The position numbers and the translations under genes are program-made. From positions 62,001 through 126,000 of the forward strand of contig JABJHA010000002.1 in the NCBI GenBank assembly GCA_018662005.1: DNA of 64,000 nt. Reading direction: 5' to 3'. The notes below the pieces were generated by a model. That model saw only the letters and a list, made by a program, of their open reading frames with translations, did no database searches and was not told the origin of the DNA. Shown one piece after another: positions 1 through 64,000 of the stretch; within the stretch, counting starts at the first letter, position 1, and the number at the start of each line of letters is the position of its first letter. The stretch comes from Rhodospirillaceae bacterium (GTDB lineage: Bacteria; Pseudomonadota; Alphaproteobacteria; Rhodospirillales; JABHCV01).

Positions 1-773
1 AATTCGGTCAACCAGTCAGGAACAGTGGTGCCGCTCAATTTCGAGAATTTTTTCACCTGTGTAATGTTTGTCACCGGCAGGATGCCCGGAACGATAGGCA
101 CATGAATGCCAGCCGCGCGGGCCCGCTCAAGGAACCTGAGATAGGTTTCAGGTTCAAAGAAATACTGGGTGATGGCACGGGTCGCCCCGGCATCGATTTT
201 TCGCTTCAGGTTATCAAGATCTGCTTCCGGGTTTTTCGATTCCGGATGGCTTTCAGGGTAAGCGGCGACACTGATTTCAAAATCAGCGACTTTTTTCAGA
301 CCCGACACCAGATCGGAGGCATAAGCGTAGCCGTCCGGATTTGCTTGATACGACCCTGCACCTTCGGGCGCATCGCCACGCAAGGCGACGATGTGACGAA
401 TGCCAGCTTGCCAATAACGTTTGGCGATGTCGTCGATTTCCTGACGGTGGGATCCAACGCAGGTCAGGTGGGCAGCCGCTTCCAGGTTGGTTTCCTTGGC
501 GATCTTGACGACGGTTTCGTGGGTTCGCTCACGGGTCGTTCCCCCTGCCCCGTAGGTCACCGATACAAACGATGGTTTAACCGGGGACAATCTGTCGATA
601 CAGGACCACAGGGATGCTTCGGCTTTTTCGGTGGCAGGAGGGAAAAATTCAAATGAGACTTTGACTCCTTCAGGCAGCGGCAATGCGACGATCATGGACG
701 GATGGGGCCTGCGACCCGCTGCGGTGACGTTTAATAATTCCTGATAACGGCTGGTTTTTTCTCTTCTGGTCAT
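1..773 (-). CDS. metF: Methylenetetrahydrofolate reductase (3' end beyond window)
   Basis: Reduces 5,10-methylene-THF to 5-methyl-THF, the methyl donor for methionine synthesis; FAD-dependent TIM barrel in the cytoplasm. My reading of the reverse strand from 773 stays open to base 1, giving about 257 residues of a family of about 290-300, so only the last part is missing. Family signatures are visible in order: FEFFPPAT near residue 40, SVTYGAGGTTRERT, AHLTC, a LRGD loop, YPESHPES and ITQYFFE. The ATG at 773-771 overlaps the TGA of the upstream ArsR-methyltransferase gene (ATGA), so the two are translationally coupled and probably share its promoter and control. Confidence 0.95.
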   Translation of the reverse strand, partial: MTRREKTSRYQELLNVTAAGRRPHPSMIVALPLPEGVKVSFEFFPPATEKAEASLWSCIDRLSPVKPSFVSVTYGAGGTTRERTHETVVKIAKETNLEAAAHLTCVGSHRQEIDDIAKRYWQAGIRHIVALRGDAPEGAGSYQANPDGYAYASDLVSGLKKVADFEISVAAYPESHPESKNPEADLDNLKRKIDAGATRAITQYFFEPETYLRFLERARAAGIHVPIVPGILPVTNITQVKKFSKLSGTTVPDWLTE

Positions 774-1726
774 GATGCAGAATTTCCACTGTCATTCTTT
801 TGCCCCAACCAGATGGCGACCGTCAGCGGGTCGCCCGTCAGATGCTCGCTTTTCAACAAGGACATGCCGCTTGCCTTGAACCATGCGGCTACTTCGGCTT
901 CATCAAAACCCAGACGCCGGTGGGCATGTTCATCGCGCAGGCTTTCCTCGCCATGGGGAGCAAAATCAACCAGTAAAAGCAGACCGCCCGCCTTTAGCAC
1001 ACGCGCCGCCTCGCCCACAGCCCGGCCGGGACGATCAAGAAAATGTAGGACCTGATGCATGGTCACCGTGTCGAAGGCGCTCGCCTGAAAAGGAATTTGA
1101 TACATATCAGCCTGACGCACAGCGCAATTATTGCGTCCTGCCCGCTCAAGATTGGCCCGCGCGACGCTCAACATTTCCCGTGAAAGATCAATCCCCTCGC
1201 CCTTGATCAGGCGCTCCCCAAAAAGCTCCAACATACGTCCTGTACCAGTTCCGACATCCAGCAGTTCATCAATTTGGCGCCCGTCAAGCATGTCGAGCAA
1301 GACCCGCTCAACAACACTGTCATCGACATGCAAAGAGCGCAGTTTGTCCCAGCTTTCTGCATTACGGCGAAAATAATCAGCCGCCGCCCGTTCACGCTCA
1401 TTTTTAACCAGCGACAAACGTTCCAGATCCCGAGCAAGCGTCCCGTCATGATCGGGCAACATCGCATTTAACTGCTCGGCCAGATGGGCAGCAGCGCCTT
1501 CCTGCGCCTGCCTGTGGAACACCCAACTGCCTTCCCGAATGCGCTCAAGCAACCCTGCTTCGGTGAGCAATTTCAAATGTCGGGACACCCTGGGTTGGCT
1601 TTGTCCCAATATTCCAACGAGCTCACTGACCGTCAACTCACCATGGGCACACAACGCCAGCAGACGCAGCCGGGTCGGCTCCGCCGCCGCACGAAGGGCG
1701 CTCAACAAGGGTTCGATGGACTCCAT
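770..1726 (-). CDS. ArsR-family regulator fused to a SAM-dependent methyltransferase
   Basis: 318 residues in two parts. Residues about 5-75 form an ArsR winged helix, with the recognition region around QSQPRVSRHLKLL. Residues about 110-310 are a class I methyltransferase with the SAM-binding motif LLDVGTGTGRMLELF, an acidic end of strand 2 (GEGIDLS) and a late motif around VLKAGGLLLLVDF. No metal-binding cysteine pair of the ArsR/SmtB metal sensors is seen, so the ligand is more likely SAM or SAH bound by the C-terminal domain (inference). ArsR-methyltransferase fusions beside metF are a known alphaproteobacterial arrangement and fit control of methionine/SAM metabolism. It overlaps metF by four bases. 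A near-perfect palindrome lies 67-90 bp upstream of its start. Confidence 0.88.
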   Translation of the reverse strand: MESIEPLLSALRAAAEPTRLRLLALCAHGELTVSELVGILGQSQPRVSRHLKLLTEAGLLERIREGSWVFHRQAQEGAAAHLAEQLNAMLPDHDGTLARDLERLSLVKNERERAAADYFRRNAESWDKLRSLHVDDSVVERVLLDMLDGRQIDELLDVGTGTGRMLELFGERLIKGEGIDLSREMLSVARANLERAGRNNCAVRQADMYQIPFQASAFDTVTMHQVLHFLDRPGRAVGEAARVLKAGGLLLLVDFAPHGEESLRDEHAHRRLGFDEAEVAAWFKASGMSLLKSEHLTGDPLTVAIWLGQKNDSGNSAS

Positions 1727-2208
1727 AATGTGGCTCTTTCTGCTCCGATTTCGGGGTTTAAGAGGCTGAAAATTGAATTTAAATGTTATTAAATCAAGAT
1801 ATAAGCATATCTTTATATGGTTTTGACAAAAAGGTCCATTCCTTTTTACAAACCTTGTACAGGCATGTTTTTATTTAAGAATCCGGACTCTTGATAAATT
1901 TTACCTAAAATCGGGGTTGCCGTTGTTTTGGTCGCGAAGCTTGATGCCTTCATCTGTGTGGCTTTTTTGCAACATAGGTCTCCGCTCGTTTTGAAAGCGG
2001 GCTGTCTGCGCTGGTTTTTATCTGAATGCTATGTTATTTCATTAGTGGATTCGCATCGCCATTGGTTCCAATGACGACGTGGGTGTTGCAATCGGGACGC
2101 ACTTAATGATCCCGGAGTTGAGGTTTTGTTATTTGGTGGTTTTTTTTGCTGCTTCCGAATGGCGTTTTACGACGCGGTTATAAATAACGACGGGACGTGT
2201 TTTTTTAG
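1727..2208. other. Divergent intergenic region between arsR-methyltransferase and mlaA
   Basis: 482 bp without a convincing gene. The left part is AT-rich and holds the palindrome at 1793-1816 and probably the leftward promoter. The right part carries the mlaA leader, ending in a T-rich run directly before the mlaA ATG with no clear Shine-Dalgarno. I saw no riboswitch or small RNA I could defend. Confidence 0.6.
1793..1816. promoter_or_regulatory. Candidate ArsR-type operator (imperfect 24-bp palindrome)
   Basis: Left arm ATCAAGATAT (1793-1802), spacer AAGC, right arm ATATCTTTAT (1807-1816). The arms pair at 9 of 10 positions and the inner seven are perfect. It lies 67-90 bp upstream of the ArsR-methyltransferase start on the leftward strand. 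An autoregulatory site for that gene is the simplest reading. No binding data are available here. Confidence 0.55.
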
Positions 2209-3057
2209 ATGCTTATTCGCTTATTGGAAACAGTCACCAAATCCCGGTTAGGCTCACGCTTCCTGGTTCTGGCTTTTGCTTCTGTGCTGATGGTTGGTTG
2301 CGCAACAGCGCCCGATTCCAACGATCCCGAGGCCGTCGCTGAATATCAGGAGATCAATGATCCCGCAGAGCCAACCATGCGAGCGATTTTCGCCTTCAAT
2401 CAGGCTCTCGACACGGCCGTTCTGAAACCGGTTTCCAATGTTTACCGTAACGTTGCACCTGATAAGGTTCGTACTGGCGTTCATAATTTCCTCAACCATC
2501 TGCGCACCCCGGTGATTTTCTTCAACGATGTCCTGCAGGGCGAGTTTGAGAGCGCCATCACCACCCTGGTGCGCTTCCTGATCAACACCACAGCTGGTAT
2601 ATTTGGCCTTAACGATACCGCTAGCGATTTGGGCATCGAGTTCAAGAACGAAGACTTCGGCCAAACCCTGGCTGTCTGGAACATGCCCGAAGGCCCTTAC
2701 CTGATGTTACCGGTCTTTGGTCCCTCCAACCCGCGTGACGCCATCGGCCGGGTTGTCGATTTCTTTATTGATCCACTTAACATATGGGCCAGAAATAACA
2801 ATGAAGACTGGACCATCCCGACGCGCACCGCCGTTGATGCAATCGATTTCAGAGCCCTTCATTACGACGCCATTGAAGATCTTGAAAAATCCTCTCTTGA
2901 TTTCTACGCGACCATTCGCAGTCTCTACCGTCAGCGCCGAACAGACGAAATCAACAACGGCGAGGTTGATCCTTCGACGGCTGTCCCAAGCATTGGGCAA
3001 TTCATGGACGACGAACCGGAACCGCGCACCAACGACGAGATTTCACAAACTAACTAG
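2209..3057 (+). CDS. mlaA: MlaA/VacJ outer-membrane lipoprotein
   Basis: Removes mislocalised phospholipid from the outer leaflet of the outer membrane and passes it to MlaC, in the maintenance-of-lipid-asymmetry pathway. The 282-residue product starts with a lipoprotein signal ending in a VLMVGC lipobox; Cys31 is the predicted lipidation site. The family core follows: EINDPAEP, FNQALD, a run around VRTGVHNFLNHLRTPVIFFN, EDFGQTLAVW and GPYLMLPVFGPSNPRD. The ATG at 2209 has a poor ribosome site, but the signal peptide needs it. mlaC follows 11 bp downstream. The MlaFED transporter genes are not in this window. Confidence 0.94.
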   Translation: MLIRLLETVTKSRLGSRFLVLAFASVLMVGCATAPDSNDPEAVAEYQEINDPAEPTMRAIFAFNQALDTAVLKPVSNVYRNVAPDKVRTGVHNFLNHLRTPVIFFNDVLQGEFESAITTLVRFLINTTAGIFGLNDTASDLGIEFKNEDFGQTLAVWNMPEGPYLMLPVFGPSNPRDAIGRVVDFFIDPLNIWARNNNEDWTIPTRTAVDAIDFRALHYDAIEDLEKSSLDFYATIRSLYRQRRTDEINNGEVDPSTAVPSIGQFMDDEPEPRTNDEISQTN

Positions 3058-3068
3058 CAGGGGGCACA

Positions 3069-3713
3069 ATGACAATCTGGCGTCCCTTGATTTCCTTTCT
3101 GCCCGCTTTCATCGTATTGGCCGGGCTTTCTTTTTCGCCACATCCAGCCTTGTCGGCCTCCTTTGAAGAGGAAGCAACAACCTTCGTTCAAGAGCTGGCC
3201 GAAAAGGCGATCCGGGAACTAACCGATAAGGAAACGCCACGGATTGAGCGCATCGAACGCTTTCGGGCATACTTCAATGATCATTTCGCCGTAAGCGGCA
3301 TCGGTAAATGGATATTAGGCCGCCATTGGCGTAAGGCCAGTGAAGCAGAGCGTGCCGAATACCTGAAACTTTTTGAAGACCTGATGGTGGTTTCCTACGT
3401 AGATCGTTTTGCCGCCTACGTTGGGGAGCCCCTGCATATTCACAAAGCCACCCTACTGGACGAAAAAAACGTCACGGTGTTTTCCGACATTCACCAGAAA
3501 GATGGCGTCAGCGCCGTGCGGGTTGACTGGCGGGTTGCCCGTAAGGACGAACTTTTAAAGGTCGTCGATGTGATTGTTGAGGGTACTTCCATGAGCAACA
3601 CGCTGCGCTCGGATTTTGGTTCAATCATCCGTCAGCGCGGCGGCAAGGTTGCAGGCTTGCTTGAAGCCCTGCGTGAAAAAACCGACACCCTTAATAAAGA
3701 AGAAGACGGCTAG
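3069..3713 (+). CDS. mlaC: MlaC periplasmic phospholipid-binding protein (Ttg2D family)
   Basis: 214-residue periplasmic carrier that shuttles phospholipid between MlaA and the inner-membrane MlaFEDB complex. An N-terminal signal peptide ends near ALSASF (about residue 30). The mature part shows the Tgt2/MlaC pattern: alternating helices around ERFRAYFNDHFAVSGIGKWILGRHW, then a beta sheet with VDWRVARKDELLKVVDV and the closing IIRQRGGKVAGLLEAL. A ribosome site AGCAGGGGG lies just before the ATG at 3069. It is co-transcribed with mlaA. Length and ending are normal for the family. Confidence 0.93.
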   Translation: MTIWRPLISFLPAFIVLAGLSFSPHPALSASFEEEATTFVQELAEKAIRELTDKETPRIERIERFRAYFNDHFAVSGIGKWILGRHWRKASEAERAEYLKLFEDLMVVSYVDRFAAYVGEPLHIHKATLLDEKNVTVFSDIHQKDGVSAVRVDWRVARKDELLKVVDVIVEGTSMSNTLRSDFGSIIRQRGGKVAGLLEALREKTDTLNKEEDG

Positions 3714-3739
3714 AACAGGATCAAGCCCCTCAAGCGCCG

Positions 3740-3796
3740 GGCGGGGCCGTTCGGCTCCTTGCCCCGCCGCATAAGCGGCGGCCCGCAGTCGCGGGC
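3740..3796. repeat. GC-rich stem-loop cluster (REP-like or terminator)
   Basis: Three adjacent inverted repeats lie between the convergent mlaC and ettA genes: GGCGGGGC (3740-3747) with GCCCCGCC (3761-3768); CCGC (3767-3770) with GCGG (3775-3778); GCCCGC (3781-3786) with GCGGGC (3791-3796). No T-run follows, so a classical rho-independent terminator is unlikely. A dispersed REP-type element or a bidirectional structural terminator are the options. The rest of 3714-3913 holds no gene. Confidence 0.6.
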
Positions 3797-3913
3797 TTGG
3801 GGGAGCCCGAAAAAATCAACAACAAAATGAAACTCCTGTTGCCAAGTGAAACTTGACTTCCAGAGGCTTAAGCCAAGCGAACGGAGTGAGCGCCCGGCGA
3901 CTGAGGGGCATCC

Positions 3914-5593
3914 CTAACGTTTAAGTGGCTTGTACTTAATACGATGCGGCTGGTCGGCGTCTGTGCCCAGGCGACGATGACGGTCGGCTTCGTAGTCTTC
4001 GTAATTGCCCTCGAACCAAACCACCTGACTATCCCCTTCAAAGGCCAGCATATGGGTCGCCAGCCGGTCCAGGAACCAGCGATCATGGCTGATGATAATG
4101 GCGCAACCGGCAAAGTTGGCGAGCGCGTCTTCAAGGGCGCTGAGGGTTTCAAGATCAAGATCATTGGTCGGTTCATCAAGGAGCAGAACGTTGGAGCCGG
4201 ACTTCAACATGTTGGCCAGATGGACGCGGTTTCTCTCGCCACCTGAAAGCTGCCCGACCTTCTTTTGCTGGTCACCGCCCTTGAAATTGAAGCGGGCCAC
4301 GTAAGCGCGACTTTGCACCGAGTGCTTGCCGAGCATGATTTCATCATGGCCGCCGCTGATTTCTTCCCACACGGTTTTCTTGTCATCAAGAGAGTCGCGG
4401 GACTGGTCCACATAACCAAGCTCGACGGTTTCGCCCTTACGAAGCGTTCCGCCATCGGGTTCTTCAGAGCCGGTTATCATTCTGAACAGGGTCGTTTTTC
4501 CGGCGCCGTTGGCGCCGATAACACCGACGATCCCGCCCGGTGGCAGTTTGAAGCTCAAATCTTCAATCAGCATCCTGTCGGCATACCCCTTGTTAAGACC
4601 TTCGGCCTCAATCACCAGGTTGCCAAGGCGCTGCCCCGGCGGAATAACGATCTGTGCACGGTCTGTATTGCGCTCTTCAGCCTTGGCCAGCAGGTCATCA
4701 TAGGCCGTGATGCGGGCCTTGCTTTTTGCCTGACGCGCCCTGGGGGAGGCTTGAATCCATTCCAGTTCTTTCTTCAGTGTGCGCTGTCTTGCGCTTTCTT
4801 CGTTTTCTTCCTGGGCCAGACGTTTGCGTTTTTGTTCCAGCCAGGCCGAATAATTTCCTTCGTAGGGAATGCCTTTGCCACGATCCAGTTCCAGAATCCA
4901 GCCGGTGACGTTATCAAGAAAGTAGCGATCATGGGTAACGATCATGACCGTGCCTTCGTAATCATGAAGAAAGTGTTCCAGCCACGCCACCGATTCGGCG
5001 TCCAGATGGTTGGTCGGTTCATCGAGCATCAGGATGTCCGGACGCTCCAGCAACAATTTGCATAAGGCAACGCGACGACGTTCGCCGCCCGACAGGGTGG
5101 TGACGTCGGCATCACCTGGGGGGCAACGCAACGCGTCCATGGCAATTTCGATGGTCCGTTCAACTTCCCAGCCACCCACGGCATCAATTTTTTCCTGCAA
5201 ATCACCCTGTTCGGCGAGCAGATCATTCATTTCATCGTCGTCCATGGGTTCGGCAAAGCGAGCGCTGATTTCATTAAAGCGCTCAAGTAATTCCTTGGTT
5301 TCACCCAGTCCTTCCATGATGTTGGCTTCGACGTTCTTGGTCGGATCAAGTTGTGGTTCCTGTTCCAGATAGCCTACACGAATACCATCGGCGGCCCACG
5401 CCTCACCGCCAAAGTCCGTATCGATACCGGCGACAATCTTCATCAACGTTGATTTGCCGGCCCCGTTGGGACCAAGCACGCCAATTTTGGCGCCAGGCAG
5501 AAATGAAAGTGTGATGCCCTTCAATATTTCCTTTCCGCCGGGGAAAGTTTTGGTCAGGTTTTTCATCACGTAGGAGTACTGATAGGACGCCAT
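3914..5593 (-). CDS. ettA: Energy-dependent translational throttle protein, ABC-F ATPase
   Basis: Ribosome-associated ABC-F protein that binds the E site and gates the first elongation step according to the ATP/ADP ratio. 559 residues, the usual EttA length. It has two ATPase domains: Walker [10 protein letters not shown] and signature [15 protein letters not shown] with [11 protein letters not shown] in the first; Walker [10 protein letters not shown], signature [15 protein letters not shown] and [10 protein letters not shown] in the second. Between them is a charged arm with [17 protein letters not shown] and a helical linker [10 protein letters not shown], as in EttA and unlike Uup or YheS. 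It stands alone, leftward, diverging from the exonuclease gene. Confidence 0.95.
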
Positions 5594-5704
5594 TTAGGTC
5601 TCCGGAACTTTAATTCAAATGGAACAGGGGCCGTTTGTAACCTATTGCGCAAATGAATCCAAGACGCTGCAAACAGGTGGCGGATATGTTAGGGTAAAGG
5701 TGCC

Positions 5705-6589
5705 ATGAACCATCACGCGACCAGCTTGAGAACCATCATCGCCGCCACCTTTGCCGGCTTGATAATGCTCGCCCTGATCATTGCCGCGCTTTCCTGGACA
5801 TGGGCCGGTCAAACCGCTGCCCTGGGCGTGCTCGCCCTCACTGCCGTCCTGCTGCCGACATGGCTGGCCCTCGACCGGGTGATGGCGGCGCGCCAACACG
5901 ATCACAGAAATTTGCCCGAAAGGCCGGAATTCTATGACCACGATTTGCTCAATCAGCCGATGCATATCGAGGAGTTGGGCGGCAGGTCCCTTAAATCCCT
6001 CACTTATGTGGTTTTCGATACGGAAACCACGGGTCTCAGCCCATCGGGCGGTGATGAAATTATTTCTATCGCCGGGGTTCGGGTTCGTGATGGCAAGATC
6101 GAGCGGGGTGATGTCTTTACCTCGTTGGTCAACCCCGGGCGAGACATACCCAAGGCTTCCATCCAGTTTCATGGCATCACCGATGACATGGTGGCCGGTG
6201 AGCGGGACATCGCCGCGGTACTTCCGGAGTTCAAGACTTTCATCGGCGAGTCCGTTCTGGTTGCCCACAACGCCGCTTTCGATATGAAATTCCTGAAATT
6301 GAAGGAAGAACATTGCCACATTGTCTTCGATCACATCGTTCTTGATACCTTGCTTCTGTCGGTGTTCATGCACGACAAAACAACGAAACACACCCTGGAT
6401 GCCATCGCCGAACGCCTGGGTGTGGAAATTGAAGGTCGGCATACAGCCCTGGGCGACTCCATGGTTACCGCAGGTATTCTGTTAAGAATGCTCGATATGT
6501 TGGAAACACGTGGAATTAGCACCCTGAGGCAAGCCATCAATGCCTCCAACCAGATGGTCGAAGTGCGCAAACAGCAGGAACAGTTCTAG
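5705..6589 (+). CDS. Membrane-anchored DnaQ-like 3'-5' exonuclease
   Basis: 294 residues. Two hydrophobic helices (about residues 10-60) precede a DEDD exonuclease domain of DNA polymerase III epsilon/RNase T type. Exo I is [15 protein letters not shown] (about residue 105), Exo II lies near [11 protein letters not shown], and Exo III is [18 protein letters not shown] with the expected His and Asp, so the site looks intact. The ATG at 5705 follows a GGTAAAGGTG ribosome site. It converges on a CBS/DUF294 gene 16 bp away. Exonuclease, CBS/DUF294 and solute-symporter genes are often neighbours in proteobacteria. The membrane anchor argues against a replicative subunit. Confidence 0.85.
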
Positions 6590-6605
6590 AGCATAAAACC
6601 AACGA

Positions 6606-8066
6606 TCAAAATATGTCCGCGGTGAATTCGGATTTTACCCGTTTGCGCAGGTCATCAATGATTTTCAAGGCTTCTGTCAGGCGTTTTTGTTGACGCCCGG
6701 ACAGGGTTTCCGGATCGACATGGTAGCCGACATGTTTGCCTTCTTTGAAATCCGATATCTGTTTATCAAGCAAAATTCCGGTCAGCAATTCAAAAGCGGC
6801 AGCCAATGTCTCGCGCTCGGTTTCGTCGAGAATTCCTTTTAAATGAAGCGCTTCGATGCGGCTTAAAGTCGCGGCTTCGGTGATCGCTTCACGCAGGGAC
6901 AAAAGACGAATGGCCTCGACCATAGGCAAGGTGCCTGTGTGCTTGAGGTTGATCTGGCCTTTGAATTCCTGCTCTTCATCATCGGTTATGAAGCCGCCAA
7001 AAAACCCCAGGGCGACGTTATGATCAGCAATTTCCGAGAACATTGCCGATAAATAAAAATGATTTGCGGCAATCATTTTGGCAACCTGATTGCGCAGCTC
7101 GATGGCCAGGTTGACATCCCCATAGACCGATTGAAAATCGAAAAAGATATCCGACAGGCGAATGGCGACAAAGTTATGCTTGCGGCCCCACAAATCGATT
7201 TGCCTGACCCACTGTGAAGCCGTTTTACGCCATAACGGATTGATCGCCATGCAGTAGCCCTTGCACAGGGGTAAACCAACACCATCCAGCTCCCTGGTCA
7301 TGCGATCAGCCAGCTCCATGAAAAAACCATCAACCCGGGTGTGATCCTCATCTGGATAATCTTCAAGAATGAAACCGTTATCCTGATCGGGAAACAGATA
7401 GTTTTCACCGCGTCCGCCCGAACCAAAAACAATGGCCGCAAACTTTACTGGTGGCGCGCCAAGCCCTTCGCTTTCCATGTCAGCCAAGCAGGCATCAATC
7501 ACGCGCCGGTAGATAAGATTGTTCACATGAGTCAACAAAGCCTGCACTTCAGAAGCAGGAAGATTGTCATCAAGAAGTTCACGGGCAAGATCAACCTGGG
7601 CTTGCTTGACTTTTTTCAGGCCATCAATGCTGCCCCGGTGGGTCAACTGATCAATTTGGCCCATCATCTTTTCATTGGTTACGGCCATGGCGTCATGCAG
7701 ATCGATCATGCCCATTGGGTTCCCATCTTCATCGACGACAGGCATATGCTTTAAGTCATAACGGCGCATCCGGGCGATCGCGCGGAACAGATAATCATCT
7801 GATGAAATAGACATCACCGGTGTCGTCATCACCTGTGCCAACGGGGTGTCCCCAGGAACCTGAAATGCGACCCGGCGGCTGATGTCCTGTTCGGTAACTA
7901 TGCCAACAACCATGCCTTGTGCGTCGGTGACGACAACACTTGAAACACGTGCCTCCCGCATGGCCTCGATGGCTTCGGACACGGGGTTGGACGGGCCCAG
8001 CACAAGCGGTGCCTGGCGCATGAAATCACGAACCAATTTGGAAAAAATAGCCGTTTGAGAGCGCAC
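6606..8066 (-). CDS. CBS-domain protein with DUF294 nucleotidyltransferase-like region
   Basis: 486 residues. Residues about 10-135 form a CBS pair (VLGPSNPVSEAIEAMRE, VVTDAQGMVVGIVTEQDI, HMPVVDEDGNPMGMIDLHD), which usually binds adenine nucleotides. Residues about 145-330 are the DUF294 region with a GlnD-like nucleotidyltransferase motif FGSGGRGENYLFPDQDN, keeping the GS, the Arg and the D-x-D pair. Residues about 340-480 are the helical DUF294_C domain. It diverges from the symporter gene across a 463-bp region. Proteins of this type beside solute symporters are thought to regulate transport; the substrate modified is unknown. Confidence 0.85.
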   Translation of the reverse strand: MRSQTAIFSKLVRDFMRQAPLVLGPSNPVSEAIEAMREARVSSVVVTDAQGMVVGIVTEQDISRRVAFQVPGDTPLAQVMTTPVMSISSDDYLFRAIARMRRYDLKHMPVVDEDGNPMGMIDLHDAMAVTNEKMMGQIDQLTHRGSIDGLKKVKQAQVDLARELLDDNLPASEVQALLTHVNNLIYRRVIDACLADMESEGLGAPPVKFAAIVFGSGGRGENYLFPDQDNGFILEDYPDEDHTRVDGFFMELADRMTRELDGVGLPLCKGYCMAINPLWRKTASQWVRQIDLWGRKHNFVAIRLSDIFFDFQSVYGDVNLAIELRNQVAKMIAANHFYLSAMFSEIADHNVALGFFGGFITDDEEQEFKGQINLKHTGTLPMVEAIRLLSLREAITEAATLSRIEALHLKGILDETERETLAAAFELLTGILLDKQISDFKEGKHVGYHVDPETLSGRQQKRLTEALKIIDDLRKRVKSEFTADIF

Positions 8067-8529
8067 CGAATCTCACTCCGATTCTGTCAATTTTTGACGT
8101 TTTTCGTTATTATTCAAAAACTCTAATATAAAAGTTAGTTCTTTTGCTCATTTTCCAAAAGAGTCACGCTTTAACATGATTTTTTCAAGCCGTGTTTACT
8201 AAACTTTACGCGTCAGGCTATAAAACCACATTAAATCAATAAGATAGAAAAATTAATGTGAAAAAATTCAGGTTTTTTTCAAGAACTTGCCCACCTTTTT
8301 TCTTGTAATAAAGTTTCAATTTTCCGAATTGTGAGAAACAACGTTTACAGCGTTGTTTATAATCCTTGGAAATGTTATCAAATTACCAACTTTTATTCGG
8401 CTTTTTCACGTTGTTACGCCGGATTAGTTGAGTACTTTTCGCAGTTAGATGCGGCATTTGACTTAAGTAATTCATTTAAGTTGGCGGCCCGTTTAACACA
8501 ACAGGGACTAGATTAAGGGGAGAAATATC
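8067..8529. other. AT-rich divergent promoter region of CBS/DUF294 and symporter genes
   Basis: 463 bp, clearly richer in A+T than the flanking genes, with no defensible gene. It should hold both divergent promoters. An inverted repeat ACTTAA (8461-8466) N9 TTAAGT (8476-8481) sits about 50-70 bp upstream of the symporter start. A strong ribosome site AAGGGGAG lies just before it. A short open frame at 8331-8516 lacks family features and a ribosome site and was not called. Confidence 0.6.
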
Positions 8530-10503
8530 TTGTCTGCTAAAGTTGTATGGCTATTCAGCTTTGTTGCGATCTATTGGGCCTACTGTATTTTCTGGGGCAT
8601 CAAAAGTTCGCGCATGGCTAAAACTGCCAGTGATTATTTTATTGCTGGTCGTCAGATTTCAATGTGGGTGTTTGTTCTTGCGGCTACCGCGACATCCTTT
8701 TCCGGCTGGACCTTTATGGGTCATCCGGGACTGGTTTATCGTGATGGCTTCCAGTATGCATATGCATCCTTTTACACCATCACCATCCCGTTCACGGGTG
8801 TTCTATTCCTGAAGCGCCAGTGGATGCTGGGCAAACGCTTCGGTTATGTAACGCCCGGTGAAATGCTTGCAGATTACTTCCAGGGCGATGGCATTCGCAT
8901 CCTGACGGTCTGTGTGGCGTTGTTGTTCTCGATCCCGTATTTGGGCGTTCAGCTTGGGGCCTCCGGCTTCCTGTTCAACGTTCTGACCGACGGCATGATC
9001 GACAAGAACGTCGGCATGTGGGTTTTGTCAGCAGTCGTGCTGATCTATGTCGGCACCGGCGGTCTACGCGCCGTGGCTTATGTGGACACACTACAATGTG
9101 TCCTGCTGGCGCTTGGTATTGTCATCACCGGCTTTATCGCGCTTAACGCAGCTGGTGGTTGGGATTCCATGCAGCAAGGCCTCGCCGCTCTCGGCAAGAC
9201 CGACATCGGCAAATGGGGTTCAACCAAGGGCTATGGCGGCGGTGACTATAACGCCTATCTGGCCATTCCCGGCGTCATTCAATGGACAGCTGGTCTTGGC
9301 AAGGAAACCCCGGTTGGCGGTCTTTGGACCGGCGTTATGTGCCTGACATATATGTTTGCCCTAATGGGTATTCAGTCGGCACCGGCGTTTACCATGTGGT
9401 CTTTCTCCAACAACAGCCCGAAACCTTTTGCGCCTCAGCAGGTGTGGGCCTCTTCCTTCGGAATTGGTTTCATCTTGTTCTTCTTTACGGCGTTCCAGGG
9501 CATGGGTGCTCACCTTTTGGGCGCCAATGGCGGAGTGACTGAAGCCGGCTTGGCGTTGAATAATATTTTACCGGACCTGACTGCTAACAAGCAGGGTGGA
9601 CTGGTGCCGCATTACTTCAACTCCATTGGTGACAGTTATCCGTGGCTTGTCGGTATCCTGGCCGTATGTGCGCTTGCCGCCATGCAGTCAACGGGTGCTG
9701 CTTATATGTCAACCGCCGGCGGTATGCTGACGCGTGACCTGTACAAGCGTTACCTGAACCCGACAGCTTCACACACGACGCAGAAACTGTTCGGTCGTAT
9801 GGGCGTTCTGTTCATCGTCCTGTCGGCGCTTCTGGTTGCCACCTACTCCCAAGACGCACTTGTGCTCCTTGGTGGTCTGGCTGTCGCCTTTGGCTTCCAG
9901 ATGTGGCCATCGCTTGCCGCAGTAACATGGTTCCCGTGGATTACCCGTCAGGGCGCCACGGTTGGCCTGTTCTTCGGTCTTCTCGCAGTTATCTTCACCG
10001 AGAGTTTCGGTGCAGCCATCGCCGGCACGTTCGGCATGGAACTGGCGTGGGGTCGCTGGCCGCTGACCATGCACTCGGCCTTCTGGGGTATGTTGTTTAA
10101 CCTTGGCTTCTGTCTGCCGATTTCGGCTATGACGCAGACCGACGAGGCAACGGCACACCGCATGAAGTACCACAACTTCCTTCGGGAACACGCATCGTTG
10201 CCTGCCGACAAGCAGGGCCTGAAACCGATCGCCTGGATCATCACACTTGCGTGGATGTTCTTCGGCATCGGCCCTGGCGCCGTTATCGGCAACGACATCT
10301 TCGGCGCACCGAATGTGGGCGTTGAAGGGTGGACTTTTGGAATGCCGTCAATCTGGGCCTGGCAGATCCTGTTCTGGATCCTGGGTGTTGGAATGATGTG
10401 GTTCCTGGCCTACAAGATGGAAATGTCAACCGTACCTGAACGTGAAGTTGAGGCATTGGTGGACGATATCGGTGATACAACGTTAGAAGCACCGAGCAAT
10501 TAA
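8530..10503 (+). CDS. Sodium:solute symporter family permease
   Basis: 657-residue polytopic inner-membrane protein of the SSS family, expected to use the sodium gradient to import an organic solute. It starts at a TTG (8530) behind AAGGGGAGAAATATC. Family marks include SDYFIAGRQISMWVFVLAATATSFSGWTF near residues 35-65, the GGLRAVAYVDTLQCVLL helix-5 region and CALAAMQSTGAAYMSTAGGMLTRDLYKRY in the middle. About 13 hydrophobic segments run to the end, with a charged tail. Acetate, pyruvate or amino-acid substrates are all possible and the sequence alone does not decide. A strong terminator follows at 10525-10557. Confidence 0.9.
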   Translation: MSAKVVWLFSFVAIYWAYCIFWGIKSSRMAKTASDYFIAGRQISMWVFVLAATATSFSGWTFMGHPGLVYRDGFQYAYASFYTITIPFTGVLFLKRQWMLGKRFGYVTPGEMLADYFQGDGIRILTVCVALLFSIPYLGVQLGASGFLFNVLTDGMIDKNVGMWVLSAVVLIYVGTGGLRAVAYVDTLQCVLLALGIVITGFIALNAAGGWDSMQQGLAALGKTDIGKWGSTKGYGGGDYNAYLAIPGVIQWTAGLGKETPVGGLWTGVMCLTYMFALMGIQSAPAFTMWSFSNNSPKPFAPQQVWASSFGIGFILFFFTAFQGMGAHLLGANGGVTEAGLALNNILPDLTANKQGGLVPHYFNSIGDSYPWLVGILAVCALAAMQSTGAAYMSTAGGMLTRDLYKRYLNPTASHTTQKLFGRMGVLFIVLSALLVATYSQDALVLLGGLAVAFGFQMWPSLAAVTWFPWITRQGATVGLFFGLLAVIFTESFGAAIAGTFGMELAWGRWPLTMHSAFWGMLFNLGFCLPISAMTQTDEATAHRMKYHNFLREHASLPADKQGLKPIAWIITLAWMFFGIGPGAVIGNDIFGAPNVGVEGWTFGMPSIWAWQILFWILGVGMMWFLAYKMEMSTVPEREVEALVDDIGDTTLEAPSN

Positions 10504-10524
10504 GACTTCCATCGTCTGAAAATC

Positions 10525-10557
10525 GGGGAAGGGCCTTGGCCCTTCCCCCTTTTTTTT
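10525..10557 (+). terminator. Rho-independent terminator of the symporter gene
   Basis: A perfect 11-bp stem, GGGGAAGGGCC (10525-10535) with GGCCCTTCCCC (10538-10548), closes on a 2-base loop. It is followed by one C and eight Ts (10550-10557), 21 bp after the symporter stop. Confidence 0.95.
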
Positions 10558-10650
10558 AGAGCAACCTGCGTTTAATCAAATGCAGTTTGATCTAACATCC
10601 CATCACTAAATAGAAACAAATACCCCTTTTTCCAGGCTGCGGTAACAATC

Positions 10651-10881
10651 ATGCAAGTTTTATTTAACGCAGAATATCAATGGCTTTGGACATTGGCCCT
10701 GGCGCTTGCCCTGTTTTTACCGGTCAGGCAGTTAATCTGGGCGCTGACAGTTCGTCGTGCCGACGCCAAGGGCGCCAATGTCGATGAGGCCGAGAGCCTG
10801 CGCCTGAAGCGCCGCTCAGGTGTGACTGCGGGCCTTCTGTGTTTTCTTTTTTCGGTGCTCTACGTCAACAGTCTTTTTTAG
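10651..10881 (+). CDS. Small two-helix membrane protein
   Basis: 76 residues: a hydrophobic helix at about 12-32 (WTLALALALFLPV), a charged middle (RRADAKGANVDEAESLRLKRR) and a second helix at about 57-75. No catalytic motif. It follows the symporter terminator and lies 17 bp before the TPR gene on the same strand, so the two are probably co-transcribed. It may be an accessory protein of the symporter or of the TPR protein. I do not recognise the family. The clean start and codon pattern support it as a real gene. Confidence 0.65.
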   Translation: MQVLFNAEYQWLWTLALALALFLPVRQLIWALTVRRADAKGANVDEAESLRLKRRSGVTAGLLCFLFSVLYVNSLF

Positions 10882-10898
10882 TGGATAGATTCTAACTT

Positions 10899-11528
10899 AT
10901 GCCCCCCCTGAATCCTTTTTCCAATCCTCAGGTTACCCGCCGTTTCATCATCCTGATGGCGCTCGCCACTTTTGCCATGTTCAGCATCTGGGCCGTGGTT
11001 AAATCATACACACAAACCCCGGCCGGCGATTACGAGGTGCGCCAGGGCGATATCTTCCTCAGCGACAAAAAATACGACGAAGCACTGGAACGCTTTAATG
11101 CCGCCTTAATCGTCTCGCCGGAACATCGTGGCGCCATGATGGGCCGCGCACTGGCTTTCATGCTGAACGGCAGAACCCAGGAGGCGGAGGCCGAGTTGAC
11201 TAGCCTGATCGGCTTTTTGAAAGGAAATCTGGCCGCCGACGACCGTACCGGTATCGGCACGTTGGCCGCTGCATATAACAACAGGGCCATCATATATGAC
11301 CGACAGTGTCGTCATAAAGAAGCCCTGGCCGATTATATTGAAGCCTTGAAAACAGACGAAGGCGCGGTAAAAGGGCCGGGCCTGATTGACAAGATTCTGC
11401 ATGCCCCCGATCCATCAACGCCCCGAAAGCGGGCGCTTTTCCTGCATCAGCGCGTTGATGACCTAAAAGAAGGTGAGTGCCTGACAAATCCCGAGCTGGA
11501 TGCCGAGGAACGTGTGTACAAACCCTAA
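10899..11528 (+). CDS. Membrane-anchored TPR protein
   Basis: 209 residues with one N-terminal transmembrane helix (about 15-33, IILMALATFAMFSIW). A periplasmic or cytoplasmic TPR region follows (about 45-160): YEVRQGDIFLSDKKYDEALERFNAAL, a second unit around GAMMGRALAFMLNGRTQEAEAEL, and a third around AAYNNRAIIYDRQCRHKEALADYIEAL. TPRs mediate protein contacts; the partner is unknown. It follows the 76-residue gene by 17 bp. Its last four bases overlap the end of the convergent small gene at 11525. Confidence 0.8.
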   Translation: MPPLNPFSNPQVTRRFIILMALATFAMFSIWAVVKSYTQTPAGDYEVRQGDIFLSDKKYDEALERFNAALIVSPEHRGAMMGRALAFMLNGRTQEAEAELTSLIGFLKGNLAADDRTGIGTLAAAYNNRAIIYDRQCRHKEALADYIEALKTDEGAVKGPGLIDKILHAPDPSTPRKRALFLHQRVDDLKEGECLTNPELDAEERVYKP

Positions 11529-11725
11529 AACTGGACGACTTCAAGAACGTCCTGAAAAAGCACCAGAAAGAAAAAGACGGCGGCGATAGAACCAAACAAC
11601 AAGTGCACAAAATCCGTGTTTCCCTCTTCGTCACGAAAACGGATGCCGTGCAAGGCGATAAACCCGGTTACGGCCAGGAACACCATATTGATAAAGGACT
11701 CGTACTGACCGGCGAATTCAAACAT
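11525..11725 (-). CDS. Small hydrophobic membrane protein
   Basis: 66 residues with two hydrophobic stretches: about 11-26 (FINMVFLAVTGFIALHG) and about 40-62 (FVHLLFGSIAAVFFFLVLF), separated by charged RFRDEEGNTD. No recognised family. It is the last of three leftward genes after the Hpt protein and the 217-residue protein, 18 bp downstream of the latter, and it overlaps the end of the TPR gene by four bases. Confidence 0.6.
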   Translation of the reverse strand: MFEFAGQYESFINMVFLAVTGFIALHGIRFRDEEGNTDFVHLLFGSIAAVFFFLVLFQDVLEVVQF

Positions 11726-11743
11726 GACAGGGACGTTAACCTG

Positions 11744-12397
11744 TCATGGCGGCGCTGGCAACATGCCCGTTTGCTGAGGGACACCTAAATCGGGAAGCGA
11801 CGAGTTTTGGCTGATCGAAGCCGGAATTTTATCAGCGCGACCGAACAGAATGCTGGATTTATTAACTTTTAAATCTTCTTCATTTAGGTACGGCGGAAAC
11901 TGGCTTGCCGGCTTCGTCACCGACAGATCGGCAAGGATGATGGCCCCGCCAATGAACAGGGTCAACATTCCGACAGCAGTCCAGAAACGGCGCACCCCGC
12001 CTGGTACCGATGATCGGTATTCGTGGTCATAGACATGAAAGTCAGGCGCATTGTCGTTGAGTGCGTTATTGGCCTCGGCATGGATAATCATACGGGCGTA
12101 ATGGCGGGCCCAGTGGGGCACTTCGTTCTTCAGCATATATGATGAAAACAATTGTGAGACCAGGGCTTCAGGCAAATCCCTGTTGTGCCAGCCCTGATAG
12201 GCAAGTTGCAGCAATTGAAACTCGCCCACTTGCAGGATATTGGCGGCCTTTGCCACCAGCGTACGCTCGCCCAGTTCCATCTCTTCGCGGTCTGGCCGCA
12301 TCAATGTCTGTAACAGGTTCATCAGTACGTACCCTTGTTCAACCCCTTCATCATATATAATCCTTGGGCAAAGGATATTCACGTTTAAGTCAACCAA
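11744..12397 (-). CDS. Hypothetical single-pass membrane protein
   Basis: 217 residues. The N-terminal two thirds (1-130) is soluble and mostly helical, including LLQTLMRPDREEMELGERTL and LLQLAYQGWHNRDLPEALV. One transmembrane helix follows at about 138-158 (WTAVGMLTLFIGGAIILA), then a proline-rich tail (about 160-217). I do not recognise it. Its ATG lies inside the end of the Hpt/receiver gene (8-bp overlap), so it is translationally coupled to a signalling protein and probably works with it. Confidence 0.75.
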   Translation of the reverse strand: MVDLNVNILCPRIIYDEGVEQGYVLMNLLQTLMRPDREEMELGERTLVAKAANILQVGEFQLLQLAYQGWHNRDLPEALVSQLFSSYMLKNEVPHWARHYARMIIHAEANNALNDNAPDFHVYDHEYRSSVPGGVRRFWTAVGMLTLFIGGAIILADLSVTKPASQFPPYLNEEDLKVNKSSILFGRADKIPASISQNSSLPDLGVPQQTGMLPAPP

Positions 12398-13178
12398 ATA
12401 GTCCCCAGTCGATAAAATGTTCGGTTAGCGTTTCTGTGTAGTTTACTTCTTTTTTTATGATGACGACTCCTTTGGGGATATCCAGTTTTTCTTCCTCCCG
12501 GGAATCAGCGCTGCTTATCAGGATAAATTTAGTGCCACGTGTTGCCCTGATGACAGAAAGTGCGCCAGCCAGGTCGACTCCCGACATATCGTCAAGGAAG
12601 TTACCTGAAATTACGACATCTGGACGGATGGATAAAACCGATGAAATTGCCTCGACGCCAGTTGCAACGAATGACACTCCGAAACCACACGATGACAATT
12701 CCTGGCCGATGATTTTTCGTTGAATATCGCGGGGCATCGCCAGCAGGATATTGACCTCCCTGGAAGGGCGAATAGCGGCGATACGGTTGTGGGCGCGCGG
12801 AAGACTGCGCACCAACCTGATATAATCTTCTTCATTTGGATTATGGCCCGATTCGGTGACTTCCCTGATTCTGTCCAGAAAAACCTGAATCTCGTCTAGA
12901 TACGGGGCAACATCTTCCAGGGCCTCTAGGAAATCCTCGAGCCGGTGAGCGAACACGCTGATGGCCGGGAAGCCAAATGTCGCCGCCATTCCCTTTATGG
13001 AATGCACGTGACGTTGCAAATTGTTGTTTTGATTTTGGAAGTCACCGCGCCCATCGCGCATGTTTGCCAGCGCTTTTTCCGCTTCTTCAATATTGTCAAG
13101 ACATTCGTCGAGAAAATCAGCGCTCAGACCGTAAATGATCGCATCTACATCAACCTTACCAGGTTTTTCCTGAACCAT
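12390..13178 (-). CDS. Hpt domain fused to a degenerate response-regulator receiver
   Basis: 262 residues. Residues about 15-115 are a histidine phosphotransfer domain with HSIKGMAATFGF; His59 is the predicted phosphate carrier. Residues about 140-262 look like a CheY fold (VNILLAMPRD, then VVISGNFLDDMSGVDLAGAL, then FILISSAD, then VVIIKKE). The acidic pair is replaced by AMPRD and the phospho-acceptor Asp by Gly/Asn, so the receiver is probably a pseudo-receiver. It is the first gene of a leftward three-gene unit, with 146 bp separating it from the divergent mscS. It likely takes phosphate from an unlinked kinase. Confidence 0.82.
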   Translation of the reverse strand: MVQEKPGKVDVDAIIYGLSADFLDECLDNIEEAEKALANMRDGRGDFQNQNNNLQRHVHSIKGMAATFGFPAISVFAHRLEDFLEALEDVAPYLDEIQVFLDRIREVTESGHNPNEEDYIRLVRSLPRAHNRIAAIRPSREVNILLAMPRDIQRKIIGQELSSCGFGVSFVATGVEAISSVLSIRPDVVISGNFLDDMSGVDLAGALSVIRATRGTKFILISSADSREEEKLDIPKGVVIIKKEVNYTETLTEHFIDWGLFG

Positions 13179-13324
13179 ATTCGTAAAAACCTCCGCCTTT
13201 CTGAATCTACATAAATATAGAAAGCCCGGATATTTTTCTCTAGCCTTGAATCAATACCCTTATAAAAAATTGGGGTTCAGGCTATACATTTACAAGTTGG
13301 AAACCAATAACTGCCGGCGGAAAC

Positions 13325-14140
13325 ATGGAAGACAGCACACTTAAATTTATTGATACCTTAAAAGAATTGGCCCTTGGTTACGGCGTCGACATTGTCGGTG
13401 CCATCGCCATTTTGATTATCGGCTGGATGGCAGCAGGCTGGGCCCGGCGCTTGACATTGAGCGCCTTGGGAAGGGTTCCGCGTATCGATGACACGCTCAA
13501 GCCAATCCTCTCCAACAGTGTGCGTTATGTCATTTTGGCATTTGTCATCGTCGCCGTGCTGGCCCGCTTCGGGGTTGAAACAACGAGCATCATCGCCGTC
13601 TTTGGCGCAGCCGGTCTGGCCATCGGTCTTGCCCTGCAAGGAACGCTGTCCAACATTGCCGCCGGTGTCATGCTTTTGCTGCTGCGCCCTTTCAGCGTCG
13701 GGGAATATGTCGATGCCGGAGGTGTGTCGGGGACGGTCGAGGAGATCGGCCTGTTTACGACCCGTTTCAAAACCCCAGCCGGCCTATTCGTTGCCGCCCC
13801 CAATTCGAGCCTTTGGAATTCGACTATTACCAATTATTCCCGCAACCCCCTACGCCGCATTGATCTGGTCATCGGCATTGGCTATGACGACGATCTGAAG
13901 GGGGCGATGGCAGAGATGGTGGGTCTGATGAATGCTGACGCGCGCATTCTTATAGATCCTGAAGCCCAGGTTTTTGTTACCGAACTGGCCGACAATTCAG
14001 TCAATCTGACTTTAAGAAGCTGGGTTAATTCCGGCGATTACTGGGCAACGCTTACGGACCTGACCCGCGACGCCAAGTTATGCCTTGATGAGAAAGGCTA
14101 TTCCATCCCCTACCCGCAGCGCGATGTCCACATGCTCTAA
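13325..14140 (+). CDS. mscS: MscS-family mechanosensitive channel
   Basis: 271 residues, typical of the small MscS form. Three transmembrane helices lie in about residues 18-125. The pore helix TM3 carries GAAGLAIGLALQGTLSNIAAG, the alternating Gly/Ala pattern of MscS, then VMLLLLRPFSVGEYVDAGG at the start of the cytoplasmic beta domain and TRFKTPAGLFVAAPNSSLWN. It releases osmolytes when membrane tension rises. The ATG at 13325 follows CGGCGGAAAC. Its end overlaps the convergent hemerythrin-like gene by four bases. Confidence 0.93.
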   Translation: MEDSTLKFIDTLKELALGYGVDIVGAIAILIIGWMAAGWARRLTLSALGRVPRIDDTLKPILSNSVRYVILAFVIVAVLARFGVETTSIIAVFGAAGLAIGLALQGTLSNIAAGVMLLLLRPFSVGEYVDAGGVSGTVEEIGLFTTRFKTPAGLFVAAPNSSLWNSTITNYSRNPLRRIDLVIGIGYDDDLKGAMAEMVGLMNADARILIDPEAQVFVTELADNSVNLTLRSWVNSGDYWATLTDLTRDAKLCLDEKGYSIPYPQRDVHML

Positions 14141-14532
14141 GTCTGCGAAAGGAATTCCTTGAATTCCAGATCGGCGGTGATGACGTCATCCATGATGAAA
14201 TATACCAGTTCCTTTTTCAGGCTTTCACAGGCCATGTTATTTTCCGATGCCATTTTGGCAAATTCCAGCATGTGGTCGAGCTTGTCGTTCAAATCCAGAT
14301 GATGTTTGCGGTGTTTTTCCACATCAGGATAATTTACGGAAACCAGAAGCGCCTCCTCGCGGGCGAAATGACGCTTTGACAAGGCTACAAATTCCGCCAC
14401 CTGGGCCTGGCAATCATCCGTACTGCCAGCATCGACTTTTTTAATAATGGCATTGACCTGATCAATCATCTTCTGATGATCCTTATCAAGAGCTTCCGAT
14501 TCCAACTCGAAGGATGCTGTAAGTTCAACCAT
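14137..14532 (-). CDS. Hemerythrin-like protein with one substituted metal ligand
   Basis: 131 residues, a bacteriohemerythrin-type four-helix bundle. Ligands visible are His19, His55, Glu59, His74, His78 and Asp121. The sixth-ligand position (usual H-x4-D) is Asp116 instead of His (MDDVITAD), so the di-iron site may bind O2 poorly or serve iron storage or sensing instead. Its ATG shares a base with the stop of fbpC (TAATG), making it the fourth cistron of a ferric transport operon. An iron-linked role is inferred from that position. Confidence 0.85.
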   Translation of the reverse strand: MVELTASFELESEALDKDHQKMIDQVNAIIKKVDAGSTDDCQAQVAEFVALSKRHFAREEALLVSVNYPDVEKHRKHHLDLNDKLDHMLEFAKMASENNMACESLKKELVYFIMDDVITADLEFKEFLSQT

Positions 14533-15623
14533 TACTGCGCTGCTTTCACCAGAGAGGATGATCCGCTTTCTTCCCCATCAAGCGGGAAAACAAATGCGTA
14601 ATCAGGATCGATTATCGCCTTTATTCCCAGCGCCAGTTCGGGCTCAAAAGCATGATGAACGCGAACATAAAGCTCGCTTGATGATCCCGACGCCAGACGC
14701 ACTCGAACAATATTATCATGACCCAGCAAATGGGTCGATAACAACTCAACGGCGGTGCCGCTTGCATCCTCATGGCTTTCAAGGACGATGCCTTCCGGAC
14801 GGATCAGAACCTGAACCTTTGTGCCATCGGCCATATCGGGTGCTGCGACGCTGCCAAGCGGCGTCTGGACCTGGGCATGACTGACAACACCGTCAAAACG
14901 GTTCATCAATCCAAACATCTTGGCGACGAATTCATGCTTGGGGTGATAGTAGATTTCATGAGGCCGGGCGGCCTGCAGGATACGACCATCGCTGCCGAGA
15001 ATTTTTATCCTGTCGGCCATAAACATGGCTTCTTCCGGGTCATGGGTGACCATCAGGGTGGCGACGCCGAATTGTTTCAGAACACCAAGGGTTTCTTCGC
15101 GAATGCGGGCCCGCATGTTGGTATCAAGGCCCGAAAACGGCTCGTCGAGAAGCAACAATTTCGGTTCCGGGGCCAGGGCCCTGGCCAGGGCGATACGTTG
15201 TTGCTGGCCACCCGATAACATGTGCGGGTACTTCGATGCCTGATTGACCATATCGACCTGATCAAGCATTTCCATGGCCCTTGATCTGGCCTTGGCGGGT
15301 GCTGATCCGACCATCCCAAAAATGACGTTGTCGAGAACACTTAAATGCGGAAACAGTGCATAGTCCTGAAACATGAAGCCAATGCGCCTTTTTTCGGGCT
15401 CCATGTGGACAGTGTTTGATGCAACGGTGACATCATCGATAACAATGCTGCCTTCCTGCAAGACTTCAAGGCCCGCGGCGAGGCGCAACAGTGTCGACTT
15501 GCCGCAGCCTGACGGTCCCAAAAGGCATACCAGTTCGCCAGCCGGAACCACAACGGCGACCTTGTCGAGAACCTTGTGATCGCCATAAGCATGGCTGACA
15601 CCGTGGATCAGAAGACCCTTCAT
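14532..15623 (-). CDS. fbpC: Ferric iron ABC transporter ATP-binding protein
   Basis: 363 residues. The N-terminal ATPase has Walker A LLGPSGCGKSTLLRLAAG, a Q-loop, signature MLSGGQQQRIALARAL, Walker B KLLLLDEPFSG and the H-loop MVTHDPEEAMFMADRI. Residues about 240-360 are a TOBE-type regulatory domain (VQVLIRPEGIVLESHE). This is the FbpC/AfuC class that energises periplasmic Fe3+ uptake. Its start overlaps the fbpB stop by four bases (ATGA) and its end touches the hemerythrin-like start, so fbpB, fbpC and the hemerythrin-like gene are coupled. Confidence 0.92.
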   Translation of the reverse strand: MKGLLIHGVSHAYGDHKVLDKVAVVVPAGELVCLLGPSGCGKSTLLRLAAGLEVLQEGSIVIDDVTVASNTVHMEPEKRRIGFMFQDYALFPHLSVLDNVIFGMVGSAPAKARSRAMEMLDQVDMVNQASKYPHMLSGGQQQRIALARALAPEPKLLLLDEPFSGLDTNMRARIREETLGVLKQFGVATLMVTHDPEEAMFMADRIKILGSDGRILQAARPHEIYYHPKHEFVAKMFGLMNRFDGVVSHAQVQTPLGSVAAPDMADGTKVQVLIRPEGIVLESHEDASGTAVELLSTHLLGHDNIVRVRLASGSSSELYVRVHHAFEPELALGIKAIIDPDYAFVFPLDGEESGSSSLVKAAQ

Positions 15624-17302
15624 GCGATTTCATTTCCCGGTCTTGATTTTCTAATCGCGTAGCTTAGCAGAATAACCGGAATAATACCGGTACCAACGAT
15701 CGCCAGGGCGGCAAGCGAAGCCTCACCCAATTGCTCGTCAGAGGCAAACTGATGAACGTATGTCGCCAGGGTCTGGAAATTAAAGGGCCTGAGGATGATC
15801 GTCAGCGGCAGTTCTTTCATGCCATCGACAAAGACCAGCATTCCCGCCGTCAATATGGATGTCTTCATCAGTGGCAGATGGACCCGGCGCAGGGTGGCAA
15901 ATGGGCCGTGCCCCAAGGTGCGCGCCGCGCCGTCCATGCTCGGTGTTATTTTCGTCAGGCTGGCCTCGACCGTACCAAATGAAAGCGCAAGAAAGCGGAC
16001 CAGATAGCCAAAAATAACCGCCGCCACGGTGCCGCTAAACAGTAATCCTGAGGAAAAACCGAAGTGCTGGCGCATGAAGCCATCGATGGAATTATCCAGG
16101 GACGCCAAAACGGCGATCACGCCAACAGCCAGAACCGAGCCGGGCACGGCGTAACCCAGGGCGGCAATTCGGGTCATGACTTTCAAGACCGGGCCACCCT
16201 TGATACGGACCCCATAAGCCATAAAGATGGCAACAATAACCGCGATCAATGCCGCCGTACCCGATAGCAACAATGAGTTGCCCGCCGTCTGAATCACCTG
16301 GACAACGACATCCCCATCGAAGTGGATCACAGCATATGTTGCAAGTACGATGCTGGGCAGGGCAAATCCCAACACCACCGGCAGGGTGCAGACGACGGTT
16401 GCCAGCAAGCCCTTAATACTGCCGAGCTTATAACCCGGTAAGTTCTTGTAGGTTGTCGTTGTTTGATGAAAACGCTTTTTACGGCGCGCAAAGCGTTCGG
16501 CAAGGACAAGGGCGATGACGAACAACAGCATCAACGAGGCCAGTTGCGCGGCTCCGGCGATGTTACTCATATTCATCCACACATCAAAGATACCAAGGGT
16601 GAAGGTATAGACGGCGAAAAAATCGACGGTGCCAAAGTCATTTAGGGTTTCCATCAACACCAGCGACAGCCCGATAACAATAGCTGGCCTGGCCAGCGGC
16701 AGGGCGACGGAATAAAAACTTTGCCACTGGCTGCGCCCAAGCACCCGACTGGCTTCAAGAACGCCGACGGACTGTTCCAGAAAAGCGGCCCGCGCAAGCA
16801 AATATACGTAGGGGTACAGAACCAGTGTCATCATCGAGACGGCGCCCCCCAGAGAGCGAATTTCCGGGAACCAGTACTGTCGTATGGATGTCCAGCCAAA
16901 CAGATGCCTGAGCGCCCCCTGCACCGGTCCTGCATATTCCAGAACGTCCGTATAGACGTAGGCGATAACATAGGCAGGCATGGCCATGGGCAAAAGCAAC
17001 GCCCATTCAAAAAACCGCTTTCCCGGAAACCGGTAAATGGTAACAAGCCAGGCACCGCCCACACCAATGAAAAAGGTTCCAGTACCGACACCGATCATCA
17101 ACTGCACGGTGGTCGTGATATAGAGCGGCAGAACCGTCGACGTCAGATGACCCCAGATATCATCGCCCGGCGTGAAGGCAAGAATAATGACCGCAACAAT
17201 CGGCAGCATAACGGCCGTCGAAACTGCTGCTGTGCCTAACGTCCAGCCATCTATTTTCAAGCGCCACCCGGTATTGCCTGCAAGGGTTTGGCTGGTCGTC
17301 AT
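15620..17302 (-). CDS. fbpB: Ferric iron ABC transporter permease (fused two-domain)
   Basis: 560 residues with about 12 hydrophobic helices in two homologous halves, as in FbpB/SfuB/HitB. Each half has an EAA loop that contacts the ATPase: EASRVLGRSQWQSFYSVALP near residue 185 and a second around DGAARTLGHGPFATLRRVHL near residue 465. It forms the inner-membrane channel for Fe3+ delivered by FbpA. It starts one base after the fbpA stop, and its own stop overlaps fbpC. Confidence 0.92.
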   Translation of the reverse strand: MTTSQTLAGNTGWRLKIDGWTLGTAAVSTAVMLPIVAVIILAFTPGDDIWGHLTSTVLPLYITTTVQLMIGVGTGTFFIGVGGAWLVTIYRFPGKRFFEWALLLPMAMPAYVIAYVYTDVLEYAGPVQGALRHLFGWTSIRQYWFPEIRSLGGAVSMMTLVLYPYVYLLARAAFLEQSVGVLEASRVLGRSQWQSFYSVALPLARPAIVIGLSLVLMETLNDFGTVDFFAVYTFTLGIFDVWMNMSNIAGAAQLASLMLLFVIALVLAERFARRKKRFHQTTTTYKNLPGYKLGSIKGLLATVVCTLPVVLGFALPSIVLATYAVIHFDGDVVVQVIQTAGNSLLLSGTAALIAVIVAIFMAYGVRIKGGPVLKVMTRIAALGYAVPGSVLAVGVIAVLASLDNSIDGFMRQHFGFSSGLLFSGTVAAVIFGYLVRFLALSFGTVEASLTKITPSMDGAARTLGHGPFATLRRVHLPLMKTSILTAGMLVFVDGMKELPLTIILRPFNFQTLATYVHQFASDEQLGEASLAALAIVGTGIIPVILLSYAIRKSRPGNEIA

Positions 17303-18337
17303 TTATTGATTAAATCCGACTTCATCCATGATCTTTGAAGCCTCCGTCCGCGCTTCGGCTATGGCCGCAAGGAATACGGTGTCGGCCTTGAACTGGCCCC
17401 ATCCGGCGACCAGGGGATGTAGGGGGATGTTCGCCCTCACCGGATATTCAAAGTTACCCATGGCATATAGTTTTTGCGCAGCGTCGCTGCTCAAATATTC
17501 AATCAGTTTGACAGCATTGGCTTTATTTTTTGCGTTCTTTGTCACACCGGCGCCACTGATATTAACATGCGCTCCCCTGCCTTTCTGGTTGGGAAAAATG
17601 ATGTTTACCGAATTCGCCCATTGCTTCTGTTCAGGTTCTTTTTCATTGGTCGCCATCTTGCCCATGTAATAGGTATTGCCAAGGGCAAAATCACAAATAC
17701 CCTCAAACACTGCCTTGACCTGCGAGCGATCATTGCCTTGAGGCCGGCGCGCCAATGCTGCTTTAAGCCCGCGCGCCCAGTTTAGGGCTTCCTGGCGACC
17801 CTTGGCCGCGATGATCGATGCCAAAAGCGAGATGTTATAGATATGCTTGCCCGAACGTGTGCAAATCCGGTCCGCCATTTCAGGACTGGCCAGATCCTCG
17901 TAAGACGTAACCTCGCCGGGTTTCGTTCTTTCCTTGTGAGCAAAGATAACCCGGGCCCGCACCGTCAATCCGAACCACAGGCCGCCCGGATCGCGAAGGT
18001 TGGCCGGAATATTACGTTCCAGAACAGACGAGGCGACCGCTTGCAGCAAATCCGCTTTGGCATGATTGTGAAGATTGCCGATATCACTGGTCAGGATCGC
18101 GTCGGCAGGACTGTTGCGACCTTCGAGTTTAAGCCGTTCAAGCATCCCTTTTTTCATGTAGACAAGATTAACCTTGATGCCGGTTTCCTTACTGAAGGTT
18201 TTGAGCAAAGGGTCAATCAGAAAGGTCTGACGTTCTGAATAAAGATTGACTTCGTTTTCTGCTGCGTGGGCAATTGATGAATGGGCCAGCACGATGGCAA
18301 AAAGTGCTGTGACGCCGCATTTCCAGGGGGTTTGCAT
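17303..18337 (-). CDS. fbpA: Ferric iron periplasmic binding protein
   Basis: 344 residues. The signal peptide ends near SIAHAAEN (about residue 26). The mature part has the FbpA/FutA pattern: VNLYSERQTFLIDPLLKTF, TGIKVNLVYMKKG, ADAILTSDIGNLH, the WFGLTVRARVI hinge, and ALGNTYYMGKM, whose Tyr pair is the usual Fe3+ ligand. First gene of fbpABC-hemerythrin. A Fur-box-like sequence overlaps the putative promoter about 33-62 bp upstream. Confidence 0.93.
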   Translation of the reverse strand: MQTPWKCGVTALFAIVLAHSSIAHAAENEVNLYSERQTFLIDPLLKTFSKETGIKVNLVYMKKGMLERLKLEGRNSPADAILTSDIGNLHNHAKADLLQAVASSVLERNIPANLRDPGGLWFGLTVRARVIFAHKERTKPGEVTSYEDLASPEMADRICTRSGKHIYNISLLASIIAAKGRQEALNWARGLKAALARRPQGNDRSQVKAVFEGICDFALGNTYYMGKMATNEKEPEQKQWANSVNIIFPNQKGRGAHVNISGAGVTKNAKNKANAVKLIEYLSSDAAQKLYAMGNFEYPVRANIPLHPLVAGWGQFKADTVFLAAIAEARTEASKIMDEVGFNQ

Positions 18338-18369
18338 GATTAAGTGTCCTTCGTTATCCTCAGCACAGG

Positions 18370-18399
18370 TTTATAGTTGAGAATGACTTGCAATTGCAA
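18370..18399 (-). promoter_or_regulatory. fbpA promoter with overlapping Fur-type box
   Basis: On the leftward strand a -35-like TTGCAA (18399-18394) is followed 18 bp later by a -10-like TATAAA (18375-18370). The sequence between, TTGCAAGTCATTCTCAA, matches the alphaproteobacterial Fur/iron-box style (TTGCAA with CATTCTCA). Fe-Fur would block the promoter, giving expression under iron limitation. The match is by eye. Confidence 0.7.
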
Positions 18400-18463
18400 C
18401 AACATAATGCAACGCAATAAGCCTACTGTCAATAGGGATAATTAGTACGGCAATTAAAAGGGT

Positions 18464-18985
18464 TCAGGTGTGCTCGCACCTGGCACGGATTTGCCTGATT
18501 TCATCTTCCGGAATTCCCAGAAACTGCAAAAAAGCCTGATGCTTTTTAGGGGCGCTTTTCTCAAAACCCCTATGCCAGGCCAGCATGTCTTTTTCTGAAA
18601 AGCCCGATGCGACCAGCAAGGCAGTCCAGCGTTTTTTATCCATAACCCCCAGATCCTGCGGCGGCTGACGCTTTAACAAACTTAAGACAAGTTGTTGCTG
18701 CCCGCGAAGACCGGCCATTTCTTCTTCCAGCTCCGCCAAACGCCTGTTTAACGCCTGATCAGGGATCCTCTCCGGTGAATCAATAATCTTTTTAATTCCG
18801 GCCAGCGGCAGACCCGCCTTCCTGTACAGGCAGATCAACTCAAGGTTCTTGCAATCAGCTTCACTGTATGCCCGATAGCCATTTTCCGCTCGCGCTGCCG
18901 GACACAGCACCCCCACCTTATCGTAATAAAGCAGGGTGCTGCGCGACAACCCGAAGCGACGGGCGAGTTCTCCAATACTTGTCAT
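18464..18985 (-). CDS. MerR-family transcriptional regulator
   Basis: 173 residues. The N-terminal MerR winged helix has IGELARRFGLSRSTLLYYDKVG and RAENGYRAYSEADCKNLELI. A dimerisation coiled coil lies at about 75-115 (LNRRLAELEEEMAGLRGQQQ), and a helical C-terminal effector part ends IRQIRARCEHT. No conserved metal-binding Cys pattern, so probably not a metal sensor. It lies 14 bp downstream of an SRPBCC gene on the same strand, so the two probably form a unit. The effector is unknown. Confidence 0.88.
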   Translation of the reverse strand: MTSIGELARRFGLSRSTLLYYDKVGVLCPAARAENGYRAYSEADCKNLELICLYRKAGLPLAGIKKIIDSPERIPDQALNRRLAELEEEMAGLRGQQQLVLSLLKRQPPQDLGVMDKKRWTALLVASGFSEKDMLAWHRGFEKSAPKKHQAFLQFLGIPEDEIRQIRARCEHT

Positions 18986-18999
18986 GGCGTCTTTCGTGT

Positions 19000-19479
19000 T
19001 TAAGCAGCCAGACTCATTCGCTGGCCGGTCGAAAGGTAATGATTGAGCATTTTTCCCAGCATAGCCATTTTTTCATGATAGCCGTCCACGTCAAAATTTT
19101 CGACAAAGCTGTTTCCGGCATCACTTGTACCAATGAGCATCTGGGCCCAAACCATATCGGTCGTTCCATTATCGTTTGGCAACAAAGAAAGATCGTATTT
19201 AACCACGTACAGGTCGGCCGCCATTTTGACAAACTCAATGGCGCGTGGCGGTTCGTAACGATTGATCAGCCAGGTTTCTTTCTCCGCATTAGGGAAATCC
19301 GTTTCAAAAACACAGTTGGCTTCGGCAAATCCTGATACCGAATGGATAAGCCGACACGACCAGCTTTCAATCCAGTCGTATTCGCGTACGGGACAAAGCA
19401 GGGGGAAAATTTCCGTAGCCGTAGCATTGACGCTAAAGCGATGAGAGACAGTTTTGCAGGCACCGGCAGTGTTTGACAT
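19000..19479 (-). CDS. SRPBCC (START-like) superfamily protein
   Basis: 159 residues resembling polyketide-cyclase/START-type ligand-binding proteins: an N-terminal VSHRFSVNATATEIFPLLCPVREYDW, the loop ENRYEPPRA-type (INRYEPPRAIEFV), beta strands around YVVKYDLSLLPND, and a C-terminal helix MLGKMLNHYLSTG. It probably binds a small hydrophobic ligand; none can be named. It is transcribed ahead of merR, which may respond to the same compound. Confidence 0.7.
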   Translation of the reverse strand: MSNTAGACKTVSHRFSVNATATEIFPLLCPVREYDWIESWSCRLIHSVSGFAEANCVFETDFPNAEKETWLINRYEPPRAIEFVKMAADLYVVKYDLSLLPNDNGTTDMVWAQMLIGTSDAGNSFVENFDVDGYHEKMAMLGKMLNHYLSTGQRMSLAA

Positions 19480-19496
19480 GATAAATCCTATCCTGA

Positions 19497-19508
19497 TTCA
19501 AGATTGAA
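19497..19508. promoter_or_regulatory. Short perfect dyad upstream of the SRPBCC-merR unit
   Basis: TTCAA (19497-19501), GA, TTGAA (19504-19508), 18 bp upstream of the SRPBCC start. It could be a MerR-type operator, but it is short and AT-rich, and the spacing to a promoter is unclear. Confidence 0.3.
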
Positions 19509-19564
19509 GGATTATCACTCTCAACTATGAAGTCGTAGTCGGGTCAATCAGAAAAACAGCCGAT

Positions 19565-20539
19565 TTAAAAATAAGCCGCCAGATTGCTCCTGATGCGCTC
19601 CAGCACCTGAATATCGCTACCCTCGGCGGTAAAATCCTTCCCGGTAACGGTCTCGTACAGGCGAATGTAGCGACCGGAAAATTCAACCAGTGTCTCATCG
19701 GGAATTTCCGGGATCGGGTCTTTATAGGGATCGCAACGGGCATTGACCCACAAACGCAGGAATTCCTTATCCAGACCGTCGGGGTTTTCTTCCGCCGCCA
19801 TCTTCGCAGCATAGCTGTCATTAAGCCAAAAGCGGCTGCTGTCCGGGGTCAGAATTTCATCGGCCAGACAAACGTCACCATTTTCATCAAGGCCGAACTC
19901 GAACTTTGTATCAACCAGGATCAAACCCCGCTCCGCAGCAAGCTCTCGCCCCCGTGCGAAAACGGAGAGAGACAGTTCGGCCAGTTCATCCCATCTACTT
20001 TGCGATAACAAGCCCTGCTCGACGATTTCGGCCGGGGTTACCGGCGCGTCGTGCTCGCCCTGGGCGGCTTTGGTTGTCGGGGTCAGAATGGTCGCCGGGA
20101 GTTTCTGGTTTTTAACCAGCCCGTCCGGAAACGTCACCCCGTACATCTGTCGCGCACCATCACGGTACATGGGCCAAATCGAGGTATTGGTTGATCCGGT
20201 CATATAGTCACGGACGACCATTTCGACCGGCAGCATCTCGAGATTTTTACAAACGACAACGTTGGGGTCGGGGTATTCAATGACATGATTGGGGCAAATG
20301 TCGCTGGTCTCCTCAAACCAAAAGCGGGCGGTCTGGGTCAACACCTGTCCTTTAAAGGGAACGGCAGCGAGGTTCTTGTCAAAAGCGCTCTGGCGGTCGG
20401 TGGCGACAATGACCATGCGGCCATCTTCCAGCACATAGGTGTCACGGACCTTGCCTTTGTAATGATTGGGCAATTCGGTAATGGTGGCTTCGGTCAGAAC
20501 GTTTCCGATCTGCGAGCGAATGATGTCATTATCAATCAT
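19565..20539 (-). CDS. purC: SAICAR synthetase (long form)
   Basis: Joins CAIR and aspartate with ATP to form SAICAR in de novo purine synthesis. 324 residues, the longer form as in yeast Ade1, against about 240-255 for the short bacterial form. Motifs: HYKGKVRDTYVLEDGRMVIVATDRQSAFD near residue 30, VEMVVRDYMTGS, a LVDTKFEFGLDENGDVCLADE segment, and LTPDSSRFW. It is 26 bp downstream of soxG on the same strand and may be transcribed with the sarcosine oxidase genes, whose product methylene-THF feeds the same folate pool (inference). Confidence 0.93.
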   Translation of the reverse strand: MIDNDIIRSQIGNVLTEATITELPNHYKGKVRDTYVLEDGRMVIVATDRQSAFDKNLAAVPFKGQVLTQTARFWFEETSDICPNHVIEYPDPNVVVCKNLEMLPVEMVVRDYMTGSTNTSIWPMYRDGARQMYGVTFPDGLVKNQKLPATILTPTTKAAQGEHDAPVTPAEIVEQGLLSQSRWDELAELSLSVFARGRELAAERGLILVDTKFEFGLDENGDVCLADEILTPDSSRFWLNDSYAAKMAAEENPDGLDKEFLRLWVNARCDPYKDPIPEIPDETLVEFSGRYIRLYETVTGKDFTAEGSDIQVLERIRSNLAAYF

Positions 20540-20565
20540 AGTGTTTCTTTGATTCCTAAAATTAT

Positions 20566-21129
20566 CTAAGCGATTTCAGCGTTAAATTGTGCACCACTTT
20601 CACGCAACAACTCCCACAGGGAAAGAGCAAAACCGCGGGGTAATAAAAGTTCGTATCCTTGTTCAGAGCGCCATAGCGTTACGCCCGTGTGGTGAAAAGC
20701 GGTTGAGGCAACGGCTCCGAGGGGAAAAGCGGCCTCTCGTAAATCCAGTGGCAGATGACGATTTAACAATATCGCCGCCTGCGGCCCGGAAATCCTGAGA
20801 TGGCTACGCGAATGCGACAAGTCAAGAGACGCCCCTTGCGCTGCTGACAGGGCAGAAGATAACTCAAAATCATGATATCCAACAAGCCACCATTTAAGAG
20901 GCTCAATGCGCAAAAGTGTTCCTTTTTGCGTCACCGCAGCCCGGCCCGGACCGGGCGCCGCCTCTGCCCCAATAATGTCCGCTGCCTTGACAGCCACAGA
21001 GCCCAATGTGTCGGGCCAGGCCGCCAGTTGAATGAGTGACAAACCCACCATTTCGGCCAACGTCACCTCGCTATCGTCGTGACCGGTTTTTGAATAATGT
21101 CCGCTTAAGGCAGAAACGCGTTCAACCAT
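20566..21129 (-). CDS. soxG: Sarcosine oxidase gamma subunit
   Basis: 187 residues. The frame is open further upstream, but I place the start at the ATG 21129-21127, which begins MVERVSALSG as family members do and overlaps the soxA stop by eight bases. A longer start at 21267 would add 46 residues translated across soxA sequence. The body shows GRAAVTQKGTLLRIEPLKWWLVG, DLSHSRSHLRISGPQAAILLNRHLPLDLR and FHHTGVTLWRS, all SoxG-like. It is the smallest GcvT-like structural subunit of the heterotetramer, needed for assembly. Confidence 0.9.
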   Translation of the reverse strand: MVERVSALSGHYSKTGHDDSEVTLAEMVGLSLIQLAAWPDTLGSVAVKAADIIGAEAAPGPGRAAVTQKGTLLRIEPLKWWLVGYHDFELSSALSAAQGASLDLSHSRSHLRISGPQAAILLNRHLPLDLREAAFPLGAVASTAFHHTGVTLWRSEQGYELLLPRGFALSLWELLRESGAQFNAEIA

Positions 21130-24118
21130 GCATCCGCTCCCCGCCAGGGTCGACCATGTGTGGCGAGACCACTTCGACCTCGACATTGCCCTTTCGCAAA
21201 GGATCGGCGGCGACCAGCGTTTGTCCTGCCCAGGCTTCATGACCACCCGAAACAAATCCAATGCCAATCCAGTGGCCCAGTTCCGGCGAATGGGTGACCC
21301 CGGTTATCCAGCCTTCGCCAAAGCCGGAAACCGTGTCCGCCTTGCAAAGAAGCGCGCCGCCATTAAATGTTTGCGAGCGATCCTTGGGGAAAACACCCAC
21401 GAGCCGGGGCCTGTCTTCACGCAGCATCTCGGGGCGCTTGCGAAGGGTATCGCCAATATAGGACTTTTTATCCGATGCCATTTTACCAAGCCCGGCATCA
21501 TCAATGCTGACGCGACCATCCAGTTCGGCGCCGGTAACATGACCTTTTTCAATGCGCAGTGTGCCCAGAGCCTCTGTCCCGTACAGGCACCCATCCAGCA
21601 GTTGCGCTTGGGTCCATAACATTTCCATCATGGCGTTTGCGTAATCGGAGGGTACGTAGACCTCGAAAGCCATTTCACCGGAAAAACTGATCCGGGCAAT
21701 GCGGCACGCGATACCGCCCTTAAGCGTGGTTTCAATAACCCCCATAAACGGGAACGCATCATTTTCCATCACCGCCGGGTCTTCGACGCAGGCTGCAAGG
21801 CAGGTGCGGGATTTTGGACCCGCCACAGCGCAGCCCGCCCACTGGTCGGAGACAGAGGTCACATGAACCTTCAAATCAGGCCAGCGGACCTGCAGCAATT
21901 CTTCGAGCCAGACCATCACCTTGCCCGCATGGGCGGTCGTTGTGGTCATGAAATATTCGGTTTCGGATAAACGCCATGTCGTCCCGTCGTCCATGACCAG
22001 CCCGTCATCACGCAACATGATACCGTAACGGGCTTTGCCGATAGGCAACTTGGCGAAGGGATTGGTATAGACACGGTTGAGCAATTCCGTCGCGTCGGGC
22101 CCCTGAATGGCGATTTTGCCAAGCGAGGTGACATCACAAAGACCAACCGTGCTTCGTGTTGTCGTCGCCTCGCGAATATAAGCCTCGGTAATGGTTTCCC
22201 CGTCGCGGGCGAAATACCAGGGTCGCTGCCACAATCCGGCATCGGTCATGGTCGCGTTATGGTTCAGATTCCAGTCATGCATGGGGGTGCGCCGCAAGGG
22301 CCGGAAATGACCACCCGAATTTCGTCCGCACAAAGCGCCAATACTGACCGGCGTGTATGGCGGGCGGAAGGTCGTGGTGCCGACTTCCGGTATCTGCTTT
22401 CCCAAAGCCTCGGCCATCAGTGCCAATCCGATGATATTGCCCATCTTGCCCTGATCGCTGGCCATGCCCAGGGTCGTATAACGCTTCAGGTGCTCGACCG
22501 ATACGAAGCCTTCCCGGTGGGCGAGACGCACATCAGCGGCGGTGACGTCATGTTGAGGATCAACAAAGCTTTTAAGCTTTTTGCCCGCAACCTTGACTTC
22601 ATAGAGCGGACGGATGGGATTTTCCCAGCCGCCGACCATAGGTGCTGCCATAGAGGGTGCGGATTTTCCAAAATCCTTCACTGCCGCCGTCCCGGCGACC
22701 ATGCCGGAGACTTCGCAGTCGTCCAGGTTCCATATCCCTGCCGCCGATCCGGCCATGTGGATACGGTCGCTAAATTCCTCGGCAATAAAACAGGCGTTTT
22801 CAACATCCCAGGACAGTTTGCCGCCCCGGTGGGAAAGCAAACTTGCGACAGGTGACCAACCACCTGAAACGAGGACAAGATCGCAAGCCCGGTCTCCCCC
22901 GGCCTTCCAGCCCTCACCATCGGCAATGGCTACTTTCAGGCCGCAAGCCGCTTTTGTCCCCAGCGCTTTCATCGGCGCTGTCGCCAGTTGTATGGTGACG
23001 CCGTCCCTTTCAGCCGCCTCGCAAAGGGCATGGGATACCACTTTGCGGGCATCCAGCACGCCCACCCTGGCGCCTGCCCGGCTCAAGTCACCAGCGGTTT
23101 GATAAACCGAATCATTATTGGTGGCGATAGCAATGTTTTCACCAGCCAACACACCATAACGGTTCAGGTAGGCGCCTGCGGCAGCGGCGGTCATCACGCC
23201 GGGCCTGTCGTTATCGCCAAAAGCGATACTGTGCTCCAGCGCGCCGGTGGCAAGAATGGTGCTTTTCGCCCGCACCGTCCAAAATCGCTGACGGGGTAAA
23301 TTCTGCGAGCCTGATGCCATATGATCGGTGACCCGTTCAAGCAGGCCGGCGACGCCGTATTCGTATAATCCAAAAGCCGTGGTCCGGGTCATAATCCGCA
23401 CATTAACGGCCTTGATCAGGGCGATCAGATTAGTCCGTTTGGTTTCTGCTTCGCTGTCCGACCGGTTCAGTAAATCACCGCCAAGCTCGAAGTCCTGCTC
23501 AACCAGAATAACATCGAGCCCTGCCCTGGCGGCCCCGACTGCGGCGTTCAGGCCCGCCGGCCCGGAACCGACAACCAGCACGTCGCAATGATCATGGGCG
23601 TGTTCGTAACTGTCCGGGTCAGGGGCGCTGGGGGCGTCGCCCATACCGGCGGCTTTTCGGATCAGTTTTTCGTAAACCATCCAGATGCCCGTACCCCTGC
23701 CGCTACCCCATTCAAATGGCGGGATGCCCATAAAGGTTTTGTAATAAAATCCGGCTGCAAAGAACCGGCTGAACAAGCCGGTCACCGCACCAAAATCAAA
23801 ACCGACGCTGGGCCAGGCGTTTTGACCACGGGCAACAAGACCATCGTAAAGCTGTTGCGTCGTCGCCCTGACATTGGGATCGTGACGAGCGCCCTCGCCT
23901 ATACTGACGATAGCCCCTGATTCTTCGACCCCGGCGGACATCACACCACGCGGCCGGTGATATTTGAAACTGCGACCAACCACCTGCTGGTTGTTGGCCA
24001 TCAGGGCCGAGGCCAGGGTGTCGCCAGCGAACCCGGAATACTCCCGGCCATCCCACTTGAAGGAAAGAGGCTTTGAGCGCTCGACCCGACCACCTGTGGG
24101 GAGACGCCGGGCGCTCAT
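21122..24118 (-). CDS. soxA: Sarcosine oxidase alpha subunit
   Basis: 998 residues. The N-terminal fer2-like domain has DTLASALMANNQQVVGRSFKYHRPRG. An NAD-binding Rossmann domain follows with DVLVVGSGPAGLNAAVGAAR near residue 175. The C-terminal aminomethyltransferase-like domain (about 610-998) has TTTRSTVGLCDVTSLGKIAI and GYVTGAELDGR-type folate-site sequence (HVTGAELDG). Sarcosine is demethylated at the beta subunit, and the imine passes to the folate site here to give methylene-THF. It overlaps soxD by four bases (ATGA) and soxG by eight. Family-typical length. Confidence 0.95.
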   Translation of the reverse strand: MSARRLPTGGRVERSKPLSFKWDGREYSGFAGDTLASALMANNQQVVGRSFKYHRPRGVMSAGVEESGAIVSIGEGARHDPNVRATTQQLYDGLVARGQNAWPSVGFDFGAVTGLFSRFFAAGFYYKTFMGIPPFEWGSGRGTGIWMVYEKLIRKAAGMGDAPSAPDPDSYEHAHDHCDVLVVGSGPAGLNAAVGAARAGLDVILVEQDFELGGDLLNRSDSEAETKRTNLIALIKAVNVRIMTRTTAFGLYEYGVAGLLERVTDHMASGSQNLPRQRFWTVRAKSTILATGALEHSIAFGDNDRPGVMTAAAAGAYLNRYGVLAGENIAIATNNDSVYQTAGDLSRAGARVGVLDARKVVSHALCEAAERDGVTIQLATAPMKALGTKAACGLKVAIADGEGWKAGGDRACDLVLVSGGWSPVASLLSHRGGKLSWDVENACFIAEEFSDRIHMAGSAAGIWNLDDCEVSGMVAGTAAVKDFGKSAPSMAAPMVGGWENPIRPLYEVKVAGKKLKSFVDPQHDVTAADVRLAHREGFVSVEHLKRYTTLGMASDQGKMGNIIGLALMAEALGKQIPEVGTTTFRPPYTPVSIGALCGRNSGGHFRPLRRTPMHDWNLNHNATMTDAGLWQRPWYFARDGETITEAYIREATTTRSTVGLCDVTSLGKIAIQGPDATELLNRVYTNPFAKLPIGKARYGIMLRDDGLVMDDGTTWRLSETEYFMTTTTAHAGKVMVWLEELLQVRWPDLKVHVTSVSDQWAGCAVAGPKSRTCLAACVEDPAVMENDAFPFMGVIETTLKGGIACRIARISFSGEMAFEVYVPSDYANAMMEMLWTQAQLLDGCLYGTEALGTLRIEKGHVTGAELDGRVSIDDAGLGKMASDKKSYIGDTLRKRPEMLREDRPRLVGVFPKDRSQTFNGGALLCKADTVSGFGEGWITGVTHSPELGHWIGIGFVSGGHEAWAGQTLVAADPLRKGNVEVEVVSPHMVDPGGERMHG

Positions 24119-24399
24119 GTCTCGTCCTCCAGCGCTTTGGCCATGCCGGCATGGGCCGGGCGCACGGAACGAATTTCATGGCTCATGGTGTCGCGCTCGA
24201 CAACCAGCCACATGCGGCAACCGTTTAGATGTTGCCAGGTCTCAAGCTGCATACCGCAAATGTTTTGGCGCTGGAAAACCGCGTTGTGCCATTCCGCGAT
24301 GGGCGCATCAAGGGCGGGGTACGCAATCGTGGCATCGCTGCCATAGCTGAATTCGCTGTGGTCGCGCTCGCCGCAGAAGGGGCATGGAATGCGAATCAT
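24115..24399 (-). CDS. soxD: Sarcosine oxidase delta subunit
   Basis: 94 residues with the delta-subunit zinc site beginning IPCPFCGERDHSEFSYGSDA (Cys6 and Cys9), then AEWHNAVFQRQNICGMQLETW and WLVVERDTMSHEI. It stabilises the heterotetramer. It starts 12 bp after soxB, and its end overlaps the soxA start (ATGA). Confidence 0.95.
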   Translation of the reverse strand: MIRIPCPFCGERDHSEFSYGSDATIAYPALDAPIAEWHNAVFQRQNICGMQLETWQHLNGCRMWLVVERDTMSHEIRSVRPAHAGMAKALEDET

Positions 24400-24411
24400 G
24401 GTGTTACATCC

Positions 24412-25680
24412 TCAACCATGCAATTTCGGGTCAGGGCCGGCGCCGCGCTCGTCAATATTGTAACCACGCTCGAAGCGTTTAAGATCATGATTAACGATAA
24501 ACGGGTGGGGGCGGTCATTGGCGATCAGGTCGGCAAAATACCAACCCGATGCCGGACTGGCTTTAAAACCGCCATAGTTCCAGCCCGCGTTCAGATAAAG
24601 ATTTTCCAGCGGTGTCTTGCAAATAAACGGTGATCCGTCCATGGACATATCCATCACCCCGGACCAGTGGCGCAGCAAGCGAACCCGGCCCAGGCAGGGC
24701 AGGATCGACATGGCGCATTCGGCGACATCCTGAACGATCGGTAAATTGCCGCGCTGGGCATAGGACTTGTACCAATCCAGATCACCTCCAAAAACCATGC
24801 CGCCCTTGTTGGACTGGGAAATATAGAAATGAGCGCCGCCGACACCAAAAACAACAACCTGATCAAGTAGTGGCTTTAACGGTTCGCTGACGAAAGCCTG
24901 CAACTTGTGAGACTCGATCGGTAAGGTGCCAAGGCTAGCCATATCCCACAGGCGTGAACTATTGCCGGCAACCGCAAAACCGACTTTCTTGCCCGTTATG
25001 GTTCCGCGTGAGGTCTCAAGGCTTTCGACCTGCCCGTTGGATCTGGTCACCCCGGTGACTTCGCAATTCTGGATGATATCGACACCCAGCTGATCGGCGG
25101 CCCTGGCGTAGGCCCAGGCGACTGCGTCATGGCGAGCCGTTCCTGCCCGCTTTTGCACCGCAGCCCCGGTGATCGGGAAGCGTGCGTCCGGGCTGTAGTT
25201 AAGAAGCGGCACGTTGGCCTTCAGGGTATCCAGATTCCAAAGCTCACCGTCAGATCCGGTCAGCCGCATGGTGTTGTAACGCCGGGCTGCGGCATCCCTT
25301 GCCGCCGGGCTGTGCAACAGGCTGATATGGGCGCGTTGACTGAACATCACATTATAGTTCAGGTCATGGCTGAGGTTTTCCCACAGCTTCAACGAATGCT
25401 CATAAAACTCACGATTGCCCGGCATCATGTAGTTTGAGCGGACAATCGTCGTATTGCGCCCGGCATTGCCACCACCCAGCCAGCCTTTCTCAAGCACCGC
25501 GATGTTTTTTAGGCCGTGATTTTTGGCAAGGTAATACGCCGTCGCCAGACCGTGAATCCCGGCCCCGACAATTAGCACGTCATAGTGTGATTTTGGTTCA
25601 GGGTCGCGCCATTGGCGCTGCCAACCCGTTTGACCGGTCAACCCGTTCCAAAAAACATTCCATCCGGAAAAACGCGTCAT
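24412..25680 (-). CDS. soxB: Sarcosine oxidase beta subunit
   Basis: 422 residues. It carries the sarcosine oxidation site: FAD-binding DVLIVGAGIHGLATAYYLAK (residues 34-53), LEKGWLGGGNAGRNTTIVRS, and ARHDAVAWAYARAA, where His184 corresponds to the covalent FMN attachment in heterotetrameric sarcosine oxidases. The C-terminus has GWNYGGFKASPASGWYFADL. First gene of soxBDAG; an MFS transporter gene lies 56 bp upstream on the same strand. Length and start are normal. Confidence 0.95.
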   Translation of the reverse strand: MTRFSGWNVFWNGLTGQTGWQRQWRDPEPKSHYDVLIVGAGIHGLATAYYLAKNHGLKNIAVLEKGWLGGGNAGRNTTIVRSNYMMPGNREFYEHSLKLWENLSHDLNYNVMFSQRAHISLLHSPAARDAAARRYNTMRLTGSDGELWNLDTLKANVPLLNYSPDARFPITGAAVQKRAGTARHDAVAWAYARAADQLGVDIIQNCEVTGVTRSNGQVESLETSRGTITGKKVGFAVAGNSSRLWDMASLGTLPIESHKLQAFVSEPLKPLLDQVVVFGVGGAHFYISQSNKGGMVFGGDLDWYKSYAQRGNLPIVQDVAECAMSILPCLGRVRLLRHWSGVMDMSMDGSPFICKTPLENLYLNAGWNYGGFKASPASGWYFADLIANDRPHPFIVNHDLKRFERGYNIDERGAGPDPKLHG

Positions 25681-25736
25681 TGTAAAAAGTACTCATGAAT
25701 GAATGATGGCAAAAACAAGAAATCCATCGTCTGAAA

Positions 25737-27002
25737 TTATGTCTTATTTTTTCTTGATGGTAAAATTGATTTTAGGGCGGCCGCGTACAGCTGTTTACTC
25801 GAAACGCCAGTTCCGCCAAGTGGAATAAACGTCACCTTGGCTTGATCATGGCGATCCCGACGTAACATTCTGTAGGCGGTGAACAGGGCCAGCATTCCCG
25901 TAAGCGCAGCACTTGACATAAACATCCCCTCAGGCCCGAATTTTCCCATCATTTGCGCAGCGACGATAGGACCAACGCTGGCTCCGGCCCCATAGGCAAA
26001 AAGCAGCCCGGCTGCCACCTGAACCAGTTTATCGGGTTCGGCCATGTCATTAATCTGGGCCACACACAAGGGATAGACCGTGTAACAAAAAGCACCGAAA
26101 AAGGCCCCAACGACATACAACCAGATCGGCGATTGGCCGGTTGCCCAGATAACGGCAAGAGCCGCGGCAACGGTTGTAACCGTAACAATGAGCAAAATGG
26201 TTCGCCTGTCATATCTATCCGACAGGCGTCCTATGGGAAACTGCAACACCATACCGCCCATGATGATGCAAGCCATGAAAGTAGAAACACCCAGCAACGA
26301 CAGTCCGCTGTCTTTTGCGAATATCGGCCCCATACTGTTGATGGACGAATTAACCATCCCGGCACTGATGGTGCCGATAACCGCTAACGGGGAAATGCCA
26401 TACAGGTCACGAAATTTCATCCTTTGCGGGGTGACGGGTTTGGGCGCGCTTGCCCGGGTTAGCAGGACCGGCACCAGGGCAAGGGAGAAAACGATAGAAG
26501 CGACAACAAACAACTGGAATTTTCCCGGATCGGCGACACTCACCATGAACTGCCCCATGCCCGAACCCAGATAGTTGGTGATCATATATATGGATAAAAT
26601 TTGGCCGCGCGTTTCATTGGTCGCCCGCTCGTTAAGCCAGCTTTCAACCACCATGACCATACCAGCCATACAAAATCCGGCAGCCAGACGAAAGAAGAAC
26701 CAGGCAAAGGGGTCAATCAACAACACATGACCCAGCACGGCGACAGACATGATCGAGGCGAAGGCGGCGAATCCCCGAATATGCCCCACCGCCGAAACCA
26801 CCCTGACGGCATAAAGTGCACCCGCCAACAGGCCAATAAAAAAACCGGCCATAACGAAGCCGACCGTTTCGGTGGAAAAGCCTTCGAGTTTGGCGCGCAA
26901 TCCCAACAGAGTTGCGAACATGCCGTTGGCCAATAAAAGCAGCCCGTAGCTTAACAACAACGAGGCGACGGACCTTATGGATTGCAGCATCTGCCAGGAC
27001 AT
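25737..27002 (-). CDS. MFS transporter, YcaD-like
   Basis: 421 residues with 12 hydrophobic helices. N-terminal half: SYGLLLLANGMFATLLGLRAKLEG, then FFIGLLAGALYAVRVVSAVGH (loop 2-3), and MVVVESWLNERATNETRGQILSIYM, a stretch typical of the YcaD subgroup. Second half: QFPIGRLSDRYDRRTILL. Substrate unknown. It sits upstream of soxB on the same strand, so import of an amine precursor or export of a product is possible, but only by context. Confidence 0.85.
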   Translation of the reverse strand: MSWQMLQSIRSVASLLLSYGLLLLANGMFATLLGLRAKLEGFSTETVGFVMAGFFIGLLAGALYAVRVVSAVGHIRGFAAFASIMSVAVLGHVLLIDPFAWFFFRLAAGFCMAGMVMVVESWLNERATNETRGQILSIYMITNYLGSGMGQFMVSVADPGKFQLFVVASIVFSLALVPVLLTRASAPKPVTPQRMKFRDLYGISPLAVIGTISAGMVNSSINSMGPIFAKDSGLSLLGVSTFMACIIMGGMVLQFPIGRLSDRYDRRTILLIVTVTTVAAALAVIWATGQSPIWLYVVGAFFGAFCYTVYPLCVAQINDMAEPDKLVQVAAGLLFAYGAGASVGPIVAAQMMGKFGPEGMFMSSAALTGMLALFTAYRMLRRDRHDQAKVTFIPLGGTGVSSKQLYAAALKSILPSRKNKT

Positions 27003-27134
27003 CCCTTGGGAAAATTTATGCTTGAAACCCTATCGCGAGGAACACCACATGACGAGAGAAAAATTATCGATTTTTTAAGTTGACCCAAGGCAACAAAGCA
27101 TCATTAATTCAGCAAGGATTTCGCATCCGGGGAC

Positions 27135-28037
27135 ATGAAAATGAAAAACCTGCCTTTTGGACAGCCGGGTCAGTTCTTCAGGGGAAACCTGCACACCCAT
27201 TCAACACTTTCGGATGGCAAATTCACACCGGCCGAGGTGGTCACCCATTACCAAAAAGCCGGTTATGATTTTCTCGCCCTGAGCGAACACTTCATGGAGC
27301 AATACGATTTCCCCGTTGCCGATTCGACGCCCTATCGCAGCAAGGATTTCACCACCCTGATTTCCGCTGAACTGCATGTGCCCGAAACACAGGTTGGCGA
27401 GATCTGGCACATCCTCGCCGTTGGCTTGCCGCTGGATTTCGCACCCCCGATAAATGGCGAAACCGGACCGGAAATAGCCTCTCGCGCCGCCAAGGCTGGC
27501 GCCTTTATCGGTATCGTTCATCCATCCTGGTATGGCCTGACCCTGGAAGATGCCCGCTCCATAGCATGCGCCCACGGTATCGAAATTTATAACCATGGCT
27601 CCCATGTTGAAGTTGACAGGGGATCCGACTGGGGGTTTTGCGACAGCCTGCTGAACGAAGGCTGGCGACTGAGCGGCTTCGCCACTGATGACGCCCACCA
27701 CATGACCCATGACAGTTTCGGCGGCTGGGTTCAGGTCCACGCCAGCAACCTTGATCCCGATGAGATCGTTCAGTCCCTTAAAGCCGGCCGTTACTATTCC
27801 AGTCAGGGGCCGGAAATTCTCGACGTTCGCATCAGTGAGAGTCACGTGGATATTGATTGCACACCGGTCGACTTTGTTTCGGCTGTCGGGCGGGGAGCCC
27901 TATCTGTGCAAAAAAATGGCGAAGGAATGACCCATTGCCGCTTGCCGTTATCGCGCTTCAAGGACAGCTATTTTCGTATTACGCTCAGGGATGCACAGGA
28001 TCGCAGGGCCTGGACCAACCCGATCTGGAGAGATTGA
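27135..28037 (+). CDS. PHP-domain metal-dependent phosphoesterase
   Basis: 300 residues. Metal-site motifs of the PHP fold are present: RGNLHTHSTLSDGKFTPAEVV near residue 16, DFLALSEHF, IGIVHPSWYG, and a late DDAHH in GFATDDAHHMTHD. It probably hydrolyses a phosphoester. Either ATG at 27135 or 27141 could be used. It is divergent from the MFS gene and 146 bp ahead of the MttB-like gene, so it belongs to the methylamine block by position only. Confidence 0.85.
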   Translation: MKMKNLPFGQPGQFFRGNLHTHSTLSDGKFTPAEVVTHYQKAGYDFLALSEHFMEQYDFPVADSTPYRSKDFTTLISAELHVPETQVGEIWHILAVGLPLDFAPPINGETGPEIASRAAKAGAFIGIVHPSWYGLTLEDARSIACAHGIEIYNHGSHVEVDRGSDWGFCDSLLNEGWRLSGFATDDAHHMTHDSFGGWVQVHASNLDPDEIVQSLKAGRYYSSQGPEILDVRISESHVDIDCTPVDFVSAVGRGALSVQKNGEGMTHCRLPLSRFKDSYFRITLRDAQDRRAWTNPIWRD

Positions 28038-28183
28038 TTTATCTGAAACCAAAATTTTGAAACGCTAGCAGCGTCGTCATATGTACTTAATTACGTCGCA
28101 CTGTTAAACGGTGTTTGTATTATTAACGTAAAGTCTTCAATACAAATACGCAGTCAGGCTTATTCTTTCATGGAGGCTTTTGA

Positions 28184-29752
28184 ATGACGTCCGCATCCCC
28201 CGACCTTAGCCGCCGTCGTGGCGGCCGTTCCGCCAGACAGGCATTAAGAGCCCAACCCCTGACTCGCGACGCCCGCCCCGTCCATCCCGGCATGGAAAAC
28301 GGCAACTACCGGCCTTTAAGCGAACCCGATGTTCAAAAAATTCACCACGCCATCCTGCATGTGCTCGAAAACGTCGGCTTTTCAAAAGCCCCGCCTTCTT
28401 GTGTCGAGGCGATTACGGCGGTCGGTGGTGTTATGGGCGACGATGGCCGTTTAAGACTGCCCCCGGCGCTGGTCGAAGACACCATTGCGAATGCCAATCG
28501 GGATTTTCAGTTGTGCGGACAAAAGCCCGAATATGATATGTCGCCCCATGGCAAGCGCCTCTATTTTGGCACCGGCGGGGCCGCAATCAATATCGTCGAT
28601 GCCGAAACCGGAGACTTTCGCGAATCGACGATGAAGGATTTGTTCGACATCGCCAGGATGGTTGATGGCCTGGAGCATATTCACTATTGCCAGCGTCCGG
28701 TCGTGGTTCGTGATACGGAAACCAGTCGCGACCTTGATTTTAACACCCTTTACGCCTGCGTCAGCGGCACCTCAAAACATGTTGGCACCAGTTTCGTCAA
28801 TCCGGCCCATGTGACCGAGGCATTGGAAATGCTGCACATGATCGCCGGTGGCGAGAAACAATGGCGGGAGCGGCCCTTTGTCAGCCAATCCAACTGTTTC
28901 GTCGTCCCGCCCATGACTTTTGAGGCCAATGCCTGTGCAATCCTTGAGACGGCGGCGCGCGGTGGTATGCCGGTGCTGCTGTTATCAGCCGGACAAGCCG
29001 GGGCGACAGCACCTGCGGCACTGGCGGGTGCGGTTGTCCAGGCCACGGCCGAGACATTGATGGGGCTTGTCTATATCAACGCGGTTGTGCCCAAGGCCAA
29101 GTGCATGATCGGTATTTGGCCATTTGTTTCGGATTTGCGCACCGGTTCCATGTCCGGGGGTAGCGGCGAGCAGGCACTGCTGATGTCGGCGGCCGGGCAA
29201 ATGGGGCGGTTCTATGATTTGCCGACCTCTGTCGCATCGGCCATGACCGATTCAAAAATACCCGATGCCCAATCGGGTTCTGAAAAAGGTTACAACCACG
29301 CCCTGGTCGCCAATGCAGGAACCAACCTGATTCAGGAATCGGCAGGTATGCACGCATCCCTGCTGGCGTTCTGCTATGAAAGCCTGGTCATCGACAATGA
29401 CACCATCGGCGCCGTCCAGCGCACCATCCGTGGCATTGATGTTAATGATGAGACGCTGTCGCTGGATGTCATTTCAGAGACCTGCGAGCGCGGACCCGGC
29501 CACTATCTTGGACACAACCAGACCATTGAGCGTATGCAAAGCGACTATGTGTATCCGGTTGTCGGTGACCGCATGAGCCCCAACGAATGGACAGAGAACG
29601 GAAGCCAAAGCGTTGTTCAGCGGGCCCGCGTCGAAAGCCAAAACCTTCTCGACAATCACTGGCCCGATCATATCTCGACTGATCTGGATCAAGCTATCCG
29701 CGACAAATTCAATGTTAAACTGCCACTCAGTGAGCGGTTCAAATCTAAATAG
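28184..29752 (+). CDS. MttB-family (COG5598) methylamine methyltransferase-like protein, no pyrrolysine
   Basis: 522 residues, a trimethylamine-methyltransferase-like TIM barrel. Features: HAILHVLENVGFSKAPPSCVEA, KRLYFGTGGAAINIVDAETG near residue 125, a long alpha/beta barrel, and GPGHYLGHNQTIERMQSDYV near the end. Archaeal MttB needs an in-frame amber-encoded pyrrolysine; here the frame is open with no stop, so this is the non-Pyl branch, members of which demethylate quaternary amines such as glycine betaine. The usual corrinoid protein partner is not nearby. A DMGDH-like gene follows 9 bp later, so the substrate is plausibly betaine-like. Confidence 0.87.
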   Translation: MTSASPDLSRRRGGRSARQALRAQPLTRDARPVHPGMENGNYRPLSEPDVQKIHHAILHVLENVGFSKAPPSCVEAITAVGGVMGDDGRLRLPPALVEDTIANANRDFQLCGQKPEYDMSPHGKRLYFGTGGAAINIVDAETGDFRESTMKDLFDIARMVDGLEHIHYCQRPVVVRDTETSRDLDFNTLYACVSGTSKHVGTSFVNPAHVTEALEMLHMIAGGEKQWRERPFVSQSNCFVVPPMTFEANACAILETAARGGMPVLLLSAGQAGATAPAALAGAVVQATAETLMGLVYINAVVPKAKCMIGIWPFVSDLRTGSMSGGSGEQALLMSAAGQMGRFYDLPTSVASAMTDSKIPDAQSGSEKGYNHALVANAGTNLIQESAGMHASLLAFCYESLVIDNDTIGAVQRTIRGIDVNDETLSLDVISETCERGPGHYLGHNQTIERMQSDYVYPVVGDRMSPNEWTENGSQSVVQRARVESQNLLDNHWPDHISTDLDQAIRDKFNVKLPLSERFKSK

Positions 29753-29761
29753 GGGCACATC

Positions 29762-32191
29762 ATGAAAAATCACGCACGGGTTGTCATTATCGGCGGCGGC
29801 ATGTTGGGCTGCGGGCTGCTTTATCATTTGGCTGAAGAAGGCTGGACCGACAGTATACTGATCGAAAAGGGCGAACTGACATCCGGTTCGACATGGCACG
29901 CTGCGGGTCAGTGTCCAAGTTTCATTGGCAGCTACAACATGGCCAAGATTCATCACTATTCAAACACCCTTTATCCGACGCTCGAGGAGAAAACCGGGAC
30001 ATATGTCAGTTGGCACGGCTGTGGCGGAATCCGCCTGGCCTATACTGAACCTGAGGTTGACTGGTTCAGGCGGGTCGCCGGTATGGCCCCCAACATCGGC
30101 TACGATATGGAAATCATCGGTCCCAATGAAATTAAAAACATCATCCCGTATCTGGATACCGAAGGCGTCATCGCCGGGGCTTACACCACCATGGACGGCC
30201 ACATTGATCCCGCTGGCGGTTGTAACGCACTGGCCGCCGGGGCCCGCCAGATGGGCGCAGAATTATCCTTACGTAACAGGGTCACGGATATTAAAGCCCT
30301 GGAGAATGGCGAATGGGAAGTGGTAACCGAGAAAGGCAGCATCACCTGCGAACATGTGGTCAACGCTGCTGGCTGCTACGCCAACGAGGTTATGAAATGG
30401 GTCGACAGCGAAGCCCCGTTCATCAACATGCTGCATCAATATTTTGTCACCGATCCCATTGAGGAGTTCGTCCAGAGCGATGTGGAAATGCCTGTCATCC
30501 GCGATCCTGCAGCGTCGTGTTATTATCGCCAGGAACAAAAATCAGGCCTGATCGGCGTTTACGAAACTGCCCAGGGAACGGCGGAACAAGCCTGGCCCCC
30601 GCACGGATATCCGGAATGGGAATCCGAAAGCGAGTTATTTGAGGGCAATTTTGAACGCTCCATGCCGCATCTTGAAGCCGTCCTGAAAAGGATGCCGATC
30701 TGGGCTGAAGCAGGCATCAAGCGGGTCGTCAACGGCGCTATTTCACACACACCCGACAGCAACCCCTTGCTTGGCCCTGCCGCGGGCCTGAAGAATTTCT
30801 GGATGTGTACAGGCTCTTCCGTCGGCATCGCCCAGGGCGGTGGTTGCGGCAAGTATCTGGCCCAATGGATGGTTCACGGTGATGCCGAAATCAATATGGT
30901 TGAATTCGATCCGCGTCGCTTCGGCTCCTGGACAGATGAGGCTTTCGTCCGCGAAACCTCGTTCGAGGAATATAACCGTATGTATGCCTGCCCTGTGGCG
31001 GGTCTGGAACTGGAAGGCGGCCGTGAAAAACGCGTAACCCCGCTCTACAAGAAATTAAAAAATCGCGGTTGCGTCTACACCCAGGCCTTTGGCTGGGAAC
31101 GCCCAAAGTGGTTTTCAACCGACGGGCGCGAGGAAAATTACGGCTACCGACGCAACAACGTTTTCGAGCTGGTTGGCCAGGAATGCAAAGCGGTGCGTGA
31201 ACGGGTCGGGGTGCTCGACCTTTCCAGTTTCGCCAAGTTCGCCGTTACCGGCCCCGACGCCATGTCCTATCTTGCCCGCGTCACGGCCAACAGGATTCCG
31301 AAAAAAGATGGCAGGGTGGTTCTCACCCACGGTCTTTCTGAAGGCGGCAAGATTGCAGCCGAATTCACCATGACCCGCTGGGCCGAAGATGATTTCTATC
31401 TGTTATCGGGCGCCGCCTGCGAGTTGCGCGATCTGGATATGTTGTTAAACGCGGTTCAGGACGGCGAGGACGTCACCATCACCAACGTTACTGATTATTG
31501 GGGTGTATTGGTGTTGGCTGGGCCCAAATCAAGGGAACTGCTGTCCAAATTAACGATCACTGACCTCTCCAATGAAGAATTTTCCTGGTTCAGTGCCCGC
31601 AAATCGGCGGTTGCCAATATTCTGCTCAGGGCCCTGCGGGTGAATTATGTCGGTGAACTGGGCTGGGAACTTCACTGTCCGATGGCCCAACTGGAAGAGC
31701 TTTATGACGCCATTATTGCGGAAGGCGAAAAGCACGGAATAGCCGATTTCGGTGTCTACGCCGTCAACAGCTTACGCATGGAAAAAGCCTACAAGGGATG
31801 GGGTGCGGACCTGACCACAGAGATCACCCCGGCGGAGGCCGACATCGAACGTTTTGTCGATGACAAGAAAGGCGATTTCACAGGCCGTGAAGCTTGGCTT
31901 GCGCGCAAGGATGAGGGCATTAACACACAATGCATCTATGCCGAGGTTGATGCATCCGATGCCGACGTCATTGGCGGGGAGACCGTTTATGGCGATGGCA
32001 ACGTCATTGGGGTCGCCACATCGGGCGGCTATGGCCACGTAACAGGAAAAAGTCTCGCCTTCGCCTATGTTGATCCGGCTTTCGCAGAACCGGGCAGCAG
32101 CATCGAGATTGAGATTATGGGTCAGCGCTGTACGGCCCGGGTTCTGTCCGAACCGGCCTGGGATCCGAACAACGACAGAATCCGCGCCTGA
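29762..32191 (+). CDS. FAD-dependent dehydrogenase with aminomethyltransferase domain (DMGDH/sarcosine dehydrogenase-like)
   Basis: 809 residues. N-terminal FAD domain: VVIIGGGMLGCGLLYHLAEE at residues 7-26, and TSGSTWHAAGQ, where His46 matches the covalent-FAD His of dimethylglycine and sarcosine dehydrogenases. C-terminal GcvT-like folate domain (about 430-809): VGVLDLSSFAKFAVTGPDAM, GELGWELHCP, and KAYKGWGADLTTEITPAEA. Expected reaction: oxidative N-demethylation of a methylated glycine with transfer to THF. It follows the MttB-like gene by 9 bp, so a two-step demethylation pathway feeding the soxBDAG oxidase is plausible. Confidence 0.9.
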   Translation: MKNHARVVIIGGGMLGCGLLYHLAEEGWTDSILIEKGELTSGSTWHAAGQCPSFIGSYNMAKIHHYSNTLYPTLEEKTGTYVSWHGCGGIRLAYTEPEVDWFRRVAGMAPNIGYDMEIIGPNEIKNIIPYLDTEGVIAGAYTTMDGHIDPAGGCNALAAGARQMGAELSLRNRVTDIKALENGEWEVVTEKGSITCEHVVNAAGCYANEVMKWVDSEAPFINMLHQYFVTDPIEEFVQSDVEMPVIRDPAASCYYRQEQKSGLIGVYETAQGTAEQAWPPHGYPEWESESELFEGNFERSMPHLEAVLKRMPIWAEAGIKRVVNGAISHTPDSNPLLGPAAGLKNFWMCTGSSVGIAQGGGCGKYLAQWMVHGDAEINMVEFDPRRFGSWTDEAFVRETSFEEYNRMYACPVAGLELEGGREKRVTPLYKKLKNRGCVYTQAFGWERPKWFSTDGREENYGYRRNNVFELVGQECKAVRERVGVLDLSSFAKFAVTGPDAMSYLARVTANRIPKKDGRVVLTHGLSEGGKIAAEFTMTRWAEDDFYLLSGAACELRDLDMLLNAVQDGEDVTITNVTDYWGVLVLAGPKSRELLSKLTITDLSNEEFSWFSARKSAVANILLRALRVNYVGELGWELHCPMAQLEELYDAIIAEGEKHGIADFGVYAVNSLRMEKAYKGWGADLTTEITPAEADIERFVDDKKGDFTGREAWLARKDEGINTQCIYAEVDASDADVIGGETVYGDGNVIGVATSGGYGHVTGKSLAFAYVDPAFAEPGSSIEIEIMGQRCTARVLSEPAWDPNNDRIRA

Positions 32192-32331
32192 GGCAGAATT
32201 AATGACTCTTTTAAGTGGCAATGCCCTTTGTCGGCATCATGTTCGTGTTTCTGATTATGGTCACGTACATTCCGTGGATTTGACCTGGTTGCCAACCCTG
32301 TTCACGGGGCCGGAGATCATCACCAAGTAAT

Positions 32332-32547
32332 TTACCGATCCCGGAACGTTATAACCAGCGCCGCAAGGCCCGCGATCAAGGCAATGGGCAGACCGGCGGG
32401 AACGGAAAAATACAGATACCAGTGATAGGTCTGAAGATAACTGCTGCCGGTGAGAAGCCCGATCAGGGCAATGATCAGTGGTGCCAGGGCAATAAAAACC
32501 CCGAACCCCGCGATCATCCACAACCGCTTCCGCCAGGGTGTCTTCAC
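32332..32547 (-). CDS. Small membrane protein, last gene of the giant-protein cluster
   Basis: I place the start at the GTG 32547-32545, which overlaps the cyclase stop as GTGA; an ATG at 32577 is also in frame. 71 residues: basic KTPWRKR, a helix WMIAGFGVFIALAPLIIALIG, a short polar turn SSYLQTYHWY, and a second helix LPIALIAGLAALVITF. No family recognised. Translational coupling to the cyclase suggests a partner role. Confidence 0.7.
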   Translation of the reverse strand: MKTPWRKRLWMIAGFGVFIALAPLIIALIGLLTGSSYLQTYHWYLYFSVPAGLPIALIAGLAALVITFRDR

Positions 32548-34238
32548 TTTGTCTCGAAAACCCAGACACCATCCCAATCTGCAGGTGGCGGAGTTTCTTT
32601 CAGGTGGGAAATGCGCTGCAAATAAACGACGGATGGGGGGTCATCCGGAGACAATTCCAGGCATTCCCTGAAAGCAACTTCAGCCGTCTCCCATTGCTGA
32701 TGACGATAGGCGTCGATACCGGAATGAAATCCATCCAGGGCTGGTGCTGGCAGGACCTGTTGTGCACCCCTCTCGGCCATCAGTTCAAAGACACGGGTTG
32801 GCAGGGCCTTGCCCTTGACCCGGATCAGATCAATTTCACGGGTCACAAAAAGATCCCCCGCTAGTTCGCATGTGCGCTCGGATATGAGCACCCGCGTCCC
32901 GTAAGCCTTGCTGGCCCCTTCAAGCCTCGATCCCAGATTGACCGGATCTCCCATAACCGTGAAGTTCATGGAGGCCTTTGAGCCGATGGTGCCGACAATC
33001 ATCTCACCTGTTGAAACCCCTATACGCAGGTCAATATCAAGACCGTCCGCGGCGGCGCCCAATTTTGTCTTAACGTCCGCGCGGAACGTTTCAAGGCGGC
33101 GCAATGCCTCAAGGGCGGCTTTGCAGGCAAGGGCCGCATGTTCATCGGCTCCTGTGAAGGGCGGACCCCAATAGGCCATGACCGCATCGCCCATGTATTT
33201 ATCCACAACCCCCTTGTTGTCAGAAATGGCTTCCGTCATCAGGGTGAAGAAATCATTGATCAACTTAACCAGATCATTAGGCCCCAGTTTTTCGGAAATC
33301 GAGGTAAAGCCCTTAAGGTCGATGAACAGGACGGTCATTTCCCGGTTTTCACCGCCGGGTTCGGCAAATTCCGGATTATCGAGAAGATTGGAAACAATGC
33401 GGGGATCCATGTACTTGCCAAAAGTATTCTGAATCCGTTCCTTTAAGCGCAAGCCAACCACCATGGTGTTAAAGGAACTCGTCAACTTACCAATTTCATC
33501 GTCCGTGATGACCGGCACTTCCGTATCAAGATCACCGGATTCAACGGCCTGTGTCCCGGCCACAAGATTGCGCACATTCCTGACCACGGCGCGGGTCACC
33601 AGGGTGGCAAAGCCCAGCCCAAACACCATCGCCAGACCTGTCAAAATAATGCTGATCTTTAACAGGAAGCGCTCATCCCTATCGGCCCTTTGAACGGCAG
33701 CGGTGTTAAGCTCTTCAACATGAAGGCGCAGTGCAGCAATCGCCTGGTCAATGGCATCCTGATTTTTATTTAAATCAGGAAGCAGCTGTTCAAACATTTC
33801 CCGATTGCCTTTTTCCCGCGCTTCGACCAAACGCCAGCCATGGACTTCAAATTTCCGGTATGCCTTGTCGATACCCGTAAGGCCATTTTCGAGGGACTTG
33901 AATTTGCGTTGTCCTTTTGAACCCTCTGCCAGCAGATACCGGGTTTCGATAAACTTGGCGGCAACCCGCTCACCCAACGCCCTGAAACGTTTGCCACCAC
34001 GGGACATCGCTGTTTTATTTTCTAGAACAAACAGCCGTTGCAAAACCACACCCTGTTCCAAAATATGAACATTGATTTCCGACATGGCGTCGCTGACCGG
34101 CAGATATTTTCCGGTGACCGCGTCCAGTTCATCGCTGATATTTGCCGTCAGCCTGATTGATAAAACGGCGACGGTGATCATCAACGCCAGAACAACGGCG
34201 GCGATGGAAAAAATCTTGTGGGCGATATTGAGATGCAT
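32544..34238 (-). CDS. Membrane class III adenylate/guanylate cyclase with HAMP and TPR
   Basis: 564 residues: a transmembrane helix at about 10-30, a periplasmic helical sensor region (about 30-190), a second helix near 195-215, then HAMP (ending IGKLTSSFNTMV). The cyclase domain (about 285-465) has metal Asp in VLFIDLKGFTSISE and VDKYMGDAVMAYWGPP, then VMGDPVNLGSRLEGASK. A C-terminal TPR-like part (about 495-540) follows. The active site looks complete. It makes a cyclic nucleotide, most likely cAMP. A CRP-like gene opens the same leftward gene string. Confidence 0.92.
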   Translation of the reverse strand: MHLNIAHKIFSIAAVVLALMITVAVLSIRLTANISDELDAVTGKYLPVSDAMSEINVHILEQGVVLQRLFVLENKTAMSRGGKRFRALGERVAAKFIETRYLLAEGSKGQRKFKSLENGLTGIDKAYRKFEVHGWRLVEAREKGNREMFEQLLPDLNKNQDAIDQAIAALRLHVEELNTAAVQRADRDERFLLKISIILTGLAMVFGLGFATLVTRAVVRNVRNLVAGTQAVESGDLDTEVPVITDDEIGKLTSSFNTMVVGLRLKERIQNTFGKYMDPRIVSNLLDNPEFAEPGGENREMTVLFIDLKGFTSISEKLGPNDLVKLINDFFTLMTEAISDNKGVVDKYMGDAVMAYWGPPFTGADEHAALACKAALEALRRLETFRADVKTKLGAAADGLDIDLRIGVSTGEMIVGTIGSKASMNFTVMGDPVNLGSRLEGASKAYGTRVLISERTCELAGDLFVTREIDLIRVKGKALPTRVFELMAERGAQQVLPAPALDGFHSGIDAYRHQQWETAEVAFRECLELSPDDPPSVVYLQRISHLKETPPPADWDGVWVFETK

Positions 34239-34247
34239 AGGCGAGCC

Positions 34248-34496
34248 TTAGTTTTCCTTACGCTCTGCATCCGCAAAAAGCATCATCGAGCTTAAGATGG
34301 ACGGAATGGCCTTGAATGCATGGGCAAAACCCAAAAGGATAATGCCGTGGTGTGCCCCGACCTCGCCCGAGAAAATATCTTCAAAGATGCTTTCCCCCGC
34401 TTCTGCGAGCCCCGTAAGAAGCAGAACAATACCGACAACGGCTTCAAAATAGGGGTTACGGGCAAAACGTTCAATTTTCTGAATAATGCTGTGCAT
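34248..34496 (-). CDS. Small membrane protein upstream of the cyclase
   Basis: 82 residues. Hydrophobic helix at about 18-32 (FEAVVGIVLLLTGLAEAG) and another around 49-72 (HHGIILLGFAHAFKAIPSIL), with an acidic loop between. No known family. It ends 9 bp before the cyclase start on the same strand, so it is very likely co-expressed with the cyclase and a candidate input partner for it. Confidence 0.7.
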   Translation of the reverse strand: MHSIIQKIERFARNPYFEAVVGIVLLLTGLAEAGESIFEDIFSGEVGAHHGIILLGFAHAFKAIPSILSSMMLFADAERKEN

Positions 34497-34579
34497 AAGG
34501 CCTCCTTCATATCCAAAGCACGTGTCAGGGCAAAGGATTAAGAAGAATGTCCTTCAGCCCATAAAATCAATTGGCGCGG

Positions 34580-35089
34580 TCAACTGCCATCACCCCTGCA
34601 TTTCGCTGTCATCAGTTGAACCGAATGAGTCATCCGGTCAACATCGGTAAACACCAATGAACCAACGGTGATCTTTTCAAGAATGGAAACGGCATATTTT
34701 TCCATTTTAACGATGGTATTAACAACGGAAATACGAATATCGACGGGCCAGTTGCCATTGGCGAAGGCAATGCTATCGATGGAAATATCGAAGCCACCCC
34801 CTGAATCCACCTCGATGTCAGCATCCGGGTTCGTCAATTGAATACAGGCGAGAAAATCGTAGATTCGCATCAATGTTTCATGATCCGTTTCCTTAACGTA
34901 GACATGGTCATTGGCAACACCATAGTCTCGCAAATCACTGACCACATCTGACGTCTTGTTAAATTTTTCGACCGCCGCTTTCATGTTTTCAGAAACGCCC
35001 CAGTCATATTCATTCGCTGCTTCCGCCCCCCCAAAGGGAAGGGCGGAAGCTAAAACGAACAGGAACGCAAAACGAATCATCGTTCGCAT
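34580..35089 (-). CDS. Small secreted protein of unknown function
   Basis: 169 residues with a signal peptide cleaved near GGAEAANEYD (about residue 24). The mature part is mixed: helical NEYDWGVSENMKAAVEKFN, then a region with ADIEVDSGGGFDISIDSIAF that looks beta-rich, two Cys (one near IQLTN, one at the C-terminus, AKCRGDG). I do not recognise it. It is 12 bp downstream of the secretin gene, so it is a candidate pilotin or pore partner by position only. Confidence 0.78.
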   Translation of the reverse strand: MRTMIRFAFLFVLASALPFGGAEAANEYDWGVSENMKAAVEKFNKTSDVVSDLRDYGVANDHVYVKETDHETLMRIYDFLACIQLTNPDADIEVDSGGGFDISIDSIAFANGNWPVDIRISVVNTIVKMEKYAVSILEKITVGSLVFTDVDRMTHSVQLMTAKCRGDGS

Positions 35090-35101
35090 TTTTCCAGCCT
35101 C

Positions 35102-36934
35102 CTAGTAGTAGATGAACTGGATCGTGCGTTGGATCATCCGCTCGAGACGTCCGGGGTAATCCCACTTTTCCATTTTCACATCACCGGAACGGAATTCCTT
35201 GAAAAACTTTCCGTTCCTTAAGTGGTAGAGCACGGAATCAACGGTGGAAGCCGGGCGGAACCAGTCATCACGGTTTTGAAGTTCTTTCAGGTTTTCCTGC
35301 TTGGAACCTTTATCAGAAGTCACCGCCTTATCAATTTTATCGGTGCCATCTTCAAAAGTGTAACGAGCTTCCCGGGGGGTCAGCAGGATCAACACTGATT
35401 TCGTAAAGTCCAGAGTGGCTTCGTTGGAAAACAGGTACTGAACAATGGGAATATCCTGCAATAGCGGGACACCATCGCGCACGACTTCTGTTTCCTTTTC
35501 ACTCAAACCGCTAAGCACGAGGGTTTGGCCGAACTTCAGGGCGACATTGGCCGTGACCAGTGTTTTGCTTGTCTGGGCAAAGTTGGCGAACGAGGTGTTA
35601 CTAGATTGTCCCTCAACAAAGGCCCGTGCCGCTGAAACATTCAATTCGACAGCGTCGTTGTTCAGGAATTTTGGTGTTACATCCAGTTTAATACCAACCG
35701 GAATATCCGTAACCGAGCCTTCGCTGCCAGCGGCACCAGCCAGGGCAATGTGCCAAATGGCGCCTGAGAAAAATTCTGACTTCTTTCCGTCCAGTGAAAT
35801 CAGGGTAGGTCGTGCGAGGACTTCATTACGATCGTTGACATCGTTGAAAATATTCATCGAATATGTCGTCCTGATGAACGTCAACGTCGGGGTCCAGGCG
35901 ACAGAATTAACACGCGTCGTCGCGTCGTTATTCAGGGAAGTAGTTTTATTATAAATAACCGAACCGCCAAGTGTCGTCTGCAGCCCGTTTAATAAGTTTA
36001 CACCCTTGTTCGTTGCCACACGTTCTTCGGTTCGAATGATGACAACATCAACCAGGACCATTCTTTTCGTTGAAGCCTTACTGCTGCTCGAAGATCCGGA
36101 GCTATCGTTGCTGTCAACTTTCACCCCTTCAGTGGTAGCGGCTGAACCGAAAATATCGGATGTTGATTGCGCTAACTGAAGGTAGGACTTTTTCTCATGG
36201 AAACGTCCCCATTCGCCCATCCTGGTGCCCAGGTGAGTTTTGCGAAATGAGTCCTTGCCCTTGGTTTGGTGATTATAGATAGCCAGGTCCACATTGGCCT
36301 CACTCAACTTACCCGATGCGGCTTTTATCATGGCGCTGTCGTAGGTGATGTCCGGATCGTCTGGTTTTATCTGGGCCGCCTTGGTAATGGATTCCAATGC
36401 CGTCTTCAGGTCTTGTGCATGGTAAGACGCCGTCGCCAGTGCGCGCAGGAACTCCGGATTGTCCGGGGCGTAAAGAAGGGTGTAGGCAAAGGCGTCCTGG
36501 GCCTCGCGGTAGCGCTGTTCCTTAAACGTGATTTGTCCCAACTGGTAAGCAGCCCAGTAATTACTGGGATCGTATTGAAGGGCCAGCCCATAACCGACCT
36601 TAGCCATTTCGATCTGCGATGAATCACCGGCTTCGGAACGAAGATGGTAGGTTAGTGCATTGAGAAAATGCAGGTGGGCATCGGCCGGGTCAAATTTAAG
36701 GGCCTTGTTGAAAGCCTTGTTGGCGATCAGGAAATCTTTTTTATCAAGCGCCGTAAGCCCGGCCCTGATGAACGGATCGCTTAGTCGGTCTGATTTGACT
36801 TCCTTGACCATGGACGCCAGGTTTCCGGAACCCCCATCCCGGTAATCAGCAACGTCCGTTGCCGTCGTACTACAGGCGCTCAAAAAGCCTGTAGCGACAA
36901 CGACAGCGAGCTTAAATAAATGACGTATGGACAT
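35102..36934 (-). CDS. Lipoprotein with TPR repeats fused to a secretin domain
   Basis: 610 residues from the ATG at 36934, which follows a strong AAAGGGAGGGG ribosome site. The frame is open 90 bases further upstream. A lipobox GFLSAC follows the signal peptide. TPR units cover about 60-240 (AHLHFLNALTYHL, YWAAYQLGQITFKEQRYREAQDAF, FLRALATASYHAQDLKTALE). A Ser-rich linker precedes a GspD/PilQ-like secretin region (about 300-560): LARPTLISLDGKKSEFFSGA, VGIKLDVTPKFL, FGQTLVLSGLSEKETEVV, VLILLTPREA. Secretins form outer-membrane pores; no other type II or type IV pilus parts are nearby. A TPR-secretin fusion with a lipid anchor is uncommon. Confidence 0.88.
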   Translation of the reverse strand: MSIRHLFKLAVVVATGFLSACSTTATDVADYRDGGSGNLASMVKEVKSDRLSDPFIRAGLTALDKKDFLIANKAFNKALKFDPADAHLHFLNALTYHLRSEAGDSSQIEMAKVGYGLALQYDPSNYWAAYQLGQITFKEQRYREAQDAFAYTLLYAPDNPEFLRALATASYHAQDLKTALESITKAAQIKPDDPDITYDSAMIKAASGKLSEANVDLAIYNHQTKGKDSFRKTHLGTRMGEWGRFHEKKSYLQLAQSTSDIFGSAATTEGVKVDSNDSSGSSSSSKASTKRMVLVDVVIIRTEERVATNKGVNLLNGLQTTLGGSVIYNKTTSLNNDATTRVNSVAWTPTLTFIRTTYSMNIFNDVNDRNEVLARPTLISLDGKKSEFFSGAIWHIALAGAAGSEGSVTDIPVGIKLDVTPKFLNNDAVELNVSAARAFVEGQSSNTSFANFAQTSKTLVTANVALKFGQTLVLSGLSEKETEVVRDGVPLLQDIPIVQYLFSNEATLDFTKSVLILLTPREARYTFEDGTDKIDKAVTSDKGSKQENLKELQNRDDWFRPASTVDSVLYHLRNGKFFKEFRSGDVKMEKWDYPGRLERMIQRTIQFIYY

Positions 36935-37020
36935 TTTGCCCCTCCCTTTATTGGTGCGAATCAAGTTTAACATGTTTACGTTCCCTTTCATTTTATCATT
37001 CCCTCGAAAATTCTTATAAC

Positions 37021-38583
37021 TCAACGCCAGGAAATCACCTTGGCGTCGCCATGTTCAATCGACATCATCTGATTGGCCTGGACCGTGATCCATGGGCCCC
37101 ATTCCCTGCCCGGCGACTGGGTCCTGACCTGGGCCTGCTTGGCTTCACCCAGTCCAAAGTGAAGCGCGCCCCACTGGCCGCCGGCATGACCGCCGCCGAT
37201 GGTTACTTCCCGGCGCTGTACATGCTCACCCGTCTTCACTTCGACCCAGCTACCAACGGCCTTTGACCCCAGTCCAAGTTTCAGCCAGTTACCAATACCA
37301 GCGCTGACATTGCGCCAAATTTCAGCGGTGTGATTGCGATTGGAAACAACAAGGTCAAGTTTGCCATCGTCGTTCAAATCAACAAGTGAGCCACCCCGTC
37401 CTGTCTTGAAACTGAGCACCCCGGCTTCCTCGGCCCCTTCCTTGAAGGTGCCGTCGGCCCGCGCAATAAGCAGATTATTCGGGTCAGCATCAGCGGCGAA
37501 GTTGCCTGCCTCGACCTTTCCTTTGACGACCAGAAGGTCCGCCCGGCCATCGTTGTTTACGTCGCCGAATTCCGCATGCCAACCGGTCGACGCCCTGGTG
37601 TCACCACCGGCAAAAGGTTGCCCTGCAACGATGTTAAACGCCTTGGCCTTGTCTTGATAATGCGGCTTGGAAGCACCATCTGCGAGAACTTCAAAGCGAT
37701 TGTCGGTAATATTGGTCAGGTAGTATTCAGGATAGCCATCACCGGTGACATCGTGGGCGGCAATGCCCATGCCCCAAATTTTAACTTCCTGCCAGCCTTC
37801 CTCACGAGGGTAGAGCTTTGGCCCATTTTCGGAAAACTGGAAAAGCTGCTCTTCACCAAAGCGGTAAAATTCCATATCGTTGGAGACCCGCAGGTCCGCA
37901 ACGCCGTCCCGGTTCCAGTCGGAAAATAACATGGATAAAGCACAGTGGCCGGGCGTCAACGCTTCAAGGGGGGCGAACCCGTCGCCTTTTTTGTTGGGGC
38001 GATAAAGGTGATTATCATCGCAATCGCCGTAGCCCATTGTGATGGTGCCACGGTCCAGAAAATTGCCGACAACCATGGTTGGCCAGGTTTGTCCTGCTTC
38101 CCAGGTGGCGGAAAAGGCTGACGACCAGGCATTACCGCCATCAAAGTTCCAGTCTTCGTTGGCGCGCCTGAACGTGCAATCGCCCTGTCCGCGATAAAGA
38201 ATGTTCTCGCCGATACGCAGCAGCAGAAGATCAACGTGACCATCGCTATCAACATCCAGTGGATAAGCGCCGACGTTACGCTCAAGCTCAAGCCCGGAAG
38301 ATAGCTCAATGTCAAACTTCAACGCGCTGCCCTTTCGACTTAGATTTTTATACAGGCGCGACGTGCCGGCACCGCCAGTGAAAAACAGTTCCGGCTTTCC
38401 ATCGCCGGAGCAATCAAAGGCGGCAAGACCGCCACCGGTCATATAAGTCATTTCTTCGCCACGGTATTGAACGTCGATACCGGATGACTTTGTTTCGGCG
38501 GCAAAGTGTGGTGTTTCCGAAGCAGGCGCAGATGTAGCCTGCAGGGCCACGCCAAACGCGAAAATGGTGAGGATGCGTTTCAT
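37021..38583 (-). CDS. FG-GAP/VCBS propeller protein with ASPIC/UnbV domain
   Basis: 520 residues with signal peptide (cleavage near SAPASETPH). Repeated FG-GAP/VCBS motifs make a beta propeller: FDCSGDGKPELFFTGGAG, DVDSDGHVDLLLLRIGEN, DWNRDGVADLRVSND, DVTGDGYPEYYLTN, DVNNDGRADLLVVKG and DLNDDGKLDLVVSN, each with a D-x-D-x-D Ca-binding-like loop. The C-terminal ASPIC/UnbV-like part (about 430-520) has NWLKLGLGSKAVGSWVEVKT and LHFGLGEAKQA. It is a periplasmic or secreted scaffold; it starts directly after the P460/di-haem gene stop with no gap. Confidence 0.88.
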   Translation of the reverse strand: MKRILTIFAFGVALQATSAPASETPHFAAETKSSGIDVQYRGEEMTYMTGGGLAAFDCSGDGKPELFFTGGAGTSRLYKNLSRKGSALKFDIELSSGLELERNVGAYPLDVDSDGHVDLLLLRIGENILYRGQGDCTFRRANEDWNFDGGNAWSSAFSATWEAGQTWPTMVVGNFLDRGTITMGYGDCDDNHLYRPNKKGDGFAPLEALTPGHCALSMLFSDWNRDGVADLRVSNDMEFYRFGEEQLFQFSENGPKLYPREEGWQEVKIWGMGIAAHDVTGDGYPEYYLTNITDNRFEVLADGASKPHYQDKAKAFNIVAGQPFAGGDTRASTGWHAEFGDVNNDGRADLLVVKGKVEAGNFAADADPNNLLIARADGTFKEGAEEAGVLSFKTGRGGSLVDLNDDGKLDLVVSNRNHTAEIWRNVSAGIGNWLKLGLGSKAVGSWVEVKTGEHVQRREVTIGGGHAGGQWGALHFGLGEAKQAQVRTQSPGREWGPWITVQANQMMSIEHGDAKVISWR

Positions 38584-40317
38584 CTAGAGGGTTCCTAAGA
38601 AACGATGCAGGGAATAACGCTGGGAATTTTCCAGGTCCCGATAAGCCTGAGCCGCCCCGGCCGCTTCGCCGCCATGCCACAAGATGGCTTCGCGCACGTC
38701 CCTTGCCCGACCGTCGTGCAGCAGGAATTCCTTTTTTTTCATAAGCCAGCCAAGCCCCATCAGGGGGGCGGTGCGCCACTCGCCGGACCCGGCGGAGCCT
38801 TCGACAAATCCATCGGCCAAGCCGGGGCCGGTATCATGCAGCAACAAATCCGTATACATGCGTGAAGTGCCGCCATCATCCAAAGGCACTTCGGGTATAT
38901 GACAGGCAGCGCAACCGATTTGTCTGAACACCTGCTTGCCTTCCGGGTCGGCGCCGCGCGGCGGTGTGGGGACCAGGTCTAAAACACTGTCGGTAACAAG
39001 TTTTATGACGTTGTTTGAAATTTCACGGCCATCGTTCCGGGGCCGCTCGCCATGGGCGGCGCTATAACAAGCCTTTTGCCGCGGCGTGCAATCACCCCAG
39101 GCCGGCCCCATGATCTTTGAGGACATGCCCATGTCCATTCGGAATGCTTTTCCCGTTTGCACTTCCAGTGACCACTGGGCTGCCTTCCAGCCAAAACGGC
39201 CAAGGGCGGTGGAGCCATCAAATAATGTCACCCGGTTGATACGCCCTGAAATGCCATCGCCATTTTTATCTTCGGGGTCGGATAGGGCGATCAAGGTTTG
39301 CTCTGACACTTTTTCAAGATCGCCAAAACCGTGCAGTGCCGGTGACACCCGTCCCGCAATCAATGATTTTTCGCTTAAGGGTCCGTAGGCGGGGTCACGC
39401 AATTCAAATACCGGTTTGCGCAACATGGTCCCTGAAGGGTCGCGAATTTTTTCAAAACGCACTGCCGGCTGGCCTTCACCTTCAATGCCGGAAACGGCGC
39501 GTGGCTGAATTTGCCCGCCGTAAATGGGATCGCCGTATATACCGGCCCCTACTTTGAGCAGAAGGCTATCGCCCTTGATGGTGCCGTCTGCCCAAAACTC
39601 AAATTTCCCCCGGCTGCCATCAGGGTGACAGGCGTCGCACGAGCGCGCATTGAACAAGGGCCCCAGGCCATCGCCCGCCATTTCACCGTCGGCAAAGCGT
39701 TTTGCTGCGACCCACTCCTTGCCATAAAGGTCTTTGCCGGGGCTTCCGCCAGATGCAGGCGCGTTGGCGGTGAACACAGGTTTCGCTGCCAACAAGACCG
39801 GGTAGAAACGGGTAAAGACCCAATCCTGATCGGCCTCGTAATGGCAACCGGAACAACCCAGATTATCCATCGAGCCGATTTCCGGAACCTGCTCGCCGTA
39901 AGGCGGCCTGCCGAAGCTGAAGAAACCCCAGATTGAATCCGGATAGCGCTTGGAATCCTTAACCATCGCCGACAGGCCAATGTAGTCACCGGGGATCAGC
40001 GCGTGATTGTCCATATATTCTGCTTCGACCACCTTCAGGCGTTCCTGAACAATCATCGTGCCATTACGAAATGTGCCGGTTTTTTTCCAGTGAGCGAAAC
40101 TTTCAGGATCGATGTAGACGTACTTGAAACCCGGTTGGTAAGCCTCGCCACTGTTCATGCTGTCGGGTGAGGTTGGCGAGCCGATAAACACCCATTCGCG
40201 CCAGTTTTCGGGCAACATCAAATCGCCATCCGTACTGTAACGCGCTGGCGTCGCCGCTTCGGCACCGGAAGAAATGATAATGGCGAACAACGCCAGTATG
40301 GAAAGCAAGTGCTTCAT
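38584..40317 (-). CDS. Cytochrome P460-like domain fused to a di-haem COG3488 oxidoreductase
   Basis: 577 residues with signal peptide (cleavage near SSGAEAAT). Residues about 28-180 look like cytochrome P460: NWREWVFIGSPTSPDS, YIDPESFAHWKKTGTFRNGT, then CSGCH at 155-159 and DWVFTRFYPVL. The rest is a COG3488 'thiol oxidoreductase' region with CDACH at 227-231 and CAACH near residue 470, giving three c-type haem sites. The pairing suggests periplasmic electron transfer or oxidation. Its ATG overlaps the giant gene's stop by one base (TGATG), so the two are translationally coupled. The substrate is unknown. Confidence 0.87.
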   Translation of the reverse strand: MKHLLSILALFAIIISSGAEAATPARYSTDGDLMLPENWREWVFIGSPTSPDSMNSGEAYQPGFKYVYIDPESFAHWKKTGTFRNGTMIVQERLKVVEAEYMDNHALIPGDYIGLSAMVKDSKRYPDSIWGFFSFGRPPYGEQVPEIGSMDNLGCSGCHYEADQDWVFTRFYPVLLAAKPVFTANAPASGGSPGKDLYGKEWVAAKRFADGEMAGDGLGPLFNARSCDACHPDGSRGKFEFWADGTIKGDSLLLKVGAGIYGDPIYGGQIQPRAVSGIEGEGQPAVRFEKIRDPSGTMLRKPVFELRDPAYGPLSEKSLIAGRVSPALHGFGDLEKVSEQTLIALSDPEDKNGDGISGRINRVTLFDGSTALGRFGWKAAQWSLEVQTGKAFRMDMGMSSKIMGPAWGDCTPRQKACYSAAHGERPRNDGREISNNVIKLVTDSVLDLVPTPPRGADPEGKQVFRQIGCAACHIPEVPLDDGGTSRMYTDLLLHDTGPGLADGFVEGSAGSGEWRTAPLMGLGWLMKKKEFLLHDGRARDVREAILWHGGEAAGAAQAYRDLENSQRYSLHRFLGTL

Positions 40318-43300
40318 CAGTTTGTCAGATCCAGCATATCTACGGTGTAGTCAGCGCGGCTCAGCACCTCGAAGTTGGACGACAACGCATAATTGCCAAG
40401 ATGGTTGTATCGGCAATACTGCCCTTTCCAGGTCCAGCCGATTTTAGTCTTGTCGTTAACCATCGTCCGGCAGCTATAAGCCGTTGCTGGCCATGGTTTT
40501 TGCCAGAATCCCGTCGGTATAGCGTTCCCAGGCAGGTGGCCACCGACATTCTTTACCCAGACTACACCCACCCCTTCCATCAGGATGTCATAGACCGGTT
40601 CTTTGATCATCGTTCCCTGGAAAGGCTCGCTGTAAACACATTTGCGATTGACGACGACACCAGGCACCCAGGCTTGATGAAGCCCGTTATAGCCGCGGCA
40701 AAGATACCACTTGGGTTCCGGCGCGGGGACAGCGTTCCTCGCCAGTTTTGCCCGCATGATTTCGATGTTGTAATCGTCGGAGCGAATTCGCGCTCTCATG
40801 CTTGCATTGTTGCGCGCTTCCCAGGCTTCGTGTCTTCGACATTGCTCATTAATGATCTCTATTTCCACATCCGCACGGGCTATATCCGCAAACCTGCCCC
40901 AGCCATGCGCATCGCGTTTGGAACGTTCCCAATAGGCGTGCTCGGAATTCTGGGATGGAGTACAGCCATTTTTAACGTTCCGTGCAGCCCAGTTTGCATC
41001 GTTCTTCAATTTGGCAAGCTGGGTGCGTTCTTCCGCATGTTTTTTAAGCGTATAGGCGGGCATTCTTTCGGCAACCGTATAGGCTGCGTCAAATTTGGAA
41101 TGAAGGGGTATGGATTCTCTAAAACTACTCCCTTTCCAATAGGTGCCGTAGCTATACGCCGTTGTTGGCGCGAAGACGTTCAAGGACCAGTTTTCGCAGG
41201 ACCCTTGCGCGACCGGCGCACCTTTCACCCAGTATTCCTGCTCGGTGCAGAAACCGGTTTGGGCGTTCTTGATTTTCCAGCCGCCGGGGACCTGAATGGC
41301 ACCCCACCACTGGTAATCCAGTTGGGTGCAAACGGCCTCGGACAAATCGACACCTGTTTTATAATCATGAGGCTGCAGGCATCTGCCGGTACGGGTATTG
41401 ATGAACTTGACCCGGCCTTCAATATCGACCAGATAATCGTAAAGCGCGACATTACCGCCTCGGCAATTTACCAGATGAACCGGGTCGTCGGCTTTGCTCG
41501 CATCGCTGAAGCACAAGCCACTGGTATCGGACCTAAATGCGACTTTGGCCTTATGGTACTTCGGCGAGGTGCTGTCGGCGACGCGGAAGACCTGATTGGC
41601 GGAGCCGACACACGGCGCCCATTCGGCCTTGGCCTTTTCTGGCACGCCGTTTGAATCATAGAAGTGCAGGCATTGGTCATTGGCCCGGTTGGCAAGCTGC
41701 ATCCAGCCGTCACCGTGTTTCTGGACTTTCCAGTAATATTGCGTCGCATTGTTGCAACCGCCGACTTTAAGTTTGTTGTCGCCTTTGAAGACCGGGAACG
41801 GGAACGAGAAGTTGTCGAACTTCTTTTGCACCGTTGACCATTTACCGTCCATGGAGATGCAGTTGCTGCCTTGAGTCAGATAGACAAACCCGCGGGCTTC
41901 CTTGACGCTATCGGCGCCGAAAGCTGGTGTAGTCGACCATTTCTGATTTTCTGCATCTTTGTTATTACAAGGCAATTGGACGATAAAGCCGTTCTGGTTT
42001 GCCAGACAAAGCCCTGTGTGGCCGACTTCGATATACTCGTTCTTCAGTTTTAGGCTGACCGGATCATGGTCCAGGCCGCTCATTTTAATGGCTATCTGCT
42101 CTTTAACGTAGGCGGCGTTATAAGCTTTGTAGCGCGCCGTTATGGCCTTGCCCTGCTTGTTGTACCCCTTGAAGTCCTTGGAATACTTCGCCAGTTCCTG
42201 CTTTTGCGACGCTTGCTTGGCATCAATTTTACGTCCGATTACGGCTTGCACATGCCTTTTAAAGCCATGAGGCAAATGTTTCATGACCTTCTCGAACAAA
42301 TGATCCAGGGCATACAGGCCCATCAGCCCAAGCTGTTCGACGTCGTATCCTAAATCCTTGATCTTGAACGAAAACTGCTCATGGATGTTGAGCCCGAACA
42401 GATCGGCGTCCAAAGTCAGATCGACCGGTTCATCCTTGGTTATAACACCACGAAGGTCGCCCTTGAACTCGGCTTTTTTGATGTCGATATCGGCGGCCTT
42501 GCCAAGGGCATCAGCAAATTTATCCAGCGCCCGTTCCATGATGCTGTCCAGATCATCCAGCCCTTCGATGGCTTTTTCGGCAATATACAAGACACCTTTG
42601 GCCGTATCGCGCTCTACGATGTAAAAGGCGACACGGGGGTCCAGATCGAGCGGGAAGTGGGCAACCAGGGTTTCCGCTAGGCGCAATGCTTCATCGGCGA
42701 CATCCCTGAGCCCTTCTTCAAAGCGCGCGGCAATGCCCCATCTCGCCTTGCAGAAGGCTTTTTTCCAACCGTGGCAATGATGATACTTGTGCCAGTCGTG
42801 GTCGATGCTGCCGTTCAGGCTGTTGACCCGGTTTTCCGCACTGTGAAGGCCGCGTTCGGCGGCGGCCCGTTCACGACGAACCTTGGCCCGTTCTTCGTTG
42901 ATTTTGGTGGTCAGGTGATCAACTTTTTTCTGGGCCTTTTTAACGGCTTTCAGCCCCTTCTTGAGCCCCTTGCCCATTTCATTAAAGGCTTCATTCATGG
43001 CCTTTTTGGCAGGGCCTTCGATGAAGGCCGGAATATCCAGGGTGAATTTGCCATCGATAAAGAAGTCGGCCTTCTTCATGTCGATCTTGGCCTTGTCCAG
43101 ATCGAGGCCGGTCAGATCAAGGGTGAAATCGGCGGTAATATCCTTGCTGAAGCTACCTTTGGCATGGATTTTAATTTCCGATGAATCGAAGACGACGTCG
43201 AATTTTTCCTTAATGCCGATAATGTCGATTTTGGAATTGATCTTAAGCAGCGGGAACTTCGTCGGGCTGGCTTCCATCAGGAACTTGTTTTCTTCCAGGT

Positions 43301-46300
43301 CGATGGGGCCCATTTTAAAGTTATCGATACTGCCTTGAGCGTAAAGGCCCTTGGTCGGTGAAACCGATAGCTTCATTTCGCCCAATTCATGACCCAGCCA
43401 GTTGAGACTGCCATGCATACCGAAACCTTCCGATGTCAGGCCAAGGGATGCGTCCTGTGCGCCCGGCGAGACAAAGGCGAACAGAACCCCCTTGGTTCCC
43501 TTCGTCGCTGGATAGCCATTTCGTGCCGGTGAAGCCTTGATTCCCTTAAACGTCGGCATAATACCTTGTGGCAGGTCGAAGTGGATTTTCTTAGCCAACA
43601 TGTTAAGAGCCACTTCCTCGATGAAATCCATGGGGATTTCAGTGGCCGTCGCCTTGAAAGCAACAGCTTCAGGAACCAGCGCTTCGGAAATAACCACGTC
43701 ACCTGCCATGGTGAAGGTGTCGTTGGCGAGGGTCGTAGAGCCGCCGAAACCAAGCTTAAGGCCACCATCCTCGGTTCCGAGTTCGACTGTCACGTTGCCA
43801 AGCGAGAAACCGGGGATACCGAAGGGTTTGTGCCACTTGCCTTTCATCTGACCCAGAACTTCAAGGCCGAAACCGTCATCCAGAACCTGGACTTGAACCT
43901 TGGCGTCGAACAGAAGCTTGTCGCCTTTGATCGTCGTGTTAACGCCAACCTGAAGCCCCAAATCGAATTCATCCGGGTCGACGGTAATGAAGAAATCAAG
44001 ATCGGCACTTTTCGACATTTTCATGAAGCCGGGCAAGGAGTTCGACCCGCCCTCGCTCAATTTACCCAGCAACGTTACTTTTGGCGTATCGCTGCCCCCG
44101 AAGATGCCCGTGACCTCGCCCATGACAAGGACTTCAGTTTTAACACCGATGCCCTTGACGGTTTTGCCCATTGGGCCTGCGTGATCAGGATGGAAACCGG
44201 CAACGAAGGCGACGCCCGGCTTGATGTTGATGCTCTCGCTGGGATTGGAATAGATGTCCTTCAGCGCGTCCTTGCCGACCTTTGAAAGTTCGGAATATGG
44301 TTTGTTCAAACCTTGTTCACTGAGCATAACCGCCGCGAACGGGAACTTGATGTGTTTTAAGGGCGTGTTTTTCAGCGGTGGGATGATTTCGGTGATCGCG
44401 AAGTCTTTTTGCGTCAGCGCCAGATTCCAGCCAGAACCATGGAAGGCGAACAGGTCCGTGGCGCGCCCGGCGATCATGCTGTCGGCCTCGATACCGTGTT
44501 CGGATACGATAAGTTTTGTCAGCGTGAACTTGTTGGCTTCCGGAATTTTATTGATCTCAGGAATCTCACCCAGCTTGATCGGCCCGTCCATTTCAAAGTA
44601 GGCATCGGTGATCAAGCCGTTGGTTTCGTGGACATCGACCTTGACGTCCATTTCCGAAGATGATCCGACCTTGGTTTTTGCGTTCACCGTAATATCGAAT
44701 GTAGAAGTGCCGGACTTTTTCTTCTCGTCAATGTCGATGCTAAGACTCGTTAGATCGAGCCAGTGAATGCCGACCGGATGATTCCAGGGATGGATTGTTT
44801 TGCCGGTAAACTTCCATTCCTTGTCGCTGCTGCCCTGAGGGCTGTCGTATTCGACATCCATGAAGAAGGCGAGGCTATCGCTTTTAACTTTCACGGTGGT
44901 ATCGCCCGATATGCCAACATCAATACCGCGCGCACCACTGGGTGTCTTGCCCTTGATGCGCAGATGGCCGTTTTGGAAGGTCAGGAATTTCGAGACCTCG
45001 GGAATATGAGGTGTCGGGATGGCGATTTTCAGGTCCAAATTATCCAGAATGTCGTTCTTGATATCCGCCGCGCTGTGATTCTTGATGAAGGTTTTGGGGC
45101 TGAACTTTCCATTTAGCGGTAGCGTCAGTTTGCTAACCCCAATCTTCTTCAACAGAGTCGCCACTTCGCCTGTCGGGTGGACCTCTAAATGTCCAAACAC
45201 GTTCAAGCCGGGCTTCAGGGTGACCGGTTCCTTGGTTCCGCGCATTTTCCAGGCAATGTCGGGGCCAAGGTCGGCAAGCTTCACCTGCCTAGTTGTCTTT
45301 GTCGGGCTGTAAACAAGGTTGAGGGCCTTGAACGTCACATCCTTGAGCGGTGAATTGCCAGCATCAGGAATAAATGTCGCCGGAGAGAAATCATCAATTT
45401 CCATACTGAACTGGTATTTCGACGAGCCGCTGGGTTTGATCAGATCAATGTCCGCACTAATTCCCTTTAGCGTCAGGCCCAAACGCCAGAAGCTGTTACG
45501 AACCTGAATCCAGTCAAGTTCCACATCATCAAGTCCCGGAAGATTGGCGTCACCGACAATTTCGGCAGCCGTCATTTTGGTGCTGATATTAAGGAGTTTG
45601 TCACCCGCAGCCGTGTGGTTGTAAGACACGTCAATCGGCTTCTTGAAGTGGGATTGGGCCGCAACTGACCAGCCCCAGCCGGCCTTTGCCTTGACCATGT
45701 TGAAGTCCATCTCGGACAATGTGAAGGTTTCCATCATCTTGATGGTGACCTTGGTGCCGGGCACGGTTTTGCCGCTGATCGTCACCTCGACAGGTTTTCC
45801 GGCTGCTTCTTTCACTTCCACTTTGTAATCGAAAGCCACAGTCTTGGAATGAACGCTGACATCCAGTACGCCAATCACGTCAACGACGACAGCCTCCTTT
45901 ACGCCTTTGATCGAAAGCTTTGAATGCTTAATGGTGGCGACTTTCGACACGCCCGGAAGGTTGATCTTCGGCAGCGGGATATTGAGGTCCAGATTGGCGA
46001 GAATCTTGCTCTTGAGCGTTGCGCTACCGCCCTTGACCTTACCAAAGACGGATGGTGACAAAGCGCCCTTAAGCGGCAGGGAACTCTTGGAAATACCAAC
46101 ATGTTTCAGCAACTTTCCGACCTTGGACGTTGACGCAATAACCATTTGCCCAAAAACATTGACGCCCGGCTTAAAGGCGAACTTTTCGGCCGTGAACTTG
46201 ATCTGATCGCCAATACTGCCCGGCACGTCCGTCGGGTTCAGGTTACTTGCGGCCCCAGTTTTCGACGCCCAGACAAAGACCATGTGTTCAAATTTGGCGT

Positions 46301-49300
46301 CATCCAGGGGTGTGCCCTTAACCGCCGGAATGAACGAACCGATATCGAAATCCTTGACGATATTGGTCGCCATATATTTTTTTCCGCCATGGCGGAAGGC
46401 CGTGATGACGGTGTCCATGCCCTTGATCTTCAGTTGAGCTTCGACATAACCGGGAAGGATATCAAGCTCGTCAATTTCAACATCGCTTAAGCCCGGAACG
46501 CTGGTGCCGCCGGGCATCAGGTCGGCCAGGGTAATCTTCGAGGTAATCTTGACGCTTTCGCTCTTCTCCGTCTTGGTGACGAGGACATCCATCTCTTTAT
46601 TATTAATCTTGGTCTTCGCGTCCACATGCGAGGCCCATTTACCACTGGTGCGGGTTGCCGTCAGGTTCATGGAATCCAGTTCCATGGGCTCGAACAGGCT
46701 GAGCGTCACCTTCTTGGTGGAATCCGCCGTTATCGTCAGGTTGGTGCCGCCACCGACGGTCTTGTCGGCCTCGATATCGAAAGCGAACTCGATGTCCTTG
46801 GAGCCGACCTTAACGTCGATATCGCCTGTCACAGCGACGAGAATATCGCGGGTCTCACCCTTCTTTTCGCCCTTGATGGCGAAATGGGCCTTCTTGAAGG
46901 ACACCGGAGCGCCGGACATGCTGGGCAGCGGGACAGGCGCTGAAATATCCAGCGCATCAATGATGGCATTCTTCACCCCGCCCGATGGTGCACCTTTGTT
47001 GAACACCTCTGGGCTTAACGTGCCAGTCAGCGGCAAGCTTGCGGATTTGATATTTAACTTGCCTAGCAGGCTGGCGATTTTGGTTCCGGATTTGATATCC
47101 AGTGAACCCTTCAGGTTAAGGCCCGGATTTAGATCAATCTTTGCAGACGACTTGGTTATCACTGTCCCTAGGTCATTAGGCAAGTCAGAGGCATTAACCC
47201 CCTTCTCGCCATCGCCCTTGGGCACCCAAACGAAAGCCATGTTGTCAAACGTCGCATCATCCAGCGCCGTACCGGATACCTGCGGGATAAAACTGCCAAC
47301 GCTAAAGGCACCAAAGGTGACGCCAATATGCAACTTGTTACCGGGGCCACGTTTAAAGGCCGTTACCTGGGTATCAAGCTTTTTAATCTTGCCGGTGAAT
47401 TCGGCAAAGCCGGTGTAGAAATCGATCTCGTCAAATTCCACATCGCTAAGCCCCGGAATACTGGAACCGCTTGGCAGAAGATCAGCCAGGGTGATCTTGG
47501 TGGTGATTTTGACGGTGTCTTTACCATCCGGAGTCTTCGTTGCGACCACTTCAAGGGGTTTGTTGTTTATCTTCGATGTGGCGTCAACGAAGGAATCCCA
47601 CTTGCCATCCTTGCGGCTCGCCGTCAGCTTCATGGCGTCCAGTTCAAGGGGCTCGAAGAACGGCAGCGTTACCTTGGATGTTGAATCAGCCTTGATCGTG
47701 ACATCGGTGCCACCGCCCTGGGTTTTGTCGGCTTCAATATCAAAAGCAAAATCGATTTCCTTGGATCCCAGGCTGACATCAATAGCGCCGGTTACGGCGA
47801 CAAGGATATCGCGCACGTCACCCTTCTTTTCGCCCTTGATGGCGAAGTGGGCATTCTTGAATTTGACCGGTGCGCCGGACATGCTGGGCAACGGCACCGG
47901 TGCCGAAATATTCAGTGCGTCGAGGATGGCGTTTTTAACTCCGCCTGAAGGCGTCCCCTTGGCGAACACCTGCGGGCTCAGGGAGCCCGTCAATGGCAGG
48001 CTGTTAGATTTAATACCGGCCTTGCTCATCAAACTGGCGACTTTGGTGCCGGACTTGATGACCAGAGACCCCTTCAGGTTAAGGCCGGGGTTCAGATCAA
48101 TCTTTGCAGACGACTTGGTGATCACCGTGCCCAGATCGTTAGGTAAGTCAGAGGCATTAACCCCCTTCTCGCCATCACCCTTGGGCACCCAGACGAATGC
48201 CATGTCATCAAAGGTGGCGTCATCAATGGCCGATCCAGCCACGGCTGGTACAAAACTGCCAACCGTAAATGCGCCAAAAGTAACACCGATGTGCAGCTTG
48301 TTACCGGGACCGCGTTTAAACGCCGTGACCTGTGTATCCAGGCCTTTCAGCTTGCCCGTAAACTCGCCGTATCCTTCATAAAAATCGATCTCGTCAAATT
48401 CCACATCGCTCAAGCCCGGAATACTGGTGCCACTGGGCAATAAATCGGCGAGCGTGATCTTGGTGGTGATTTTGACGATTTCACCGGGATTGGGTTTGCG
48501 GGTAACAACGACTTCAAGGGGCTTGTTGTTAAGCTTCGATTTAGCATCAACATAAGAAGACCACTTGCCGTCCTTGCGCGTCGCCGTCAGCTTCATGGCG
48601 TCCAGCTCCAGGGGCTGGAAGAACGGCAGCGTCACCTTGGAGGTGGAATCTGCGGTGATCGTAACGTCCGTACCGCCGCCTTGCGTTTTATCGGCTTCAA
48701 CATCAAAGGCGAAGTCGATTTCCTTGGTCCCCAATTTGACATCCATTGCGCCGGTAACGGCGACCTTGATATCGCGGGTTCCATCCTTGTTCTCACCCTT
48801 GATGGCAAAGTGAGCGTTCTTGAAGGTGACCGGCGCACCGGCCATGCTGGGCAGCGGCAGCGGTGCCGAAATATTCAATGCGTCGAGGATGGCGTTTTTA
48901 ACGCCGCCTGATGGCGTCCCCTTAGCAAACACTTGCGGGCTTAAGGTGCCGGTTAAGGGCAGACTGTTTGATTTAATGCCAACCTTGCTCATCAGGCTGG
49001 CGATCTTGGTGCCGGACTTGATGACCAGAGAGCCCTTCAGGTTAAGACCGGGGTTCAGGTCAATATTGGCCGATGACTTGCTGATCACCGTGCCCAGATC
49101 ATTTGGCAGTTCCGACGCCTTGACCGCTTTCTCGCCATCACCCTTTGGCACCCAGACAAACGCCATGGCGTCAAACGTCGCATCATCCAAGGCTGATCCG
49201 GCAACTGCAGGAACAAAACTAGCGACGGTGAAATCCCCAAAAGTCACACCAATATGAAGCTTGTTACCGGGGCCGCGCTTGAAGGCGGTGACCTGGGTAT

Positions 49301-52300
49301 CGAGATTTTTAATCTTGCCGGTGAATTCGCCGAAGCCTGTGTAGAAATCGACCTCGTCAAATTCCACATCACTGAGGCCCGGAATGGACGAGCCGCTGGG
49401 TAGCAGATCGGCCAGGGTGATCTTGGTGGTGATTTTGACGGTGTACTTGCCATCCGCCGTTTTCGTCGCGACGACTTCGAGGGGCTTGTTGTTGAGCTTC
49501 GATGTGGCGTCGACGAATGAATCCCACTTGCCACCCTTGCGGCTCGCCGTCAGCTTCATGGCGTCCAGTTCAAGGGGCTGGAAAAACGGCAGCGTCACCT
49601 TGGATGTGGAATCAGCGGTAATCGTCACGTCCGTGCCGCCGCCTTGGGTTTTGTCGGCCTCGATATCAAAGGCGAATTCGATTTCCTTGGCGCCCAGCTT
49701 GACGTCGATATCACCCGTTACAGCAACCTGGATATCGCGGGTGCCGCCCTTGTTCTGACCCTTGATAGCGAAATGGGCGTTCTTGAAGGTTACCGGCGCG
49801 CCTGACATTTTCGGTAAGGGCACCGGGGCTGAAATATTCAAGGCATCCAAAATCGCATTTTTAACGCCGCCCGATGGTGTGCCCTTGGCAAACACCTGAA
49901 GGCTTAGCGATCCTGTCAGGGGGAGGCTATCGGATTGGATGCCAGCCTTGCTCAACAGGCTGGCAACCTTTGTGCCTGACTTGATAACCAGAGATCCCTT
50001 CAGGTTAAGGCCCGGATTCAAATCAATCTTTGCAGACGATTTTGCAATAACGGTGCCCAGATCATTTGGAAGCTCAGTCGCATTGATCCCCTTCTCGCCG
50101 TCACCCTTGGGCACCCAGACAAACGCCATGGCATCAAAGGTGGCGTCATCAAGGGCCGAACCAGCCACGGCTGGCACAAAACTGCCGACGCTGAAATCTC
50201 CAAAAGTCACACCAATATGGAGCTTGTTACCGGGGCCACGCTTGAAGGCGGTGACCTGGGTGTCGAGATTTTTGATCTTGCCGGTGAACTCGCCGAACCC
50301 GGTATAGAAATCGACCTCGTCAAATTCCACATCACTGAGACCCGGAATACTTGAGCCGCTTGGCAACAGATCGGCCAGGGTGATCTTGGTTGTGATCTTG
50401 ACCGTGTCCTTGCCATCCGCCGTTTTCGTCGCGACGACTTCCAGGTCCTTGTTGTTAAGCTTTGATTTGGCATCAACCCGCGACGCCCACTTGTTGTCGC
50501 TACGCGTCGCCGTCAGGCTCATACCATCCAGTTCAAGGGGCTCGAAGAACGGCAGCGTAACTTTTGATGTGGAGTCCGCCGTAATCGTCAAATCGGTTTT
50601 CGTCCCCGCTGTTTTGGCGGCGGCGACGTCGAAGGTGAATTCGATTTCCTTTGAGGCCAGCTTGACATCAATGTCGCCATTTACCGCGACATCGACTTCG
50701 CGGGTGCTACCGGTTTGTTTGGTGGAAACCGAGAAGTGGGCATTCTTGAAAGTCAAAGCGTCAGGCGCGCCGGGAATTTTCGGCACCGGCAAAGGCGCGG
50801 TGATGTTCAAGTTGTTAAGAATCGCTTCCTTGATCTGGGCGCTTTCCTGCCCTTTGGCGAACAGGGAAGGATTGATCGAGCCACTCAGGGGCAAGGTATG
50901 ATCAGAGACACCCAAAGATGACAACAGAGAGCCCACCTGACCCGAAGAACTGGCAGCGAAGGTTCCAAACAGGTTAAGGCCTTCCTTGAAGGCGTGGGTC
51001 GGGCCACCGGCCGTCAGGACCTTGTCCACATCGGCGGGAATGTTTGTCGGGGCTGTGGCGCTGGCCTCACCCTTGGGAACCCAGATGAAGGCCATATTGC
51101 TGAAGACGCCTGAATCCAGTGGCGTGCCAGCCAACGGCGGAATGAAAGTTGCCAGGGTGAAGGCGTCGGGCATCACCGCGATTTGCATCTTGCCGCTGCT
51201 TGATGTGCGGTAGAAGGCGATGTTGGCCTCCTCATCGCGCACCTTGATGCGGGTTTCGGCCCAATCCTTGGTAATTTCCAGCTTCTCAAGCTCGATCGCG
51301 CTTAAGCCCGGCGCGTTGAAACCGCCGCCAACAAAATCGGCCAGCGTCAATTTTGTATCGATAATAATATCGTAGGCAGCCCCGCCACCCGCACCGCCGG
51401 TCGAAAGCGCCGCCGTTAGGTCGAGCTCCTTTGAATTCAGCTCGGCGGTGGCTGCAAGACTGACGTCCCAGGCATTATCCTTCTTCGCCGCATTCAGGCT
51501 CAACGTTTTGGTTTCAAAATTGGTGAAGCCGGGGAACGAGAGAGAATCCTTGGTAATTGCGGCCAGTGAAATGGCCGATTGCTGGCCGGTTTTTTCAAGC
51601 AGGAAACTGCCGTCAAACGTCGCCTGCTTACCGGCGACGGAAACGCTCAGTCCATCCTTGACCTGAAATCGAAAATTGCGCGTACCGTTCGTGTTGGAAC
51701 CATCAAAATGCAGGAAACCCTTATCGGCAAATTTGACGAAATTCGGCATACCGGGTGGCTTAAGCGCCGGCAGAGGCATGGTCAGATCGAGATTTTCGAG
51801 CACCGCATTCTTGATCTGCTCACCACCACCGGAGCGGAAGACGGCCGGATCAATGGAGCCACGGATCGGCAATTTCAGACTGGACATACCAACCTGGGTC
51901 AACAGCGAGCCAATGTCGCTGGAGGAAGGGAAGTCCACAGAACCGAACAGGTTGAGCCCGGCCTTGAAGTTCAAGCTGGTGCCGGCGGCTTTCAGTTTAT
52001 CAGCGACGGATTTCTCTAGCCCAGAAACCTGGACACCTGTTTTGGCCTCACCCTGGGGAACCCAGATCACCGCCATGCTTTCAAATTTGGCGCTTTCCAG
52101 TGGCGTTTCGCTTAAGGTCGGGATGAAATTGGCAAGGGTGAAGGTATCGGGCAACACCGCAATCTGCGCCTTGGCATTTGGCGCTGTACGGTAATAGACG
52201 ATAGCGGCTTCGGCTTCCCTGATCTTGATGCGGGCATCGGCGAGGCTTTCGCGGACCACCAGATTTTGCAGTTTTACATCGGAAAAGCCCGGCATGTTCA

Positions 52301-53471
52301 ATTCGGGCGCTACATCTGCAACGGTGAGCTGGGTTGAAACGGCAATGTCGTAGACCGGTTGCGTGGTGCCGGTTTGGCCAGCCGCTACATGCAGGGCCAC
52401 ATCAATATCCTTGTTGTTGATGCTCGATTTGCCGTTAATCGTGACATCCCATTTATCCTGTCGGCCTTTGGCTGCGATGGCCATGTCCTTAATGTCGAAG
52501 GGCCTGAAAAGGGAAATTTTGATGGTACTTTTCGATGTCCCGGTAATGACAAGTTCGCGGGTTGCCGCGGTTCCTTGATCAAGGTCTAACTGGACATTAA
52601 AGACGGCGTCCGCGCCCTTTAGATCAGCGGTCAGCTCGCCGGTCATGGCGACGTCATAAAGGTAGGTGCCTTGTGCGTTCTTCGATGTTTTGATGCCCAG
52701 AACGCCATCCTTGAACGATTTGGAGCCTGGCATGGATTTCAAATCAACGGACGGTATTGGGGCCTGCAATTGAAGGTTATCAAGAACCTGCGCCAAAATC
52801 TTGGCCGAAGCAGCCTGGGCGTCATCTGTTGTTGCACCCGCGTCATAGGCAAAAAGATTTGCCGGCAAGGCGGTGTTAAAGGGCAGGTTGGAACTGGACG
52901 CCCCGGCAGCACTGAGCAGTTCGCCAATTGCCCCGCCGGAAACAGAACCCGTGCCATACAGATTAATCCCTGCCTTCAGATCAAGCGTGTCGCCTACCCC
53001 GGACAGGCTTGCCGACAGAGCCTGTGGCAAGTTGGATTTCGATACACCGGAAGCGCCATTTCCCTGACCAATAAAGATGAAAGCTATGGAATCGAAAGAA
53101 ACCTGATCCAAAGGCGTTCCTGTAGGCAGGGGAACAAAGGTCTTAAGATCGAATTGCTGGGGAATAATTGCAGCGGCAGGATTGTTGCCTACAGAAAAGC
53201 CGATAGCGGTCGACTCGACTCCCTTTACTGTCAGGCTCGCCGTTGTTGTTCCTGAATTCTGGTCTGTATTGACATCACTGACACTTAAAGTCCCAAGCCC
53301 GGGGACATTGGCCAGGGCGGGGATGGCCTGCCCGGCGTTCTGCGTCGTCGATTGGGCGGAAGCCGGGATTGATGTGAATGGCTCCAGAATCAGGGCTAAA
53401 ACAACAAAAAGACATAATTTCCGGGGGTTAATGCCTAACCATTCACCAATTCTTGATTTTCCCAACCGCAC
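40317..53471 (-). CDS. Giant secreted repeat protein with ricin-like and DM9-like C-terminal parts
   Basis: 4384 residues from a GTG (53471) with GGGGG seven bases upstream. A signal peptide ends near IPASAQS (about residue 40). Residues about 45-3250 are ten homologous beta-rich modules of about 320 residues, each with an F-x3-F-[IV]-P-x5-[PA]-L line (near residues 115, 455, 780, 1105, 1425, 1745, 2065, 2385, 2705 and 3030). Modules 4-7 repeat every exactly 321 codons. Then come a further beta-rich part, a coiled coil (about 3490-3560), a ricin-like beta-trefoil region (about 3815-4100, GLCLANQNG, NQKW, GRCLQPHD) and a DM9-like end (about 4250-4384, VPGVVVNRKCVYSE). It starts the leftward operon that includes a secretin and P460 gene. 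A lectin-bearing surface or matrix protein is the best inference. Confidence 0.82.
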   Translation of the reverse strand: MRLGKSRIGEWLGINPRKLCLFVVLALILEPFTSIPASAQSTTQNAGQAIPALANVPGLGTLSVSDVNTDQNSGTTTASLTVKGVESTAIGFSVGNNPAAAIIPQQFDLKTFVPLPTGTPLDQVSFDSIAFIFIGQGNGASGVSKSNLPQALSASLSGVGDTLDLKAGINLYGTGSVSGGAIGELLSAAGASSSNLPFNTALPANLFAYDAGATTDDAQAASAKILAQVLDNLQLQAPIPSVDLKSMPGSKSFKDGVLGIKTSKNAQGTYLYDVAMTGELTADLKGADAVFNVQLDLDQGTAATRELVITGTSKSTIKISLFRPFDIKDMAIAAKGRQDKWDVTINGKSSINNKDIDVALHVAAGQTGTTQPVYDIAVSTQLTVADVAPELNMPGFSDVKLQNLVVRESLADARIKIREAEAAIVYYRTAPNAKAQIAVLPDTFTLANFIPTLSETPLESAKFESMAVIWVPQGEAKTGVQVSGLEKSVADKLKAAGTSLNFKAGLNLFGSVDFPSSSDIGSLLTQVGMSSLKLPIRGSIDPAVFRSGGGEQIKNAVLENLDLTMPLPALKPPGMPNFVKFADKGFLHFDGSNTNGTRNFRFQVKDGLSVSVAGKQATFDGSFLLEKTGQQSAISLAAITKDSLSFPGFTNFETKTLSLNAAKKDNAWDVSLAATAELNSKELDLTAALSTGGAGGGAAYDIIIDTKLTLADFVGGGFNAPGLSAIELEKLEITKDWAETRIKVRDEEANIAFYRTSSSGKMQIAVMPDAFTLATFIPPLAGTPLDSGVFSNMAFIWVPKGEASATAPTNIPADVDKVLTAGGPTHAFKEGLNLFGTFAASSSGQVGSLLSSLGVSDHTLPLSGSINPSLFAKGQESAQIKEAILNNLNITAPLPVPKIPGAPDALTFKNAHFSVSTKQTGSTREVDVAVNGDIDVKLASKEIEFTFDVAAAKTAGTKTDLTITADSTSKVTLPFFEPLELDGMSLTATRSDNKWASRVDAKSKLNNKDLEVVATKTADGKDTVKITTKITLADLLPSGSSIPGLSDVEFDEVDFYTGFGEFTGKIKNLDTQVTAFKRGPGNKLHIGVTFGDFSVGSFVPAVAGSALDDATFDAMAFVWVPKGDGEKGINATELPNDLGTVIAKSSAKIDLNPGLNLKGSLVIKSGTKVASLLSKAGIQSDSLPLTGSLSLQVFAKGTPSGGVKNAILDALNISAPVPLPKMSGAPVTFKNAHFAIKGQNKGGTRDIQVAVTGDIDVKLGAKEIEFAFDIEADKTQGGGTDVTITADSTSKVTLPFFQPLELDAMKLTASRKGGKWDSFVDATSKLNNKPLEVVATKTADGKYTVKITTKITLADLLPSGSSIPGLSDVEFDEVDFYTGFGEFTGKIKNLDTQVTAFKRGPGNKLHIGVTFGDFTVASFVPAVAGSALDDATFDAMAFVWVPKGDGEKAVKASELPNDLGTVISKSSANIDLNPGLNLKGSLVIKSGTKIASLMSKVGIKSNSLPLTGTLSPQVFAKGTPSGGVKNAILDALNISAPLPLPSMAGAPVTFKNAHFAIKGENKDGTRDIKVAVTGAMDVKLGTKEIDFAFDVEADKTQGGGTDVTITADSTSKVTLPFFQPLELDAMKLTATRKDGKWSSYVDAKSKLNNKPLEVVVTRKPNPGEIVKITTKITLADLLPSGTSIPGLSDVEFDEIDFYEGYGEFTGKLKGLDTQVTAFKRGPGNKLHIGVTFGAFTVGSFVPAVAGSAIDDATFDDMAFVWVPKGDGEKGVNASDLPNDLGTVITKSSAKIDLNPGLNLKGSLVIKSGTKVASLMSKAGIKSNSLPLTGSLSPQVFAKGTPSGGVKNAILDALNISAPVPLPSMSGAPVKFKNAHFAIKGEKKGDVRDILVAVTGAIDVSLGSKEIDFAFDIEADKTQGGGTDVTIKADSTSKVTLPFFEPLELDAMKLTASRKDGKWDSFVDATSKINNKPLEVVATKTPDGKDTVKITTKITLADLLPSGSSIPGLSDVEFDEIDFYTGFAEFTGKIKKLDTQVTAFKRGPGNKLHIGVTFGAFSVGSFIPQVSGTALDDATFDNMAFVWVPKGDGEKGVNASDLPNDLGTVITKSSAKIDLNPGLNLKGSLDIKSGTKIASLLGKLNIKSASLPLTGTLSPEVFNKGAPSGGVKNAIIDALDISAPVPLPSMSGAPVSFKKAHFAIKGEKKGETRDILVAVTGDIDVKVGSKDIEFAFDIEADKTVGGGTNLTITADSTKKVTLSLFEPMELDSMNLTATRTSGKWASHVDAKTKINNKEMDVLVTKTEKSESVKITSKITLADLMPGGTSVPGLSDVEIDELDILPGYVEAQLKIKGMDTVITAFRHGGKKYMATNIVKDFDIGSFIPAVKGTPLDDAKFEHMVFVWASKTGAASNLNPTDVPGSIGDQIKFTAEKFAFKPGVNVFGQMVIASTSKVGKLLKHVGISKSSLPLKGALSPSVFGKVKGGSATLKSKILANLDLNIPLPKINLPGVSKVATIKHSKLSIKGVKEAVVVDVIGVLDVSVHSKTVAFDYKVEVKEAAGKPVEVTISGKTVPGTKVTIKMMETFTLSEMDFNMVKAKAGWGWSVAAQSHFKKPIDVSYNHTAAGDKLLNISTKMTAAEIVGDANLPGLDDVELDWIQVRNSFWRLGLTLKGISADIDLIKPSGSSKYQFSMEIDDFSPATFIPDAGNSPLKDVTFKALNLVYSPTKTTRQVKLADLGPDIAWKMRGTKEPVTLKPGLNVFGHLEVHPTGEVATLLKKIGVSKLTLPLNGKFSPKTFIKNHSAADIKNDILDNLDLKIAIPTPHIPEVSKFLTFQNGHLRIKGKTPSGARGIDVGISGDTTVKVKSDSLAFFMDVEYDSPQGSSDKEWKFTGKTIHPWNHPVGIHWLDLTSLSIDIDEKKKSGTSTFDITVNAKTKVGSSSEMDVKVDVHETNGLITDAYFEMDGPIKLGEIPEINKIPEANKFTLTKLIVSEHGIEADSMIAGRATDLFAFHGSGWNLALTQKDFAITEIIPPLKNTPLKHIKFPFAAVMLSEQGLNKPYSELSKVGKDALKDIYSNPSESINIKPGVAFVAGFHPDHAGPMGKTVKGIGVKTEVLVMGEVTGIFGGSDTPKVTLLGKLSEGGSNSLPGFMKMSKSADLDFFITVDPDEFDLGLQVGVNTTIKGDKLLFDAKVQVQVLDDGFGLEVLGQMKGKWHKPFGIPGFSLGNVTVELGTEDGGLKLGFGGSTTLANDTFTMAGDVVISEALVPEAVAFKATATEIPMDFIEEVALNMLAKKIHFDLPQGIMPTFKGIKASPARNGYPATKGTKGVLFAFVSPGAQDASLGLTSEGFGMHGSLNWLGHELGEMKLSVSPTKGLYAQGSIDNFKMGPIDLEENKFLMEASPTKFPLLKINSKIDIIGIKEKFDVVFDSSEIKIHAKGSFSKDITADFTLDLTGLDLDKAKIDMKKADFFIDGKFTLDIPAFIEGPAKKAMNEAFNEMGKGLKKGLKAVKKAQKKVDHLTTKINEERAKVRRERAAAERGLHSAENRVNSLNGSIDHDWHKYHHCHGWKKAFCKARWGIAARFEEGLRDVADEALRLAETLVAHFPLDLDPRVAFYIVERDTAKGVLYIAEKAIEGLDDLDSIMERALDKFADALGKAADIDIKKAEFKGDLRGVITKDEPVDLTLDADLFGLNIHEQFSFKIKDLGYDVEQLGLMGLYALDHLFEKVMKHLPHGFKRHVQAVIGRKIDAKQASQKQELAKYSKDFKGYNKQGKAITARYKAYNAAYVKEQIAIKMSGLDHDPVSLKLKNEYIEVGHTGLCLANQNGFIVQLPCNNKDAENQKWSTTPAFGADSVKEARGFVYLTQGSNCISMDGKWSTVQKKFDNFSFPFPVFKGDNKLKVGGCNNATQYYWKVQKHGDGWMQLANRANDQCLHFYDSNGVPEKAKAEWAPCVGSANQVFRVADSTSPKYHKAKVAFRSDTSGLCFSDASKADDPVHLVNCRGGNVALYDYLVDIEGRVKFINTRTGRCLQPHDYKTGVDLSEAVCTQLDYQWWGAIQVPGGWKIKNAQTGFCTEQEYWVKGAPVAQGSCENWSLNVFAPTTAYSYGTYWKGSSFRESIPLHSKFDAAYTVAERMPAYTLKKHAEERTQLAKLKNDANWAARNVKNGCTPSQNSEHAYWERSKRDAHGWGRFADIARADVEIEIINEQCRRHEAWEARNNASMRARIRSDDYNIEIMRAKLARNAVPAPEPKWYLCRGYNGLHQAWVPGVVVNRKCVYSEPFQGTMIKEPVYDILMEGVGVVWVKNVGGHLPGNAIPTGFWQKPWPATAYSCRTMVNDKTKIGWTWKGQYCRYNHLGNYALSSNFEVLSRADYTVDMLDLTN
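46900..50560. repeat. Tandem 963-bp repeats inside the giant gene (modules 4-7)
   Basis: The DNA phrase ctcgcc-(3-6 nt)-ccctt-ggcaccca recurs at 50094, 49131, 48168 and 47205, each exactly 963 bp apart. An independent anchor (gtcac/gtaac before the cc-aatatg region) recurs at 50206, 49243, 48280 and 47317, also exactly 963 bp apart. Long stretches are near-identical. Outer modules diverge in sequence and spacing (966, 981, about 954-963 bp). The pattern indicates recent duplication or gene conversion. Boundaries are approximate. Confidence 0.9.
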
Positions 53472-53587
53472 TTTTTTGCCCCCATATGAACCACCGAAGA
53501 ACCATACACAAATTCGGTTCCTGAGTCCCAGTCACCCTTACAAGCTAATGGTTAATCGGATTTTCCGACAAGTATCAGATGTAACAT
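53472..53587. promoter_or_regulatory. Upstream region of the giant gene, with a short inverted repeat
   Basis: 116 bp between the CRP-like gene stop and the giant gene's GTG. It holds a perfect short dyad TCGGA (53556-53560), TTT, TCCGA (53564-53568), which could be a weak terminator stem or an operator. No classical CRP site (TGTGA-N6-TCACA) is seen here. A promoter of the operon should lie in this stretch unless the CRP-like gene drives it by readthrough. Confidence 0.45.
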
Positions 53588-54388
53588 TCATGTCTGTTTT
53601 CCAGCCAAAGCAATGTCTTGTAATTTCTTCCGGTCATGAATGTGAAGCACCCTGCCGCGTCTTTCGATGATGTTTTCCTGGTTCAGTTTTGACAGAACCC
53701 TGGCAACCGTCTGTCGCGTTACCCCTGCCCTGGCGGCCAGTTCGAGCTGCGTCGGCACCGGATAAACCCTGTATCTTTGCAGATTTCCGGGATCAGCTTC
53801 CACCTGACCCGCCAATTCGTTACACAACCGCTGTTCCGCATTCATCAGGCTCAGATTTGCAATCCGCTCGTTGGCGTCACGAATAATGACCGCAAGCCTA
53901 CGCAAAAGAACCAGGGCCGGTTTTTCATGGGTAGCGACCAAGTCGAGAAATTGACGCCCGGTTATTTTTCCCACTGCGCATTCGCTCCTGGCAATAACCG
54001 TTGCCGATCGGGGCATATCATCAAGAATGGACAGTTCGCCAAAAAAGTTGCCGGACTTGATCGAATCGTAATGGACATCCCTTCCCGAACGGGAACTTCT
54101 AAGAACCTGAACCTGTCCGGAAAACAGGAAGCAAACATCATGATCCGTTTCGTCCTGGGCAATGATCGTTGCACCGGCGCCATATGTTCGCCAATCAATG
54201 ATCCCAGCTACCTGCTCGCGGACTTCGGGCGAAAGTCCCTGAAAGAAGAGGAACCTGCTCAATGCGGCTTCAGGGGCAAGTTTCGGATCAGGCAGGCCAT
54301 CAGCCGCATCCGGCCAGCTGGCCCCCGACTCACTTTCTGGAATATTTACCCTTTTGCTTATCACTGTTTCGTCCTCAAAAAAATTCAC
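53588..54388 (-). CDS. CRP-like (cyclic-nucleotide-binding) transcriptional regulator
   Basis: 266 residues. An N-terminal extension (about 1-40) is followed by a cNMP-binding domain with phosphate-binding motif GNFFGELSILDDMPRSATVIA, Glu in FGEL and Arg in PRSAT both present, and a C-terminal Crp-type helix-turn-helix with ELAARAGVTRQTVARVLSKL. No FNR cysteine set, so cyclic nucleotide and not iron-sulfur sensing is favoured. It lies 116 bp before the giant gene on the same strand, upstream of an operon containing a class III cyclase. It may be autoregulated: a 27-bp element and a palindrome lie just upstream. Confidence 0.9.
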   Translation of the reverse strand: MNFFEDETVISKRVNIPESESGASWPDAADGLPDPKLAPEAALSRFLFFQGLSPEVREQVAGIIDWRTYGAGATIIAQDETDHDVCFLFSGQVQVLRSSRSGRDVHYDSIKSGNFFGELSILDDMPRSATVIARSECAVGKITGRQFLDLVATHEKPALVLLRRLAVIIRDANERIANLSLMNAEQRLCNELAGQVEADPGNLQRYRVYPVPTQLELAARAGVTRQTVARVLSKLNQENIIERRGRVLHIHDRKKLQDIALAGKQT

Positions 54389-54421
54389 TTGAATAAAATT
54401 TCTGAGGATATTTTTGCGGAT

Positions 54422-54448
54422 AAGTTAATATATAACAAATATATTTTT
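54422..54448. promoter_or_regulatory. Shared 27-bp element, copy A (upstream of CRP-like gene)
   Basis: Reads AAGTTAATAT, one variable base, TAACAAATA, then TTTT after three more bases. It matches the copy at 61665-61691 at 24 of 27 positions in the same orientation. It lies 34-60 bp upstream of the CRP-like gene start on the leftward strand, within promoter distance. Confidence 0.6.
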
Positions 54449-54456
54449 ATCATATT

Positions 54457-54479
54457 TATTATTGAAAATATCAATAATA
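54457..54479. promoter_or_regulatory. 23-bp perfect palindrome upstream of the CRP-like gene
   Basis: Nine-base arms TATTATTGA (54457-54465) and TCAATAATA (54471-54479) with five bases AAATA between. It is 69-91 bp upstream of the CRP-like start. It contains TTGA-N5-TCAA, one base short of the N6 spacing of FNR/CRP half-sites, so the binding protein is uncertain. Structural formation is unlikely to be a strong terminator because it is all A/T apart from one G-C pair. Confidence 0.55.
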
Positions 54480-54532
54480 GCACACATCAGAGCAGACACT
54501 TGGCTGATCAATCAACCAGACGGCCCGGAGAA

Positions 54533-55522
54533 TTATTCGGAAGGTGCTTCTTCTGTAGCGATCCAGATGCTTTCCACTGGATGTCCCAGTTCGTGAAGAT
54601 CGCCAAGAATGGAAACAATGCGCGGCGTCAGTTCCGTAGCTGCGTGGATAAACAACCTGCCATCGGCGGTAAAAACATCGCGAGCCAGGACAGCGCCTTC
54701 GGGCAGTTGGTTTATAGGGCATAACTCACCTTCCAACTGCGGTCGGGCTGATGCCGGTGCGGCCCCGCCCAATACTTCCGGTGCCTGATCAGCTTGTGGT
54801 GTGGCTTCTGATGGATCGGGAAGGCCGCGGGCTTCCACGCCGACAACCTTTTCAGGTTCTTCAGGCAATCCCTTGACTTCGACTGGTCCCGTCTTTTCCT
54901 GCTTCTTTACGGGTTTGACGTTTTGGGGAATTTTTGAATTTCGAAAAAGCGGTTGCTGTTTAGGCAACAGCTCAAGGCCCCGACTGGTCTTTTGTTCGCT
55001 TTCAGGTTTTGAAATTTCTTCGAGAATGCCGTCAACATCCATGGCTGTATAACTATACGTTTCCTTGAGCCAGCTATCCGACTTCACCTGCTTCAACAAT
55101 TTACCCAGACGTTTTTCCAGCCCGTCTTTTGAAACCGGTTTAACCAGGAACGCATTGACATCCAATGCAAGCGCCAAATCGACCAGCCTTTTGTCCGAGT
55201 AACCCGTCAGCATGGCAAAGGGCGTCGCTCGCTTGATATTATTGCTTCCGGTCCTTACTGCCCGCAACAACTGCAGGCCATGGGAAATCGGCATGTTGAA
55301 ATCGGATATAATGACATCAACATCACTGTTTCCGGCACTCAGCACCTGCAGCGCCTCTTCGCCGTTTTCAGCGTACAGAACATCAAGGCACCCCAGTGAA
55401 TTCAACATCCTGGCGACAGTCGTTCGACTGAATTTCTCGTCATCGACAAGCAGGATTGTCATCCCCCTTAACATTTGAGACGTTATGTTCAGATGGGTCG
55501 ATGCGTGGATGTCGGACGTCAT
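54533..55522 (-). CDS. Response regulator with C-terminal domain of unknown type
   Basis: 329 residues. The receiver at about 20-145 has the acidic pair ILLVDDEKFSR, phospho-acceptor Asp in VDVIISDFNMPISHG, and the switch Lys in AFLVKPVS. A charged low-complexity linker (about 165-265) follows. The C-terminus (about 265-329) has LPEGAVLARDVFTADGRLFI, a short domain often seen next to HD-GYP and other c-di-GMP modules; no HD-GYP motif is present. No DNA-binding domain, so output is by protein contact. It follows the hybrid kinase stop by 12 bp. Confidence 0.85.
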   Translation of the reverse strand: MTSDIHASTHLNITSQMLRGMTILLVDDEKFSRTTVARMLNSLGCLDVLYAENGEEALQVLSAGNSDVDVIISDFNMPISHGLQLLRAVRTGSNNIKRATPFAMLTGYSDKRLVDLALALDVNAFLVKPVSKDGLEKRLGKLLKQVKSDSWLKETYSYTAMDVDGILEEISKPESEQKTSRGLELLPKQQPLFRNSKIPQNVKPVKKQEKTGPVEVKGLPEEPEKVVGVEARGLPDPSEATPQADQAPEVLGGAAPASARPQLEGELCPINQLPEGAVLARDVFTADGRLFIHAATELTPRIVSILGDLHELGHPVESIWIATEEAPSE

Positions 55523-55534
55523 AGAAACTGGCCC

Positions 55535-58500
55535 CTATTGCCGGTGCTCATCGCAGAACCGGATAACTCTAGAATACTCGATTTTAATCGCCTCGACACG
55601 AATTTCAAGATCATCCCAGTTTTCCTGGTGGGCATCCACTTCTATACCCTTCAACATTTCCGTCAAAGCGGTTGCCGCGGCATTGGCGGCAGCCCCCTTT
55701 GCCGCATGAGCGCTATCGTGGACGCCGCGGACGTCACGCTCAGCAAGTACAGTATCCAGGTTTTCAAGTAATTTGGGAAATTCTTCATTGAAAATTCCCA
55801 GCATGAACATCAGTTCCGCCTTGTCCTCCTCGCCAAGGGTCCGCGCCAGCCTTCCCATGTCGATTGGGCTTGTTTCATCGGGCGCCATATCTTCAGGAAC
55901 GATTGCCTCTTGGCTGATCGCGGTTTGATCACCGCCCAGATTTTCCAGAAGGGCTCGCAGCTTGATCGCATCGACAGGCTTGGTCAGGCATTGATCCATA
56001 CCCGCATCAAGACAGGAATCAATATCTGACTGATTAGCCCCGGCGGTGATGCCGACAATGGGGATTGAGGCAAGCGGCCCCGTCATTTTACGAATGCGCT
56101 TCGTCGTCTCAAGACCATCCATGACAGGCATGTGACGATCCATCAAAATAACATCAAATGTGTCGGGTGTATAAATCTTCAAGGCCTCCGCGCCGTTTAC
56201 GGCACTGGTCACGCGATGACCGACCCGGGTTAGCACCCGTTCAATAACAGTTCGGTTAATGGCGTTATCTTCAACCTGCAAAATCCGTAATGATCGCGAT
56301 GCCTGCTGAGCGGAAGCCTGTGAAGATATGTCTTTTTCTTCCTGCGCCAGGGCCGCAATCTCGTCTTCGCTTGCCAGAGGGAAACGCGCCTTGAAGTAAA
56401 AAACACTGCCTTTATTGACGGTGCTCTCAACAGTTATTTCACCGTCCATCAGAGCCGCCAAACGGCGGCAGATGGTCAAGCCCAATCCGGTACCGCCATA
56501 TTTTCGAGCAACATCAACGGAACCTTGGGAATAGGGAGAAAACAACTTTTCCAACACATCGGCGGGAATTCCCTTACCGCTATCGGTGATGCTAAAGGAC
56601 AGGAAGGCGGCATCCCCGGTTTGCTTTTCCACACTGGCTTCAATGCTAACCGCGCCATGATCGGTGAATTTAATGGCGTTACTGATCAAATTCAGCAAAA
56701 TCTGGCGAAGGCGCAAAGAGTCACCTATCACCGCAACAGGCATTTGAGAATCAATGTTGCTGGTAAAGGTCAGGCCCTTTTCCCTGGTCCGCAATTTCAT
56801 CAAGGCCATGACGTGTTCAACGACCTGGATTGCAGAGAACGGCAGGCTTTCAACGTCCAGCTTGTTGGCATCGAGTTTGGAAATATCGAGCAGATCATTA
56901 ATGATGGTAATCAAGGCTTCGCCGGAAGCAACGATGGTGTCCGCGAATTCCCTTTGCTCATCATCAAGTTTCGTTTCGGTCAACAAGCGAGCCATCCCTA
57001 AAACACCGTTCATGGGTGTCCTGACCTCGTGGGAAACAACGGCGATAAATTCCGACTTGGCATCGGCGATTTGCTCGGCATGCTCGCGCGCCTCTTTCAT
57101 CATTTGTTCGGCGTGTTTGCGATCGGTGATATCAACCTGAATTGAGACCATCCCCCCAGATGATGTTTTGCGTTGGCGAATGTCTATCCATCTTCCGTCG
57201 CTCAATAATCGCTCGAAATCATCCCAGCGTCGTTGACCACGGGGAATATTACACTCCGACTCTTCTGCAATGGTTCCACGGCCGGTATCTATTTTTTCCA
57301 GTTCCAGCCACGTTAATCCCGGGTGACATTCCTTGTCTGTGTAATTGTAAAAATCCATAAATTTACCATTACACATGACAAGACGATCATCGATATCGTA
57401 AAGAACAAATCCGGCGGAGAAGTTCTCGATGGCATCATTAAGCAAGGCTTCGGCCGCTGCCGCCTGTTCCCGGGCCTCTTGGGTTAATTGTTCGGCCTGT
57501 TTGCGTTCGGTAATATCAGTAACAATGTTGACTACGCCGCCGGTAGGAACCGGGGCTGTATTAACCTGCAGTGTTCGGCCCTCAACCGTTGCCCGCTCCC
57601 AATTTAATGGCTCTGTCGTTAATGGTTTTTCTTTGAGCCACGTATCGGTCAATTTAGCCGGATCGCCTTCCCCGAAATCTCCGCGTTCGGCCTGAAAGAT
57701 ATTTTCTGCCCGGTAGTGCTCGCCAACCTTGAGCACGCCTTCGGGAAAATCGTAAAGCTCAAGGTATTTCGCATTGAACAGGACATAATTTCCATCTTCG
57801 TCAATATAACGAATGCCCCCCGGAACGTTTTCCATGACGGTTCTGAGTTGGGCCTGTTTCTCCGCCAGTTCCGCTTCAGTCCGCTTGCGGTCGGTAATGT
57901 CATATACTTGGCAGAAGATATAATTTATTGAACCATCATCCTTACGAACGCAGGATGTGAAAAGACGCCCCCAAACCGCGCTGCCATTTTTATGTTGGTA
58001 ACGTTTTTCCAAAACAAAGTTGTCCCGCCCACCATCAACCATTGAGCTGTCTTCAACCTCTGTAAACTCAAGGTCATCAGGGTAGGTGACGTCGCGCCAG
58101 TTCATATTCATATATTCTTGCTCGCTGTAACCAAGCAAATCACAGAACGTGTTGTTAACCTTGAAGAAATTACCCGGCCCGTCATGCATGAACATACCGG
58201 CGGTACTGGATTGGAAAGCGCTAAGCATCTGCTGTTCACTTTCCCGCAAGGCGACCTCGGCCTTTTTCCTTTGCGCGACTTCGTGGCTCAATCGGCGATT
58301 CCAGACGACGAAGACAATCAGAACAATAATCGCCACCCCACCCACTTGCAGGACCACTTTCATATCGAGACCCTGTTCATAACGAATGCCAGCCCACTTG
58401 CTGCGAATGGCGCTTTCTTCTTCCGATGTGATCGACGCCAGGGTTCGGTTCAGAATATCGATGAATTCCGGCCAATCCTTGCGCACGCCAAAAGATAGAC

Positions 58501-60631
58501 CCGGTAATTCGATATTTGCCGGGGCGGCAATTTTAAGATTGTTAATGTTGTGTTTTTTAATCAGGTAGGTGGCGACCGCAAGATTAAGAACCGTCGCTTC
58601 GGCATTTCCAACAGCGACGGCCTGAAGAACCTGCAGGGGGTCTTCAAACATCGTGCGAATAATGCTGGGGTGTTTGAATTTAACCCGGGCCGTCGCACCA
58701 TAACCGCTCATCAAAGCAACCTTTTTGCCTTTAAAATCCTTCAACCCGGTAACAAAAGGATGATTGTCGCGGGTCACAACAACAAGCGGAAAGGCAATGT
58801 GTGGCTTGGCAAAGTTCATATAGGGGGCGCGTTCGGGGGTGCCTGAAATTGACGGCAAGACATCAATAACCTTGTTCTCGATACCCTCAAGCACATCAAT
58901 CCACGACCTGTCGGATATCACTTCCATGGTGATGCCAAGACGCTCGCTAATCAGTTTGACGTAATCTGACGCCATGCCGGAAAAGGCGCCATTTTCATCA
59001 ACGAATTCAAACGGTGGGTACAGGGTATCAATACCCATACGCATGTGTTGGTGCTCGCTGAGCCATTGCCATTGTTGATCGCTCAACTGAAGATTTTGAC
59101 GTTCTGGTGCGTCACTGACGCCGCTCCACTTCTGGCGAAGGAGTTCCAGTTCTTTTGGATCAAGCTGGTCCATTGCCTTCCTGAAAATCGACGCAAGCAT
59201 TGGCCAGTCCCAGCGCACCGCTATATTGAGTTTACTGAATTCCGGATTGCCCAACTTGAGCTCCCCCGAGACAATCAGATCGGTCATCATCTCGCGACTG
59301 ATCAGGTGCTTGAGGACCGTTAATTCACCCAGGGCAGCGTCGGCTTTGCCAAAGGCTACGGCCTTCATGGTTTCGGTCGCATCGGTTCCCAGATACAATT
59401 TAATGCCAGGAAAATCACGCCTGAGAATTTCCTCCTGGAAGAAACCCTTGGTAACCGCAACGGTTTTACCTTCAAGTTGATCCAGCTGTTGGTAAGGCTT
59501 GCCCTGACGGCTGAGGATGGCATTGGGGTTGGAGGTATATGACTCGGTATAATGCATATAGGTTTCACGCTCGGGGGTACGAACAATATTGAGCATGACG
59601 TCCAGATCGCCACTTTTCATCATCTTCAAAAAACCATCCCATGATGGTCCTGTGATGAATTCAACATTTATACCGATCTTGGCCGCCAGCAATTTCATAT
59701 AGTCAATGGAGAAGCCCTGCGGCCTTCCGGCTCCGAAGAAATTAAAGGGCGGCCAGTCTTTTTCATTATGAACACGAATAACCGGATGCTCGTTTAGCCA
59801 CTGGCGTTCTTCTTCTGTAAGGCTCAGTTTTGCCCGCACCCCTTCGACATCGGCCTCAGGCGCTTTCTGGATGATAATGAGAGACCAACGCCGTTCAATG
59901 GCTTCTCTTTCAGCGTCATCAATAAGTTCCATTCCGGCATTAATTTCATCAATGAGCTCTGTATTGCCCTTGCGGGCGGCAGTGAACCAGGTATTGCTGT
60001 AGAGCGGTTTATCAATCGGGTATTGAAAATCAAAACCCAGTCCCGCTTTTTGCAAATGATACAGGCCGGTTGGCGTATCGGCGGCAAAAGCTTTGATCAC
60101 GCCACCCTTCAGGGCAGACATCATCGATTCATAACTCTCGAAGCCGAAGATATTTTCAGGCGGTAGTTTCTCCTTCAGAAATCCCTCGACAAAATCACCC
60201 GACAAAACGCCGACCCTGTGATCTTTCAGGCCCTCTACGGTTTTAATCCCGGCCAGGCTTTTGTGAACAAAGAAATGGGTATCGGTTTCGGTCAGTGCCG
60301 AGCCATATTCAAGATATTTATTGCGTTCATCATTAAAGAAAAGACCCGCATGAACATCGGCCTCGCCAGCGCCAACCATACGCAGGGTCTCTTCCCACGA
60401 TGCCGCCTTGAATTCAATTTCAATGCCGGTTTTCTTCGACCACAAACGCCATATGTCGATGATCAGGCCATCGGCCTGATTCTGATCGTTCTGGAAATGA
60501 AACTGGACACAATCGATACAGTGGACGACGGAAATTTTGTCGGGCTTGGCTGCACTTGCCGATGAAACAGTTTGGCCGAAAACAAGCAAGGATACGGCGA
60601 AAACATAAAACATGTTGAGAATTCGTTTCAT
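55535..60631 (-). CDS. Hybrid sensor kinase with three periplasmic solute-binding domains (BvgS-like)
   Basis: 1698 residues from the ATG at 60631, which follows GAGGAAAACC and overlaps the GGDEF gene stop (ATGA); the frame opens 18 bases earlier. A signal peptide (about 1-30) leads three SBP_bac_3 (Venus flytrap) domains (about 30-260, 270-510, 515-755), a transmembrane helix near 767, three PAS/PAC domains (about 790-1170), HisKA with SHEVRTPMNGVLGMARLL near 1200, HATPase with GTGLGLTICRRL near 1383, a receiver with VILMDRHMPVMDG near 1500, and an Hpt with HDSAHAAKGAAA near 1643. It resembles BvgS/EvgS but with three rather than two flytraps. The ligands are unknown. Confidence 0.94.
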   Translation of the reverse strand: MKRILNMFYVFAVSLLVFGQTVSSASAAKPDKISVVHCIDCVQFHFQNDQNQADGLIIDIWRLWSKKTGIEIEFKAASWEETLRMVGAGEADVHAGLFFNDERNKYLEYGSALTETDTHFFVHKSLAGIKTVEGLKDHRVGVLSGDFVEGFLKEKLPPENIFGFESYESMMSALKGGVIKAFAADTPTGLYHLQKAGLGFDFQYPIDKPLYSNTWFTAARKGNTELIDEINAGMELIDDAEREAIERRWSLIIIQKAPEADVEGVRAKLSLTEEERQWLNEHPVIRVHNEKDWPPFNFFGAGRPQGFSIDYMKLLAAKIGINVEFITGPSWDGFLKMMKSGDLDVMLNIVRTPERETYMHYTESYTSNPNAILSRQGKPYQQLDQLEGKTVAVTKGFFQEEILRRDFPGIKLYLGTDATETMKAVAFGKADAALGELTVLKHLISREMMTDLIVSGELKLGNPEFSKLNIAVRWDWPMLASIFRKAMDQLDPKELELLRQKWSGVSDAPERQNLQLSDQQWQWLSEHQHMRMGIDTLYPPFEFVDENGAFSGMASDYVKLISERLGITMEVISDRSWIDVLEGIENKVIDVLPSISGTPERAPYMNFAKPHIAFPLVVVTRDNHPFVTGLKDFKGKKVALMSGYGATARVKFKHPSIIRTMFEDPLQVLQAVAVGNAEATVLNLAVATYLIKKHNINNLKIAAPANIELPGLSFGVRKDWPEFIDILNRTLASITSEEESAIRSKWAGIRYEQGLDMKVVLQVGGVAIIVLIVFVVWNRRLSHEVAQRKKAEVALRESEQQMLSAFQSSTAGMFMHDGPGNFFKVNNTFCDLLGYSEQEYMNMNWRDVTYPDDLEFTEVEDSSMVDGGRDNFVLEKRYQHKNGSAVWGRLFTSCVRKDDGSINYIFCQVYDITDRKRTEAELAEKQAQLRTVMENVPGGIRYIDEDGNYVLFNAKYLELYDFPEGVLKVGEHYRAENIFQAERGDFGEGDPAKLTDTWLKEKPLTTEPLNWERATVEGRTLQVNTAPVPTGGVVNIVTDITERKQAEQLTQEAREQAAAAEALLNDAIENFSAGFVLYDIDDRLVMCNGKFMDFYNYTDKECHPGLTWLELEKIDTGRGTIAEESECNIPRGQRRWDDFERLLSDGRWIDIRQRKTSSGGMVSIQVDITDRKHAEQMMKEAREHAEQIADAKSEFIAVVSHEVRTPMNGVLGMARLLTETKLDDEQREFADTIVASGEALITIINDLLDISKLDANKLDVESLPFSAIQVVEHVMALMKLRTREKGLTFTSNIDSQMPVAVIGDSLRLRQILLNLISNAIKFTDHGAVSIEASVEKQTGDAAFLSFSITDSGKGIPADVLEKLFSPYSQGSVDVARKYGGTGLGLTICRRLAALMDGEITVESTVNKGSVFYFKARFPLASEDEIAALAQEEKDISSQASAQQASRSLRILQVEDNAINRTVIERVLTRVGHRVTSAVNGAEALKIYTPDTFDVILMDRHMPVMDGLETTKRIRKMTGPLASIPIVGITAGANQSDIDSCLDAGMDQCLTKPVDAIKLRALLENLGGDQTAISQEAIVPEDMAPDETSPIDMGRLARTLGEEDKAELMFMLGIFNEEFPKLLENLDTVLAERDVRGVHDSAHAAKGAAANAAATALTEMLKGIEVDAHQENWDDLEIRVEAIKIEYSRVIRFCDEHRQ

Positions 60632-61572
60632 TGGTTTTCCTCGCAGCAATCAGGCGCCTTGGCATTGGTTACGGCGCAATCCCGACCTTCGGCCTTGGCC
60701 CGGTACAAGGCCTTGTCAGCACAGATGGTCAAGGATTTGCTGCAATCCGGATCGGCAATGGCGATGCCGATGCTGGCAGTAATCTTAATAATTCCGTCTT
60801 TTCCATCAGGAATTTCCAATTTCCGGGTCGCCTCCAGCAAGCGACCGGCAACAACCTCGGCCTTCTCCCTGTCCGTATGGGGCAGAAAAATCAGAAATTC
60901 CTCACCGCCGATGCGGCCAAGAACATCGTGAATGCGCAAAACCTCACTCCAGGATTTGGCGACATTTTCTAAAACCGCGTCACCCCTGTCATGGCCAAAG
61001 CTGTCATTGACCGATTTAAAATGGTCAAGATCAAGGGCCAGCAAGGCGTAATCCTGTTTATAGCGTTCGGCCCGGCTAATTTCCTTTTCCATGACCTCAA
61101 AAAAATGACGGCGATTGAAAACGCCGGTCAACGGATCTGTACTTGACAAGCGGGTCAATTCTTCATTGGCAGACAAAAGCTCACGACGAGCGCGGCTAAG
61201 CTGCAGGTGGTTGTTGACCCGGGCGCGGACGATGGAAGCGACAATCGGTTTATAAAGATAATCAACGGCGCCAAGGGAAAGACCTTTTTCCTCTTCTTCA
61301 GCCTCGTCTTTGGAGGTCACAAAGATGATCGCAGGTAACGGTTCTTTGCCGGACTCGACTGTCCGGCGGCAAATTTCAAAACCGTCAACATCAGGCAGCA
61401 TGATATCAAGCAGAACAACGTCGAAATCCTCCTTACCCATCATTTCAAGGGCTTGCGTCCCCGTTGATGCAATGCTGACAGGGGCCAGCGATGACACTGC
61501 CTTTGACAGGATCTGGGCATTAAACCTGGAATCTTCGACGATCAGGATTTTCTCGTCGGGATATTGCATCAA
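60628..61572 (-). CDS. REC-GGDEF diguanylate cyclase response regulator
   Basis: 314 residues. Receiver (about 1-125) with ILIVEDSRFNAQIL, phospho-acceptor Asp in VVLLDIMLPDVDGFEI and Lys in DYLYKPI. GGDEF domain (about 145-305) with LGRIGGEEFLIFLP; GGEEF is an active-site form, and DLDHFKSVNDSFGHDRGDAV precedes it. It makes c-di-GMP under phosphorylation control. It is the first gene of the leftward trio and overlaps the hybrid kinase start by four bases, so the kinase is its likely phosphate donor. A 27-bp shared element lies about 93-119 bp upstream. Confidence 0.93.
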   Translation of the reverse strand: MMQYPDEKILIVEDSRFNAQILSKAVSSLAPVSIASTGTQALEMMGKEDFDVVLLDIMLPDVDGFEICRRTVESGKEPLPAIIFVTSKDEAEEEEKGLSLGAVDYLYKPIVASIVRARVNNHLQLSRARRELLSANEELTRLSSTDPLTGVFNRRHFFEVMEKEISRAERYKQDYALLALDLDHFKSVNDSFGHDRGDAVLENVAKSWSEVLRIHDVLGRIGGEEFLIFLPHTDREKAEVVAGRLLEATRKLEIPDGKDGIIKITASIGIAIADPDCSKSLTICADKALYRAKAEGRDCAVTNAKAPDCCEENQ

Positions 61573-61664
61573 AGGCCCCCATTTCTTCTTGCCTGAACGG
61601 AATAAACATTAATCGAACGCCTGTCATGTGGCACGGTTTTTTCTGAATGGGAAGATTGAGGCTA

Positions 61665-61691
61665 AAGTTAATATTTAACAAATACAGTTTT
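61665..61691. promoter_or_regulatory. Shared 27-bp element, copy B (GGDEF/LysR intergenic region)
   Basis: Matches copy A at 54422-54448 at 24 of 27 positions, same orientation. It contains a perfect dyad GTTAA-TAT-TTAAC (61667-61679). It sits between the leftward GGDEF operon and the rightward LysR gene, 20 bp ahead of the latter, so it could act on either. Confidence 0.6.
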
Positions 61692-61710
61692 CCCATATAA
61701 ACTATTGATT

Positions 61711-62601
61711 ATGGCAATAAGTGTAGCACACCTTCGCGCCTTCCATGGTGTCGCCATGGAGGGCGGTTTTTCAAAAGCGGCGCGGGCCCAGAATATCTCG
61801 CAATCAACGCTCTCTCTGCATGTTTCCGCACTCGAGGAAGGATACGGTGTTCAGTTGTTTGAACGTCGGGGACGTAAAGTAACCCTAACAAAATTCGGGG
61901 CCGATTTACTACCGATCACAGGCAAACTGTTTGAAAGCATGGAGCAGGTGGAAACGCTGCTGACCGGGGCGATGGATTTAAAAGGCGGCTATCTTTTGCT
62001 GGGCGCAACCGGCCCTCATCAGCTCATCCCCTTTATGAAAGCCTTCAAGGACCAGTATCCCGAACCCCGGCTATCGCTTTTCCTTGATAACAGCGAAAAG
62101 CTTCTGATTTCCCTGAAAGAACGCCATATCGATGTTGCCGTCCACTCAGCACCGCCGCGGGGCGAGGGTTTCGGAGTCATTCCCTTAAGCATCGATCCGG
62201 TCGTCGTTTGCCTTGCCCCGGACCATCTTCTGGCAAAAAAGAAAGCGATCAAGCTGAATGACCTGATCGAGGAGACCCTGATTGTCAGAGAGAAGGCAAC
62301 CTATATCCGTGGCTTGATTGACGACGCCTTGGCCAGGACCGGGCTGCAACCAGCAGACATTTTGGAAACTGACAGCTGGCAGGCGGTCCATGAACTTGTT
62401 ATTGCCGGCCTTGGCGTCAGCCTGATGTCCGTTGCCGATGCCGGTTCGGATGACCGCATCGTGCGGGTGCCACTCAATGATCCGGCACTGGAAATCACCG
62501 AATACCTGATCTTTGACCCCCAAAGGCGGCGTTTGAAAACGGTCAGGGCATTTCTTGACCTGGTCGAGAAAATAACCGGAGAACCCTGGTACACATTGTA
62601 G
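61711..62601 (+). CDS. LysR-family transcriptional regulator
   Basis: 296 residues from the ATG at 61711; a TTG at 61705 is in frame but less likely. N-terminal winged helix: HLRAFHGVAMEGGFSKAARAQN, ISQSTLSLHVSALEEGYGVQLFERRGRKVTLT. C-terminal periplasmic-binding-like effector domain (about 90-296) with GYLLLGATGPHQLIPFMKAF. The ribosome site is weak. The next gene, encoding an iron-sulfur protein, begins 39 bp later on the same strand, with a palindrome in that gap. LysR genes are common beside formate-dehydrogenase loci; which promoter it controls is not shown. Confidence 0.9.
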   Translation: MAISVAHLRAFHGVAMEGGFSKAARAQNISQSTLSLHVSALEEGYGVQLFERRGRKVTLTKFGADLLPITGKLFESMEQVETLLTGAMDLKGGYLLLGATGPHQLIPFMKAFKDQYPEPRLSLFLDNSEKLLISLKERHIDVAVHSAPPRGEGFGVIPLSIDPVVVCLAPDHLLAKKKAIKLNDLIEETLIVREKATYIRGLIDDALARTGLQPADILETDSWQAVHELVIAGLGVSLMSVADAGSDDRIVRVPLNDPALEITEYLIFDPQRRRLKTVRAFLDLVEKITGEPWYTL

Positions 62602-62609
62602 TAGATTAG

Positions 62610-62626
62610 TTTGTAATTATTACAAA
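62610..62626. promoter_or_regulatory. 17-bp perfect palindrome ahead of the 4Fe-4S gene
   Basis: TTTGTAAT (62610-62617), T, ATTACAAA (62619-62626). LysR boxes have T-N11-A dyads and this fits that shape (T at 62612, A at 62624). It begins 9 bp after the LysR stop and ends 14 bp before the next ATG, overlapping its ribosome site, so it could repress translation or transcription, or act as an attenuator. Confidence 0.55.
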
Positions 62627-62640
62627 AGGTGACGAGACTT

Positions 62641-64000
62641 ATGACCGGGGAAAACAACAAAATTCTTATCTGCGACTGTGACGCCAGTATGAGTCTGGAC
62701 GCCAAGGCTCTTTCCAAGGCCCTTGATGACGCCCCGGTCTCCTCCCACACCAGTTTATGTCGGGCCCAGATTGAAAACCTGTCCAGGGAACTGGCGGGAG
62801 ATACACCCGTTACTGTGGCCTGTACCCAGGAAGTGCCGGTATTCCTTGAAGCCATCGACGAGCAGGAAAAACCCCCGGCGGTGACGTTTGTAAATATCCG
62901 CGAGCGCGCCGGCTGGTCCGGTGAAGGCAAGAAAGCAGGCCCAAAAATTGCTGCCCTGATCGCCGAAGCCGCCGTCCCGGTTAAACCGGCAATCAATCTG
63001 ACCCTTGAATCTAATGGATCCGTCTTGATCCTTGGGCGGGACGAAATGGCGCTAGGGGCGGCCATACGTCTGTCACAACGCCTTGATGTCACCCTGGTTT
63101 TTCAAAACACGACCAAGGAATCCGTCATGCCGCCAGCATTGATGGATTTTCCCGTGTTTTCGGGCGCCGTTGAGACCGCGAGCGGGCACCTGGGCAATTT
63201 CGAGATCGCTTTTTCAGCCCTCGCCCCCAGTCTGCCTTCATCAAAGGGCAACTACACATTTGGGCAACCGGGTTCGCCAAACCCGTTGAAGACCGATCTT
63301 ATTCTCGACCTGAGCGGGTCAGACCCCCTGTTCACCGGATCAGAGAAACGCGATGGTTATTTCAATCCGTCGACAAGCGATCCGGTCAGCATCGAACGCG
63401 CCTTGTTCGATCTTGCCGATATGGTCGGAGAATTCGAGAAACCCCGTTATGTGGACTATGACGGCGCCATCTGCGCCCATGGTCGCAATGGTATTCCCGG
63501 CTGCACCCTGTGCGTTGATCTGTGCCCGACCGGCGCCATTACATCAGCCGATGAGCGCGTCGCCATAGACCCCTATATCTGCGCTGGCTGTGGAAGTTGC
63601 GCCGGGTCCTGCCCGACCGGTGCTATCGAGTACGCCATGCCGGGTGGCGTTGATACCCTGGCGCGTCTGCGCACGTTGCTGGCAACGTATCTTAAAGCCG
63701 GAGGCAAGAATCCTGTCCTTATGATTCATGACCGGACATTCGGTGATGAAATGATCGCCACAATAGCCCGTTCCGGCAAAGGACTACCGGCAGGAGTTTT
63801 GCCTTTCCTGCTGAACGAGGTCACCCAGGCCGGAATTGATACCCTGCTTGCCGGCATCGCTTACGGGGCATCTCAAATTCTGGTTATGACGCCACCCCAC
63901 AAGCAGGACGAACAGGATGGCCTGAACCAGCAGCTCGCCACATCCAACGCTATTTTAAAGGGCCTGGGTTACGGGGAGGATCGCCTGTCCCTGATTGATC
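62641..64000 (+). CDS. 4Fe-4S iron-sulfur protein, formate-dehydrogenase-associated type (3' end beyond window)
   Basis: At least 453 residues; the frame is open to the window end. AAAGGTGACGAGACTT precedes the ATG. N-terminal ILICDCDASMSLD is followed by VACTQEVPVF and LILGRDEMALGAAIRLSQR. Two ferredoxin clusters lie at about residues 277-325: CAHGRNGIPGCTLCVDLCP and CAGCGSCAGSCPTG, both with full Cys sets. A later GKNPVLMIHDR part has a Rossmann-like look. Proteins with this layout are usually found beside formate dehydrogenase subunits and TorD-type chaperones; those would be expected just to the right. No transport or membrane segment. Confidence 0.85.
   Translation, partial: MTGENNKILICDCDASMSLDAKALSKALDDAPVSSHTSLCRAQIENLSRELAGDTPVTVACTQEVPVFLEAIDEQEKPPAVTFVNIRERAGWSGEGKKAGPKIAALIAEAAVPVKPAINLTLESNGSVLILGRDEMALGAAIRLSQRLDVTLVFQNTTKESVMPPALMDFPVFSGAVETASGHLGNFEIAFSALAPSLPSSKGNYTFGQPGSPNPLKTDLILDLSGSDPLFTGSEKRDGYFNPSTSDPVSIERALFDLADMVGEFEKPRYVDYDGAICAHGRNGIPGCTLCVDLCPTGAITSADERVAIDPYICAGCGSCAGSCPTGAIEYAMPGGVDTLARLRTLLATYLKAGGKNPVLMIHDRTFGDEMIATIARSGKGLPAGVLPFLLNEVTQAGIDTLLAGIAYGASQILVMTPPHKQDEQDGLNQQLATSNAILKGLGYGEDRLSLID

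Follow-up and report, generated by a model that had tools for sequence, protein, structure and literature searches.

A family of lipoproteins joining a TPR domain to a secretin core may form a simple export system

Secretins are usually presented as outer rings in large envelope-spanning machines powered by ATP. The window analyzed here, the whole 64,000-nucleotide stretch of DNA from a Rhodospirillaceae bacterium, encodes a predicted lipoprotein in which a secretin core follows a tetratricopeptide repeat (TPR) domain, and this raises the question of what kind of secretin it is and what might pass through it. An initial annotation had placed a TPR-secretin fusion at the correct coordinates but missed that the gene lies on the minus strand, where the frame is open; the plus strand of the same interval is rich in stops (Table 1). 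A ribosome-binding site, GGGAGGGG, is located just 5′ of the ATG, and the mechanically called open reading frame (ORF) is longer, beginning at a TTG at 37024 and encoding 640 aa.

Table 1. Features of the TPR-secretin gene and its neighborhood (positions within the window)
Feature	Position	Strand	Basis or remark
TPR-secretin gene, 610-aa predicted lipoprotein	35102..36934	-	ATG at 36934; translation, Pfam, ribosome-binding site
Lipobox LSAC, residues 18-21, predicted lipidated Cys21	36872..36883	-	Also found in 49/62 members by pattern
TPR superhelix, residues about 54-256, proposed fused pilotin	36167..36775	-	Pfam, AlphaFold2, structural matches
Low-confidence linker, residues about 257-290, Ser-rich at about 277-288	36065..36166	-	Translation, AlphaFold2
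Secretin core, residues about 291-521 (PF00263 at 367-521)	35372..36064	-	Pfam, NCBIfam profiles, alignment
Secretin signature VPLLQDIPIVQYLF, residues 489-502	35429..35470	-	Canonical; looser pattern in 50/62 members
C-terminal tail, residues 522-610, family-specific; FFKEFRSGD and terminal FIYY	35105..35371	-	Alignment
Giant partner, 4384 aa, Sec-type signal, about 321-residue repeats	40317..53471	-	Homologues beside other TPR-secretins
RicinB_lectin_2 stretch of giant protein	41511..41732	-	Pfam
DM9 stretch, end of giant protein	40392..40709	-	Pfam
Cytochrome P460 and di-haem oxidoreductase (DHOR) fusion, three CxxCH, Sec-type signal	38584..40317	-	Same position in L122
FG-GAP / UnbV_ASPIC exported protein, directly upstream of TPR-secretin	37021..38583	-	Homologues beside secretin in L038, L122
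169-aa exported protein directly downstream of TPR-secretin	34580..35089	-	Adjoins secretin in 5/62 loci
HAMP and adenylate/guanylate cyclase, downstream end of gene run	32544..34238	-	Also at L114, L122

The protein begins with a signal carrying the lipobox, which bears out the lipid anchor claimed at the outset. Pfam TPR models match between residues 57 and 217, and the AlphaFold2 model, whose mean pLDDT is 52, has 10-residue blocks at pLDDT 72 to 90 from residue 51 to residue 240. The Ser-rich linker described initially was recovered as a Ser-rich run within a disordered linker that extends up to about residue 290. The identification of a secretin core also held, as Pfam Secretin (PF00263) matches with an E value of 6e-26 and 91.5 bits, far above its cut-off of 27.5, and the signature is canonical. 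From residue 292 onward, the AlphaFold2 monomer has a secretin-like strand order modeled at low confidence, and the Foldseek matches to this half are local matches to secretins, with overall TM-scores of 0.15 to 0.20 to the query. The domain limits first given, residues 60 to 240 for the TPR and 300 to 560 for the secretin, were about right, except that the core ends near residue 521 and is followed by a tail of ∼90 residues, for which we propose the role of a built-in S-domain.

Judged by sequence, the TPR-secretin is a member of a distinct family. Membership was defined as the combination of TPR, secretin core, and tail, matched at E ≤ 1e-50 by a profile (A1) built from a 17-member alignment, and the window's protein itself matches at this level. 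The alignment has invariant residues in the TPR, the core, and the tail, and PF00263 matches all 17 aligned proteins. At the A1 threshold, members were detected in 53 of 317 genomes of the window's order and in 12 of 398 genomes drawn from its phylum, and none was detected in three other searched genomes of the window's genus. Named carriers include draft genomes of Rhodospirillales, Woeseiaceae, a betaproteobacterium, a gammaproteobacterium, and Syntrophobacterales. With a profile of the core, the sole member present from outside A1 scored 282.5 bits, compared to 48 to 81 bits for 15 other secretins. Among the 62 member ORFs, a simple pattern found the lipobox within the first 135 residues in 49, a loose secretin signature was present in 50 and the tail motif in 47, and the last residue was Tyr or Phe in 34; some of the ORFs without a given pattern are cut at contig ends. 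A profile search for this architecture, which the initial annotation had suggested as a check, thus showed the same TPR-secretin order recurring across the family. A chance ORF or a one-off fusion is ruled out by this recurrence. No TPR-secretin fusion family of this kind was found in open PMC papers, searched by titles and the beginnings of abstracts in a collection with few subscription papers or preprints. The plasmid collection held one distant TPR-secretin only (27% over 40%), on an Asticcacaulis plasmid (L097, 11092-12741), where it is annotated as a tetratricopeptide repeat protein within a run of hypothetical genes.

We then compared the family with known secretins. N0, N1, and Secretin_N were absent from the 15 Pfam families listed for the TPR-secretin (E ≤ 0.1) and from the 25 of 27 families listed for the 17 aligned members. 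The GspD profile (NCBIfam TIGR02517) scored 61.3 bits against a cut-off of 351.35 and matched through positions 338-588 of 600, the PilQ profile (TIGR02515) scored 69.8 bits against 284.35 through positions 237-425 of 428, and the SctC profile (TIGR02516) scored 48.4 bits against 238.45; matches to the GspD, PilQ, MshL, and SctC profiles are confined to the secretin part and lie far under the cut-offs. The claim that the TPR stands in place of N0/N1 therefore survives, with the GspD and PilQ profiles matching by their C-terminal part alone, and clear N0/N1 domains on closer alignment, the finding named beforehand as fatal to it, did not appear in the Pfam or NCBIfam profiles. As far as these profiles can tell, there are no N-domains with which the protein could dock to an inner-membrane platform. 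With GspD of type II secretion, which provides the nearest solved structures by sequence, the TPR-secretin has in common the C-terminal secretin domain, but the N-terminal half of the GspD profile is unmatched and no gsp genes are nearby. With PilQ and its pilotins PilF/PilW/Tgl in the type IVa pilus it has in common a secretin core and the likeness to a TPR pilotin, but it is fused, no N-domains were found, and its neighbors include no pilus genes. HxcQ-type self-piloting lipoprotein secretins likewise bear a lipid anchor on the secretin itself. However, HxcQ keeps its N-domains and a type II engine, whereas the TPR-secretin has the TPR instead of N-domains and some of its carriers have no match to the platform protein T2SSF. 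A classical T2SS, T4P, Tad, or T3SS secretin was rejected on the profile scores together with the platform counts given below.

The combination of lipobox and TPR makes the protein a TPR lipoprotein, as are the pilotins PilF and PilW. The PilW profile (TIGR02521) matches with an E value of 2.7e-11 and 43.5 bits, and PilW is among the structural matches of the TPR (2vq2; Z 17.4, rmsd 3.9, 190 aligned). Because the profile score is below the NCBIfam cut-off of 154, because MamA (Z 19.1) and designed TPRs rank level with or above PilW, and because the PEP_TPR_lipo profile matches too, the likeness to PilF/PilW indicated by profiles and a predicted model is real but not specific. In a published account (PMC10499894), TPR lipoproteins are described as the pilotins for two classes of secretin: PilF serves PilQ, and TadD serves RcpA. 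TadD is packed around RcpA, and the four C-terminal residues of this secretin bind in a groove of TadD. The RcpA/CpaC and TadD pair of the Tad pilus resembles the TPR-secretin in combining a secretin core with a TPR lipoprotein, but it is encoded by two genes, with an N-domain in RcpA itself and a Tad engine, whereas the TPR-secretin is encoded by one gene, which lies away from the tad-like locus. The initial suggestion of self-piloting remains a well-supported proposal, in view of the lipobox in most members and the TPR lipoproteins that this account describes as pilotins.

We next asked whether the carriers encode the inner-membrane machinery on which secretins usually depend. Searched for at E ≤ 0.001, T2SSF (PF00482), the platform protein of type II secretion and of type IV and Tad pili, went undetected in 27 of the 62 carriers, of which 17 come from one genus and three from another and three are drafts that are 57 to 67% complete; the same search gave matches in 13 of 14 control genomes. 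Of the 45 carriers with completeness of 90% or more and contamination of 5% or less, 22 had no T2SSF match. In 24 of the 27, TPR-secretins were the only PF00263 matches, the remaining three (G019, G657, and G677) having one other secretin each, and G661, a single contig with 100% completeness, encodes two TPR-secretins and no detected T2SSF. T2SSE scored above cut-off in 13 of the 27. All of these matches except that of G579 cover about positions 100-273 of the profile in frames of 322 to 384 aa, and we tentatively read them as conjugation-type ATPases; the G579 match extends over most of the domain and looks, from its sequence, like a secretion ATPase.

T2SSF is present in the other 35 carriers, the window's genome included, so that borrowing of a platform is possible there. 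The only other secretin of the window's genome (C16:46151), its only T2SSE above cut-off, and both of its T2SSF lie together at C16:46-52 kb; we take this cluster for a Tad locus that has a secretin of its own. The TPR-secretin gene is thus found neither within this tad-like locus nor beside a T2SS platform, in agreement with the original statement that it lies outside any classical secretion cluster. It might still supply an accessory outer-membrane ring that the cell's Tad (or T2SS/T4P) machine could use in place of its usual secretin, and the T2SSE ATPase and two T2SSF at one locus, together with the 35 carriers that have T2SSF, lend this some weight. We nevertheless consider it distinctly unlikely, because that locus already holds a secretin, because 27 carriers have no T2SSF match and 24 of these no other secretin, and because no platform-docking N-domain was found.

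To see what accompanies the secretin, we compared 62 loci, taken from 48 of the 62 carrier genomes and four named records. The same-strand neighbors fall into two large groups: group 1, in which giant beta-rich proteins and tectonin/ricin-type proteins are joined through common domains, and group 2, made up of pentapeptide-repeat proteins. A same-strand partner was found within three genes at 45 loci (44 by script, plus L053, where tblastn revealed a giant homologue in a frame missed by the gene caller, which had picked a shadow frame). The remaining 17 loci, some at contig ends, have no such partner, and the one on the opposite strand at L127 was not counted. Partner families account for 56 of 114 genes next to a TPR-secretin compared to 4 of the 371 genes located farther than three genes from it, a count that is partly circular because the partner groups were defined from neighbors. 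A ricin-type domain was detected in the window's giant, L114 (barely above cut-off), L042, and L045, and not in L105 or L043; the partner in L124 has four ricin stretches, that in L036 has a C-type lectin, and tectonin is present in L035, L037, L046, and L111. Within the order, tectonin was detected in 27 of 53 genomes with a TPR-secretin versus 8 of 264 without (Fisher 1e-17 by genome) and, counted by genus, in 8 of 23 versus 4 of 92 (p 2e-4); close relatives are non-independent, and the test is not entirely clear of the same circularity. The tectonin lies within 8 kb of the TPR-secretin in 24 of the 35 tectonin genomes. By a crude test, signal-like N-termini were seen in 37 of 42 full-length group 1 members, compared to 84 of 257 control genes, and in 7 of 13 proteins of group 2. 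Gene proximity to the TPR-secretin can also reflect common regulation or assembly instead of export. We note that the pentapeptide-repeat partners (L101, L104, L123, and others) have a conserved C-x-x-C-D-L motif after the signal and that a TAXI/NMT1-like exported protein is encoded directly upstream of the member in L116, L121, and L100.

In the window, the gene run consists of the giant, the DHOR/P460 protein, the FG-GAP/UnbV protein, the TPR-secretin, the 169-aa protein, an 82-aa protein, and the cyclase, and from the giant to the TPR-secretin the genes are separated by short gaps or overlap. The first four follow in the same order in L122. The giant, which we propose as cargo, has a repeat period derived from motif spacing and alignment; Tandem Repeats Finder detected no DNA-level repeat in its gene, and self-comparison of the protein gave no repeat rows. 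Two of its repeats were modeled as mainly beta with a mean pLDDT of 57.9, and this model had no PDB match at E ≤ 0.001 and a best VIA-align Z of 6.1. The DM9 repeat at its end is best known from animal lectins. Relatives of sensor kinases, GGDEF proteins, and cyclases occur near members in L040, L114, and L122, and this recurrence suggests that production may be under second-messenger control.

We further investigated whether the class of partner tracks the secretin with a tree of 59 of the 62 members, built by a quick method and with 17 of 56 inner branches unsupported; L054 and L055, two halves of one gene, and the short L106 were left out. With automatic labels in three classes and two mixed-partner loci excluded, partner class changed 4 times among 42 loci, whereas 200 shuffles averaged 19.0 changes and never gave fewer than 14, and with labels assigned by hand there were 5 changes among 44 loci. 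Partner class thus follows the TPR-secretin tree, and the tectonin pairing extends from the window's order to L035 in the Betaproteobacteria and L037 in the Gammaproteobacteria. Since TPR domains bind peptides and partner class tracks this tree, the TPR of a self-piloting secretin might, as the initial annotation had it, select the cargo and not act as a pilotin only. We hold this to be very unlikely: the tree was built from TPR and core together and does not resolve which part follows the partner, and a pilotin is no less natural a reading of this domain.

The conserved pairing along the tree and the lectin-type domains of several partners would also fit a surface anchor, a ring that holds or displays the lectin partners after another route, their own or an unknown exporter, has carried them across. 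This seems unlikely to us, as the gated pore core is conserved although anchoring needs no pore. A TPR joined to an outer-membrane channel is, moreover, the plan of BcsC and PgaA. The TPR here lies ahead of an outer-membrane channel and gives weak matches to the BcsC and PgaA profiles, and with sugar-binding neighbors this could point to an exporter or importer of something else, such as polysaccharide or small molecules, with the lectin partners assisting in the handling of sugars. Among the recurring neighbor groups of the secretin, however, there is no glycosyltransferase or synthase family, and we regard such a role as highly improbable.

We prefer export of the partners because it best joins the pore, its company, and the missing engine. 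The TPR-secretin would then be a stand-alone, self-piloting outer-membrane secretin with a PilF/TadD-like pilotin as its TPR and Sec-delivered partners as its substrates, a proposal that we rate at about even; the two functional steps within it, the pilotin role and the export itself, we see as evenly poised between right and wrong. The lipoprotein would be carried to the outer membrane by Lol, and its TPR domain would do the work of a pilotin such as PilF or TadD from within the secretin chain. The aromatic C-terminus, which is conserved, may bind in a TPR groove, as the end of RcpA does in TadD (PMC10499894), and the subunits would assemble into a ring. Sec would take the partner proteins over the inner membrane, and they would exit via the ring without an ATP-driven pseudopilus, perhaps drawn out by folding or ligand binding outside. 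In the window, the most likely passenger would be the giant, possibly joined by the DHOR/P460 and FG-GAP proteins.

By analogy, the nearest working likeness is type XI secretion (Slam/DUF560), in which a TPR precedes the outer-membrane channel and the cargo gene is adjacent (PMC8406197), though the barrel is a different one, DUF560 there and a predicted secretin ring here. TPR_Slam matched weakly in 2 of the 17 aligned members (25 of 27 Pfam families listed), and the TPR-secretin itself had no Pfam match to the DUF560 barrel at E ≤ 0.1. The family may represent a simple, undescribed export system. Tentatively, and with more doubt than confidence, this could be a one-channel secretion system in which a self-piloting TPR-secretin, without a pseudopilus, platform, or ATPase of its own, exports neighboring Sec-delivered lectins and repeat giants, cargo class and channel co-evolving at least in Alpha-, Beta-, and Gammaproteobacteria. 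A family that seems to provide the only secretins of genomes without a detectable platform makes it directly testable whether a secretin can gate and export without an engine, and whether a pilotin can form part of the channel itself; if the proposal is true, numerous large, lectin-like proteins at the surface of environmental bacteria, for which no export route is known, would gain one.

Two further loci of the window deserve mention. On the minus strand, positions 55535-60649 encode a 1704-aa hybrid sensor kinase with three SBP_bac_3 solute-binding domains, PAS domains, a receiver, and an Hpt domain, and its neighbors are a response regulator, a CRP-like regulator, and a GGDEF response regulator. 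On the plus strand, an Rfam PYLIS_3 match at 29243-29342 falls within a gene resembling those for trimethylamine methyltransferases (28184-29752); no stop interrupts the frame of this gene, which is probably a non-pyrrolysine relative.
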